A DNA stretch of 41,777 nt, from the NCBI RefSeq assembly GCF_025398255.1, contig NZ_JAODNW010000027.1, positions 1-41,777 on the forward strand, written 5' to 3'. The DNA comes from Chelativorans intermedius (GTDB lineage Bacteria > Pseudomonadota > Alphaproteobacteria > Rhizobiales > Rhizobiaceae). The notes under the pieces are model-generated. The model made no database searches. It saw nothing but the letters and a program-made list of their open reading frames with translations, and was not told the origin of the DNA. Numbering within the stretch: position 1 is the stretch's first letter; each line of letters starts with the position of its first letter. Below, one piece after another: positions 1 through 41,777 of this stretch. The translations under genes were made by a program, and so were the position numbers.

Positions 1-25
1 CCAAAAGTTCCTTCTCAATGGCCAT
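1..25 (-). CDS. N-terminus of a transposase, IS256 type (partial)
   Basis: Only eight codons are inside the window (MAIEKELL, ATG at 25-23). They sit nine bases after a GGAG ribosome binding site and directly inside the presumed terminal repeat of the insertion sequence. IS256-family transposases commonly open with a KELLDQLL-like helix, which this matches as far as it goes. Everything after residue eight is outside the window. Confidence 0.45.
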
Positions 26-81
26 GTGATGATTCTCCTTTCCATCATCATGGCCTCAGACACAAAATTCCTGACAGTCCC
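1..81 (-). mobile_element. End of an IS256-family-like insertion sequence (partial)
   Basis: Read on the minus strand, the segment begins with a GGGACTGTCAGGAATTTTG-type end at about 81-62, the kind of terminal inverted repeat I associate with IS256-family elements. A strong AAAGGAG ribosome binding site and an ATG at 25-23 follow. The rest of the element lies left of the window, so neither the second inverted repeat nor a target duplication can be checked. The family assignment is from memory of IS256 ends and the first transposase residues. Confidence 0.55.
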
Positions 82-287
82 GCGCCGCAAAGCCTAAACG
101 TCCGCGCCGGTCAACAGAGGAACAAAGCCGTTTTCCGCATTCTAATCGAAGACGCTCTTCGTCGGGGGTACCAGGCGTTGGGTTCCACCACTCCCCAAGC
201 TGAACCTTCGATCTGTGGGCATTGCCCATGAGGGATGAGTGAATCTCCAGATTAGGATCCAGCTCTTCCACGACGGACTTGGTTCTA
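82..287. other. Short spacer between IS end and RND gene
   Basis: No convincing gene. A minus-strand open frame crosses it, but it also overlaps the 3' end of the RND gene out of frame and resembles nothing I recognise. It could be the remnant of a gene cut by the insertion sequence. A small perfect hairpin (TGGGCA / TGCCCA, one-base loop) lies near 217-229. Confidence 0.4.
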
Positions 288-3200
288 TCAATCGGCCCCC
301 GAACTGTCCGCCTCCGGTTGAGGTGGCCGGACGACCAGACGCCTGAGCACTCGCCCGAGCCGCCGTTCAAGCTCGTCCATGAACGTATAGACAACCGGCA
401 CGTAGAGAAGGCTAAGCGCGGTCGAACTGACGAGACCACCGATCACGACGATCGCCATCGGGGCGCGAAATTCGGCGCCAGCGCCGATACCGAGCGCGAT
501 CGGCAGCATGCCGGCGCCCATCGCCACCGAGGTCATGATGATTGGCCGGGCCCGCTTTCTTGCCGCATCGATGAGCGCGGAAGTCCGGTCGAGCCCGCGC
601 TCGCGGCGCGCGAGAATGGTGTATTCGACGAGCAGGATCGAGTTCTTCGCCGCGATCCCCATCAAGAGCAGAATGCCGATCAGCGCGGACACGGCGAGGG
701 ATTGCCCGGCAATAGCGAGCGCGCCGAGGGCGCCTCCGAGCGACAGCGGCAGCGCGGTAAGAAGGGTGATCGGCTGGATGAAGGTGCCGAACAACAGGAC
801 CAGCACCGCGTACATCAGCACGACGCCCGATGTGATCGCCATGGCGAAGCCACCGAACAGTTGCCCCATGCGCTCCGCGTCTCCGCCCGGGATTTCGACG
901 ACGCCGGGGGGAAGGTTGCGCATGGCTGGCATTGCGCGAAGCTGCTCCAGCGCTTGGCCGAGCGTAAGCCCCACAAGCTCGCCCTCGACTGTGGCACTCC
1001 TCTGCCGATCGAGCCGGGCGATCTCCGTCGGGCCGACGCCGAAGCTGATATCCGCCACCGAGCCGAGCGGGACGATCGCGCCGCCGGCAGGAAGCTGCAG
1101 ACCGGCGATCCAGCCGACATCGTTGCGGGCCTTCTCGTCCAGCATGACGCGGATCGGGATCTGCCGGTCGGGCAGGTTGAACTTTGGCAGACTCTGCGCC
1201 GGCGCGCCGAGCGTGGCGACGCCCACCGTCTGGGCGAGTGCCGCTGCGGACACGCCGAGCTCGGCTGCCTTGTCCGGCTTCGGCATGATGAGGAGCTCAG
1301 GCTGTGCCAGGCTCGAAGTCGAGGCGGCGTTCCTGATGCCTGGTACCTTCCGCATATCGCGCTCGAGCGCATCGATCGCAAGCGACAGTGCGTTCGGGTC
1401 GTCGCTTGCAAGCCTGATCGCAATCGTGGCGCCGGATTGCCCCTCCCCGCCGAAGCGCATGCGGGCCCCGGGGATGGCCGCGAGCGCCTCCGCGGCAGCC
1501 CGCTCGAAGGCCTGCTGGGACCGGCCACGCTCGCCGCGCGGCTTCAAATTGACGGTCACCGTGGCCTTGCGGACCTCGCCGGCAGCACCGCCGCCGCCAC
1601 CATGAAGCACCGCCATGCCGCCGGCGGCAACCGGCGCGCCGACAGAGGCATAGACCGTTTCGACCTCCGGGAATCCCTTCAGAATATCGGTCGCCCTCAC
1701 AACCGCCGTGTCGGTCTCGGCCAGGGTCGCGCCCGGAGGCAATTCGACGGAGAGCACCGAACGGCCGCGATCTTGGACCGGGGCAAACTCGGTTGGCAGG
1801 AAGCGCATGAGCGCAAGCGAAGCGGCAAAGAAGGCGATGCCGATGACAAGAGTGATCGCGCGGAAGCGCAACGCCGTTCGGAGCAGCCAGAGATAGGTCG
1901 GCAGCCAGAACGGCTCGTCGCGCCCCCTCCGCCCGTCCTTCAGGAGGAAGGCGCCCATCAGCGGCGTCAGCATTCGCGCCGTGAGCAGCGAAAAACCGGA
2001 GGAAACGCAGGCGACGATGGCGAAGTCGCGGAAAAACTGCCCGGGCACACCAGGCACGAAGGCGACTGGCAGAAAGACGGCGACGATCGTGGCGGTGGTC
2101 GCCACGACGGCAAGCCAGATTTCGTCGGCCGCCTCCATCGCTGCCCGATGGACGCTCTTGCCGCTCTGCCGCATGTGGCGCACGATGTTCTCGATCTCGA
2201 CGATCGCATCGTCGACGAGAATGCCGACCATGAGCGCCAGGGCGAGCAACGTGATGTTGGTGAACGATATGCCGAGGATGCCCATCACCGCGAAGGTGGG
2301 AATGAGCGAAGTCGGCAAGGAGACGGCGCCGATGACCGTCGCCCTTCCGTCGCGCAAGAACAGCCAGATCGCGACGACGGTCAGCAGCGCGCCGAGCCAC
2401 AGTGCCTCCAGCGCCGCGTTGTAGCTCTCCACGACATGATCCGTCGACGACGTCACCTCCTCGATGGTTACGATGTCGCGCGCCCGGTCGATCTCATTGA
2501 CCTTTGCCCGTGCGGCTTGGGCCACTTCGACTTCGCTCGATCCGGTCGTCCGGTAGACGCTGAAGGCCACGACCTCCTCGCCATCGAGCCGCGCGCGCTG
2601 GCGCGGCTCCGCCCACCGATCCTCGACGCGGCCGACATGCTTGAGGCGGATCGCCCGCCCGTCGGAAAGCGCAATGCGCGTATTGGCGAGCGCCTCGACG
2701 GTCGGTGCGGAGCCGAGCATACGGATCGCCTGCTCGCCTTCGCCGATGGTGGCGCGGCCACCGGGCTGGTTGGTATTGACTTGGCCAAGCTGCCGGCTGA
2801 TCTCGGCGGCCGTCACCTCGAGCGCCATCAGGCGACCGGGATCGAGCGACACGCGGATTTCGCGGTCGACGCCGCCGGAGCGCTCGATCTTTGAAACGCC
2901 TGGCACGGAAAGAACGGCCTTGGCGACATCGCTATCGACGAACCAACTCAACTCCTGCGGGTTCATGGTCGGCGCGCTGACGACGAAGGTCAGGATCGCA
3001 CCGCCGGACACGTCGAGTTCCTGAACAAGAGGTTCCTCCGCGTCGGCCGGCAGGTTCCCCCGGATGCCGGAGACCGCGTTGCGAACGTCGTCGACGGCTT
3101 CCTGCATATCGATCCCCAGCGCGAACTCGACATTCGTCGTCGAGACGCCCTCGGTGACGGTGGAGCGGATGTGGTCGACATTGCCGAGACCGGCCACGGC

Positions 3201-3410
3201 ATCTTCCACGATTCGCGTCACCTGGGTCTCGAGCTCCGAAGGCCTTGCGCCGGGCTGCTCGACCGTCACCGTGATCGTGGGAATGTCCATGTCCGGCATG
3301 TTGTTGATGCCGAGCGTGCGGTACCCGGCTATACCTGCCAGCACCAGGATGACGAAGAGAACGATCGTCGGAACCGGATGCCGGATCGACCATGAGGAGA
3401 GATTGCTCAC
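288..3410 (-). CDS. RND-family efflux transporter permease (HAE1 type)
   Basis: Inner-membrane pump of a tripartite efflux system, expelling hydrophobic or drug-like compounds using the proton gradient. At 1040 residues it has the usual family length. The N-terminus has the first membrane helix followed by a porter domain. The proton-relay region shows GILVDDAIVEIENI with the paired aspartates of AcrB-type TM4, and a later GIAAKNSILLVEY segment carries the TM10 lysine. The start is GTG at 3410, overlapping the stop of the upstream fusion protein by four bases, so the two genes are translationally coupled. No outer-membrane channel gene is present; a TolC-type protein encoded elsewhere would be needed. 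Substrate cannot be told from sequence. Confidence 0.96.
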   Translation of the reverse strand: MSNLSSWSIRHPVPTIVLFVILVLAGIAGYRTLGINNMPDMDIPTITVTVEQPGARPSELETQVTRIVEDAVAGLGNVDHIRSTVTEGVSTTNVEFALGIDMQEAVDDVRNAVSGIRGNLPADAEEPLVQELDVSGGAILTFVVSAPTMNPQELSWFVDSDVAKAVLSVPGVSKIERSGGVDREIRVSLDPGRLMALEVTAAEISRQLGQVNTNQPGGRATIGEGEQAIRMLGSAPTVEALANTRIALSDGRAIRLKHVGRVEDRWAEPRQRARLDGEEVVAFSVYRTTGSSEVEVAQAARAKVNEIDRARDIVTIEEVTSSTDHVVESYNAALEALWLGALLTVVAIWLFLRDGRATVIGAVSLPTSLIPTFAVMGILGISFTNITLLALALMVGILVDDAIVEIENIVRHMRQSGKSVHRAAMEAADEIWLAVVATTATIVAVFLPVAFVPGVPGQFFRDFAIVACVSSGFSLLTARMLTPLMGAFLLKDGRRGRDEPFWLPTYLWLLRTALRFRAITLVIGIAFFAASLALMRFLPTEFAPVQDRGRSVLSVELPPGATLAETDTAVVRATDILKGFPEVETVYASVGAPVAAGGMAVLHGGGGGAAGEVRKATVTVNLKPRGERGRSQQAFERAAAEALAAIPGARMRFGGEGQSGATIAIRLASDDPNALSLAIDALERDMRKVPGIRNAASTSSLAQPELLIMPKPDKAAELGVSAAALAQTVGVATLGAPAQSLPKFNLPDRQIPIRVMLDEKARNDVGWIAGLQLPAGGAIVPLGSVADISFGVGPTEIARLDRQRSATVEGELVGLTLGQALEQLRAMPAMRNLPPGVVEIPGGDAERMGQLFGGFAMAITSGVVLMYAVLVLLFGTFIQPITLLTALPLSLGGALGALAIAGQSLAVSALIGILLLMGIAAKNSILLVEYTILARRERGLDRTSALIDAARKRARPIIMTSVAMGAGMLPIALGIGAGAEFRAPMAIVVIGGLVSSTALSLLYVPVVYTFMDELERRLGRVLRRLVVRPPQPEADSSGAD

Positions 3411-4606
3411 CGGGCAGTCTCCGCGGTTTGGCCGGCCGCGGCAAGCTCGACCCGCACGCGGTCGCCGTCCTTCAGGAAGGCGGCGCCGGCGACGGCCACC
3501 CGGTCGCCTGGAGCGAGGCCCTCCCCGATCTCGATCCAGCCGTCGCTTTCAATTCCGGTCTCGACCGGCCGGAGAGAGGCAGTCCCCTCCTGAACGGTAA
3601 AGACCGCATTCCGGCCGTTCCGCCAGATCACCGCTTTCTGCGGTACCGCAAGGGCGACCGCTTGGTCGGTCGCGATCTCAACACGCGCGAACATTCCTGG
3701 CTTCAGTCCGGTGTCCGGCGGCAACGCCACATGCACGGTACCGAGCCGCGTTCGCGGATCGACGAGGGGAGCAATGGTGCGCACACGCGCCTCGATGGCC
3801 CGGCCGGCGGGGTCGGTGACACGCACTGGCTGGCCGGAGGCTATGTCGAACAGATCGCCTTCGGGCACCTTGGCCTCGACCTCAAGCCGCCCCTCGCGCA
3901 CGATGCGGAACAAGGGAGCGCCGGTCTGGACCACCTGCCCGATGACGGCCGACTCCTCCAAGATGTAACCGTCAGCGGGCGCGAGGATCCTGGTTTGCGC
4001 GCGTTGCGCTTCCAATCGGGAAAGACCCGCCCGGGCGACACCAAGGCGGGCCTCCGCGGTCTTGGCCGCGGTGGCGCGAGCCTCCAGGTCTTGCCTGCTG
4101 ATGGCATTGCGCGCGGCAAGCTCCTGCCCCCGCCGCAACTCCGCCCGCGCGGCCTCCAGAGTGGCCTCCGCTTCGGCGATCGAGGCCTTCTGCTGCTCGA
4201 TCTGGGTCCGCAGCTGAATGTCGTTCAGGCGCGCGAGGAGCTGTCCTTCTTCGACGCGATCACCCTCCTCGACCGGCACCTCCGTGATCGCCAATCCGGC
4301 GATTTCCGTGGATACCGGCAGGTCCTCCCAGGCGACGACGGTGCCGGTGGCCAGCACGCTGGTCTCCACGGAGCGCGGCTCGACGGAGACGACTGTCACG
4401 GTGAGAGCGGTCTGCTCCGCGGCAGCCAAGGGCGAGACCTCCTCCTTAGCTTCACTCGACTGAAAATGGCGAACGGGGCCGTGGAGACCGCCGAGACCGC
4501 CAAGGAGGCCGCGTGCAAGCACCAGGATGACGACCAGCAGGGCCAGCACCACGGCAGTGATCCCGAGTGCCTTCATCCAGCGCACGCGGGGCTTGGCCTC
4601 AGCCAT
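3407..4606 (-). CDS. Efflux RND periplasmic adaptor (membrane fusion protein)
   Basis: HlyD/AcrA-type adaptor linking the RND pump to an outer-membrane channel. An N-terminal membrane anchor (about residues 9-35) is followed by a lipoyl/barrel-sandwich half, a coiled-coil hairpin of about 70 residues (IQQQKASIAEAEATLEAAR region), the second lipoyl half and a beta-barrel domain ending in repeated GDRV motifs. I chose ATG 4606 rather than ATG 4612, because the GGAG box directly abuts the 4612 codon but is six bases from 4606. It is the first gene of the pump operon, divergent from the two-component genes. A glycine-rich stretch after the anchor (LLGGLGGLHG) is a likely linker. Confidence 0.94.
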   Translation of the reverse strand: MAEAKPRVRWMKALGITAVVLALLVVILVLARGLLGGLGGLHGPVRHFQSSEAKEEVSPLAAAEQTALTVTVVSVEPRSVETSVLATGTVVAWEDLPVSTEIAGLAITEVPVEEGDRVEEGQLLARLNDIQLRTQIEQQKASIAEAEATLEAARAELRRGQELAARNAISRQDLEARATAAKTAEARLGVARAGLSRLEAQRAQTRILAPADGYILEESAVIGQVVQTGAPLFRIVREGRLEVEAKVPEGDLFDIASGQPVRVTDPAGRAIEARVRTIAPLVDPRTRLGTVHVALPPDTGLKPGMFARVEIATDQAVALAVPQKAVIWRNGRNAVFTVQEGTASLRPVETGIESDGWIEIGEGLAPGDRVAVAGAAFLKDGDRVRVELAAAGQTAETAR

Positions 4607-4904
4607 ACGCATCTCCTTTTTCGCACCTCGTCGAAGGTTCCTGGCGGCAGCGGATCGACCGGCCCCCGCTCGGGATGGCGGTCACCCTGCGGCACCGATG
4701 CGCGCCTGCCGGCTGCGGGCGCGACCTTGCGGAACGGTTTCGGCCAGAATAGCCGTTCGCCGGAGGGTCCGGTTTTAATTGATGTTAAGAAATGTTGCGG
4801 TGCGGGCGGAAAACTGTGCCGATCCCAAAAAAAACATATCTAAGCAGCTGACGTCGCCGCGCCCCCCTGTGAAAATAGGCCGAACTTTCAAGCCGGTGAG
4901 AACA
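4607..4904. promoter_or_regulatory. Divergent control region, efflux operon / two-component operon
   Basis: A 298-base region between the efflux operon (minus) and the response regulator (plus). It contains a direct repeat ATGTT at 4782-4786 and 4792-4796, ten bases apart, in an AT-rich island. Tandem repeats spaced about one helical turn are the usual target of OmpR/PhoB-class regulators, so this is the best candidate operator for the neighbouring regulator. Nothing else in the stretch looks like a gene. Confidence 0.45.
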
Positions 4905-5645
4905 ATGTCGTCCGTTCACTCGACGCATCCTGAAACGAGGTCGCATATCCTGCTCGTCGAGGACGACCCGGAAATCTCCAGTATGCTGGAGGACGTGCTC
5001 TCGGAGAGTGGATTCGTAGCCTCCTCAGTCGGTTCGGCGACCGAAATGGACGGCGTTCTTAAGCGCGGCGGGATCGACCTTGTCCTGCTCGACATCATGC
5101 TGCCGGGCGAGGACGGGCTCAGCATTTGCCGGAGGCTCCGGGCGGGGTCTCAGATCCCCATCATCATGGTCACCGCGCGCAGCGAGGACATAGACCGCAT
5201 CGTCGGCCTGGAAATCGGCGCCGACGACTATGTTTCCAAGCCGTTCAATTCGCGCGAGCTGGTCGCGCGCATCCGCGCGCTCCTGCGCCGTGCGCAAGGA
5301 GGCCACGAGGGAGCGAGCGCCGGAGTGCACCCGTTGGCATTCGCCGGATGGCGGATCGACCCAGTCTCGCGCCAGCTCCGCAGCCCGGAGGATGTGCAGG
5401 TGGCGCTGACCAGTGCCGAGTTCGATCTGCTCCTGGCCTTTTGTCGGACCCCGGGGCAGGTGCTCTCGCGCGAGCGGCTGCTCGAGCTCACGCATGGCGG
5501 AGCGGCCGGGCCGATCGAGCGCAGCATCGACGTTCACGTGAGCCGTATTCGGCAAAAGATCGAGCCGAACCCTCACGACCCCATTTTCATCAAGACGGTA
5601 CGGCTGGGCGGCTACATCTTCACGCCCGCCGTGAAGGAGGTCTGA
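4905..5645 (+). CDS. OmpR/PhoB-family response regulator
   Basis: Cytoplasmic two-component regulator, 246 residues from ATG 4905 (preceded by GGTGAG). Receiver domain about residues 13-128: acidic pocket VEDD (19-21), phospho-acceptor Asp63 in LLDIMLPGEDG, and conserved lysine in YVSKPFN. The C-terminal winged helix (about 145-240) has the typical LTSAEFDLL and VHVSRIRQKIE segments. The open frame extends upstream to 4779, but those codons lie over the putative operator and do not resemble a receiver. The stop overlaps the kinase start by one base. With the divergent RND operon, the likely job is inducing or repressing efflux in response to a periplasmic signal. Confidence 0.95.
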   Translation: MSSVHSTHPETRSHILLVEDDPEISSMLEDVLSESGFVASSVGSATEMDGVLKRGGIDLVLLDIMLPGEDGLSICRRLRAGSQIPIIMVTARSEDIDRIVGLEIGADDYVSKPFNSRELVARIRALLRRAQGGHEGASAGVHPLAFAGWRIDPVSRQLRSPEDVQVALTSAEFDLLLAFCRTPGQVLSRERLLELTHGGAAGPIERSIDVHVSRIRQKIEPNPHDPIFIKTVRLGGYIFTPAVKEV

Positions 5646-6703
5646 TGCGGCTTCTGTCCCGCCTGGCGTCGTTGAGCATCGCCACCCAGATCACCGGCAT
5701 CGTGGCCGTTTCCGTTCCGCTCGGTGTCGCGCTCGTAATGAGCGGCCTGTACTTTTTCGCCGATGGTGCCCGGCACAATCCATCTACCGCAGCCGCGAGA
5801 ATCGCCGAAACGTCGACTGGCGGCCTGTGGCACCTGATTTTGGCGCCGACCGTCCTGACGGTAAGCATTGTTCTGGTCTTCGTTACGCTCCTTTCCGTCT
5901 ATGCGGTCCGCTGGATCATCGCACCGCTGTCGGAGGTCGCAGCCGCCGCGCATTCCTTCGGCCGGTCTCCCGACGACGACCGAGCCGTGAGCCGCAGCGG
6001 CCCGCGCGAGATCGCGCAAGTGGCCGACGCCCTCGACGACATGCGCACCCGCATCCGCGCCCTCATTGACGACCGGACGCGCATGCTCGCGGCCGTCAGC
6101 CACGACCTGCGCACACCGCTGACCCGCCTCCGGCTCCGGGCCGAGCGAATCGCCGACGAGCAGTTGCGCGAAAGTATGCTGAACGAGATCACGCGGATCA
6201 CGCGAATGATCGACGAAACCCTCGATTATCTGCGCGAGGACGTCCGTTCGGAGGGCATGTCCCGCATCGACCTGCCGAGCGTCCTGCAGACGATCTGCGC
6301 CGAGTTCGCTGACGTCGGCCACGCGGTCGCCTACCAAGGCCCGGCACGGCTGACCTGGACCGGCCGGCCCGCCGCCCTGCGGCGGGCAATCGCCAATGTC
6401 GTCGAAAACGCCGTGAAGCACGGCTCCGCCGTGACGGTCGCATTGCACTCAGAGGACGATGGCGCGGTCGAGATCGAAGTCGCCGACGATGGTCCGGGCA
6501 TACCTGCGGCGATGCGTGAGAAGGTGTTCGACCCGTTCTTCAAGGGTGATAACGCCCGCGGCTCGGCAAAGCCCAGCGGCTTCGGCCTTGGGCTGTCGAT
6601 CGCCCGCGACGTTGTCGCAAGCCATGGTGGCACAATCGAACTTCTCGATCGGCAACCTTGCGGACTGATCGTGCGCCTCTCCTTACCCTGCGAGACCTTC
6701 TGA
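5645..6703 (+). CDS. Sensor histidine kinase
   Basis: Inner-membrane partner of the preceding regulator, 352 residues. Two membrane helices (about 12-38 and 62-88) enclose a very short periplasmic loop of about 25 residues. A HAMP segment follows, then the dimerisation domain with the phospho-acceptor His153 in AVSHDLRTPLTRL. The ATPase domain shows the N box NVVENAVKHG, G1 DDGPGIP, and G2 GFGLGLSIA. The short loop suggests sensing within the membrane or through a partner rather than a large ligand domain. The start ATG 5645 overlaps the regulator stop (TGATG). The layout is EnvZ-like. Confidence 0.94.
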   Translation: MRLLSRLASLSIATQITGIVAVSVPLGVALVMSGLYFFADGARHNPSTAAARIAETSTGGLWHLILAPTVLTVSIVLVFVTLLSVYAVRWIIAPLSEVAAAAHSFGRSPDDDRAVSRSGPREIAQVADALDDMRTRIRALIDDRTRMLAAVSHDLRTPLTRLRLRAERIADEQLRESMLNEITRITRMIDETLDYLREDVRSEGMSRIDLPSVLQTICAEFADVGHAVAYQGPARLTWTGRPAALRRAIANVVENAVKHGSAVTVALHSEDDGAVEIEVADDGPGIPAAMREKVFDPFFKGDNARGSAKPSGFGLGLSIARDVVASHGGTIELLDRQPCGLIVRLSLPCETF

Positions 6704-7071
6704 ACTTGAGCGGCAGTCGCCTGTATGACCCGCGGCTTATGTCCATTTCCGGACGTTTTTTCTATTAGCAGGGACATAATGGCAAGCTCTGCCATGCAAA
6801 CGCAACCAGTGATTTTCCACCCCTGCCTGCCGGGCGGCTCAGCGTCGCGCGCTGCTCCCGGAGCTTCTGTCGTGCTTCGCGGCAGTGGTCTCCGCCCGTC
6901 CAGGCGACGATCCCGCAGCCTAAAGCCGTCGAACACCGAGCACCCGGCAGAACGGATTACGTGGCCGCTGCGTTTCAATGGCGTGCCCAGGGCATCAATC
7001 TGCTGATGCTGTAAGCCGTGGCCAAGCGCTTTGCTGCGCCCATCTGGATGACCTTCCGGCAGGGCGGGCAC
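6704..7071. other. Gene-free stretch with terminator-like repeats
   Basis: A 368-base gap between the kinase and the convergent Lrp-type gene. It holds a perfect inverted repeat TTATGTCC (6737-6744) / GGACATAA (6772-6779) around a smaller hairpin with a T-run. The remainder has only short overlapping open frames with no recognisable product. Confidence 0.5.
6741..6761 (+). terminator. Possible rho-independent terminator of the two-component operon
   Basis: GTCC (6741-6744) and GGAC (6751-6754) close a six-base loop and are followed by G and six T residues (6756-6761). The stem is short, but the site is about 40 bases after the kinase stop and nested in a longer inverted repeat. Confidence 0.4.
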
Positions 7072-7539
7072 CTATGAACCCGCAACAGGCAATGCCGTGC
7101 GATGCACGACCTGCCGAAGCGCAAAGCTGCTCTGGATGTTGGCAATGCCGGGGATGGGCGTGAGCACCGATTTCAAGAATCGCTCATAGGCGAAGAGATC
7201 GGCGGCCACGACGCGCAACAGATAATCGCTGGTGCCGGTCATCAGGTAGCATTCCATTACCTCGGGGCAGGCCGCGACAGCGGCTTCAAAGGCCTCGAGT
7301 TCGGACTCGACCTGGCGCACCAAAGTGACATTCACAAACACGCTGACCGGCAAGCCGACGACGACCTGATCAACATGGGCTGCATAACCCTTGATAACGC
7401 TATCCTCCTGCAACCGTTTGACACGGCGCAGGCAGGGTGTCGGTGATAGGCCCACCTTCTCGGCCAGGTCGTTGATGGTCATGCGGCCATCATTCTGAAG
7501 TTGGGCGAGGATGTTTCGGTCGATCTGGTCAAGCTTCAT
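7072..7539 (-). CDS. Lrp/AsnC-family transcriptional regulator
   Basis: 155-residue DNA-binding regulator. An N-terminal helix-turn-helix (residues 1-60: LDQIDRNILAQLQNDGRMTI, then LAEKVGLSPTPCLRRVKRL) is followed by a C-terminal RAM/ligand domain with the GTSDYLLRVVA core and a PGIANIQSSFALRQV finish, both typical of the family. Such proteins bind amino acids or keto acids and often control the divergent neighbour. Here that neighbour is an AceE/MdeB-like TPP enzyme 144 bases away. The pair recalls mdeR-mdeB of Pseudomonas putida methionine catabolism, where an Lrp-type protein controls a 2-oxobutyrate dehydrogenase E1; that parallel is inference. The effector is unknown. Confidence 0.93.
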   Translation of the reverse strand: MKLDQIDRNILAQLQNDGRMTINDLAEKVGLSPTPCLRRVKRLQEDSVIKGYAAHVDQVVVGLPVSVFVNVTLVRQVESELEAFEAAVAACPEVMECYLMTGTSDYLLRVVAADLFAYERFLKSVLTPIPGIANIQSSFALRQVVHRTALPVAGS

Positions 7540-7683
7540 TTTGCATTATTTCGCTATTTTGCCGGTGTTTCCAGAATTCTTCTGCTATATCGATCGCATT
7601 TCAAGCAGCATTTGCAGGGACTCACTCATGCCGTTGCCTGTAAGCTTTTCATTGTCACTGGTGGCCAGACCGGGAGGTGAGCG
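7540..7683. promoter_or_regulatory. Divergent promoter region, Lrp-type gene / TPP enzyme
   Basis: A 144-base AT-richer spacer between two divergent genes. The plus-strand gene has a clear GGGAGG box just before ATG 7684. I see no clean Lrp box, but autoregulated Lrp-type proteins generally bind in exactly this position. Confidence 0.4.
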
Positions 7684-10047
7684 ATGTCGGCTTTGCCTGT
7701 GTTGGAGGATGGACAGCAGAAGGCGGGCTGGGCTGAACGCCTCGAAATGCTGCGCGCGCTGGAGCGTCAGGTGCTCTGGCTTTCAACCTGGGCGGTCCAT
7801 CACGCCAACGCCATCCGGCCGAAGCGCGACGGCCTGAAAGTCGGCGGCCACCAGTCGTCCAGCGCATCCATCGTCAGCCTGATGACGGCGCTTTATTTCC
7901 ATGCTCTGCGGCCCGAGGACCGGGTCGCGGTCAAGCCGCATGCGTCGCCGGTCTTTCACGCGATTCATTATCTGCTCGGTCGCCAAAGCCTCGATCAGCT
8001 CATCAACTTCCGCGCGGTCGGCGGGGCGCAGTCCTACCCGTCGCGCACCAAGGATGCCGTCGAGGTCGACTTCTCTACCGGCTCGGTCGGCCTCGGCGTG
8101 GCGGCAACGCTCTTCGCCTCGCTCGCCCAGGATATGGTGCTCGCCCGCGACCTTCTGCCGGCGGGACGCCGGCCGGGCCGCATGGTGGCACTGATGGGCG
8201 ATGCCGAGTTCGACGAAGGCAATATCTTCGAGGCCGTGCTCGAAGGCTGGAAGCACGATCTGCGCAATTGCTGGTGGATCGTCGATTACAATCGCCAGAG
8301 CCTCGACGGCGTGATCAGCGACCAACTCGCCCCGAAACTGCGGCGACTGTTCGAGAGCTTCGGCTGGCGGACCAAGACGCTCAAATACGGCCGCAGGCTG
8401 GAAGCCTCCCGCGAGGGGCCGGCCGGCGAAGCATTGCTGAATTGGATTGATGCCTGCCCGAACCAGCTTTATTCGGCGCTCTGCTTCAAGGGCGGAGCGG
8501 CCTGGCGCGAGCGGCTGAAGATCGATCTGTCGGGAACCGCCGGGATCGGCGAATTGCTCGATGCGCATGACGACGAGGCCCTCGGTGAATTGATGGGCAA
8601 TCTCGGCGGACACGACCTGGATACCATTCTCGACGCCTTCGAGAAGGCCGATGACGAGCAGCCGACGCTCTTCCTCGCCTACACCGTCAAGGGCTACCGG
8701 CTGCCGCTCGCCGGCCATAAGGACAACCATGCCGGTCAGTTGACTGCCGCCCAAGTGGCGACCTTCCGCGACTCTCTCGGCATTGCCGAGGGGCAGGAAT
8801 GGGAGCCGTTCGCGGCGACGAGGCTGCCGGAACCGCGCGTTCGGGCATTCCTCAGCTCAGTCCCCTTTGCCGGCCGGAAACCACAACCCGTTGCTCCGGC
8901 TATGCCGGTCAAGCTGATCGCCGTGCCGGAGGGCACAGAAATGTCGACCCAAGAGGCCTTCGGCAAGATCATGACGGCACTCGGTCGCGGTGGCGGAGAG
9001 CTGGCCGAACGGATCGTCACAACCTCGCCCGATGTCACGGTTTCGACCAATCTGTCGGGCTGGGTCAATCGGCGCGGCCTGTTCAGCCGCTTCAAGTCTG
9101 CCGACGTCTTCCAGGCTGAGAAGGTCCCGTCGACACAGAAGTGGCAGGGTCAGCCCGATGGTCGGCATTTCGAGCTCGGCATCGCCGAGAACAATCTGTT
9201 CCTGATGCTGTCACAACTGGGGTTGGCGCATGATTTCTTCGGCACGCGGCTGTTGCCGGTCGGCACCGTCTATGACCCGTTCATCAATCGCGGCCTCGAT
9301 GCACTGATCTATGCCTGCTATCAGGGTTCCCGCTTCATGCTGGCCGCCACCCCGTCCGGCATTACCTTGGCGCCGGAGGGCGGGGCGCATCAGTCGATCA
9401 ACACGCCGTTGATCGGCATGGCCCAAGACGGGCTTGCCTATTTCGAGCCGGCCTTTGCCGATGAGCTCGCCGCCATCATGGAATGGGGCTTTTCCCACAT
9501 GCAGGCCGAGGATGGCGGATCGGTCTACTTGAGGCTTTCGACGCGGCCGCTCGAACAGCCGCAGCGCACTTTGCGGGAAGAAGACAAGGCGGCGATCGTT
9601 ACAGGCGCCTACTGGCTACGCCGGCCCGATCCCGGCACAAAACTCGCCATCGCCTATTGCGGCGCCGTCGCGCCCGAGGCGATCGAGGCGGCTTCCGCCT
9701 TTGGCGAACGCGCGCCCGGCATCGGCGTGCTTGCCATCACCTCGCCCGACCGGCTCTATGCCGGCTGGCAGGGGGCGTGCGAGCGCCGACGCAATGGGGA
9801 GGGGGAAGCCCGCTCGCATGTCGAGACGCTTCTCGGCCTGCTTCCCAGGGATGCGGGCATCGTCACGGTGCAGGACGGTTATCCGGCCGGGCTCGCTTGG
9901 CTCGGCAGCGTGCAGCGCAATCCGGTGCATGCCCTCGGCGTCACATGCTTCGGCCAGAGCGGTGATCTGACCGATCTCTATCGCGAATACGGCCTTGATG
10001 CGGAGGCGGTGTGGTCGGCCGCGCGGGAGGTCGTGGGGCGGCGGTAG
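7684..10047 (+). CDS. TPP-dependent dehydrogenase E1 / transketolase-like enzyme (AceE/MdeB family)
   Basis: 787-residue thiamine-diphosphate enzyme of the homodimeric pyruvate-dehydrogenase E1 class, about 100 residues shorter than AceE. The N-terminal third has HQSSSASIVSLMTALYFHAL and the TPP/Mg motif beginning GDAEFDEGN and ending VDYNRQS. The central domain (HFELGIAENNLFLML, then APEGGAHQS) and C-terminal domain are also AceE-like. It would decarboxylate a 2-oxo acid and pass the acyl group to a lipoyl E2, though no E2 or E3 gene is nearby. Beside an Lrp-type regulator, and upstream of a kinase and PLP lyase, a 2-oxobutyrate or similar short keto acid is a reasonable substrate; this is inference. 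ATG 7684 follows GGGAGG. Confidence 0.88.
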   Translation: MSALPVLEDGQQKAGWAERLEMLRALERQVLWLSTWAVHHANAIRPKRDGLKVGGHQSSSASIVSLMTALYFHALRPEDRVAVKPHASPVFHAIHYLLGRQSLDQLINFRAVGGAQSYPSRTKDAVEVDFSTGSVGLGVAATLFASLAQDMVLARDLLPAGRRPGRMVALMGDAEFDEGNIFEAVLEGWKHDLRNCWWIVDYNRQSLDGVISDQLAPKLRRLFESFGWRTKTLKYGRRLEASREGPAGEALLNWIDACPNQLYSALCFKGGAAWRERLKIDLSGTAGIGELLDAHDDEALGELMGNLGGHDLDTILDAFEKADDEQPTLFLAYTVKGYRLPLAGHKDNHAGQLTAAQVATFRDSLGIAEGQEWEPFAATRLPEPRVRAFLSSVPFAGRKPQPVAPAMPVKLIAVPEGTEMSTQEAFGKIMTALGRGGGELAERIVTTSPDVTVSTNLSGWVNRRGLFSRFKSADVFQAEKVPSTQKWQGQPDGRHFELGIAENNLFLMLSQLGLAHDFFGTRLLPVGTVYDPFINRGLDALIYACYQGSRFMLAATPSGITLAPEGGAHQSINTPLIGMAQDGLAYFEPAFADELAAIMEWGFSHMQAEDGGSVYLRLSTRPLEQPQRTLREEDKAAIVTGAYWLRRPDPGTKLAIAYCGAVAPEAIEAASAFGERAPGIGVLAITSPDRLYAGWQGACERRRNGEGEARSHVETLLGLLPRDAGIVTVQDGYPAGLAWLGSVQRNPVHALGVTCFGQSGDLTDLYREYGLDAEAVWSAAREVVGRR

Positions 10048-10191
10048 TCCGGGCTCGCGTCGAGAGCCGGTCGCACGCTTCCTCTTACCGTTCGTGTGCC
10101 AGAGTAGGCTTGCTCGGCCGCCATCGGGTAATCGGATTGATGCGCGACCCAAGGGCCTGACCCAAGTCTCGCTTCGACCGATGGAGAACGC

Positions 10192-10890
10192 TTACCCTGA
10201 AGATTCCGCCGAAGGAGAGCTGCCAACACCTTGGAAGGCATTCTGCAGCCTCCCAATCCGGACGAGGTCGGCAAGTGCTCCGCGAATCTGCGGCCAGGGA
10301 AATTCCGGGCAACCCTTGCACCATTCGCCCTCTGCTAGGACGGCATCGAGTTTGGCGGCGACGCCGGCAAGCGAATGGGCCGGAGCTGCCCACAGCGTCT
10401 CGATCAGCTGGCGCTCGCGTTCTGCGGCCTCTTCCTCGACATGTTTTGCTTGCGAATAGCCGATCGTTTCGTCGGCGGCATCCCAGCGCGCCTGATGGGC
10501 GATGAGATCGGCTCGCGCCCGCGCGCGCAACGAGGATGTCGCAGGCTCGCAGCCGAGAAGGTCGTCGAGTTCTTCCATTGAGACGATCGGCACCGGCTCA
10601 GGTTCGCCAGGCGCCGCCACAACAATGCGCGGAAAGCCGATCTCCTTGACCAGCCGTGTTTCCAATCGCTGCTGCTTGCGGCATGCCGCGGCGGTTTTCT
10701 CGTGAGCGGTCAGCCATTCCTGCCATAGAGCAAAGGCCATGTCGGGGACGTGCCGGGTTTCTTCGGGCGATCTTGCACTGACTGGGCCAGAAATGTGGGA
10801 GGCGCTTGCCAGAGATACCGTCGCGGTGCCCACCAGCAGTCTGCGGCGGGTGACGGAAGACAGACTCGTGCTATGGTCGGAATCAGCCAT
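10192..10890 (-). CDS. Hypothetical protein with twin-arginine-like signal
   Basis: 232 residues; I do not recognise the family. The N-terminus has TRRRLLVGTATVSLA, a twin-arginine-like motif plus hydrophobic stretch ending near an Ala-rich cleavage site (about residue 40). The rest is helical and charged, with a CKGC pair near residue 195. The segment HEKTAAACRKQQRLE resembles the start of a phage- or plasmid-type hypothetical family seen in rhizobia. ATG 10890 follows AGGAG by nine bases. It is divergent from the HTH gene at 11047, with operators between. The signal may be cryptic, since the remainder looks like a cytoplasmic helical protein. Confidence 0.7.
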   Translation of the reverse strand: MADSDHSTSLSSVTRRRLLVGTATVSLASASHISGPVSARSPEETRHVPDMAFALWQEWLTAHEKTAAACRKQQRLETRLVKEIGFPRIVVAAPGEPEPVPIVSMEELDDLLGCEPATSSLRARARADLIAHQARWDAADETIGYSQAKHVEEEAAERERQLIETLWAAPAHSLAGVAAKLDAVLAEGEWCKGCPEFPWPQIRGALADLVRIGRLQNAFQGVGSSPSAESSG

Positions 10891-10923
10891 GATCCGAGCT
10901 CCTGGTTAGCTGGATTGTGGTCA

Positions 10924-10964
10924 GGCTGCTGAAGGTGGTCGTTACACCGTCAGCAGCCGCTTTT
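10924..10964. other. Strong stem-loop in a divergent intergenic region
   Basis: GGCTGCTGA (10924-10932) pairs perfectly with TCAGCAGCC (10950-10958). A nested GGTG/CACC stem lies inside, and GC plus TTTT (10961-10964) follow on the plus strand. It looks like an intrinsic terminator reading plus, yet it lies in the upstream region of both divergent neighbours. It may insulate the HTH operon, or form a leader structure in the minus-strand transcript. Confidence 0.5.
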
Positions 10965-10979
10965 CATTTGATCAACGAA

Positions 10980-11046
10980 ATCGTATCGGCGATACGATAA
11001 TCTGAGTGCGCTAGCAGATCAACAAAAATCGTATCCGTGTTACGAA
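10980..11046. promoter_or_regulatory. Tandem palindromic operators upstream of HTH gene
   Basis: A perfect 19-base dyad at 10980-10998 (ATCGTATCG, central G, CGATACGAT). A degenerate copy with the same geometry sits at 11028-11046 (ATCGTATCC, G, TGTTACGAA) and ends at the base before the start codon. Centres are 48 bases apart. This is what an autoregulated HTH repressor would use, and the second copy would block initiation. Confidence 0.65.
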
Positions 11047-11274
11047 ATGAATGCGATCCAATGTAAGATGGCGCGCGCCGCGCTCGGATGGGGAACTCGG
11101 GACTTGGCTCGAAATGCTCGCGTATCACCCGATACCATCGCGCGCTTGGAGCGTGGCGAGCAGCTGAAGTGCTCAACGATCACCGCGATTCGCGCCGCAT
11201 TCGAGAACGCCGGCATTGAATTCATCCCCGCGAATGGCGGGGGCCCGGGCGTTCGTCTCGCGAAATCCCGGTAG
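11047..11274 (+). CDS. Small XRE-type helix-turn-helix regulator
   Basis: 75-residue single-domain DNA-binding protein. QCKMARAALGWGTRDLARNA with SPDTIARLERGE is a Cro/CI helix-turn-helix, followed by the IRAAFENAGIEFI segment usual in short rhizobial XRE proteins. No ribosome binding site precedes ATG 11047; instead the operator abuts the start, so the message may be leaderless or nearly so. The GHMP kinase gene follows 74 bases later on the same strand, suggesting one operon under self-repression. Confidence 0.88.
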   Translation: MNAIQCKMARAALGWGTRDLARNARVSPDTIARLERGEQLKCSTITAIRAAFENAGIEFIPANGGGPGVRLAKSR

Positions 11275-11348
11275 CATCCCAAGATCTGGCGAGTGACAGA
11301 AACCTGAAACCGTTCACATGATTGGCCTCCTATCCGGAGGATCATGCG

Positions 11349-12332
11349 ATGGTCTCGGGCAAATCGGCACCGCGCGGCCGCCGATCCGGTGGCGGAGCCA
11401 ACAGCACCGACAGGCAGACTGAGCGTCGGCTTCAGGTCGGGGTTGGCCGCGCGATGGCGCATCATGGCGAACTCTTGCAGGGTGTCTTCGAAGGTGCGGA
11501 TGGAAAACTCCATCGCGGGCTAATCACCCTGCCACTGGCCGCACAGCAATCGACAGTCACCTTCTGGCCGGGAGGGAAGGGCGGCATCCGCACCCGGCCG
11601 ACGGACCGCAGGAAGGCCGCCCGGGCAGCGGCGCTGACGCTCGAACTTCTGGGTTTTGCCAATGTCGGTGGCGATCTCACCATCGAAAGCGACATTCCTG
11701 TGGGCCACGGCTATGGCTCGTCGACGGCCGACGTCATGGCGGCGATCCGTGCGGCGGCCGCAGCAGCCGGTGCGACGCTGCGCCGCTCAACGGTTTGCCG
11801 GCTGGCGGTCGAAGCCGAGGGGGCGAGTGATGCCATCGCCTATGGCGACCAGGCGGTGCTGTTCGCGCATCGCGAGGGCCGCATCCTCGAACATTTCGGC
11901 GGCGAGTATCCGCCGCTCCTGGTGGTCGGCTTCCGGACCGGCGGTGCGAGACCGATCGACACGCTCGGCCTGCCGCGGGCGCGCTATGATGGCCAGGAGA
12001 TCGAGCAGTTCCGTGTTCTGCGCGGCCTGGCATCTCACGCGATCCGGCAGCAGGATCCCCGCTTGATCGGTCGCGTCGCCACCGCGAGCGCCCGCATCAG
12101 CCAGCATCATCTCGCCAAGCCGCGCTTCGAGGCGGTGACCGATTTGGCCGAGGCGCATGGCGCGTGCGGTGTCCAGGTCGCCCACAGCGGCACGCTGATG
12201 GGCGTGCTCTTCGATGCCGATGAAGGCGGCGTCGCGACACGTACTACCGCATTGGCCAAGACACTGCGGCAGGCCGGATTCAAAGGGATCGTGACCTTTG
12301 CCGTCAATGTCGACGGAGTTTTCCTGCAATGA
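11349..12332 (+). CDS. GHMP-family kinase, L-threonine kinase (PduX)-like
   Basis: 327-residue small-molecule kinase. The GRAMAHHGELLQG segment near the N-terminus matches the xxSCGELIQG opening of PduX-type threonine kinases, and IPVGHGYGSSTADVMAAIRA is the GHMP ATP-binding Gly/Ser loop. A C-terminal AHSGTLMGVLFD loop closes the active site. The open frame begins at TTG 11322, but ATG 11349 lies eight bases after a strong GGAGG, so I chose it. It overlaps the PLP enzyme gene by four bases. Known PduX proteins make O-phospho-L-threonine for cobalamin side chains. No cobalamin genes are here; the adjacent lyase suggests a catabolic role or a route to a modified amino acid. Confidence 0.85.
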   Translation: MVSGKSAPRGRRSGGGANSTDRQTERRLQVGVGRAMAHHGELLQGVFEGADGKLHRGLITLPLAAQQSTVTFWPGGKGGIRTRPTDRRKAARAAALTLELLGFANVGGDLTIESDIPVGHGYGSSTADVMAAIRAAAAAAGATLRRSTVCRLAVEAEGASDAIAYGDQAVLFAHREGRILEHFGGEYPPLLVVGFRTGGARPIDTLGLPRARYDGQEIEQFRVLRGLASHAIRQQDPRLIGRVATASARISQHHLAKPRFEAVTDLAEAHGACGVQVAHSGTLMGVLFDADEGGVATRTTALAKTLRQAGFKGIVTFAVNVDGVFLQ

Positions 12333-13363
12333 GCGGCGAAGGTGATTTCCTTGCCGCCTATGAAACGCCGCGCCTCGCGCGCTTGGCCCCCAATCTCTTC
12401 GCCGCCTGCTTCCCGCTGATGAAGCTGCTGCCGGCCCGCTTCATGCTTGAGCGTGCCGAAGCCACCGGCCATCTGCAGCACGGCGGGCCAGTCGCGGAAA
12501 CCACCTCGGGTACCTTCGGCCTGGCGCTTGCCTTGCTGGCCGCGGTGCGCGGGTTTGATCTCACTCTGGTCAGCGCCGCCAGCCTGATCGACGATAGGCT
12601 CAGGCGCCGCCTGGAGTTCCTGGGCGCCATTGTCCATATCATTGACGACCCCGAAGGTTCCGGCGCCCAGCGCGAGCGGCTCGCGCAGCTCCATACGATC
12701 CTGGAAGACCGTCCGGAGACATTTTGGCCACGGCAGTACGACAATCCCGATAACCGGATGGCCTATGGCCGGCTCGCCGAATGGATTACCCGCGAGATCG
12801 GCCGCGTCGATTGCCTTGTCGGCTGTGTTGGCTCCGGCGGCTCCCTGTGCGGTACCGGTGGCTTCCTGCGCGAGGTCTTCCCGGACTTGACGATCATCGC
12901 TGTCGACACCCATCGCAGCGTCCTGTTCGGTCACGCGCCCGGCCGGCGGCTTCTGCGCGGCCTCGGCAACTCTCTCGTGCCGTCAAACCTGCGCCATGAG
13001 ATGGTCGACGAGGTCCATTGGGTCGGCGCGTTTCCTGCATTTGCTTCGGCGCACCGACTTCACCATGACCATGCCCTCTTCATGGGGCCGACCAGCGGGG
13101 CGGCAGCGCTCGTGGCGGCGTGGTACGCGCGCAAGCATCCCGATGCGGTGATCTTTGTCATCCTGCCCGATGAAGGTCACCGCTATCAGCACACGGTCTA
13201 TGATGATGGCTGGCTTGCGGCGCTTGAGGGCTGGCCGGCGGCTGTTCCCGACGAACCTGAAACGCTCGCGCGAATCGAGGCGCGAGGGGAGGGCGAATGG
13301 ACACGCCTTGTCTGGCACCGCAAACCGCTGGCCACAATGATCGGGGCCGAGCGTGGCGTGTAG
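12329..13363 (+). CDS. PLP-dependent lyase/synthase, cysteine-synthase fold
   Basis: 344-residue fold-type II PLP enzyme. The likely Schiff-base lysine is Lys32: the MKLLPARFMLERAEATG segment keeps the family spacing of 15 residues from Lys to the Gly that ends the following helix. TTSGTFGLALA is the substrate/phosphate loop and GCVGSGGSLCGTGG the cofactor-phosphate loop. The usual N-terminal sequence around the lysine (GSxKDR) is altered, so specificity probably differs from ordinary O-acetylserine sulfhydrylase. Coupled by four-base overlap to a threonine-kinase-like gene, it may act on a phosphorylated amino acid, either eliminating phosphate to give a keto acid or exchanging it; this is inference. 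Confidence 0.87.
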   Translation: MSGEGDFLAAYETPRLARLAPNLFAACFPLMKLLPARFMLERAEATGHLQHGGPVAETTSGTFGLALALLAAVRGFDLTLVSAASLIDDRLRRRLEFLGAIVHIIDDPEGSGAQRERLAQLHTILEDRPETFWPRQYDNPDNRMAYGRLAEWITREIGRVDCLVGCVGSGGSLCGTGGFLREVFPDLTIIAVDTHRSVLFGHAPGRRLLRGLGNSLVPSNLRHEMVDEVHWVGAFPAFASAHRLHHDHALFMGPTSGAAALVAAWYARKHPDAVIFVILPDEGHRYQHTVYDDGWLAALEGWPAAVPDEPETLARIEARGEGEWTRLVWHRKPLATMIGAERGV

Positions 13364-13370
13364 ATCGTCA

Positions 13371-13399
13371 GCCTTGCATTGTAGTCACCAATGCAAGGC
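13371..13399. terminator. Terminator-like hairpin between convergent genes
   Basis: GCCTTGCATT (13371-13380) and AATGCAAGGC (13390-13399) form a perfect ten-base stem with a nine-base loop, a few bases after the PLP gene stop and before the convergent transporter operon ends. No clear T-run follows on either strand, so termination efficiency is uncertain. Confidence 0.55.
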
Positions 13400-13498
13400 T
13401 TCGACCACGCTTCTTTCGGTGAGTATTGCCGAGCGGGGGTCGCGCACCATTGTCCGATGCTCCTGGAAGCTACCCCGCCGCCCATGCGCAAGTTCTTG

Positions 13499-15004
13499 TC
13501 ACGCCACATTGCCGGACCTCTGCCAGCGCAGTTGCCGCATCAGCGGAAGGACCAGCGTCAGCGTCGCAATAACGAGGAAGGCGAGGCTGATCGGGCTTGT
13601 GACGAAAAGCACCGGACTGCCGAAGCCAAGGATCAGGCCTTGACGGAGATTTTCCTCAAGCAGCGAGCCGAGCAGGAACGCAAGGAGCAGCGGCGCGAGA
13701 TCGAAGCCACTTTTTCTGAGGCCATAGGCAAGGAAACCGCAAATGATGACGACGCCGACATCGAACAGGCTGTTGTTGATGGAAAAGGCGCCGATCACGC
13801 AGAAGATCAGGATCGATGGGGCCATCATCGCCGGCGGGATGCGCAGCAACAGCACGAAGACGCGGATGAGCGGCACGTTGAGAACAATCAGCATGGCGTT
13901 GCCGATCAGCATGCTGGCGATCACGCCCCAGAAGAGCTCGGGGTGGTCGATGATGAGCCGCGGGCCGGGCACGACGCCTTGCATGAGGAGCCCGCCCATG
14001 ATGACTCCGATCACCGCATTGGCGGGAATGCCGAGGCACAGGAGCGGGATGAAGCTCGCCTGCGCGGCGGCGTTGTTAGCGCTTTCCGGCCCGGCCAGCC
14101 CCTCGATCGCTCCCTTGCCGAACCGCTCCGGCGACCGCGAGAGGCGCTTTTCCATGACGTAGCTGGCAAAGCTCGCGATCAGCGCGCCGCCACCGGGAAG
14201 AAGGCCGAGAAAAAAGCCGAGCGCCGTGCCCCGCGTCATCGGTATGGCGGAATCCTTCCAGTCCTTGGCGTCAGGCAGCAGATCGCGCAGGCGGTAGCGT
14301 GCCGACAATGCCGGAGTGAAGTCGCGTTGGCGCTCGGCGAGGATCAGCACCTCGCTGACCCCGAACATGCCCATGGCGAGGACGGCGACGTGGAATCCGT
14401 CGCGCAGATAAGGGATGGAAAAGGTGTAGCGTTCCTCGCCCGAGACGAGATCGACGCCGACGGAGGAAAGCAGGAGACCGAGCGCTACCATGGCCCAGGC
14501 ACGGATGCGTGGCCCCTCGCCGATATTGGCGGCAAGGGTCAGGCCGAACACCACGAGGGCGGTCTTCTCGACCGGACCAAAGGCCAGCGCCGTCGAGGCG
14601 AAGGCCGGACCCACCAGCGCGATCACGAAGGTCGCCACGACGCCGGCGATGAAGCTCGCAAAGGCAGTGATGCCGAGCGCCACGCCGGCGCGGCCGGCCT
14701 GCGCCATCGGATAGCCGTCGAAGCAGCTGACCACGCTCGCTGCTTCCCCCGGCACGCGGAGCAGGATCGAGGCCGTCGAGCCGCCATAGAGCGACCCATA
14801 GTAGATGCCGGCGAGCAGGATGACCGCAGCGGTCGGCTCCAGCATGATCGAGACCGGCAGCAGCAGGCTGATGGTTGCGGTCGGACCGAGACCCGGCAGG
14901 ATGCCGATTGCGGTGCCAAGGACAGCGCCTAGGAAGGCGACGGCAAGATTGGTGGGCTCAAGGGCAACGCCCAGCCCGCCCATCAGATTGACCATGGCAT
15001 CCAT
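13499..15004 (-). CDS. tctA: Tripartite tricarboxylate transporter, large permease (TctA type)
   Basis: 501-residue integral membrane protein with about 11-12 hydrophobic helices. The hallmark N-terminal segment LPGLGPTATISLLLP and repeated PGEAASVV / GLLPGGGALIASF motifs define the TctA family. It is the main channel of a secondary, ion-driven importer that works with a periplasmic receptor and a four-helix small subunit. The ATG at 15004 follows directly after the TAA of the small-subunit gene, so the two are translationally coupled; ATG 14995 is an alternative. It is the last gene of the minus-strand operon that starts with an IclR regulator. The substrate is some carboxylate, not determinable from sequence. 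Confidence 0.95.
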   Translation of the reverse strand: MDAMVNLMGGLGVALEPTNLAVAFLGAVLGTAIGILPGLGPTATISLLLPVSIMLEPTAAVILLAGIYYGSLYGGSTASILLRVPGEAASVVSCFDGYPMAQAGRAGVALGITAFASFIAGVVATFVIALVGPAFASTALAFGPVEKTALVVFGLTLAANIGEGPRIRAWAMVALGLLLSSVGVDLVSGEERYTFSIPYLRDGFHVAVLAMGMFGVSEVLILAERQRDFTPALSARYRLRDLLPDAKDWKDSAIPMTRGTALGFFLGLLPGGGALIASFASYVMEKRLSRSPERFGKGAIEGLAGPESANNAAAQASFIPLLCLGIPANAVIGVIMGGLLMQGVVPGPRLIIDHPELFWGVIASMLIGNAMLIVLNVPLIRVFVLLLRIPPAMMAPSILIFCVIGAFSINNSLFDVGVVIICGFLAYGLRKSGFDLAPLLLAFLLGSLLEENLRQGLILGFGSPVLFVTSPISLAFLVIATLTLVLPLMRQLRWQRSGNVA

Positions 15005-15442
15005 TTATCCGATCCCCAAAATACCCACTGGCAGTGGCACGCTGAGAAAATAGCGAAAGACGCCCCAGGACAGCGCGGCCAGCACTACGGCCACGACAAG
15101 CGCGTGTGCCCAGGAGCGGTTTTCGATCCCGCGCAACACCCCGAGGATGAGGCCGAGCGTGGCAATGACTGCGCCAAGAGGCTTCATTGCGAGCCCAAAT
15201 CCGGCGACCGCGGCTGCGTAGCGCAAGAGCCGTCTGCGATCGACCGGCTCGTCCTCAGCCTCTGCGATCTCGCCCTGAATGGCCGCAGCGATGGAGGTGG
15301 CGAACAGCAGCGCTCCGGCGGCGAAAGGGAACAGGCCCGGTCCTGGCCGGTCCATCGTCCACAGGCCGAGTCGCCACGCCATTGCCGCGGCGGCAAGCCC
15401 GACCGCCGCGAGGCAGATCGCGCTCAACCGGGCCGCGTTCAT
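15005..15442 (-). CDS. tctB: Tripartite tricarboxylate transporter, small permease (TctB type)
   Basis: 145-residue membrane protein with four predicted helices, including LSAICLAAVGLAAAAMA, LFPFAAGALLFATSIAAAI and VAVVLAALSWGVFRYF. The motif GPGLFPF after helix one and the closing LPVGILGIG are typical of TctB. The open frame extends further upstream, but that part overlaps the receptor gene out of frame. ATG 15442 overlaps the receptor stop in an ATGA and is the sensible start. It would sit in the membrane beside TctA and stabilise the complex. Confidence 0.9.
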   Translation of the reverse strand: MNAARLSAICLAAVGLAAAAMAWRLGLWTMDRPGPGLFPFAAGALLFATSIAAAIQGEIAEAEDEPVDRRRLLRYAAAVAGFGLAMKPLGAVIATLGLILGVLRGIENRSWAHALVVAVVLAALSWGVFRYFLSVPLPVGILGIG

Positions 15443-16401
15443 GGACGCAGCCCAAGGGTGTCGATCTGCCGGCCAATCTCGCGATAGCCGTCGACCACGG
15501 TCTGCGTGAAGCTGGCGTTGTCGGCATAGACCCTGTGGCCGTGCAGGGTCTTGAGGAAGCCCTTGTAGGCGTCGCTTGCCGTCATCTCCTCGAGGAGTTC
15601 CTCCCACCACGAAACGATCTCAGCCGGCAGATCGGCTGGCCCGAACAGGCCATAGGCGGCGGGAATGGCGAGCGGATAGCCACGTGTCTTGAAGGTCGGC
15701 AGCTCAGGCTGTTCGGGAATTGGATCCGGCCCCGTCTCGATCAGCAGGCGGATGGAGCCGGCTTCCAGATGCGGGCCGTAGCCGGAAGCGACCACCGCGT
15801 CGATATGGCCGCCGAGCAGCGCGGTGACCGCCTCGGAGCCGCCGCCGAACGGCACGAATACCGCCTCGACCCCTTCCTGACGAAAGGCGGCTTCGGTGGC
15901 GATGTGTGCCAGTCCGCGTGGTGCGGCCGTCGCCCATCTGAGCCGACCCGGATTGGCTCTGGCGTGATCGAGTAGTTCGTCCCAGGTCGCAAACGGGCTG
16001 TCCGCGTGCACGAAGAGCGGAATCGAGATGCCTGCATAGGCGGCGACATAGGTGAAGTCCTTCGCCGGATCGTAGGGCACTTTCTGGATGTGAGGGGCCA
16101 CCATCAGGGGGCTTACGGAAAAGAGCGACAGGATTGAACCGTCCGGCTTGGCGCGGGCCACCTGGTCGGTGGCGATCGTGCCGCCCGCCCCTGGCCGGAA
16201 ATCGAGTGTTACGGCCAAATCGCGGGCGGATTTGGCATATTTGGCGACGGTGCGCGCTGCGAGGTCACCAGCGCCACCAGCGGCAAAGCCGACGACAATA
16301 GTGGCGTCCCCGGCCGGATAGGGACGTGCGGCGGCGAGCACCGGCAATGGCAGGGGAGCTGCGGCCAGTGTTGAGCCGATCAAAAAGCTGCGTCGATCCA
16401 T
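15439..16401 (-). CDS. tctC: Tripartite tricarboxylate transporter receptor (TctC/Bug family)
   Basis: 320-residue periplasmic solute-binding protein. The N-terminus MDRRSFLIGSTLAAAPLPL has a twin-arginine-like motif and a signal peptide ending near ALA-A (about residue 24). The Bug-family core follows: VVGFAAGGAGDLAARTVAKY near residue 36-55, FRPGAGGTIATDQVA, and VPFGGGSEAVTALLGGHIDA. This receptor would capture a carboxylate and deliver it to the TctAB permease encoded downstream. A clear AAAGGAG precedes ATG 16401. It lies 25 bases after the threonine-synthase-like gene in the same operon. Confidence 0.93.
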   Translation of the reverse strand: MDRRSFLIGSTLAAAPLPLPVLAAARPYPAGDATIVVGFAAGGAGDLAARTVAKYAKSARDLAVTLDFRPGAGGTIATDQVARAKPDGSILSLFSVSPLMVAPHIQKVPYDPAKDFTYVAAYAGISIPLFVHADSPFATWDELLDHARANPGRLRWATAAPRGLAHIATEAAFRQEGVEAVFVPFGGGSEAVTALLGGHIDAVVASGYGPHLEAGSIRLLIETGPDPIPEQPELPTFKTRGYPLAIPAAYGLFGPADLPAEIVSWWEELLEEMTASDAYKGFLKTLHGHRVYADNASFTQTVVDGYREIGRQIDTLGLRP

Positions 16402-16426
16402 ATTCCCACTCCTTTGTCTGTTCTTC

Positions 16427-17728
16427 TTAGTTGGCCGGCTGAAGGCTCACTTCGTGGTCTGCCTCCGTGCCGAGCAGGTCGTTTCGGGACAAATGTCCCC
16501 AAGCCTCCGCAACCGACGTGAAGGGTCGTTGGGCTTTCTTGTCTGGCAGCGAACGGTCGATGTCCTTCAGGCCGCTGGCGGTCACCACGGCGACGACTCG
16601 ATCATCTGGTGCGATGACGTTTTTCTTCCGGAGGAACTCGATGGCGACAAAGGGGGTAACCGAGGCCAGTTCAGCGAATATCCCTTCCTTGACGGCCAGG
16701 TTCTCCTGCCAGGAGATCAGGTCGCCATTGCCGACCGGCACGGCGACGCCATCGGACTGCCTGAGCGCGTTCAATGCCTGAAACGTGCTGCGCGTGGCAC
16801 CGATCGAAACAGCAAGAGAGTCGAACCCGGCCTTCATGTCGGGTACGCAATCACCATCGTCGGCCAGCGCGGCAGTCAGCGATCCGTGCACTTCGGCGGC
16901 AACCAGCCGCGGCAGGCGGGCGATCGTGCGCTGCGCATGGAGTTCCCTAAAGCCTTGCCAAAGGCCGGCCAGTGCATCGCCATAACAAACCGGCAGAACG
17001 CACCATTCGGGAACCGCACCTCCTATCTGTTCGACAATCTCGTAAGCGAGCGTCTTGTAACCTTCGATGCCGGCCGGATGACTGCCGACAACGGGAGCAC
17101 GGAAGGGAGAGGTGGCAAACCAGCCATGACGCTCAACTCCCTCGGCGATGAAGTTCCAGCGATCGGCCTTGTCCGCAAAGGGTACGACAATTGCGCCGGT
17201 CTTGTGGATCTGGGCGAGCATCGGCCCGGCGGCGCCGGCAAAGGTGGCAACGATACAGGTGAGGCCGGCCCGTGCCGCATAAGCGGCGAGCGAGGCGCCG
17301 GCATTGCCCGATGACGCGGTTGCCACGACATGTGCCCCTTGCATGCGCGCTACTGAGACGGCAACAGACGAAAAGCGATCCTTGTGCGACCAGGTCGGGT
17401 TGCGGCCCTCGTCCTTGATGTAGAGATAAGGGAGACCGAGCCGCGCGCCGATGGCCGGTGCCGGCACAAGCGGTGTCAGGCCTTCTCCGAGGGAGACGGC
17501 ATTGGACGCAGGGCAGGGGAGGCGGTGGGCATAGCGCCACAGCGAAGGCAGCGGCGGCGCGGAGGGTGAGAGACTCTTGTCCGGCCTGATATCTTCGCCA
17601 TTCGGCAAGAGCTGTAGATTGGCCGGGGCGTCATCGTAACAGGCCGGACAGCCGCGCGAGTCGATGGCAAACTCCGCGGGATAGCGGCATCCGCAGCGGA
17701 TGCAGACATAGCCGAGGAACGTGGTCAT
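16427..17728 (-). CDS. Threonine-synthase-like PLP enzyme with N-terminal zinc ribbon
   Basis: 433-residue fold-type II PLP enzyme. Residues 8-32 hold four cysteines in two CxxC pairs (CIRCGC and CPAC), a rubredoxin-like zinc ribbon found in many class II threonine synthases and related enzymes. The PLP lysine lies in GRNPTWSHKDR, the cofactor loop is ATASSGNAGASLAAYAARAG, and VCYGDALAGLW is the second glycine-rich region. ATG 17728 overlaps the peptidase stop (ATGA); longer frames upstream run out of frame through the peptidase gene. Despite the similarity, placement with a transporter, peptidase and IclR regulator argues for breakdown of an imported compound rather than threonine biosynthesis. 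Confidence 0.9.
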   Translation of the reverse strand: MTTFLGYVCIRCGCRYPAEFAIDSRGCPACYDDAPANLQLLPNGEDIRPDKSLSPSAPPLPSLWRYAHRLPCPASNAVSLGEGLTPLVPAPAIGARLGLPYLYIKDEGRNPTWSHKDRFSSVAVSVARMQGAHVVATASSGNAGASLAAYAARAGLTCIVATFAGAAGPMLAQIHKTGAIVVPFADKADRWNFIAEGVERHGWFATSPFRAPVVGSHPAGIEGYKTLAYEIVEQIGGAVPEWCVLPVCYGDALAGLWQGFRELHAQRTIARLPRLVAAEVHGSLTAALADDGDCVPDMKAGFDSLAVSIGATRSTFQALNALRQSDGVAVPVGNGDLISWQENLAVKEGIFAELASVTPFVAIEFLRKKNVIAPDDRVVAVVTASGLKDIDRSLPDKKAQRPFTSVAEAWGHLSRNDLLGTEADHEVSLQPAN

Positions 17729-18930
17729 GGCGCCACCACGATGAGGTCGCCGCTGGTGGCCATCAGCCGCTCGACACCGTCGGCCCGCACCACCACCATG
17801 TCCTCGACCTGCAGCCCCCAGCGGCCGAGCTCGTAATAGGGCGTCTCGACACACAGGACCATGCCGGCTTCGATGATCTCGTCGCTCGTCGCCGTCAGCG
17901 ACGGGGCATCATAACCGTCGATCCCGATGCCATGGCCAACATGGTTGCGGCGGTAGTGGCCGATACCCTCCCGGCGGACCGTTTCAACGGCCGCCTCGAA
18001 GACGTCGGCGACGCGCGCGCCCGGCCTGATCAATTCGCAGGCCCGTTCGACCCCGGCTAGCAGGGCGCGGTGATAGCGGCGCACCTCCTCTGACGGCTCG
18101 CCGAAGGTAGCAATGCGGGCAATGTCGGCGCGATAGTGACGGTAGCGCCCACCGACATCGAAGCGGATGACATTGCCTTGTCTCAGCCTGCGATCGGAAG
18201 GCTGGACGTTCATCAGCGCGCTTCTCTCGCCGAAGCCGATGCAGCCCAGCACCGGAAAGGCGTCGTCCTGAACGGTCTGGGCATGGAAGGCGCGCGCGAG
18301 TTCGACTTCGCTTACTCCCTCACGGGCGACACCGAGTGCGGCCTTGATCGAGCGCTCAGCGATCTCGGCGACCCTGGCTAACCTGGCGATCTCTTCCGGC
18401 GTCTTGACGGCACGCGCATTGCGGAACAGTCCAGCGGCCGGGACCAGGCTGGCGCCGGGCAGGCGTTCTCGAAGGGCTTCGAGCTGACCGGGCATCAACC
18501 CGATCTCATCAATGCCGATACGGGCGCGACTGAGACCCGCATCCGTTATCCCCGCGACGAGCGCGGAAAGCGCATCGCCATGATCGTGCGCCTCCTGCAG
18601 CTCGATCAGCCGCTGGCTGACCGGATCCTTTGCATCGGGGTTCCCGTCGACATGGAAGGCGCCATATCGGCGCACGCGCTCGACCCAGATTTGCTGGTCG
18701 GCGACCAGATCGAGCGTGGCCGTGCTGGTGACGATCTCAGCTTCCCCCTTGCCAGGCGCGGGCCATACGACATAGGCCTGAGGGCCGCGACGGATCCATT
18801 GTGGTAGCGCCCAGAAGCCGCTCGTATAGGTGACGTTTTCCGGGGTCGTGGCGATAACCGCATCGAGCTGCAGCTCGGCCATCCGAGCGTGAAGGCGATC
18901 CTTGTTGAGCAGCACGGCATCAGGCGGCAT
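17725..18930 (-). CDS. M24-family metallopeptidase (Xaa-Pro dipeptidase/creatinase-like)
   Basis: 401-residue pita-bread-fold hydrolase. The N-terminal creatinase-like domain (about 1-145) precedes the catalytic domain with the five dinuclear-metal ligands in order: Asp in RFDVGGRYRHY, Asp in ADIARI, His in NHVGHGIG, Glu in VETPYYE and Glu in VEDMVVV. I place the start at ATG 18930 (AGGGA eight bases upstream), eleven bases inside the IclR stop; a GTG at 18963 would add eleven residues. M24 relatives include ectoine hydrolase DoeA, creatinase and prolidases, so a C-N bond in an imported amino-acid derivative is a likely target; the exact substrate is unknown. Confidence 0.92.
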   Translation of the reverse strand: MPPDAVLLNKDRLHARMAELQLDAVIATTPENVTYTSGFWALPQWIRRGPQAYVVWPAPGKGEAEIVTSTATLDLVADQQIWVERVRRYGAFHVDGNPDAKDPVSQRLIELQEAHDHGDALSALVAGITDAGLSRARIGIDEIGLMPGQLEALRERLPGASLVPAAGLFRNARAVKTPEEIARLARVAEIAERSIKAALGVAREGVSEVELARAFHAQTVQDDAFPVLGCIGFGERSALMNVQPSDRRLRQGNVIRFDVGGRYRHYRADIARIATFGEPSEEVRRYHRALLAGVERACELIRPGARVADVFEAAVETVRREGIGHYRRNHVGHGIGIDGYDAPSLTATSDEIIEAGMVLCVETPYYELGRWGLQVEDMVVVRADGVERLMATSGDLIVVAP

Positions 18931-19717
18931 GGCGGGGATCCCTGCCTTCCGGCTCGCTCTCACTAGCGAAACCCAGTTCCGCCGAGATTCGCGCGGCGGC
19001 CGCCATCACCTTTTCCCCCACCTCGGCAATTTCGATCTGCGGGCCGACGGAGCGGGGATAGGCCACGCTGATGGCGGCGACTACCGAGCCGCTGGAACCG
19101 CGCACCGGCGCGCCGACCGAAATGACGCCAAGGATGTTTTCGTCGAGCGAGGTGGTGTAACCGACCGTGTGTGCGGTGCGGAGCTGGCTGATCAGTCGAC
19201 CGGGCTCGGTCACAGTCCGCGGCGTCAGCCTTTCGAGCGGCGCTTCGCCGAGTATCTCGCCGATCGCCTCATCGGAAAGTCCGAGAAGCAGAGCCTTGCC
19301 GAGTGCGGTTGAATGAAGCGCCATCCTCTCGCCGGGTGAAGATCGGATGACGACCGGGCTGCGGCTCTGGACGGCCAGCAGATAAAGACCTGCCGAACCG
19401 CGGCGCACCCCCAGAAAGGCATTGAAGCAGCCCTCGGCTGCCAGCGCCTGCAATTCCGGTTCGGCAAGGCCGATCAACCGGTCCTTGCGCAGCACGTGCT
19501 GGGCGAGCGCCAGCACGCCATGGCCGATGCGATAGCGCCGCGTGTCGGCTGCCTGTTCGACATAGCCGTGGTCAGCAAGCGTGTTCAGAAGTCTCTGGAT
19601 GGCGGGGGCGCTGAGTTCCAGTCGCCGGGCGATCTCGCGCACGCCGACCGGTTCGTCTGAGTCCTTCAACACCTCCAGTACCGAAAGCCCGCGTTCCAGG
19701 GAAAGGCTGCCTGACAT
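18920..19717 (-). CDS. IclR-family transcriptional regulator
   Basis: 265 residues. N-terminal winged helix (about 8-70: GLSVLEVLKDSDEPVGVREI, with SAPAIQRLLNTLADHGYV) and C-terminal effector domain (about 85-250) with the family segments GERMALHSTALGKALLLGL, VGYTTSLDENILGV and SVGAPVRGSSGSVVAAISV. ATG 19717 has AAAGGAACG upstream; the frame continues to 19786, but that stretch contains the promoter and operator. It is the first gene of an operon that encodes an M24 peptidase, a PLP enzyme and a Tct transporter, and probably responds to the imported compound or a breakdown product. Confidence 0.94.
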   Translation of the reverse strand: MSGSLSLERGLSVLEVLKDSDEPVGVREIARRLELSAPAIQRLLNTLADHGYVEQAADTRRYRIGHGVLALAQHVLRKDRLIGLAEPELQALAAEGCFNAFLGVRRGSAGLYLLAVQSRSPVVIRSSPGERMALHSTALGKALLLGLSDEAIGEILGEAPLERLTPRTVTEPGRLISQLRTAHTVGYTTSLDENILGVISVGAPVRGSSGSVVAAISVAYPRSVGPQIEIAEVGEKVMAAAARISAELGFASESEPEGRDPRHAA

Positions 19718-19718
19718 G

Positions 19719-19746
19719 ATCGTTCCTTTAATAGGAATATCGTTCC
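19719..19746. promoter_or_regulatory. Candidate IclR operator
   Basis: Overlapping dyads TTCCT (19723-19727) / AGGAA (19733-19737) and GGAA (19734-19737) / TTCC (19743-19746). The octamer ATCGTTCC occurs at 19719-19726 and 19739-19746, exactly 20 bases apart. GGAA-N5-TTCC is close to known IclR-family sites, and the site lies between the probable promoter and the iclR-type start codon, as expected for autoregulation. Confidence 0.6.
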
Positions 19747-19756
19747 GATGATTGAC

Positions 19757-19786
19757 AGTTAAGCGGATGATCCTGCACGCTGTCAA
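19757..19786 (-). promoter_or_regulatory. Probable sigma-70 promoter of the IclR-led operon
   Basis: On the minus strand a perfect TTGACA (19786-19781) is followed after 18 bases by TTAACT (19762-19757), a modest -10. Transcription would start near 19750, just before the candidate operator. TTGACAG (19752-19758) and CTGTCAA (19780-19786) also form a seven-base inverted repeat. Confidence 0.45.
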
Positions 19787-19797
19787 GCACGAATGTT

Positions 19798-19807
19798 CAC
19801 TATAGTG
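19798..19807. promoter_or_regulatory. Palindrome upstream of XRE gene
   Basis: CACTATAGTG is a perfect ten-base palindrome about 40 bases before the XRE gene start, and the related half AGTGTG recurs near 19819-19824. It is a plausible self-binding site for the downstream regulator. Confidence 0.4.
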
Positions 19808-19845
19808 TGTCGCTCTAAAGTGTGCGGTGCGGCGACCATGCGGCC

Positions 19846-20157
19846 ATGGATATCCGCGTGGTGGTCGGTCTCAACGTGCAGCGCCTCAGGCGCGAGCGCG
19901 ACATTTCCCAGGAGGAACTGTCGCTGGAGTCGGGCTGCACGCGCGGCTATCTGAGTGGCATCGAGACCGGTCGCCGCAATCCCACTGTCCTGTTTCTGGC
20001 AAGCCTAGCCAAAGCGCTAAAGGCCGACGTGTCGGAGTTCTTCGTCAAGCCGGCAAAGATCCGGGCCAGTAAGAAGGGTGGCACTCCGGCGGCGGGGCAA
20101 AGTGTGAAAGAGCCGGTTTTGAAAGCGAGAAGGGCGCGAGCGCGCCCTTCGAAATAG
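19846..20157 (+). CDS. XRE-family regulator with basic tail
   Basis: 103 residues. Residues 1-66 form a Cro/CI helix-turn-helix (GLNVQRLRRERDISQEELSL, then GCTRGYLSGIETGRRNPTV and LAKALKADVSEFF). A Lys/Arg-rich tail ends ARRARARPSK. The frame also opens at GTG 19822, but ATG 19846 begins the domain. It is divergent from the IclR-led operon and convergent with the second XRE gene. Its position next to the quorum-sensing genes suggests a role in ICE control similar to that of QseC-type proteins, but which of the two XRE genes is the counterpart cannot be settled here. The last ten codons are also a near-perfect DNA hairpin. Confidence 0.88.
   Translation: MDIRVVVGLNVQRLRRERDISQEELSLESGCTRGYLSGIETGRRNPTVLFLASLAKALKADVSEFFVKPAKIRASKKGGTPAAGQSVKEPVLKARRARARPSK
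20129..20150 (+). terminator. Hairpin overlapping the 3' end of the XRE gene
   Basis: GAAGGGCGCG (20129-20138) and CGCGCCCTTC (20141-20150) form a perfect ten-base stem with a two-base core, ending five bases before the stop codon. No T-run follows. It may help stop transcription between the convergent regulators. Confidence 0.45.
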
Positions 20158-20169
20158 CCGGGTGGCCAA

Positions 20170-20184
20170 GCCAATTCGATTGGC
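20170..20184. terminator. Small hairpin between convergent XRE genes
   Basis: GCCAAT (20170-20175) and ATTGGC (20179-20184) pair around a TCG loop, inside the 36-base gap between two convergent regulators. A bidirectional terminator is plausible, though no T-run accompanies it. Confidence 0.4.
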
Positions 20185-20193
20185 CCCGGGATT

Positions 20194-20418
20194 TCAGTGC
20201 CGGGGCGGCAGCTCGCGCCGGATCAGCCGCTCGACGTCGACCTGCAGCGCCAACGCGATCGCTTCGAGCGTGTCGACCGTTGGCGAATTCTCCTCGCGCT
20301 CGAGCTTGCCGACATAGTTACGGTCAAGCCCGGCAAGATCGGCCAACTGCTCCTGCGTCAGGCCGGCAGCCTGACGCAGCAGTCTCAGATTGCGGGCTAC
20401 GACCGATCTCAGCCTCAT
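20194..20418 (-). CDS. Small XRE-family regulator (QseC-like position)
   Basis: 74 residues, a single Cro/CI helix-turn-helix: RNLRLLRQAAGLTQEQLADL, GLDRNYVGKLEREENSPTV and IALALQVDVERLI. The start ATG 20418 lies 148 bases from the divergent LuxR gene. In ICEMlSymR7A a small HTH protein, QseC, controls the anti-activator gene qseM; this protein has the right size and neighbourhood. No qseM-like DUF2285 gene is adjacent, so the equivalence is unproven. Alternatively it represses the luxR-type gene directly. Confidence 0.85.
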   Translation of the reverse strand: MRLRSVVARNLRLLRQAAGLTQEQLADLAGLDRNYVGKLEREENSPTVDTLEAIALALQVDVERLIRRELPPRH

Positions 20419-20566
20419 GCGCCGAGACAGTCAAGATGCCGCGTTTGCCTCCACCTATTATAGTAATCATTCGTATGCTGGAGGCTTGTTTCGCCGTTGC
20501 AGCCATAGGTAAGTTTTTCCTTCTGGAGTCGCCTGGATCGGGCGGAATTCGCCCGCTTCGTTGCAG
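20419..20566. promoter_or_regulatory. Divergent control region, XRE gene / traR-like gene
   Basis: 148 bases with several dyads: GCCTCC (20447-20452) / GGAGGC (20480-20485) flanking an AT-rich core that includes CTATTATAG (20455-20463), and GGGCG (20540-20544) / CGCCC (20550-20554) close to the luxR-type start. The AT-rich core is the likely promoter and operator area for both genes. Confidence 0.45.
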
Positions 20567-21295
20567 ATGAAGCAAAACGAACTCTTCGATGTTCTTCAGG
20601 CCGCCGAAAAAATCGACCAGGCGACAAACGTCGACGAAATTCTCGGCACGCTCTGTTCTTGCCTCGAACAATACGGCTTTTGCGCCTGCCTGATCACCCA
20701 GCTGCCGCTGACGCATGAATCGCGCTGGCAGGAATATATCCTTGCCAACTGCTGGCCGCAGGAATGGTACCAGCATTACAATGCCACCGGTCACTTTCGC
20801 CACGATCCTTGCGTGGCTCACTGCCGCCGTACGGCCGATCCGTTCCTCTGGAGTGAAGTCAGTCGAAAGAACCTGGAGGCGTCCGCCCGCTTGGTGATGG
20901 ATGAAGCAACCGAATTCGGCCTCCGGCAGGGCATTTGCGTACCGGTTCACGCGCCGTTTGCGCCACCTACCGTGGTCACGGTATCGGGGGAGATTGCCGA
21001 TCTTGTACCTGCCACCCGACTCATTGTCTGCCTTCTCGCCCGTCAGGCTCTGGAGTCGGTATCGCGGTTGCGTTCTGGTTCGGGCGACTCCGCGAAGCCG
21101 GTTCTTTCCGGCCGGGAGCGCGAGGTCTTGCGGTGGGTGGCCGACGGCAAGACGGCCTGGGAGGTCTCTCGCATCCTATCCCTCTCCGAGCATACCGTCC
21201 TGACACATCAGCGCAACGCCAAGCAGAAGCTTGACGCCGCCAACAATGTCCATGCAGTCGTGAAGGCCTTCCTCAGGCACGAAATCCAGCCCTGA
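20567..21295 (+). CDS. traR: LuxR-family quorum-sensing regulator (TraR-like)
   Basis: 242 residues: N-terminal autoinducer-binding domain (about 15-160; W-x-x-Y residues in NCWPQEWYQHYNATGHFRHD, then DPCVAHCRR and FGLRQGICVPVHAP) and a C-terminal LuxR helix-turn-helix (about 175-240: LSGREREVLRWVADGKTAWE, then ILSLSEHTVLTHQRNAKQKL). It should bind an acyl-homoserine lactone and activate transcription. ATG 20567 is chosen over TTG 20561. The acyl-HSL synthase gene follows 73 bases later, and the split fseA gene after that, the order known from ICEMlSymR7A-type elements. No convincing tra box could be picked out by eye. Confidence 0.92.
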   Translation: MKQNELFDVLQAAEKIDQATNVDEILGTLCSCLEQYGFCACLITQLPLTHESRWQEYILANCWPQEWYQHYNATGHFRHDPCVAHCRRTADPFLWSEVSRKNLEASARLVMDEATEFGLRQGICVPVHAPFAPPTVVTVSGEIADLVPATRLIVCLLARQALESVSRLRSGSGDSAKPVLSGREREVLRWVADGKTAWEVSRILSLSEHTVLTHQRNAKQKLDAANNVHAVVKAFLRHEIQP

Positions 21296-21368
21296 TAAAT
21301 CCCCAGATCTCGGTATGGCGGGCACGATCCTTCCCGGCCTAGGAACATGGAAAGCGGGGGGATTCGCC

Positions 21369-22043
21369 ATGTTCCATATTCACATTGTCGATCGTTCGAA
21401 CCGAGGCGCTTATCGTGATGAACTCGAACAGCATTATCGACTGCGCCATGAAATCTATGTCGGCGAGCGCGGCTGGCACAATCTCGCACGCCCCGACGGC
21501 CGCGAGGTCGATGCCTTTGATACCGAGGACGCCGTCTATCTGCTCGGTATCCTGCCCGGGAAAGGTGTGGTTGCCGGCTCGCGTCTGGTGCCGAGCCTAA
21601 AGCCGCATCTGATGAGTGAAGTTTTCCCTCAGCTCGCGCCTCAGGGTGTGCCGCGGGCTAACGACATCTTCGAGTGGACGCGGATATTCGTCGTGCCGGC
21701 GCTGCGTCGCCCGGGAAGTCCCTGTCTGGCCGCCGGCATCGTCTATTGTGGCATCGTCGAGTTCTGCCTCCAGCGGGGCGTCAGCCAGCTCTCGATTGTC
21801 TGCGAGACCTATTGGATCGATCGCTTGGCCAAGCTCGGCTGGAGCCCGCGCCCGCTCGGGCGGCCGATCGAGCATCGTGGTGAGACCATTATCGGCCTCA
21901 TGGTCGACACGGGTGAGGCCGCGCTCGAAACAACGCGGCAGGCTTACGCCATCAGCCATTCGGTGCTGTGGGCGCAACGCCACCAGGATCCTAGCCGCTC
22001 AGGCGATTTCCATTACACAGCGGGGGCAGCGACAGGAGGGTGA
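21369..22043 (+). CDS. traI: Acyl-homoserine-lactone synthase (LuxI/TraI-like)
   Basis: 224 residues. It makes the diffusible acyl-HSL from S-adenosylmethionine and acyl-ACP. The invariant residues of the family are visible: Arg and Trp in RLRHEIYVGERGW, two Asp in EVDAFDTED, Arg in AGSRLVPS, and Glu/Arg in FEWTRIFV. The frame opens earlier, but ATG 21369 has a GGGGGGA box and starts the conserved N-terminus MFHIHIVDRSN. Its C-terminus ends seven bases before the fseA start, so signal production and the excision activator share a transcript, giving positive feedback once TraR is active. Confidence 0.93.
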   Translation: MFHIHIVDRSNRGAYRDELEQHYRLRHEIYVGERGWHNLARPDGREVDAFDTEDAVYLLGILPGKGVVAGSRLVPSLKPHLMSEVFPQLAPQGVPRANDIFEWTRIFVVPALRRPGSPCLAAGIVYCGIVEFCLQRGVSQLSIVCETYWIDRLAKLGWSPRPLGRPIEHRGETIIGLMVDTGEAALETTRQAYAISHSVLWAQRHQDPSRSGDFHYTAGAATGG

Positions 22044-22050
22044 GAACCGG

Positions 22051-22401
22051 ATGACGGAAGTAAGCGAGGATACTTCCTTCGAGGACTGGCGGGACAGCAC
22101 CAACTACCGCCACCTGCTCAATCTCGATCGCGCCGACTGGGCCTGGGAATTCCTGCGCCGCCATCCCGATTGTCCCAGCTTTCTGATCATGCCGAGGTCA
22201 CGCCAGCTCTTGCGCGCGGCGCCACCAATCAATCTTGTCACCCTCGAGGAAGAACTGGACCATGCCCTGTCTTGGGGGTTGCGATTTCGCCGATGCGCTG
22301 TCCTCACCGGCCTACGCCTCTTCGGTCTTCTGGCGCGGCGATTGCCATGCCAACATCCTGCCGGTCGAGGCCTTTCCGGCCGGCTTCGTCGGCGACGCTG
22401 A
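22051..22401 (+). CDS. fseA: fseA 5' reading frame (DUF6499 domain)
   Basis: 116 codons in frame one. ATG 22051 follows GGAGGG by ten bases and is seven bases after traI. Residues 10-42 (FEDWRDSTNYRHLLNLDRAD, then WAWEFLRRHPDC) are a DUF6499 domain. From about codon 77 the sequence becomes Arg/Leu-rich and unlike any relative (LRFRRCAVLTGLRLFGLLAR), ending at TGA 22399. The sense of the protein continues in the +1 frame, so on its own this gives a short product probably lacking the activating domain. Together with the next entry it matches the msi172/msi171 pair that makes FseA by +1 frameshifting. Confidence 0.85.
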   Translation: MTEVSEDTSFEDWRDSTNYRHLLNLDRADWAWEFLRRHPDCPSFLIMPRSRQLLRAAPPINLVTLEEELDHALSWGLRFRRCAVLTGLRLFGLLARRLPCQHPAGRGLSGRLRRRR

Positions 22402-22864
22402 TTCCTTTGACCTTCTCAGCGTTCCTCATCCGGTCACTGTTCTGCGTTCGCTGGATGGTGAGCATGTGCTGATTTGCGATGGGCCGCGATCACTGCGTCT
22501 CGATGTCATTGCCGGAAGCCTTCTTTCCGGTCCGGTACGGCTCGGCTACTGCCTGTCGGGCTTTGCCGGCGTCGAGGCCAAAGTGATGACCCTGCGTCGA
22601 CTTCTGGCGCTCGAACGGCTCGGCCGCCTGCCCAGCGCATTGTTTCGCCCCGAACGCAAAGCGCGGCGCTGGGGCATGGTGCTGCAGGCCTATGACGGCA
22701 TGCGCGCCGGAGCCAGCCAGCGCGAGATCGCGACCATCCTTTACGGCGAAGAACGTGTCCGGGCTGACTGGGAGGCCGGCTATCTAAGAACCCGCGTCCA
22801 ACGCCTCATCCGCACCGCCGAGAAGATGATCGTCGGTGGTGGCTATCGCGTGCTGCTGCAATAG
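22262..22864 (+). CDS. fseA: fseA 3' reading frame (DUF2285 domain)
   Basis: Frame two stays open from 22187 (after TGA 22184-22186) to TAG 22862-22864. From about 22280 it encodes the natural continuation of the first frame: DFADALSSPAYASSVFWRGD, then a C-terminal DUF2285 domain (about the last 105 residues: RLGYCLSGFAGVEAKVMTLR ... REIATILYGEERVRADW ... GGGYRVLLQ). ATG 22262 could be an independent start, with GAGGA some distance upstream, so a free DUF2285 protein is possible. The +1 fusion of both frames would be 270 residues, the expected arrangement for the excision activator FseA, which switches on the rdfS-led genes in R7A. Confidence 0.82.
   Translation: MPCLGGCDFADALSSPAYASSVFWRGDCHANILPVEAFPAGFVGDADSFDLLSVPHPVTVLRSLDGEHVLICDGPRSLRLDVIAGSLLSGPVRLGYCLSGFAGVEAKVMTLRRLLALERLGRLPSALFRPERKARRWGMVLQAYDGMRAGASQREIATILYGEERVRADWEAGYLRTRVQRLIRTAEKMIVGGGYRVLLQ
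22273..22285 (+). other. Candidate +1 programmed ribosomal frameshift site
   Basis: Frame-one codons TGG GGG TTG CGA run from 22273 to 22284. Slipping one base forward on GGG (to GGT) or skipping after TTG joins the frames so that HALSWG is followed by DFADALSSPAY, which fits the WGL-F spacing of intact DUF6499-DUF2285 proteins. The shift must occur between 22187, where frame two opens, and 22398, where frame one ends. The exact base is my inference from the domain alignment. Confidence 0.6.
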
Positions 22865-22928
22865 GCCCACGCGGCTTTGAAGGTGCCGCTCTTCCGTGGG
22901 GCTTGGTGCGTCTCGTACAGCGAGCAGC

Positions 22929-22948
22929 GGCTCCAATCCTCCGGAGCC
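22929..22948 (+). repeat. Leader hairpin upstream of nuclease-like gene
   Basis: GGCTCC (22929-22934) and GGAGCC (22943-22948) pair around eight bases in the 186-base leader between fseA and the next gene. Two short GGCT/AGCC stems follow before the GGAG ribosome binding site. The leader has no T-run. Confidence 0.4.
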
Positions 22949-23050
22949 CTACGCCGGGTGCGAGAGGAAAAGGGTGGCCTCGGGCGGGCGAAGGGCTGAC
23001 AGCCGAGTGAAGGCTGGAAGCCGGAAACCCCGTGAGAAGGAGCCGCCTCC

Positions 23051-23572
23051 ATGTTCCAGTTCGTCCGCCTGTCCGCCGCCATCGGGATTCTGTTCTTCGC
23101 CTTCGTGTCCTTCTGGCCCGCGCTCGACAAGGAACATTCCGGCCCGGCCAAGGTGATCGATGCCGACACGATCAAGATCGACGGCGAGAGACACCGTCTC
23201 TACGGCATAGACGCCGTCGAATTCGACCAGACCTGCCGCAGCCGCGACGGCGCGACATGGCCATGCGGCAGGGAAGCCGCTGCCGCGCTCACCAAATTCC
23301 TCAAAGGCCGCACGGTCACCTGCGAGGTCAGGGGCGGCGGAAAGCGTGACGCCTACGGACGATTCATATCCATCTGCTACGCGGGCGGCGACAACATTGC
23401 CGCTTGGGCATCGCGCAGCGGCTGGGCTGTTGCCGACCCTGACGCCCACCGCCTCTACAACTATACGAGCGACGAGGGCATGGCCCGGTTCCTGCGCAAG
23501 GGAATCTGGGACGGAACCTTCGATCCGCCCGACGAGTGGCGGCGCAGGCGGCAGGCGGGAGATCGGCCATGA
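23051..23572 (+). CDS. Thermonuclease-family (SNase-like) protein
   Basis: 173 residues. An N-terminal hydrophobic segment (about 4-24, LSAAIGILFFAFVSFWPAL) is a signal peptide or anchor. The OB-fold staphylococcal-nuclease-like domain follows: VIDADTIKIDGERHRLYGID with the Asp/Asp pair, TCRSRD, GREAAAALTKFLKGRTVTCE, and KRDAYGRFISICYAGG. The catalytic Arg positions appear retained in outline (HRLYGID, DAYGRF), but activity is not assured. Genes of this type are common in rhizobial plasmid and ICE backbones. ATG 23051 has GGAG nine bases upstream; the stop overlaps the following gene by four bases. Confidence 0.85.
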   Translation: MFQFVRLSAAIGILFFAFVSFWPALDKEHSGPAKVIDADTIKIDGERHRLYGIDAVEFDQTCRSRDGATWPCGREAAAALTKFLKGRTVTCEVRGGGKRDAYGRFISICYAGGDNIAAWASRSGWAVADPDAHRLYNYTSDEGMARFLRKGIWDGTFDPPDEWRRRRQAGDRP

Positions 23573-24411
23573 ACGCGCTCTTCCCGCCGCCCGATATTCC
23601 CACCATCCGGCTGCGCGTGCTCTCGCTCGGCGCCGGCGTGCAGTCCACCACGCTCGCGCTGATGGCGGCCCATGGCGAGGTCAGGCCAATGCCCGATTGC
23701 GCCATCTTCGCCGATACTTGCTGGGAGCCGCGGCCGGTCTACGACCATCTTGCTTGGCTGACGTCGCCGGACGTGCTGCCCTTCCCCGTGCATGTCGTCT
23801 CGGATGGCGACATCCGCGAGGGGCTCATTCGCGGTGCACGGGGGGAGCGCTGGGCGTCGATCCCGGCCTTCACCAGATCGAAGTCCGGCAAGGTTGGCAT
23901 GATCCGCCGGCAGTGCACCAAGGAGCTGAAGATCGTGCCGATCCGCCGGAAGGTGCGGGAGCTGGCCGGCATTGCCGGCAAGCGCTCGCCTGACCATCCC
24001 ATCGTCGAGCAGTGGATCGGCATTTCGCTCGATGAGGTCGTGCGCATGAAGCCGTCCTTCGAGACGTGGCAGGTCAATCGCTTTCCCTTGATCGAAAAGG
24101 GCATGACGCGCCGCCACTGTCTGCGCTGGCTGGAGAACCACGGTTATCCAACGCCCCCGAAAAGCGCCTGCATCGGCTGCCCGTATCATTCCGACGCCAT
24201 GTGGCGGCAGATGCGGGACGAGGATCCGGACGGCTTCGCCGATGCCGTCGCAATCGACCGGATGATCCGCACCGGCTTCCGCAACCTGCGCGGCGAGGTG
24301 TATCTCCATCGCTCCTGCGTGCCGCTCGATAAGGCTGACCTCGACACGCTGGAGGACAAGGGCCAACTCGACCTCTTCGCCAATGAGTGCGAGGGGATGT
24401 GCGGGGTGTAG
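23569..24411 (+). CDS. PP-loop ATPase, PAPS-reductase-like
   Basis: 280-residue adenine-nucleotide alpha-hydrolase-fold protein. The PP-loop is SLGAGVQSTTLALMA (about residues 17-31), followed by DCAIFADTCWEP, with Cys in RRQCTKELK and a CIGCPYH pair later that may bind a metal or an Fe-S cluster. ATG 23569 overlaps the nuclease-like stop (ATGA), so both are co-translated. Such proteins in mobile elements are usually annotated as phosphoadenosine phosphosulfate reductase, but the conserved cysteines and element context rather suggest nucleotide or tRNA chemistry. I cannot name the substrate. Confidence 0.85.
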   Translation: MNALFPPPDIPTIRLRVLSLGAGVQSTTLALMAAHGEVRPMPDCAIFADTCWEPRPVYDHLAWLTSPDVLPFPVHVVSDGDIREGLIRGARGERWASIPAFTRSKSGKVGMIRRQCTKELKIVPIRRKVRELAGIAGKRSPDHPIVEQWIGISLDEVVRMKPSFETWQVNRFPLIEKGMTRRHCLRWLENHGYPTPPKSACIGCPYHSDAMWRQMRDEDPDGFADAVAIDRMIRTGFRNLRGEVYLHRSCVPLDKADLDTLEDKGQLDLFANECEGMCGV

Positions 24412-24435
24412 CGCATTTCTCTTGGGCATCGGTCT

Positions 24436-24461
24436 GGCCGCTCTCGCGTTCGAGGGCGGCC
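24436..24461 (+). repeat. Leader hairpin upstream of 24526 gene
   Basis: GGCCGC (24436-24441) and GCGGCC (24456-24461) form a six-base stem with a 14-base loop, about 65 bases before the next start codon. It belongs to the series of leader hairpins in this backbone. Confidence 0.4.
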
Positions 24462-24525
24462 CTTCCCCGCTGACGGGTTTCGATGCGCGGAACGGATCCG
24501 CGCCGCCCGTCGCGGGAGAAAGGAC

Positions 24526-24912
24526 ATGGACGACCGCGATTACAGCGCCGACATCGCCAAAGCGCTCGCCACGCCGGGCGGACATCTGCATGTGGGGCAA
24601 GCGGGCTGGATCCTGCATTACGTCAATGAATCCGGGGGACGCAGCAGCCTGTCCTGGTATCGCGCCGAGAAGATCAAGGCGCTGGCCATCGCCGCCGCTC
24701 TGCCGGTGATCGATTCCTCCGGCATCGATTTCGGCGACGCCGTGCGGCTCGCCGTCTCCGGCCCGATGATCGCCGTCGGCGGTAAGCCGGATCCCAAACC
24801 CTGGGGCGCGTTCTCCTATGCGCCGCTGATCGAGGTGGCGCGCACCTACGCTGCAGCCGGGGCGGAGGTTTACAACCTCGACCTGGAGGGTACGGCGGAA
24901 CTGGCGGCCTGA
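24526..24912 (+). CDS. Conserved hypothetical protein of ICE backbone
   Basis: 128 residues, no family that I can name. There are no membrane segments; the product looks like a small acidic alpha/beta cytoplasmic protein with WILHYVNESGGRSSLSWYRAEK and a C-terminal IEVARTYAAAGAEVYNLDLE. ATG 24526 follows AAAGGA closely. It lies between the PP-loop gene and the ParB-like gene on the same strand, in a stretch conserved in rhizobial elements. Confidence 0.75.
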   Translation: MDDRDYSADIAKALATPGGHLHVGQAGWILHYVNESGGRSSLSWYRAEKIKALAIAAALPVIDSSGIDFGDAVRLAVSGPMIAVGGKPDPKPWGAFSYAPLIEVARTYAAAGAEVYNLDLEGTAELAA

Positions 24913-24938
24913 AGAGGGAAAGGGAAGTGGGTGTCTTC

Positions 24939-24983
24939 GTGACGAGTCTGGTTGGGGAAAGAGGGCTTTCTCCGGCTCGTCAC
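24939..24983 (+). repeat. Leader inverted repeat before the ParB-like gene
   Basis: GTGACGAG (24939-24946) and CTCGTCAC (24976-24983) are a perfect eight-base inverted repeat; the right arm ends immediately before the GGAGAA ribosome binding site. The loop holds a second partial stem (GGGGAAAG / CTTTCTCC). Confidence 0.5.
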
Positions 24984-24995
24984 GGAGAACCTGAA

Positions 24996-27101
24996 ATGGC
25001 AAAGGCGAAGGTTGAGAAGATTACGCTGTCCCAGACGCGGGACATTCCATTCGACAGGCTGGTGCTCAGCGCCCGCAACGTTCGGCGGGTGCGGGCCGGC
25101 GTATCGATCGAGGAACTGGCCGAGGACATCGCCCGGCGCACGCTGCTGCAGTCCCTGAGCGTGCGGGCGGTGATCGGCGAAGACGGTCAGCCCACCGACA
25201 AATACGAGGTGCAGGCCGGCGGGCGGCGCTACCGGGCGCTGGAACTGCTGGTCAAGCAGAAGCGGCTGGCGAAGAACGCGCCGGTCCCCTGCATCGTGCG
25301 GGAGGACGGCATTCTGGAAGAGGATTCGCTGGCCGAAAACTGCCAGCGCGTATCGCTCCACCCGCTCGACCAGTTCCGGGCCTTCCAGTCGCTGAAGGAA
25401 CAGGGATTGGGCGAGGAGGAGATCGCCGCCCGCTTCTTCGTGACGCCGCAGATCGTCCGGCAGCGGCTGAAGCTCGCCAGCGTGTCGCCCAAGCTGCTCG
25501 ACATCTATGCCGATGTCGGCATGTCGCTGGAGCAACTGATGGCCTTCACGATTTCCAACGACCATGCCCGACAGGAGCAGGTCTGGGAAATCGTGCAGCG
25601 CGGCTACAACAAGGAGCCCTATTACATCCGCAAGCTGCTGACGGAAAACACCGTCCGCGCCACCGACAAACGCGCTCGCTTCGTCGGGCTCGCCGCCTAT
25701 GAGGGAGCGGGTGGGGTCGTGCTGCGCGACCTGTTCTCGCAGAATGACGAGGGATGGTTGCAGGATGTGGCGCTGCTGGACCGGCTGGTCGCCGAGAAGC
25801 TCGAAGCACAAGCGGAGGCGATCAAGGCCGAAGGCTGGAAGTGGATCGAGGTCGCTCCGGACTTCCCCTATGGCCACACCGCCGGCCTGCGCCGCGTCAT
25901 GGGTGAAACGGAGCCGCTGTCCGATGAGGAGCATGCCCGCCGCGAAGCCCTCCGGTCGGAGTTTGAGGAGATCGAACAGCGCTATTTCCAGGAGAGCGAC
26001 GAGGACCTACCCGAGGAGATCGACCGGCGTCTCTCCGAGATCGAGGCGCAACTCGATGCTTTCGAGGAGCGGCCGGTTCGCTATGATCCCGACGAGGTCA
26101 CCCGCGCCGGCGCGTTCGTCTCAATCGACGGCGACGGCCGGCTGAAGATCGAGCGTGGCTATGTCCGTCCCGAGGACGAAGCGCCAGTCGAACCGGGCAG
26201 CGATGGTCAGGACACGGATGGCTTCATCCGCGACACGCAAGAGATCGTCCATGTCGGTGGGAATGGCGAGACGCGGCAGGTCAATCCCGCCGCCGCGCTA
26301 TCCGGCAATGGGGCGCAAGCTGACGATGCCGAAGCCGAGGAAGACGGCCTCAAGCCGCTGTCCGAGCGCCTGGTCATGGAACTGACGGCGCACCGGACGC
26401 TTGCAATGCGGGACGCGCTGGCGAACGACCCGGACATCGCCTTCCTCGCCGCGCTGCACGCCCTCGTTCTCCAGAACTTCTGGCGTTATCCGACGGCGAG
26501 CTGCTTGGAGATTCGCGCCGAAAGCCCAACGCCGACCGTTCAGGGGCCGGGGCTGAAGGAGAGCCAGTCGGCCAAGGCCATCGGCGAGCGGCACGCCAAC
26601 TGGGAAAAGCAGCTTCCCGGCGAGCCGGAGCTGCTCTGGGAATCCTTAAGCGATTTCGACCACGACAGCCGCATGGCGCTCTTCGCCCATTGCGTCTCGC
26701 TCACCGTCAACGCGGTGCATGAGCCGTGGAACCGGATACAGGGACGCCGGCGGCACGCCGATCAGCTCGCCTGCGCGGTTTCGCTCGACATGACCACGGC
26801 CGGGTGGACGCCGACGGTGGAGAACTACTTCAACCGCGTGCCGAAGGCCCGCATCCTCGAGGCGGTCACCGAGGCCAAGGGCGCCGGCATGGCGGAGCTC
26901 ATCGAAGGGCTGAAGAAGTCCGACATGGCTGAACAGGCCGAGCGGCTTCTGGCCGATACCGGCTGGCTGCCCGAGCCGCTGCGCACGCCCGGCGTCGAGA
27001 CAGCGTCGCATGCCGGTGAAGGCGCTGAGGCTGAGCCCCACGATCAGGCCCAGGGAGGGCCGGCTGCCGATCTGCCGGAGTTCCTCACCGCCGCTGAGTG
27101 A
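24996..27101 (+). CDS. Large ParB/Spo0J-like partition-domain protein
   Basis: 701 residues, far longer than chromosomal ParB (about 300). The N-terminal ParB nuclease/CTPase-like domain has FDRLVLSARNVRRVRAGVSI and AGGRRYRALELL, with LAENCQRVSLHPLDQFRAF. A helix-turn-helix follows (about 155-180: GLGEEEIAARFFVTPQIVRQ). The remaining 450 residues, rich in Glu and Asp mid-protein, resemble the long C-terminal region of ICE and plasmid ParB-like proteins. ATG 24996 follows GGAGAACCTGAA; earlier in-frame codons lie in the leader repeat. No ParA partner is in the window. It may stabilise or mark the excised element. Confidence 0.88.
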   Translation: MAKAKVEKITLSQTRDIPFDRLVLSARNVRRVRAGVSIEELAEDIARRTLLQSLSVRAVIGEDGQPTDKYEVQAGGRRYRALELLVKQKRLAKNAPVPCIVREDGILEEDSLAENCQRVSLHPLDQFRAFQSLKEQGLGEEEIAARFFVTPQIVRQRLKLASVSPKLLDIYADVGMSLEQLMAFTISNDHARQEQVWEIVQRGYNKEPYYIRKLLTENTVRATDKRARFVGLAAYEGAGGVVLRDLFSQNDEGWLQDVALLDRLVAEKLEAQAEAIKAEGWKWIEVAPDFPYGHTAGLRRVMGETEPLSDEEHARREALRSEFEEIEQRYFQESDEDLPEEIDRRLSEIEAQLDAFEERPVRYDPDEVTRAGAFVSIDGDGRLKIERGYVRPEDEAPVEPGSDGQDTDGFIRDTQEIVHVGGNGETRQVNPAAALSGNGAQADDAEAEEDGLKPLSERLVMELTAHRTLAMRDALANDPDIAFLAALHALVLQNFWRYPTASCLEIRAESPTPTVQGPGLKESQSAKAIGERHANWEKQLPGEPELLWESLSDFDHDSRMALFAHCVSLTVNAVHEPWNRIQGRRRHADQLACAVSLDMTTAGWTPTVENYFNRVPKARILEAVTEAKGAGMAELIEGLKKSDMAEQAERLLADTGWLPEPLRTPGVETASHAGEGAEAEPHDQAQGGPAADLPEFLTAAE

Positions 27102-27136
27102 TCTCTCCGGCTGTTCCCGTCAATCCCATCCACATT

Positions 27137-27200
27137 AAGCCCGGCCCCGCGCGGCGTCAGCCCGGGCAAGTCGAAAGACTGGCCGGGCTTCGCTTTTTCT
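27137..27200 (+). terminator. Terminator/attenuator-like stem-loop upstream of 27212 gene
   Basis: AAGCCCGGCC (27137-27146) pairs perfectly with GGCCGGGCTT (27181-27190), followed by CG and five T residues (27194-27198). The run ends right before the GGAGA ribosome binding site of the next gene. It could end the ParB-like transcript, or act as an attenuator in the downstream leader. Confidence 0.6.
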
Positions 27201-27211
27201 GGAGACGTCAC

Positions 27212-27829
27212 GTGCAACGCGAACGCATGATTTTTCCGAACGAAAGACCAGTCCGCACGCCCTGGGGCATTGCCGATTATGCCCGCGAATACGCCGAGGG
27301 CATCGTCTTCTACGGCACGCCGTCCCATGGCGGCTTCAAGCTTTCCGCCGAACGCCTGGCGCGGATGCATCCCGCTCTGCGTGAAAAGGGCGGGTGGTTC
27401 GAAGAGGACTGCGCCTGGGCCAAGGTCGCCTTCGCCTTTCCCGAATGCTTTGCCGATGAGCAGCGCGAGGCGGCGATCCGGACACTGAAGGATTGGTGCC
27501 CGGATGAGTATGAGGCGGTCACCGGCGAAACCCTCGCCCCCGGCGACTCCTACATCAAGGACCAGCGCCTCTTCCACGAATGCCATGCGCATGACTGGGT
27601 AGTGATCAGCGCCAGCAGGTCGGACCAGCATTCCGGCATGGTGGAGTGCATCGCCACTCTTGGCGGCAAGTGCGGGGAATGGGGCAAGTCCGATCGAGAG
27701 AAGCGCCGCTATCTCGTGTCGGATGCCGAATATGACCGGCGCAGCAAATTCGGCTTCGTCATCGATCCCGATCGCCACGCGCTCTGCGACGGCACCTCCA
27801 GCTTCCTCTCAGAGAGGGCGGCGTCATGA
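27212..27829 (+). CDS. Conserved hypothetical protein of ICE backbone
   Basis: 205 residues. I do not recognise a functional family; related proteins occur in rhizobial ICEs next to the ParB-like gene. It is a soluble alpha/beta protein beginning with PNERPVRTPWGIADYAREYA, containing WFEEDCAWAKVAFAFPECF and a C-terminal LVSDAEYDRRSKFGFVIDPD. GTG 27212 lies seven bases after GGAG; ATG 27227 would drop five residues. The reading frame opens upstream at 27098, but that part contains the stem-loop. The stop overlaps the next start (ATGA). Confidence 0.75.
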   Translation: MQRERMIFPNERPVRTPWGIADYAREYAEGIVFYGTPSHGGFKLSAERLARMHPALREKGGWFEEDCAWAKVAFAFPECFADEQREAAIRTLKDWCPDEYEAVTGETLAPGDSYIKDQRLFHECHAHDWVVISASRSDQHSGMVECIATLGGKCGEWGKSDREKRRYLVSDAEYDRRSKFGFVIDPDRHALCDGTSSFLSERAAS

Positions 27830-28038
27830 TCCCTGATCACATCCGCGCCAACTTCCAGACCCTCATGCGCGCCGCGGAAAACGGCGACTTGGCGCTGATG
27901 GAATGCTCGGACGCCGAAACTGGCGCGCCGCGTTACGTCATATGCGCCGTCGGCCGCAACGGCGGCGAATACCTTTTCACGCCCTTCGGTCATCTGGCGG
28001 AGGGGAATCCCTACGAGGCTTACCGGCCGCCAGAGTGA
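27826..28038 (+). CDS. Small conserved hypothetical protein (DUF6117-like)
   Basis: 70 residues. MIPDHIRANFQTLMRAAENG with DLALMECSDAETGAPRYVIC and a closing FGHLAEGNPYEAYRPPE resemble a small family (I think DUF6117) found in conjugative elements. The function is unknown. It overlaps the preceding stop by four bases and ends about 90 bases before the large methylase-helicase gene. Confidence 0.75.
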   Translation: MIPDHIRANFQTLMRAAENGDLALMECSDAETGAPRYVICAVGRNGGEYLFTPFGHLAEGNPYEAYRPPE

Positions 28039-28060
28039 GAGCAGACCGGGATGAGGGTGG

Positions 28061-28097
28061 GCCGGGAGCGGGCAAGAGAGAGCCTGCCCCGGCTTTT
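28061..28097 (+). repeat. Leader hairpin with T-run before methylase-helicase gene
   Basis: GCCGGG (28061-28066) and CCCGGC (28088-28093) close a 21-base loop and are followed by TTTT (28094-28097), thirty bases before ATG 28128. Terminator-like, again in a gene leader. Confidence 0.45.
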
Positions 28098-28127
28098 CCC
28101 TGGAAACCTCAATCCCGGAGCAATCTC

Positions 28128-31100
28128 ATGAATCTGATGACGCCAGCGGCGGAGGTGACGACCGCCGCACCGATCCGTGCGCCCGAAGAAGAGGCCGCTT
28201 TCATCCTCAAGGCGGCGGAGCGCATTCTCGCCGGTCTCGAACGCGGCCTTCTTATCGAGGCCCGCGTCCTGCGGCAGGCGATGGAGGAGGCGTTCGGCGG
28301 TTCGGACGCCGAGGGTTTCTGGGCCTGGAAAGCCGCATACGAAGCTTGCGAAGCCGCACAGGTTCTGTTCCTCCGCAAATATGGTCGCGCCATGCGGGAG
28401 AAGGCGGGCTCGCCCGTAGCGATGCTCGCCATGGTGTCCCGCATCGCCGAGCTTCTTCCCACCCACACCCGCCGCACGCAGGAGTCCGAGGAGTTCCAGC
28501 AGTTCAGCACCCCTATGCCGCTTGCCTATGCGGCCAGCATCGCAGCGGGCGTCACCGGCGACGATGTGGTGCTGGAGCCGTCGGCCGGCACGGGGATGCT
28601 CGCCATCTTCGCCGAGATTATGGGCGCGCGGCTGGCGCTCAACGAGATCGCCGAAACGCGGGCGGCGCTCCTGAAGCGGCTGTTCCGGGACAACCCGGTC
28701 AGCACGCATGACGCCGCCAGCATCGATGACCGGCTGGCGGACGATGTCGCTCCGTCGGTCGTTCTCATGAACCCGCCCTTCTCGGCGGCGCTCCATGTGC
28801 AGGGGCGCGTGTCCGACGCGGACTTCCGTCACGTGTGCTCGGCGTTGGCGCGGCTGCCCGAGGGCGGTCGCTTGGTCGCCATCACCGGGCACAATTTCCC
28901 CGTCGATAAGCTGAACGGCGCGGTGCGCTTCACCTGCGTCGTGGACGGCTCCGTCTATTACAAGCACGGGACCACCTTCGACACGCGCCTCACCGTCATC
29001 GACAAGTCGCTTGAATCGGCTTCGCCGCCGGTTTCGCCGCGCGCGGAGAACGCCGCCGACTTGCTCGCCCGCGTCATCGAACATCTGCCGCCTCGCCTGG
29101 AGGTGAACGGCGAAATCGGGCTCGGGACAGTGGCGAAGCCCGCTGTTGTGCGCAAGGTCGCGCCAATCGCGCGCAGGCCGCAGCCCGTCATTTCTGCGGC
29201 ACCCGATGCTGTCGAGCTCACCTATGAGCCCATCGAATGGAAGCCGGCCCAGGGCGCCGACCTGACCGACGCGCTCTACGAGGGCTACGCCCTGCAATCG
29301 ATCCATATCCCAGGCGCCAAGCCGCATCCTACGAAGCTGGTGCAGTCGGCGGCTATGGCCTCGGTGGCGCCGCCGCACCCTTCCTATCGGCCGCATCTTC
29401 CGGTGCATATAATAAAGAGTGGCATTCTCTCCGACGCTCAGCTTGAGAGCGTCATCTATGCCGGCGATGCGCATTCCAGGCATCTCGTGGGATCGTGGAC
29501 GGTCGATGAGACCTTCGACAATCTCCATGCTGCCCCCGAAGATTCTGAGAATGCCGTGCGCTTCCGCCGTGGCTGGTTCCTCGGCGACGGCACCGGCTGC
29601 GGCAAGGGCCGGCAGGTCGCGGGCATTATCCTCGATAACTGGATCAAGGGCCGCCGCAAGGCGGTATGGATCTCCAAGTCCGACAAGCTGATCGAGGACG
29701 CGCAGCGCGACTGGTCGCCGCTCGGCATGGAGCGCTTGCTGGTTCAGCCGCTATCGCGCTTTAAGCAGGGCACGCCGGTCCGGCTGTCGGAAGGGGTGCT
29801 GTTCGTGACCTATGCCACCCTACGCAACGAGCCGCGCCTGCGCCAGGTCATCTACTGGCTGGGAGACGGCTTCGACGGCGTCATCGTTTTCGACGAGGCT
29901 CATGCCATGGCCAACGCCGCCGGCAGCAAGGGTGAGCGTGGCGAACAACTTCCCTCCCAGCAAGGTCGTGCCGGCCTGCGCCTGCAGCGCGCCTTGCCGG
30001 ACGCTCGCATCGTCTATGTCTCCGCAACCGGCGCCACCGACGTGCGCAATCTCGCCTATGCCGAGCGGCTGGGCCTGTGGGGCGGCGAGGATTTCCCTTT
30101 CGCCAACCGGGCCGAGTTTGTGCAGGCGGTCGAGGCCGGCGGGGTCGCGGCCATGGAGGTGATGAGCCGCGATATGAAGGCCCTCGGCCTCTACACGGCG
30201 CGGTCGCTGTCCTATGAGGGCGTCGAGGTCGAGATCGTCGACCACAATCTCACCCCGGCGCAGGTGGAAACTTACGACGCCTATGCCGAGGCGTTTCAGG
30301 TGATTCACTCCAACCTGAATGCCGCCCTCGAAGCCTCGAACGTCACCGGGGAGCGAAAAGCCCTCAACGGCCAGGCGAAGTCCGCCGCCCTGTCGGTGTT
30401 CGAGGGCGCCAAGCAGCGCTTCTTCGCAGCGCTGCTTTCAGGGCTGAAGACCGCCACGCTCATCAAATCCATCGAGGCGGACTTGGAGACGGGCCATGCC
30501 GCAATCGTCCAACTGGTTTCGACTGGCGAGGCGATCCTCGACCGCCGCCTGTCTGAGATTCCAGCCGAGGAATGGGCGGACCTGAACGTCGATTTGTCGC
30601 CCCGCGACGTGATCTTGACTTACCTCCAGCACGCCTTTCCGACGCAGCTCTATGAGCCTTACACAGACGAGGACGGCAATCTGCGCTCGCGCCCCGCGTT
30701 CGATGCCGAGGGCAACCCGATCCAGTGCCGCGAGGCCGCCGCGGCGCGTGACCGGATGATCGAGCGTCTCTCCTCGCTCGATCCCGTGCCCGGCAGCCTC
30801 GACCAGATCATTCAGCGGTTCGGGACAGACAAGGTCGCCGAAGTCACCGGCCGCTCGCGACGCATCGTGCGCAAGGGCGACCGGCTTTGCGTCGAGAATC
30901 GTCCGCCCTCGGCCAATCTCGCCGAGACGCAAGCCTTCATGGATGACGAGAAGCGCATCCTGATCTTCTCGGACGCTGGCGGGACGGGCCGCTCCTACCA
31001 TGCCGACCGGGGCGCGAAAAATCAGCGCCTGCGCGTCCATTACCTCCTCGAAGCGGGCTGGAAGGCCGACACCGCCATCCAGGGCCTCGGTCGCTCCAAC

Positions 31101-32384
31101 CGCACCAATCAGGCGCAGCCTCCGCTGTTCCGCCCCATCGCCACAGACGTGAAGGCCGAGAAGCGTTTTCTTTCGACGATTGCTCGCCGCCTCGATACCC
31201 TTGGCGCCATCACCCGCGGACAGCGCCAGACCGGCGGTCAGGGCCTGTTTCGCGCCGAGGATAATCTCGAAGGCGATCAGGCGCGGGCGGCGCTCAGGCA
31301 ATTCTACATGCTGCTGGTGCAGGGCGGCATTGAGGACTGCTCGCTCCAGCGGTTCGAGGAAGCCACGGGCCTCTCGCTCACCTTCGAGGGCGGGGCGCTG
31401 AAGGAGGACTTGCCGCCGATCACGACCTTCCTCAACCGGCTGCTGGCGCTGCCCATCGCCATGCAGAACACGCTGTTCGCGGCGTTCGAGGAGATTTTGA
31501 ACGCCCGCATCGAGGCGGCGATTGCAGCGGGTGTCCACGATATCGGCCTGGAGACCATCCGCGCCGAAAGTCTGATCGTCACCGACCGGCGCACGGTCTG
31601 GCGGCACGACAGCGGCGCCGAGACGCGGCTGTTCACGATCGAGCGGCGCGATCGCAACCGCCCCATGACGGCGGAAGAGGCGATCACCGTGGAAGGCGGG
31701 CGATTGCTCGTCAACGAGCGTTCCGGCCGCGCCGCCGTCAAGACATCCGCGCCGAGCCTGATGCGCGATGACGGCAGCATCGAACGCCGCGTCCGGCTGT
31801 TGCGCCCCACGCAGCGCGACACGATGAGCGTCGATGGCTTCTCCGCCACGCACTGGAAGGAAGCGGAGAGGGAAGAATTTATCGCCGCATGGGAAAGGGA
31901 GATCGCCGGAATCCCGGAATTCTCGACAAGCACGTTCCACCTCGTCACCGGGCTGTTGTTGCCGATCTGGCGACGTCTTCCGGAGAGCAACGCCCGCGTT
32001 TACCGGCTGCAAACCGACGATGGTGAACGCATCATCGGCCGGATGCTGACGCCCATCGAGGTGGAAGCGTTCTGCCGCAATATCGGTATGGACGCGCCGA
32101 ATCTCTCCGCCGGGGATGCCTGGGGCCTGATCAATGAAGGCAAGGTCACGGCCCATCTCGCTGACGGTCTCGTTCTCCGCCGCGCGCGCGTGATGAACGA
32201 GCACCGCATCGAACTGACCGGCTTCACCTCCGGCATGGTCGACGCCCTGAAGGCCCGCGGCCTGTTCGGCGAGATCATCTCCTGGAAGCTGCGGTTGTTC
32301 GTGCCTATCGGAGAGGCCGGGAAGTCCATCTTCGAAGGACTCACCGACCGCTGGCCAATTACTGAAATCGCGGATCGGGGGTGA
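28128..32384 (+). CDS. Strawberry-notch-like helicase fused to adenine-methyltransferase domain
   Basis: 1418 residues. The N-terminal methyltransferase fold has QQFSTPMPLAY, the SAM motif LEPSAGTG (about residue 150) and the catalytic NPPF (about 214), which suits N6-adenine methylation. The central superfamily-2 helicase has a Walker A-like GDGTGCGKGR (about 487) and Walker B FDEAH (about 588). Motif VI is seen in IQGLGRSNRTNQ (about 985), characteristic of strawberry-notch proteins. ATG 28128 has GGAG eight bases upstream; frames further upstream overlap the small DUF6117-like gene. Such fusions are typical of rhizobial ICEs and large phages. The role is unproven: single-strand processing after transfer, or self-methylation against host restriction, are candidates. 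Confidence 0.93.
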   Translation: MNLMTPAAEVTTAAPIRAPEEEAAFILKAAERILAGLERGLLIEARVLRQAMEEAFGGSDAEGFWAWKAAYEACEAAQVLFLRKYGRAMREKAGSPVAMLAMVSRIAELLPTHTRRTQESEEFQQFSTPMPLAYAASIAAGVTGDDVVLEPSAGTGMLAIFAEIMGARLALNEIAETRAALLKRLFRDNPVSTHDAASIDDRLADDVAPSVVLMNPPFSAALHVQGRVSDADFRHVCSALARLPEGGRLVAITGHNFPVDKLNGAVRFTCVVDGSVYYKHGTTFDTRLTVIDKSLESASPPVSPRAENAADLLARVIEHLPPRLEVNGEIGLGTVAKPAVVRKVAPIARRPQPVISAAPDAVELTYEPIEWKPAQGADLTDALYEGYALQSIHIPGAKPHPTKLVQSAAMASVAPPHPSYRPHLPVHIIKSGILSDAQLESVIYAGDAHSRHLVGSWTVDETFDNLHAAPEDSENAVRFRRGWFLGDGTGCGKGRQVAGIILDNWIKGRRKAVWISKSDKLIEDAQRDWSPLGMERLLVQPLSRFKQGTPVRLSEGVLFVTYATLRNEPRLRQVIYWLGDGFDGVIVFDEAHAMANAAGSKGERGEQLPSQQGRAGLRLQRALPDARIVYVSATGATDVRNLAYAERLGLWGGEDFPFANRAEFVQAVEAGGVAAMEVMSRDMKALGLYTARSLSYEGVEVEIVDHNLTPAQVETYDAYAEAFQVIHSNLNAALEASNVTGERKALNGQAKSAALSVFEGAKQRFFAALLSGLKTATLIKSIEADLETGHAAIVQLVSTGEAILDRRLSEIPAEEWADLNVDLSPRDVILTYLQHAFPTQLYEPYTDEDGNLRSRPAFDAEGNPIQCREAAAARDRMIERLSSLDPVPGSLDQIIQRFGTDKVAEVTGRSRRIVRKGDRLCVENRPPSANLAETQAFMDDEKRILIFSDAGGTGRSYHADRGAKNQRLRVHYLLEAGWKADTAIQGLGRSNRTNQAQPPLFRPIATDVKAEKRFLSTIARRLDTLGAITRGQRQTGGQGLFRAEDNLEGDQARAALRQFYMLLVQGGIEDCSLQRFEEATGLSLTFEGGALKEDLPPITTFLNRLLALPIAMQNTLFAAFEEILNARIEAAIAAGVHDIGLETIRAESLIVTDRRTVWRHDSGAETRLFTIERRDRNRPMTAEEAITVEGGRLLVNERSGRAAVKTSAPSLMRDDGSIERRVRLLRPTQRDTMSVDGFSATHWKEAEREEFIAAWEREIAGIPEFSTSTFHLVTGLLLPIWRRLPESNARVYRLQTDDGERIIGRMLTPIEVEAFCRNIGMDAPNLSAGDAWGLINEGKVTAHLADGLVLRRARVMNEHRIELTGFTSGMVDALKARGLFGEIISWKLRLFVPIGEAGKSIFEGLTDRWPITEIADRG

Positions 32385-32387
32385 CAT

Positions 32388-33401
32388 ATGTCCCGCGCCG
32401 CCGATCTGGCGCGCCGTCTTGGTGAACAGGCCGAGGCGGTGTGTCGCTATTACCTGCCGAACGGCCGCCGGCAGGGTCGATACTGGATCTGCGGCGATGT
32501 CATGGGAACGCCGGGGCGGAGCCTTTATGTCCGCCTTTCCGGCGAACGTGCCGGGAAGTTTTGCGATGCCGCTGATGGAACGCATGGCGATCTTCTCGAC
32601 CTCATTGCCCTCAATCGTGGCCTCGACTTCCGCGCCGCACTCGATGAGGCGCGGGGATTCCTCAGCCTGCCGGCTCTGCCGATCCGCCAGGTCGCCCCGC
32701 CCGAGCCGACGAACTCTTCCGAAGCGGCGCGGCGGCTCTTTGCTGCGTCGAAGCCGATCCGGAGCACGCTGGCGGAACGCTATCTCCAGAGCCGCGGTAT
32801 CATTCTGCCTGCGGACATTTCCGTCCTGCGCTTTCATCCGCGCTGCTTCTATCGCGGACCTGCGGGGCGCGAGACATGGCCAGCGCTCATCGCCGCCGTC
32901 ACCGATCTCGACGGCGCCATCACTGGCGTGCATCGCACCTGGCTTGATTCTGACGGCGGTAAGGCGCCTCTCGATCAGCCGCGTCGCGCCATGGGGCATC
33001 TCGCGGGAAATGCGGTCCGGTTTGGCGTCGCTTCCGACGTCCTGACGGCGGCGGAAGGCGTCGAAACGGCTCTGGCGCTCAAGACCGTGATGCCCGCCAT
33101 GCCGGTCGCCGCCGCGCTCTCCGCCGCCCACCTCGCCGCCCTGGTCCTGCCGGCCGGGCTGCGCCGTCTCTATGTCGCGCGCGACAATGACGAGGCCGGG
33201 CGTTTCGCGCTGGAACGCTTGCGCGCCCGTTCCAGGGCCGACGATATCGACATCCGCGCGCTCGCCTCGAGGACAGAGGATTTCAACGCCGATCTTCTCT
33301 CCCTCGGTCCGGACCGGCTCAGGGCGTGGCTCGCCGAGCAGCTCGCTCCGGACGATGTTCAGCGTTTCCTTGTCGCGGGCGGGCGGACGCGATGCGTGTG
33401 A
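32388..33401 (+). CDS. Toprim-domain primase-like protein
   Basis: 337 residues. An N-terminal region with CGDVMGTPGRSLYVRLSGER and DAADGTHGDLLDLI resembles the zinc-free DUF7146/DUF3991-type entry of plasmid primases. The C-terminal Toprim domain has its catalytic Glu in AEGVETALAL and the acidic pair in ARDNDEAGRFA. ATG 32388 comes three bases after the helicase stop, so the two form a unit. It could prime complementary-strand synthesis of the transferred ICE DNA. No helicase or polymerase domain is attached. Confidence 0.88.
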   Translation: MSRAADLARRLGEQAEAVCRYYLPNGRRQGRYWICGDVMGTPGRSLYVRLSGERAGKFCDAADGTHGDLLDLIALNRGLDFRAALDEARGFLSLPALPIRQVAPPEPTNSSEAARRLFAASKPIRSTLAERYLQSRGIILPADISVLRFHPRCFYRGPAGRETWPALIAAVTDLDGAITGVHRTWLDSDGGKAPLDQPRRAMGHLAGNAVRFGVASDVLTAAEGVETALALKTVMPAMPVAAALSAAHLAALVLPAGLRRLYVARDNDEAGRFALERLRARSRADDIDIRALASRTEDFNADLLSLGPDRLRAWLAEQLAPDDVQRFLVAGGRTRCV

Positions 33402-33596
33402 TGGTCGTCAGTGCCGGACGGGGAAGGGGCGAGCATCGGGACCGCCTCCCGGTTCGGAAGGGGCCGCGCCACGGCCTTTCCAAGAGAGGGATCTGCCAGC
33501 GCCGGTCGGCTTTGCAACGGCCTGACGGCCGTCCTCCACTCCGTTGCGGCCCGGCGGGTGCAAAGCCGCCCCTTGGCGCTGGCGGGCGATCCCCGG

Positions 33597-33620
33597 AAAG
33601 GCCGCGACGGGCGCGGCTTT
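33597..33620 (+). repeat. Leader hairpin before the DUF2493 gene
   Basis: CCGCG (33602-33606) and CGCGG (33612-33616) with flanking AAAG (33597-33600) and CTTT (33617-33620) form a bulged nine-base stem ending twenty bases before ATG 33640. The preceding 230-base leader has a further GGCC-rich stem near 33450-33480. Confidence 0.4.
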
Positions 33621-33639
33621 GAGACCGGGAGACAGACCC

Positions 33640-34581
33640 ATGCTGCACGACCTCTTCACCGACGACGCCTTCGAACCCCATCACGCGACATCGCCAACCG
33701 CCCATGTCCTCGACGAAATGGCGCTTCACGGTACCCGTCCCAGCCCGGACGATCCGGAGCGCCTGACCGTGCCCGAAGCCGACCGGGCCGAGCAGGAGAT
33801 CGAGAACGCGACAGCCGCCCTCATCGCCCTCATGGCCGATACGGCGCTCGATGACGATCTCGATGACGTCCTCTGGGGCTTCGCCAATCTCTTCCACCGC
33901 CGCCTTGGCTATCTCGACCGTGTGCTCGACGACAACGAGATGGCGCAGCGCCGCTTGCAGGAGGAGCAGGACGGCTCGGAGGTCAAGTCCGTCGAGCTCG
34001 AGCGCCTGATTGCCCGTGGCGAGGCATTGCTCGAACGCCGCGCCGCCTTCGAGAGCCTCCGCGATCTTGCCGCCATCCAGTTCGAATCTGCGACCGGTTC
34101 CGCCTGGCGGCCGCATACCGGCTCGATGACAAACCGGCGGATGATGACGGCGGCCATGATCGACAGCCGCGATTTCGTCGCCGCCAAGCGCCGCGCCGAG
34201 CTCGAACCGCTGCTGCCCGCCGGTCCGCGCATCGCCTTCACCGGCGGCGTCGACTGCAACGATCACGCCCGCATCTGGGATGCCCTCGACAAGGCGCGCG
34301 CCAAGCATTCCGACATGGTGCTCATCCATGGCGGATCGCCCAAGGGCGCCGAGAAGATCGCCGCCTGCTGGGCCGACAATCGCGGCGTGCCGCAGATCGT
34401 CTTCAAGCCCGACTGGACCCGCCATCGGAACGCCGCGCCCTTCAAGCGCAACGACCAGATGCTCGAAGCAATGCCCATCGGCGTCATCGCCTTTCCCGGC
34501 TCCGGTATCTCCCAGAACCTCGCCGACAAGGCGCGGAAGATGGGGATCGCGGTGTGGAAATTTGGCGAGGGCGGCGCGTAA
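33640..34581 (+). CDS. DUF2493-domain (SLOG-like) protein
   Basis: 313 residues. The C-terminal third is the DUF2493/YspA-like Rossmann domain: RIAFTGGVDCNDHARIWDAL, then LIHGGSPKGAEKIAACWADN and VIAFPGSGISQNLADKARK, a nucleotide-derivative-binding SLOG fold. The N-terminal 190 residues are helical with an acidic stretch. ATG 33640 follows GGGAGA. SLOG-family proteins are thought to bind nucleotide-derived ligands, sometimes in defence or conflict systems; in rhizobial ICEs this gene is part of the standard backbone downstream of the Toprim gene. Actual ligand unknown. Confidence 0.88.
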   Translation: MLHDLFTDDAFEPHHATSPTAHVLDEMALHGTRPSPDDPERLTVPEADRAEQEIENATAALIALMADTALDDDLDDVLWGFANLFHRRLGYLDRVLDDNEMAQRRLQEEQDGSEVKSVELERLIARGEALLERRAAFESLRDLAAIQFESATGSAWRPHTGSMTNRRMMTAAMIDSRDFVAAKRRAELEPLLPAGPRIAFTGGVDCNDHARIWDALDKARAKHSDMVLIHGGSPKGAEKIAACWADNRGVPQIVFKPDWTRHRNAAPFKRNDQMLEAMPIGVIAFPGSGISQNLADKARKMGIAVWKFGEGGA

Positions 34582-34661
34582 TGCGCCGCCCCATTCTCAT
34601 GCAAGTCTTGCTCCATTGAATGCCGGCGCAGACACGTCTGCTCCTGCGGGCCGAACCCAGC

Positions 34662-35978
34662 TCAGCCGCTCCGCATTCCTTCTTCCGGAGACCAGGTTCT
34701 ATGTCCGACTATGCGCCGTGGCGGTGGGCTGCCCAGCAATGCCAGGCCATCCCGATATAGAGCGTAGGCGTATTCAGATTCGGGCGAAACATCGCTCCCT
34801 TCGCCTCGATCCATGGAGAAACCGGAGGGTTCGACACGTGGAAGTTCGAGGACTGCGGGCATGTTCTCTCGCCCGCTGCGGATGATGGCGCTCAGAGAGT
34901 TCAGAAACTGTTCAGCAGACTTTTCCTCCATGACGAACCATCCCGCAAAGCCATCGCCGCTTCGTCGTAGCAAGCGCCTTCGCGGAAAACGCGGCCACCA
35001 TCTCGGATCATGCCAGAGGTCGTCCAGCCAGTGGGGATAGTCGTGGAATGGCCAGAGGGGTTCCGCGCTGCCGAGAAACGTTCGACCCGCGTATGGAATT
35101 GCCAGGAAGCTGAGTGGTGAATCAACATCGGGGCGCTCCCCTCCAGCGCGAGCCCAATCGATCCAAGCTACAACGCTCGGCGCATCCATGAGAGAAAAAT
35201 TGGCACGATGCGTCGCGAGCGCGAGCGAGGTCGGTGCCGACTCCGGGCTCAAGCCCGAGGTCGATTCCGTGGGAGGCGACCGCTTGCCACGCGGCTTGGA
35301 AATGCGCGTCTCGGCAGCATGCAGAAAGGCGCCCGCTGCTCCTGGTCTTGAGCCGAACGCAATCGAGTAGCCGTGAATGACCTTGCCGTGGAGCGATTCG
35401 GCCGCCAGATGGGGCTTCACCTGCTTGCTGTACTTGCGCTTTGCCTGTCCGGTGATGGTCGCGGCCGAGACGTTAGCGGCGAACGATCCACGCGCTTCCG
35501 CCAGCACCACTCCGTGGCCCGAAACCGCACCGTCCCCATAGATGAAGTCGGCATGCGGGGCGAGCGCACTCGAAAGGCAGACAGCATTGTCTCGCCACGT
35601 ATAGCCGAGCGCATTCATGAGCAGGTCGGTGACGCCGGCTCCGAGGCGCCCGGCGAAGGTGGTCCTTTCGGCGTCGGCCAGCGAGTTGATGTGCTGTGTG
35701 AGCGCGAATGCGGGGCCATCCTCGATCAGCCATTCCACTTCAGTCAGGGCGCTGTCTCCCCACCGCGCCAACATTTCCGGCGGTGCATCCCGCAGCGTTG
35801 CCGTTCTTGCCATCGACGCCGCAAGAGCGGTCGGCCCGAACGTCAGGGTCTTGCACATACCGGGGGCAATGAAGCCCACGGAGATCGGACTTGGGTTATG
35901 CCGATGGCGCGTGTGTCCAGTAATGCCGATCGACTTTTCGGCTCGCCAGACCGCAGCGGAGGTCAAGATATCGCTCAT
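34662..35978 (-). CDS. Hypothetical cargo protein, possible degenerate nuclease domain
   Basis: 438 residues, not assignable to a family by eye. It begins MSDILTSAAVWRAEKSIGIT at ATG 35978; the long upstream frame runs antisense to the DUF6650 gene. A central segment reads ADFIYGDG, then VVLAEARGS about ten residues on, then GQAKRKYSKQV. This is reminiscent of a PD-(D/E)xK core (Asp, then Glu-x-Lys with Arg here, then Gln), but with the lysine replaced, so it may be inactive. The C-terminus is Trp-rich (PLWPFHDYPHWLDDLWHDPRW). The gene is on the strand opposite to the ICE backbone and follows the DUF6650 gene by 55 bases: a two-gene insertion. Confidence 0.65.
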   Translation of the reverse strand: MSDILTSAAVWRAEKSIGITGHTRHRHNPSPISVGFIAPGMCKTLTFGPTALAASMARTATLRDAPPEMLARWGDSALTEVEWLIEDGPAFALTQHINSLADAERTTFAGRLGAGVTDLLMNALGYTWRDNAVCLSSALAPHADFIYGDGAVSGHGVVLAEARGSFAANVSAATITGQAKRKYSKQVKPHLAAESLHGKVIHGYSIAFGSRPGAAGAFLHAAETRISKPRGKRSPPTESTSGLSPESAPTSLALATHRANFSLMDAPSVVAWIDWARAGGERPDVDSPLSFLAIPYAGRTFLGSAEPLWPFHDYPHWLDDLWHDPRWWPRFPRRRLLRRSGDGFAGWFVMEEKSAEQFLNSLSAIIRSGRENMPAVLELPRVEPSGFSMDRGEGSDVSPESEYAYALYRDGLALLGSPPPRRIVGHRTWSPEEGMRSG

Positions 35979-36033
35979 GAGATGCTTCCGGCCGACAGCT
36001 TGCCCTGTCCGCTCCGCGTCTGTCGTAGCACCT

Positions 36034-36567
36034 TCATGATGCATCGTCCGCCGAGGGAAGAATCGATGCGAGCTCGCCCTCGATATCGATGCCATATTGA
36101 TAGGCGAGCGCAGCGACATGGGTGCCAAACGTCGCCCGCAGTTCCCCAAGAGCGACGAAGAATGGTGGGCTGCCTTCTTCGTCGCCGAAGCGCCCTCTGC
36201 CATACAGGGGTGGCAGGTTGCGGAAATCCGGATGCGGCTCCTCGAGGAACTTTCGACAGGCGGCTCGCATAGCCCGGACGGACCCGGCGGCACGAGCGGT
36301 CTCAGGCAGTGCTTGCAATGTCTGTGTCAGCAGTTCGCGCATCTGCAGCACCGAAGCGGTCACTTGTGAGACGACTTCGAGATGGTATGGGACGAAGAGA
36401 ACGCGCCGGTCTTCCAGCGCGGTCAGCAAGCCCCGGATAATCTCTCGTTCGTCAGCGGGAGGTGTCCACTGAACGCCAAAAAATGGCAGCGAGAACCCGG
36501 TTAATCGATGGGCCAGCGATTTCGCCGCTATCTTTCCCTTCTTCGTGATGTCACCCGATTTGCTCAC
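36034..36567 (-). CDS. DUF6650-family protein
   Basis: 177 residues. The core SLAHRLTGFSLPFFGVQWTP, then LLTALEDRRVLFVPYHLEV, AMRAACRKFLEEP and FFVALGELRATFGTHVAALA with YGIDIEGELASILP, matches what I recall of DUF6650, a small family of unknown function found beside variable cargo genes. The start is ambiguous: GTG 36567, with GGGGGA seven bases upstream, gives MSKSGDITKKGKIAAKSLAH; ATG 36624 would add 19 residues but lacks a ribosome binding site. Codons before that do not resemble protein. It precedes the unknown 438-residue protein as a likely operon. Confidence 0.7.
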   Translation of the reverse strand: MSKSGDITKKGKIAAKSLAHRLTGFSLPFFGVQWTPPADEREIIRGLLTALEDRRVLFVPYHLEVVSQVTASVLQMRELLTQTLQALPETARAAGSVRAMRAACRKFLEEPHPDFRNLPPLYGRGRFGDEEGSPPFFVALGELRATFGTHVAALAYQYGIDIEGELASILPSADDAS

Positions 36568-37359
36568 GCCCAGGTCCCCCAATTGTTCGACGGCTCTACA
36601 ATAACCCAAGATTGAATCTACCATCGTTTGTGAAATTTGCGGCAGATCAAACCAGCCGAGGGCATCAGAGAAGCCCTTATCGCGACAATCGTAACAGGGT
36701 GAGAAGGATGCCTGAAAATGTGGCGCCCGCGCGGGGACAAGCCCCGCGCGCCGGGCTCTCGTGAACCGAATCGCCTTCGGCGTTTCGGCCTTCGGCTTCG
36801 ATCCCTGGCGCGAGCGCCCGCTCCGCGGGCGGATGGCGGTCCAACAGTGGCGGCCATGACGCGCCCCGCCGGACGCGATGGTGATGGGGCCTGGAGGGGA
36901 GAATGCGGCGTGGGCCATGGCTCCCGAGAGCAGGTTGGAACGCCATCCTTCCTGCATCTCCGGCGCCGATGGACTATGCGCATGAGGTCGAAAGGCGCAC
37001 GGCACGCAGGCGGTCGGATTGGTCTTGCTGCCTGCGGCTACAGTGGCGCACCGGCGCCAGTTTCATCGGCGCGGCGATGCCGTCAACGGCGCGGAGCGGG
37101 AGCTTTGGACATGCCCGGGGCGCGGTCGAGGCCGAGTGGTTGGCGGTTTTCGTGTCGTTTCAACCCCGGCCAAGCCGTCGTCCGATGCGGTGAATTCGGT
37201 GGCGGGGAAGGCTATGGCGCTCCTTCGCCGGCTGTTCATCGAGGCAGTCACCATCCCTGCATGCCTCTCATCGCGTAAATCCCGCGCCGGTCCGTTCAAC
37301 CCGCCGTCCGGGAAAATTTCCCCTGCCGCGAAAAGTGCTCCGCTGACGCTGCGCCCCCC

Positions 37360-37426
37360 GGCGGCCTATGGCCGCCTATTCTTACGAATAGCGCGCAAAG
37401 CGCGCGGGGGTGACGGCGAAGCCGTC
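37360..37426. repeat. Cluster of three triloop hairpins
   Basis: Three perfect stems in 67 bases, each with a three-base loop: GGCGGCC/GGCCGCC (loop TAT), GCGCGC/GCGCGC (loop AAA) and GACGGC/GCCGTC (loop GAA). The last is followed by AACTTTTC, so it could terminate transcription on the plus strand. Confidence 0.55.
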
Positions 37427-37558
37427 AACTTTTCCCGGCATTCCTCGCGCCCGCTTCGCTCCAAATTTTCCCTCCCGGCGGGTCCTCCACTTCGTTCCGG
37501 CCCTCCGCTCACGCTGCGGGTGAACCGGCCCGCCTATGCGGTCTTTCCGCTGGAGCCA

Positions 37559-37579
37559 TCGCAGGGATGGTCCCTGCGA
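37559..37579 (+). repeat. Leader hairpin before the DUF736 gene
   Basis: TCGCAGGGA (37559-37567) and TCCCTGCGA (37571-37579) make a perfect nine-base stem with a TGG loop, 23 bases before ATG 37603 and just ahead of the AAAGGA ribosome binding site. It could affect translation or act as a 5' stabiliser. Confidence 0.55.
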
Positions 37580-37602
37580 CGAACAGCGAAAGGATCATCA
37601 CC

Positions 37603-37941
37603 ATGGCCATCACCCTCGGCACGTTCACCAAGCAGAACGACGGCAGCTTCACCGGGACCCTCAAGACTCTCAACGTCACCGCCAACCTCGTCATCGTCCC
37701 CGTGGACAAGATGTCCGAAAACGCCCCCGACTATCGCGTCTATGCCGGCAACGGCCAGCGCTACGAGGTCGGCGCCGGCTGGAGCCAGGTCGCCAAGTCG
37801 AGCGGCGAGACCTACCTGAACCTCAAGATCGCCGCGCCGGAATTCGGCCCCAACTGGGTGCGCGCCCGCCTCGTCAAGCTGGAGACGCCGATGGAGGACG
37901 GCACCTCGCACCTCGCCCTGTGGGAGCCGCGCGAGCGCTGA
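37603..37941 (+). CDS. DUF736-family protein
   Basis: 112 residues. MAITLGTFTKQNDGSFTGTL, then VPVDKMSENAPDYRVYAGN, EVGAGWSQVAKSSGETYLNL and KIAAPEFGPNWVRARLVK are the full DUF736 signature, a small beta-rich protein common on rhizobial plasmids and ICEs near transfer genes. Its function is not known; single-strand-binding or regulatory roles have been guessed. ATG 37603 follows AAAGGA; the frame opens 12 codons earlier, inside the leader hairpin. It is the first plus-strand gene after the cargo interruption. Confidence 0.92.
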   Translation: MAITLGTFTKQNDGSFTGTLKTLNVTANLVIVPVDKMSENAPDYRVYAGNGQRYEVGAGWSQVAKSSGETYLNLKIAAPEFGPNWVRARLVKLETPMEDGTSHLALWEPRER

Positions 37942-38097
37942 TCCCGCCCACTCCCGAAGACCCCGCCGGAGCGCATCCGGCGGGGCTTATCTTCATGCAT
38001 TCCGCCGCGCCCGACCGCCGCATTCCAAGCGGTGTCGGCGCTGGTCGCGCCGACGGGCTTTCCGTCTCGATCGTCCCATTCTGCCATCCGGCGCAAC

Positions 38098-38214
38098 GAG
38101 CCTGTAAAGGATCGCGGGCACCCTCCAAAATGCTCCGTTCCGCTGGCGCTCCACTCCGCATTTCGGCTCCTCCCGCGCCCGCTTCGCGGCGGCTTCGCCG
38201 TCCTTGACAGGCTC
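38098..38214 (+). repeat. Long-range inverted repeat enclosing a structured leader
   Basis: GAGCCTGT (38098-38105) and ACAGGCTC (38207-38214) are perfectly complementary and enclose about 100 bases containing CGCTTCGCG and CGGCTTCGCCG tetraloop-like stems. The whole could fold into one branched RNA ahead of the small gene at 38276. Confidence 0.45.
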
Positions 38215-38275
38215 TATCCGGATGACCGGGGACCCCCGTTCTCGACCGGAGAACGGCTCAATCAAGGAGGTTCCC

Positions 38276-38488
38276 ATGTCCATCCAGATCAATTTCGCCC
38301 ACGACATCCGCGTTGAATATCGCGGCCATCTCTACGCCGAGGACGAGCTGCGCGAGAGCATCTGGCTCGTCAATATGGAGCTCCGCAATGGCCTGCCGAG
38401 GCGCGAGCGCATCGAGGCCAAGCGGCAGATCGCGGAGATGGAAGTAGCGCTCGAGGCGCTGCTGAACACCGCGGAGGCGGGGCACTGA
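38276..38488 (+). CDS. Small conserved hypothetical protein
   Basis: 70 residues, preceded by a near-perfect AAGGAGG box five bases from ATG 38276. The middle and end form one long amphipathic helix (EDELRESIWLVNMELRNGLP, then RERIEAKRQIAEMEVALEAL), suggesting a coiled-coil or partner-binding protein. I do not recognise the family. It sits between the DUF736 gene and the excisionase-like gene in the conserved transfer block. Confidence 0.75.
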   Translation: MSIQINFAHDIRVEYRGHLYAEDELRESIWLVNMELRNGLPRRERIEAKRQIAEMEVALEALLNTAEAGH

Positions 38489-38546
38489 GCCCCGCTTTTC
38501 GCGGCGTTTCCGAGCCGGACGCCGGTCTCTCGTCCATCCATCGCGA

Positions 38547-38583
38547 GGGGGGATCGTTTTTGGCACCCCCCGTTTTTCGATCC
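38547..38583 (+). terminator. Terminator with overlapping alternative stem, upstream of rdfS-like gene
   Basis: GGGGGG (38547-38552) and CCCCCC (38566-38571) form a stem followed by G and TTTTT (38573-38577), a good intrinsic terminator. GGATCG (38551-38556) can instead pair with CGATCC (38578-38583); the two stems share bases 38551-38552 and are mutually exclusive. It lies 70 bases before the excisionase-like start codon. Confidence 0.65.
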
Positions 38584-38653
38584 TGAGCAAGCGCGCTCCC
38601 CGCCGACATCCTTCGCCCATTCGCGTCGATCTTCGCCGAAAGGAGCCAAAGGA

Positions 38654-38893
38654 TTGATCGATCACACATCAAGGGCGGCCGAGGCCCGCAAAGGCTCGCC
38701 GTTCCTCTCCACACGGGAGGCCGCATTCTATCTCGGCCTCTCCTTCCGCACCCTTGAAAAGATGCGCCTGACGGGCAACGGCCCGCGCTTCCGCAAGCAT
38801 GGCCGCTTTGTCCGCTACCACATCGCCGACCTCGATGCCTGGTCGGAAGGACGGCGGCATTCCTCCACATCTGACGAGGGAGAACGCGGATGA
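38654..38893 (+). CDS. rdfS: Excisionase / recombination directionality factor (RdfS-like)
   Basis: 79-residue winged helix-turn-helix of the MerR/Xis superfamily: FLSTREAAFYLGLSFRTLEK, then MRLTGNGPRFRKHGRFVRYH and DLDAWSEGRR. Such proteins bend attachment-site DNA and turn the integrase toward excision. The start is TTG 38654, eight bases after AGGAG. It overlaps the traF-like start by four bases, giving the rdfS-traF order of ICEMlSymR7A, where FseA activates this operon. The name rests on synteny plus domain; other AlpA-like regulators look similar. Confidence 0.82.
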   Translation: MIDHTSRAAEARKGSPFLSTREAAFYLGLSFRTLEKMRLTGNGPRFRKHGRFVRYHIADLDAWSEGRRHSSTSDEGERG

Positions 38894-39393
38894 AAAGGCC
38901 CGCCGTTCTTCCTATCGCCGCCATGCTTGCGGGCATCGCGCTCGTCGGCTTCTCCGCCATCGCGCACCCCCAGCCGCGTCTTGTCTGGAACGCCTCGGCC
39001 AGCGCGCCGATCGGTCTTTACCGCGTCGTCTCCGGCGCGCCGGAACGCGGCGATTTCGTCCTGGTCCGCCTCCCGAAATCCATCGAAAAGCTGGCCGCCA
39101 TTCGCGGCTATCTGCCTGCCGGCGTGCCGCTCATCAAGCGCGTTGCCGCCGTCGCCGGGGATGATGTCTGCGCCTTCAACGGGGCCATCATCGTCAATGG
39201 CGAAATCGTTGCCGGTCAGCGCAAGGCAGATCGGGCAGGGCGTTCCCTGCCGCGCTGGAATGACTGCCGGGAACTTGTCCAGGGTGAGTTCTTCCTCTTG
39301 GGCGACGCCCCGGACTCCTTCGACAGCCGCTATTTCGGGCCGATGCCGAGCGCCCGCGTGATCGGGAGGCTCGCGCCGCTATGGACCGACTGA
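38890..39393 (+). CDS. traF: TraF-like S26 signal-peptidase-family protease
   Basis: 167-residue membrane-anchored serine protease. An N-terminal helix (about 5-25) is followed by the catalytic Ser in SASAPIGLYRV and the general-base Lys in IKRVAAVAGDD, then FFLLGDAPDSFDSRYFGPM near the C-terminus: the three S26 boxes. In conjugative systems TraF processes or cyclises the pilin. ATG 38890 overlaps the excisionase stop (ATGA), and the stop overlaps the transglycosylase start, so the block is translationally coupled. Confidence 0.92.
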   Translation: MKRPAVLPIAAMLAGIALVGFSAIAHPQPRLVWNASASAPIGLYRVVSGAPERGDFVLVRLPKSIEKLAAIRGYLPAGVPLIKRVAAVAGDDVCAFNGAIIVNGEIVAGQRKADRAGRSLPRWNDCRELVQGEFFLLGDAPDSFDSRYFGPMPSARVIGRLAPLWTD

Positions 39394-40031
39394 GTCCCCT
39401 CATTTTCGCCGCGGTGGTGGCCATCGTCGCCTCTGCAGAGGCCGGTGTCCTCGACCGATGGCAGGCCCATATCGCCGAGGCGTCGACGCGGTTTGGAATC
39501 CCCGAAAGCTGGATCCGAGCGGCCATCATGGCCGAGAGCAACGGCGACCCCAAGGCGGTCTCGCCCAAGGGCGCTATGGGGCTGATGCAGCTCATGCCGG
39601 AGACCTGGGCCGAGTTGCGCGATCAACATGATCTCGGCGCCGATCCCTTCGATCCGCGCACGAACATCCTCGCCGGCACCGCCTACCTCAAGGCCATGCA
39701 GGACCGCTTCGGTTATCCGGCGCTGTTCGCCGCCTACAACGCCGGACCGGGCCGCTACGAGGATCATCTGCGGACCGGAAAGCCGCTTCCCGCCGAGACC
39801 CGCGACTATGTCGCGCGCATCGCAGAGATGCTCACGGGTGCGGGCCATCTCGCTTCGGACGGAACGAATTTACCGCCGACCGGCACGCGGAATCCCGATC
39901 AAATCGCCTCCGGGCAGCGGCTCTTTTTCTGGCTCTCGACGACGAAAAACGAGGCCGCACGTGACGAAAATTCCGTCCCGAATGGCGAGCTTTTCGTGCC
40001 GCTTTCGACGCGAAAGTTGGATGAAAAATGA
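39381..40031 (+). CDS. Lytic transglycosylase (VirB1-like)
   Basis: 216 residues. A signal peptide (about 1-20, LSPLIFAAVVAIVASAEA) precedes an SLT/goose-lysozyme-like domain with the catalytic Glu in AIMAESNGDPKAVS, the GAMGLMQLMPETW motif, and AYLKAMQDRFGYPALFAAYN with AGPGRYEDHL. It would open peptidoglycan locally for assembly of the type IV secretion channel. The C-terminal 55 residues are low-complexity and may be a linker. The start overlaps traF by 13 bases. In R7A the corresponding gene (msi107) lies downstream of traF. Confidence 0.92.
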   Translation: MDRLSPLIFAAVVAIVASAEAGVLDRWQAHIAEASTRFGIPESWIRAAIMAESNGDPKAVSPKGAMGLMQLMPETWAELRDQHDLGADPFDPRTNILAGTAYLKAMQDRFGYPALFAAYNAGPGRYEDHLRTGKPLPAETRDYVARIAEMLTGAGHLASDGTNLPPTGTRNPDQIASGQRLFFWLSTTKNEAARDENSVPNGELFVPLSTRKLDEK

Positions 40032-40395
40032 GGCGAGAATGCGTCGCCGAAGTCCGTTTCCCGTGCGCTTCTCGCTCCTTCCTTCGCCCGGCGGCGCGAC
40101 TTCGCCGCTGCCGGGCTTTCTCGCCACCAGTCGATGTGATCGCAGACGATCGTGGATGGTCGCAGACAGGCTCAGGGAAGCAGCGTAAGGCAAGATGAAG
40201 CTCCGGCACCATCCGCGGTGTCGCGGGCTGTAAGCCTGTGTCTGCACATCGATTTTTCTGTTGGTGGGTGGTGCTATGCACCCCCGCCGTGGTGCCATGT
40301 GGGCCGCAACTCCCCGGTTTTCCTGGGGTCGGTTGGCACCAATTTCCAGAGGCTCGTTTCGTGCCCATTCTATTGGGGTCTATGAGGAGCAGACC
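40032..40395 (+). other. oriT: Gene-free leader of the relaxase gene, candidate oriT
   Basis: 364 bases with no convincing gene. It holds TGGTGCCA (40290-40297) / TGGCACCA (40334-40341), a perfect eight-base inverted repeat enclosing CCCC (40312-40315) / GGGG (40325-40328), and GGTGC / GCACC around TAT at 40269-40281. Inverted repeats directly upstream of a VirD2-type relaxase gene are the usual setting of oriT, and oriT of ICEMlSymR7A is adjacent to rlxS as far as I recall. An imperfect hairpin near 40088-40117 may terminate the preceding transcript. Confidence 0.5.
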
Positions 40396-41775
40396 GTGTT
40401 CGACGACGACGATTTCAAACTCAAGCCCGGCAAGATCCGCTCGCGCGGCTCGAAGGTCGGACGCAAATTCCTGCATCAGGTATTGGCTGCATCGAACCTC
40501 GCGCGCGGCGGGGCGGGCGGCACACGCAAGTCCCGCTTCACCGGCAGCCGCATCGGGCGCGGCGCGGGCGTCGGACGTGTGCTTGCCAATCGCGACCGCT
40601 ATGCCGCCTTCCGCCAGCGCCGCGTCATCATCAAATCCCGCATCGTCAAGCTGGCCGGCAAGGGGATGGCCAAGGGAATGGAAAATGCGCGGGCGCACCT
40701 GCGGTATATCCAGCGCGACGGTGTGACCCGCGAGGGGGGCGCGGAGCGCGGCGAGCTTTACGGCGCCGAGCAGGACCGAGCGGACGGAAAAGCCTTCCTG
40801 GAGCGCTCGGAGGGCGACCGCCACCAGTTCCGCTTCATCGTCTCGGCCGAGGACGGCGCGGAATACGACAATCTCAAGCCGCTCACCCGCCGCCTGATGG
40901 CCCGCATGGAGGAAGACCTCGGCACGAAGCTCGATTGGGTGGCGGTCGATCACTACAACACCGGCCATCCGCACACGCATATCCTGCTGCGTGGCCGCGA
41001 CGAGGGCGGCAAGGACCTCATCATCGCCCGCGACTACATCACCACCGGCATGCGCGAGCGCGCTGCCGAGATCGTCAGCCTGGATTTCGGGCCGCGGTCG
41101 GATTTCGAGATCGAGAACCGGCTGCGTCATGAGATCGAGCAGGAGCGTCTGACGAGCGTAGACCGCCGCCTCATCCGCGATATGGACGAGGCGGGTCTCG
41201 TCGCCGCGACTGACCGCGACGCCTTCCAGCAGAGCCTGCGCGCGGGCCGGCTGCACAAGCTGAGGCGGCTGGGCCTGGCCGAGGAACTTCGCCCCGGCCA
41301 ATGGCGGCTGGAGGTGGGGCTGGAGGATACGCTCCGCCGCATGGGCGAGCGCGGCGACATCGTCAAGACCATGCACCGCGAAATGGCCGGGAAAAACATC
41401 GCCCGCAGTCCCGGCGATTACGCGATCCTCGACCCCGGAGACCCGACCGCGAACCCCGTCATCGGGCGCGTGGTGGCGCGTGGGCTATCCGACGAACTCA
41501 AGGACCGCCACTATCTGATCGTCGACGGGGTGGATGGGCGCACCCATTATGTCGACATCGGCAGGGGCGAGGCGACCGAGCCGACACCGGACGGCAATAT
41601 CGGTAAGCGGCGGCGCGGCACCATTGCCGAGGGGAGCACCACGTCGACCGTCCCCGCGAGCGCTGCAGATTTGTTTCCAGATAACTTTGCAATCTTTGTT
41701 GCAAAGCCGTTGCTGGCGGCGGGTCGTAGTTTGGTGGGTCGGACTTCAAAGGTTCCGATCAGGCCTGTGGCGTGA
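40396..41775 (+). CDS. rlxS: VirD2-like relaxase (RlxS-like), apparently truncated
   Basis: 459 residues from GTG 40396 (GAGGAG six bases upstream); the frame opens at 40261 but that part is the oriT-like region. A basic N-terminus is followed by MENARAHLRYIQRDG (probable catalytic Tyr region) and the metal-binding histidines at 186, 191, 193 and 195 in DHYNTGHPHTHILLRG. It would nick oriT and pilot the single strand into the secretion channel. The DUF3363-type region that follows breaks off: after TPDGNI (about residue 402) the sequence becomes unlike relatives, and the last 35 codons are AT-richer, ending at TGA 41773. Full-length relatives are around 650 residues, so this copy seems interrupted or rearranged. 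Confidence 0.85.
   Translation: MFDDDDFKLKPGKIRSRGSKVGRKFLHQVLAASNLARGGAGGTRKSRFTGSRIGRGAGVGRVLANRDRYAAFRQRRVIIKSRIVKLAGKGMAKGMENARAHLRYIQRDGVTREGGAERGELYGAEQDRADGKAFLERSEGDRHQFRFIVSAEDGAEYDNLKPLTRRLMARMEEDLGTKLDWVAVDHYNTGHPHTHILLRGRDEGGKDLIIARDYITTGMRERAAEIVSLDFGPRSDFEIENRLRHEIEQERLTSVDRRLIRDMDEAGLVAATDRDAFQQSLRAGRLHKLRRLGLAEELRPGQWRLEVGLEDTLRRMGERGDIVKTMHREMAGKNIARSPGDYAILDPGDPTANPVIGRVVARGLSDELKDRHYLIVDGVDGRTHYVDIGRGEATEPTPDGNIGKRRRGTIAEGSTTSTVPASAADLFPDNFAIFVAKPLLAAGRSLVGRTSKVPIRPVA
41685..41706. repeat. Perfect inverted repeat near the relaxase break
   Basis: CTTTGCAA (41685-41692) and TTGCAAAG (41699-41706) with a six-base spacer, in the AT-rich tail of the relaxase frame. It may be part of an inserted element that continues beyond the window. 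Confidence 0.45.
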
Positions 41776-41777
41776 AG

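Follow-up and report, generated by a model that had tools for sequence, protein, structure and literature searches.

A split fseA gene in Chelativorans intermedius and a putative UUU_C slip site for its +1 frameshift

The fseA locus and its surroundings

The window, i.e. the whole stretch of 41,777 nucleotides analysed here (Chelativorans intermedius, assembly GCF_025398255.1, contig NZ_JAODNW010000027.1, forward strand), contains a gene divided between two overlapping reading frames (Table 1). Analysis of open reading frames and domains places its halves in +1 relation. The first half starts with ATG at 22051 and ends with TGA at 22399-22401; the stop of the +1 frame lies at 22862-22864, and coding in this frame would begin at 22289, after the putative slip. 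An earlier sequence-only reading described a DUF6499 frame and a DUF2285 frame overlapping in this manner, and both domains were indeed matched. The PF20109 (DUF6499) match spans profile positions 1-29 of 60. Residues 31-38 of the first half, AWEFLRRH, correspond to the AWEFLRRN-like motif of the FseA family, and the C-terminal DUF2285 domain of this family is present as well (PF10074, E 2e-21). At the junction, the tripeptide WGL is encoded by TGG GGG TTG (22273-22281), within the +1 overlap as in the FseA family. Pattern TGGGGNNTNCGATTTC, with one mismatch at most, has a single occurrence in the window, located at the junction, with 0.05 occurrences expected. According to the consulted parts of PMC10359603, FseA has 4709 homologues, about 61% of which are split by a conserved +1 site, and their WGL is encoded by UGGGGG. 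Since an FseA family with a +1 split is thus already published, the gene in the window is of a known kind.

Table 1. Features of the fseA region and of the putative target operon, in window coordinates
Feature	Positions	Strand	Basis
LuxR-type regulator (traR-like)	20561..21295	+	Autoind_bind and GerE
18-bp palindrome ATCCCCAGATCTCGGTAT, tra-box-like	21299..21316	.	identical in L002
LuxI-type AHL synthase (traI-like)	21369..22043	+	Autoind_synth; probable start picked by inspection
fseA first half, frame 0 (DUF6499/PF20109), 116 aa	22051..22401	+	PF20109 E 7.3e-12
fseA second half, open +1 frame (DUF2285/PF10074)	22187..22864	+	PF10074 E 2e-21
ATG in +1 frame, possible independent start of second half (rival reading)	22262..22264	+	ATG in the open +1 stretch of 40/109 split copies
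GGGGGT, putative Shine-Dalgarno-like stimulator	22274..22279	+	codon bias in representatives
CGA before slip codon, possible weak E-site codon	22282..22284	+	codon bias in representatives
TTTC, putative slip site, UUU to UUC by tRNA-Phe	22285..22288	+	TTT+C/T in 109/109 split copies
Inverted repeat GGATCG-N21-CGATCC upstream of rdfS, candidate FseA operator	38551..38583	.	spacing unlike published
RdfS-like HTH_17 protein, expected FseA target gene	38654..38893	+	PF12728 E 2.4e-8
TraF-like S26 peptidase	38890..39393	+	PF10502 E 2.1e-30
SLT transglycosylase, in place of msi107	39381..40031	+	PF01464 E 9.7e-25
Relaxase-like (DUF3363), in place of rlxS	40261..41775	+	PF11843 E 5.5e-41

LuxR-type and LuxI-type genes were found upstream of the split gene, which bears out the earlier placement of fseA downstream of traR-traI. 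The centre of palindrome ATCCCCAGATCTCGGTAT is about 61 bp upstream of the probable traI start (ATG 21369); for the tra boxes of Mesorhizobium, the consulted part of PMC5882170 gives centres at 69 and 67 bp upstream. The palindrome is identical in locus L002, has a single change in L003 and diverges further in L004.

HTH_17, Peptidase_S26, SLT and DUF3363 domains are encoded in this order at 38654-41775, 16 kb past fseA. The FseA target operon of strain R7A is described, in the part of PMC11963761 available to us, as rdfS, traF, msi107 and rlxS. RdfS-like matches were obtained in 45 of the 46 genomes searched. A perfect FseA box, with two inverted hexamers separated by 15-16 bp, was not found before rdfS in the window; among 19 located relatives, perfect FseA-box-like pairs are present in six (10 further loci were unplaced and L210 was left out). 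In relatives, the place of the inverted repeat GGATCG-N21-CGATCC is taken by the FseA-box-like repeat. In the window, no gene resembling QseM was recognised. Its left part (288-17854) encodes an AcrB-type pump with HlyD-type partner, a histidine kinase, a transketolase-like gene, TctA and PALP enzymes, and looks chromosomal or like cargo.

A second fseA is located on another contig of this genome (C26, about 33290-34400; L069:1292-2411). It possesses identical TGGGGGTTGCGATTTC and the same 16 bases, and its second half resembles that of the window copy (36%) over residues 110-192 only. A DUF2285-only QseM-like gene lies just upstream (PF10074, E 2.5e-9), and a DUF736 gene also precedes it. This second fseA marks a second element.

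Conservation of the split and of the junction signal

PF20109 profile searches covered 297 genomes of the order, 289 of the class, 349 of the phylum and 274 of another class, with matches in 61, 17, 33 and 12 genomes, respectively; there is overlap between these sets. A search for the second half in 397 genomes gave matches in 85. For comparison, 205 loci were collected, some overlapping one another, and 138 motif starts were found in them by expression, so that family counts cover motif-bearing copies only. Nine motif starts had no matched second half, including both that fall in parB. The second-half profile, of which 34 loci are seeds and match by construction, placed 129 relatives: 109 in the +1 frame, 19 in frame 0 and one in the third frame. 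The last one (L187, G1128:C11) is probably damaged or contains a sequence error. Greedy grouping at 70% amino acid identity gave 76 split, 16 in-frame and one other representative. Neither the sorting of frames nor the choice of the W-G codons made use of TTT.

The same split is carried by three close relatives, whose second halves are 98, 95 and 73% identical in amino acids to that of the window. Among plasmids, no DNA match of the window fseA was found, and a protein search with the window gene returned 25 records. Six plasmid loci were read separately. L240 and L242 are split and have TTTC, though both frames of L240 are open and it was called split by likeness; L239 is in frame, and reading of the junction yielded nothing for L238 and L241. 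L237 (Azospirillum lipoferum 4B plasmid AZO_p2) is split with TGTC at the junction. Its halves are annotated as separate DUF6499 and DUF2285 genes, and it is the sole exception to TTTC that we saw.

At the junction, position 1 is the first base of the two codons for W(F) and G. The sequence-only reading had suggested comparing this region among related elements. Every one of the 109 split copies carries TTT in frame, with C or T next to it, beginning between positions 10 and 19. In 104 of them TTTY occupies positions 13-16, with C as the next base in 100 and T in four; in the other five (L090, L142, L143, L148, L174) it is found at position 16. Six of the 19 in-frame copies have no alignable junction. 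In the 13 that were compared, TTTY is found at position 13 once and anywhere in 10-19 in three. At the putative slip position TTT is used in 72 of 72 representatives, versus 27% of other Phe codons in the same genes (binomial 9e-42, relatedness ignored).

Codon choice is biased upstream of TTT as well. The junction glycine is GGG in 56/72 representatives versus 13% elsewhere in the same genes, and the junction leucine is UUR (T at 22279) in 44 of 65, again versus 13%. Arginine preceding UUU is encoded by CGA in 41 of 47 representatives, as compared to 9.8% elsewhere in these genes. GGGGGU may therefore help the slip as a Shine-Dalgarno-like stimulator, and CGA before UUU perhaps does too. The distance from the last G to TTT is 6 nt, here and in 104/109 copies. 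Stimulators of +1 shifts act at 3 nt according to the consulted part of PMC5009743, and the spacing counts in this respect against the model.

The 109 split genes contain 138 other in-frame TTTY, only one of them with GGGG upstream, which rules out UUU_Y alone as the signal. One such site, TTTC within AGC TTT CTG, is situated in the first half of the window gene (22180-22183) and has no GGGG upstream; a shift there would terminate after 44 residues. It represents a natural control, suggesting that UUU_C needs its context. RNA structure on the 3' side was rejected as a stimulator: in 70 nt beginning 3 nt beyond the slip, z is -0.55 for the window and -0.10 on average over 76 representatives.

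In the 4.18 Mb genome, GGGGGYTRCGATTTC occurs twice, once at each fseA. Over 297 genomes it has 39 matches and the reversed control three. Comparison by eye located 32 of the 39 at PF20109 matches or within about 110 bp of them. The remaining seven were inspected and revealed no such split, and use of the signal by other genes was discarded.

Position of the shift and alternative explanations

Taken together, domains, gene order and conservation, all directly observed, give good support to the earlier view that the split gene is fseA of a conjugative element and requires a +1 ribosomal frameshift. In our reading of these sequences, its joined product very probably arises by slippage of tRNA-Phe from UUU to UUC at 22285-22288. 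A review, in the part consulted, describes bacterial UUU_Ynn as especially prone to +1 shifts (PMC5009743).

The same peptide would result if CGA occupied the P site and the next tRNA-Phe read UUC out of frame, with no slippage of a paired tRNA. Out-of-frame reading by the next tRNA has been proposed for yeast Ty3. The preponderance of CGA among arginine codons before UUU (41/47 in representatives) and of C next to TTT (100/104) would suit such a mode. On the other hand, 38 of the 104 copies with TTTY at 13-16 do so without CGA, and a base other than T could equally be skipped. We consider this mode unlikely.

The sequence-only reading put the slip earlier, either by re-pairing of GGG to GGT or by skipping of C after TTG, both of which would give a product of equal length with only one or two residues changed. 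The strong preference for GGG and UUR at the junction would agree with that. Several observations speak against it. Codon 3 in frame 0 encodes Leu, Val or Ile in 72/72 split representatives, while in +1 reading it would be Cys, Tyr, Ser, Phe, Trp or stop; alignment of single-frame relatives over the junction, also envisaged earlier, shows Leu in 10/10 in-frame representatives. In five split copies (L039, L089, L105, L153, L170) a +1-frame TGA at positions 8-10 stands between GGGGG and TTT, so that a slip at GGG is excluded in them. Position 6 is not G in 26/102 copies and the codon at 7-9 is variable, but TTT is invariant. Base 13 is T in 99/102 copies (earlier sorting by open-frame length), and in the other three TTT comes one codon later. 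A shift occurring after TTG would make base 13 the third base of a +1-frame codon, free to vary, and its constancy would not be accounted for. The residue at codon 4 is no guide as to whether the shift falls after TTG or at TTT. In L142, TTT is directly followed by TGA in frame 0, and its shift must therefore take place at or before TTT.

The simplest interpretation of codon 3, the TGA codons, base 13 and L142 seems to be a shift at TTT itself, and an earlier one is very unlikely. Of the hand-over interval proposed before (22273-22285), the end that touches the putative slip codon (22285-22288) holds, while TGG GGG TTG as slip codons do not. What is new in relation to the earlier reading is thus the slip site, which these comparisons indicate to be two codons away from that proposal. 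"UUU" does not appear in the consulted main text of PMC10359603. Likewise, the compared passages of PMC10359603, PMC11963761, PMC8627217, PMC9973854, PMC5882170, PMC9601964 and PMC5009743 do not state UUU_C for FseA; the original 2015 mapping paper lies outside this comparison.

Could the halves be two separate proteins, with the DUF2285 half starting by itself and pairing with the DUF6499 half? The window contains both ATG 22262 and TTG 22235 in the +1 frame, with GAGGA shortly upstream of the ATG. A like view is taken for the Azorhizobium pair rihF1b/rihF1a, whose members have their own starts and stops and need no frameshift, as described in the consulted part of PMC9601964. However, ATG is found upstream of the junction, within the open +1 stretch, in 40 of the 109 split copies and any of ATG, GTG and TTG in 63; the other 46 have none of these codons and still keep the signal. 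Moreover, in-frame homologues and RovC are single chains. The probability that we assign to separate proteins is accordingly very small.

Slippage of RNA polymerase at the G run, giving messages one base longer or shorter, is extremely improbable. Five G are present, but this is a short run, and it is interrupted in 26/102 split copies; known slippery runs for polymerase are longer. A dead gene copy or sequencing error has a practically negligible chance: a single-base offset would look alike in one genome, yet the split is common to 109/129 classified relatives and substitutions preserve codon phase in both halves, and conservation thus refutes it. In 33 close pairs, which are non-independent and in some cases more than 97% identical, mismatches at codon positions 1/2/3 number 122/112/265 in frame 0 before TTTY and 172/133/365 by +1-frame position past it. 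The third-position excess switches from frame 0 before the site to the +1 frame beyond it.

Proposed mechanism and relation to known systems

Slippage at UUU_C can be placed in the following scheme, whose regulatory steps (switch by TraR, activation of rdfS) are carried over by analogy from ICEMlSymR7A. TraR and its signal would turn on the traI-fseA transcript. Most ribosomes would stay in frame 0 as far as the stop at 22401 and produce a short DUF6499 protein. In a smaller number, while UUU (22285-22287) occupies the P site and GGGGGU (22274-22279) is base-paired with 16S rRNA, tRNA-Phe would shift from UUU to UUC, and reading would resume in the +1 frame with GCC (22289). FseA, the joined DUF6499-DUF2285 protein, would then activate the rdfS operon 16 kb downstream, leading to excision and transfer. 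We infer the slip, its rate and the roles of GGGGGU and CGA.

On a wider scale, the FseA family might rely on a +1 signal of its own in two parts, GGGGGU-N5-UUU_Y, with a preference for CGA directly before UUU and with neither stop codon nor 3' structure, kept across Alphaproteobacteria and distinct from that of prfB. The rate of FseA synthesis, and with it that of transfer, would be kept low by a weak E-site codon together with a Shine-Dalgarno spacing resembling that of initiation. We regard this proposal as evenly balanced between true and false. If it is true, UUU_UGA of L142 is a natural bridge to the prfB type.

FseA is described in the consulted part of PMC10359603 as the transfer switch of many mobile elements, with halves that are often misannotated. 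A precise site (UUU_Y, 6 nt past the G run) would help to correct genome annotation and would allow the determinant of the transfer rate to be tested by changing a single codon. The family would also be a widespread candidate member of the bacterial UUU_Y class of +1 sites.

The closest counterpart is FseA (msi172-msi171) of ICEMlSymR7A from Mesorhizobium japonicum R7A, which has the same two domains in the same order and with the same +1 overlap (PMC10359603). As in the window, its WGL is encoded by UGGGGG and the gene lies downstream of luxR/luxI-type genes (PMC10359603, PMC5882170, PMC11963761), and the element carries rdfS, traF, SLT and relaxase genes. This likeness refers to those parts of the published descriptions that were consulted, not to the R7A junction sequence. 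In contrast to ICEMlSymR7A, rdfS is here 16 kb away, and the QseM-like gene is found not in the window but by the second fseA on C26.

The prfB gene (release factor 2) shares a Shine-Dalgarno-like G run and a +1 slip of P-site tRNA onto a readable codon, as described in the part of PMC5009743 at hand. Its slip codon is CUU instead of UUU, and its Shine-Dalgarno spacing is 3 nt (same source) as opposed to 6 nt. The stop codon of the prfB-type shift site is absent here, the next frame-0 codon being CGC. Relative L142, with UUU_UGA, has a stop like prfB and a spacing of 9 instead of 6.

Influenza PA-X and plant amalgaviruses use UUU_CGN +1 sites, according to the consulted parts of PMC3498833 and PMC5052127, and the site in the window is UUU_CGC. 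The viral sites operate on eukaryotic ribosomes and without a Shine-Dalgarno element; the likeness is one of site, not of descent.

Among PDB sequences, the joined reading matches RovC of Yersinia best (PDB 6xz5, E 3.4e-5). Most of the score comes from the second half, the first half alone being weak (6.3 bits). RovC is a single chain in its deposited sequence and, in the consulted part of PMC10359603, an activator of a type VI secretion system.
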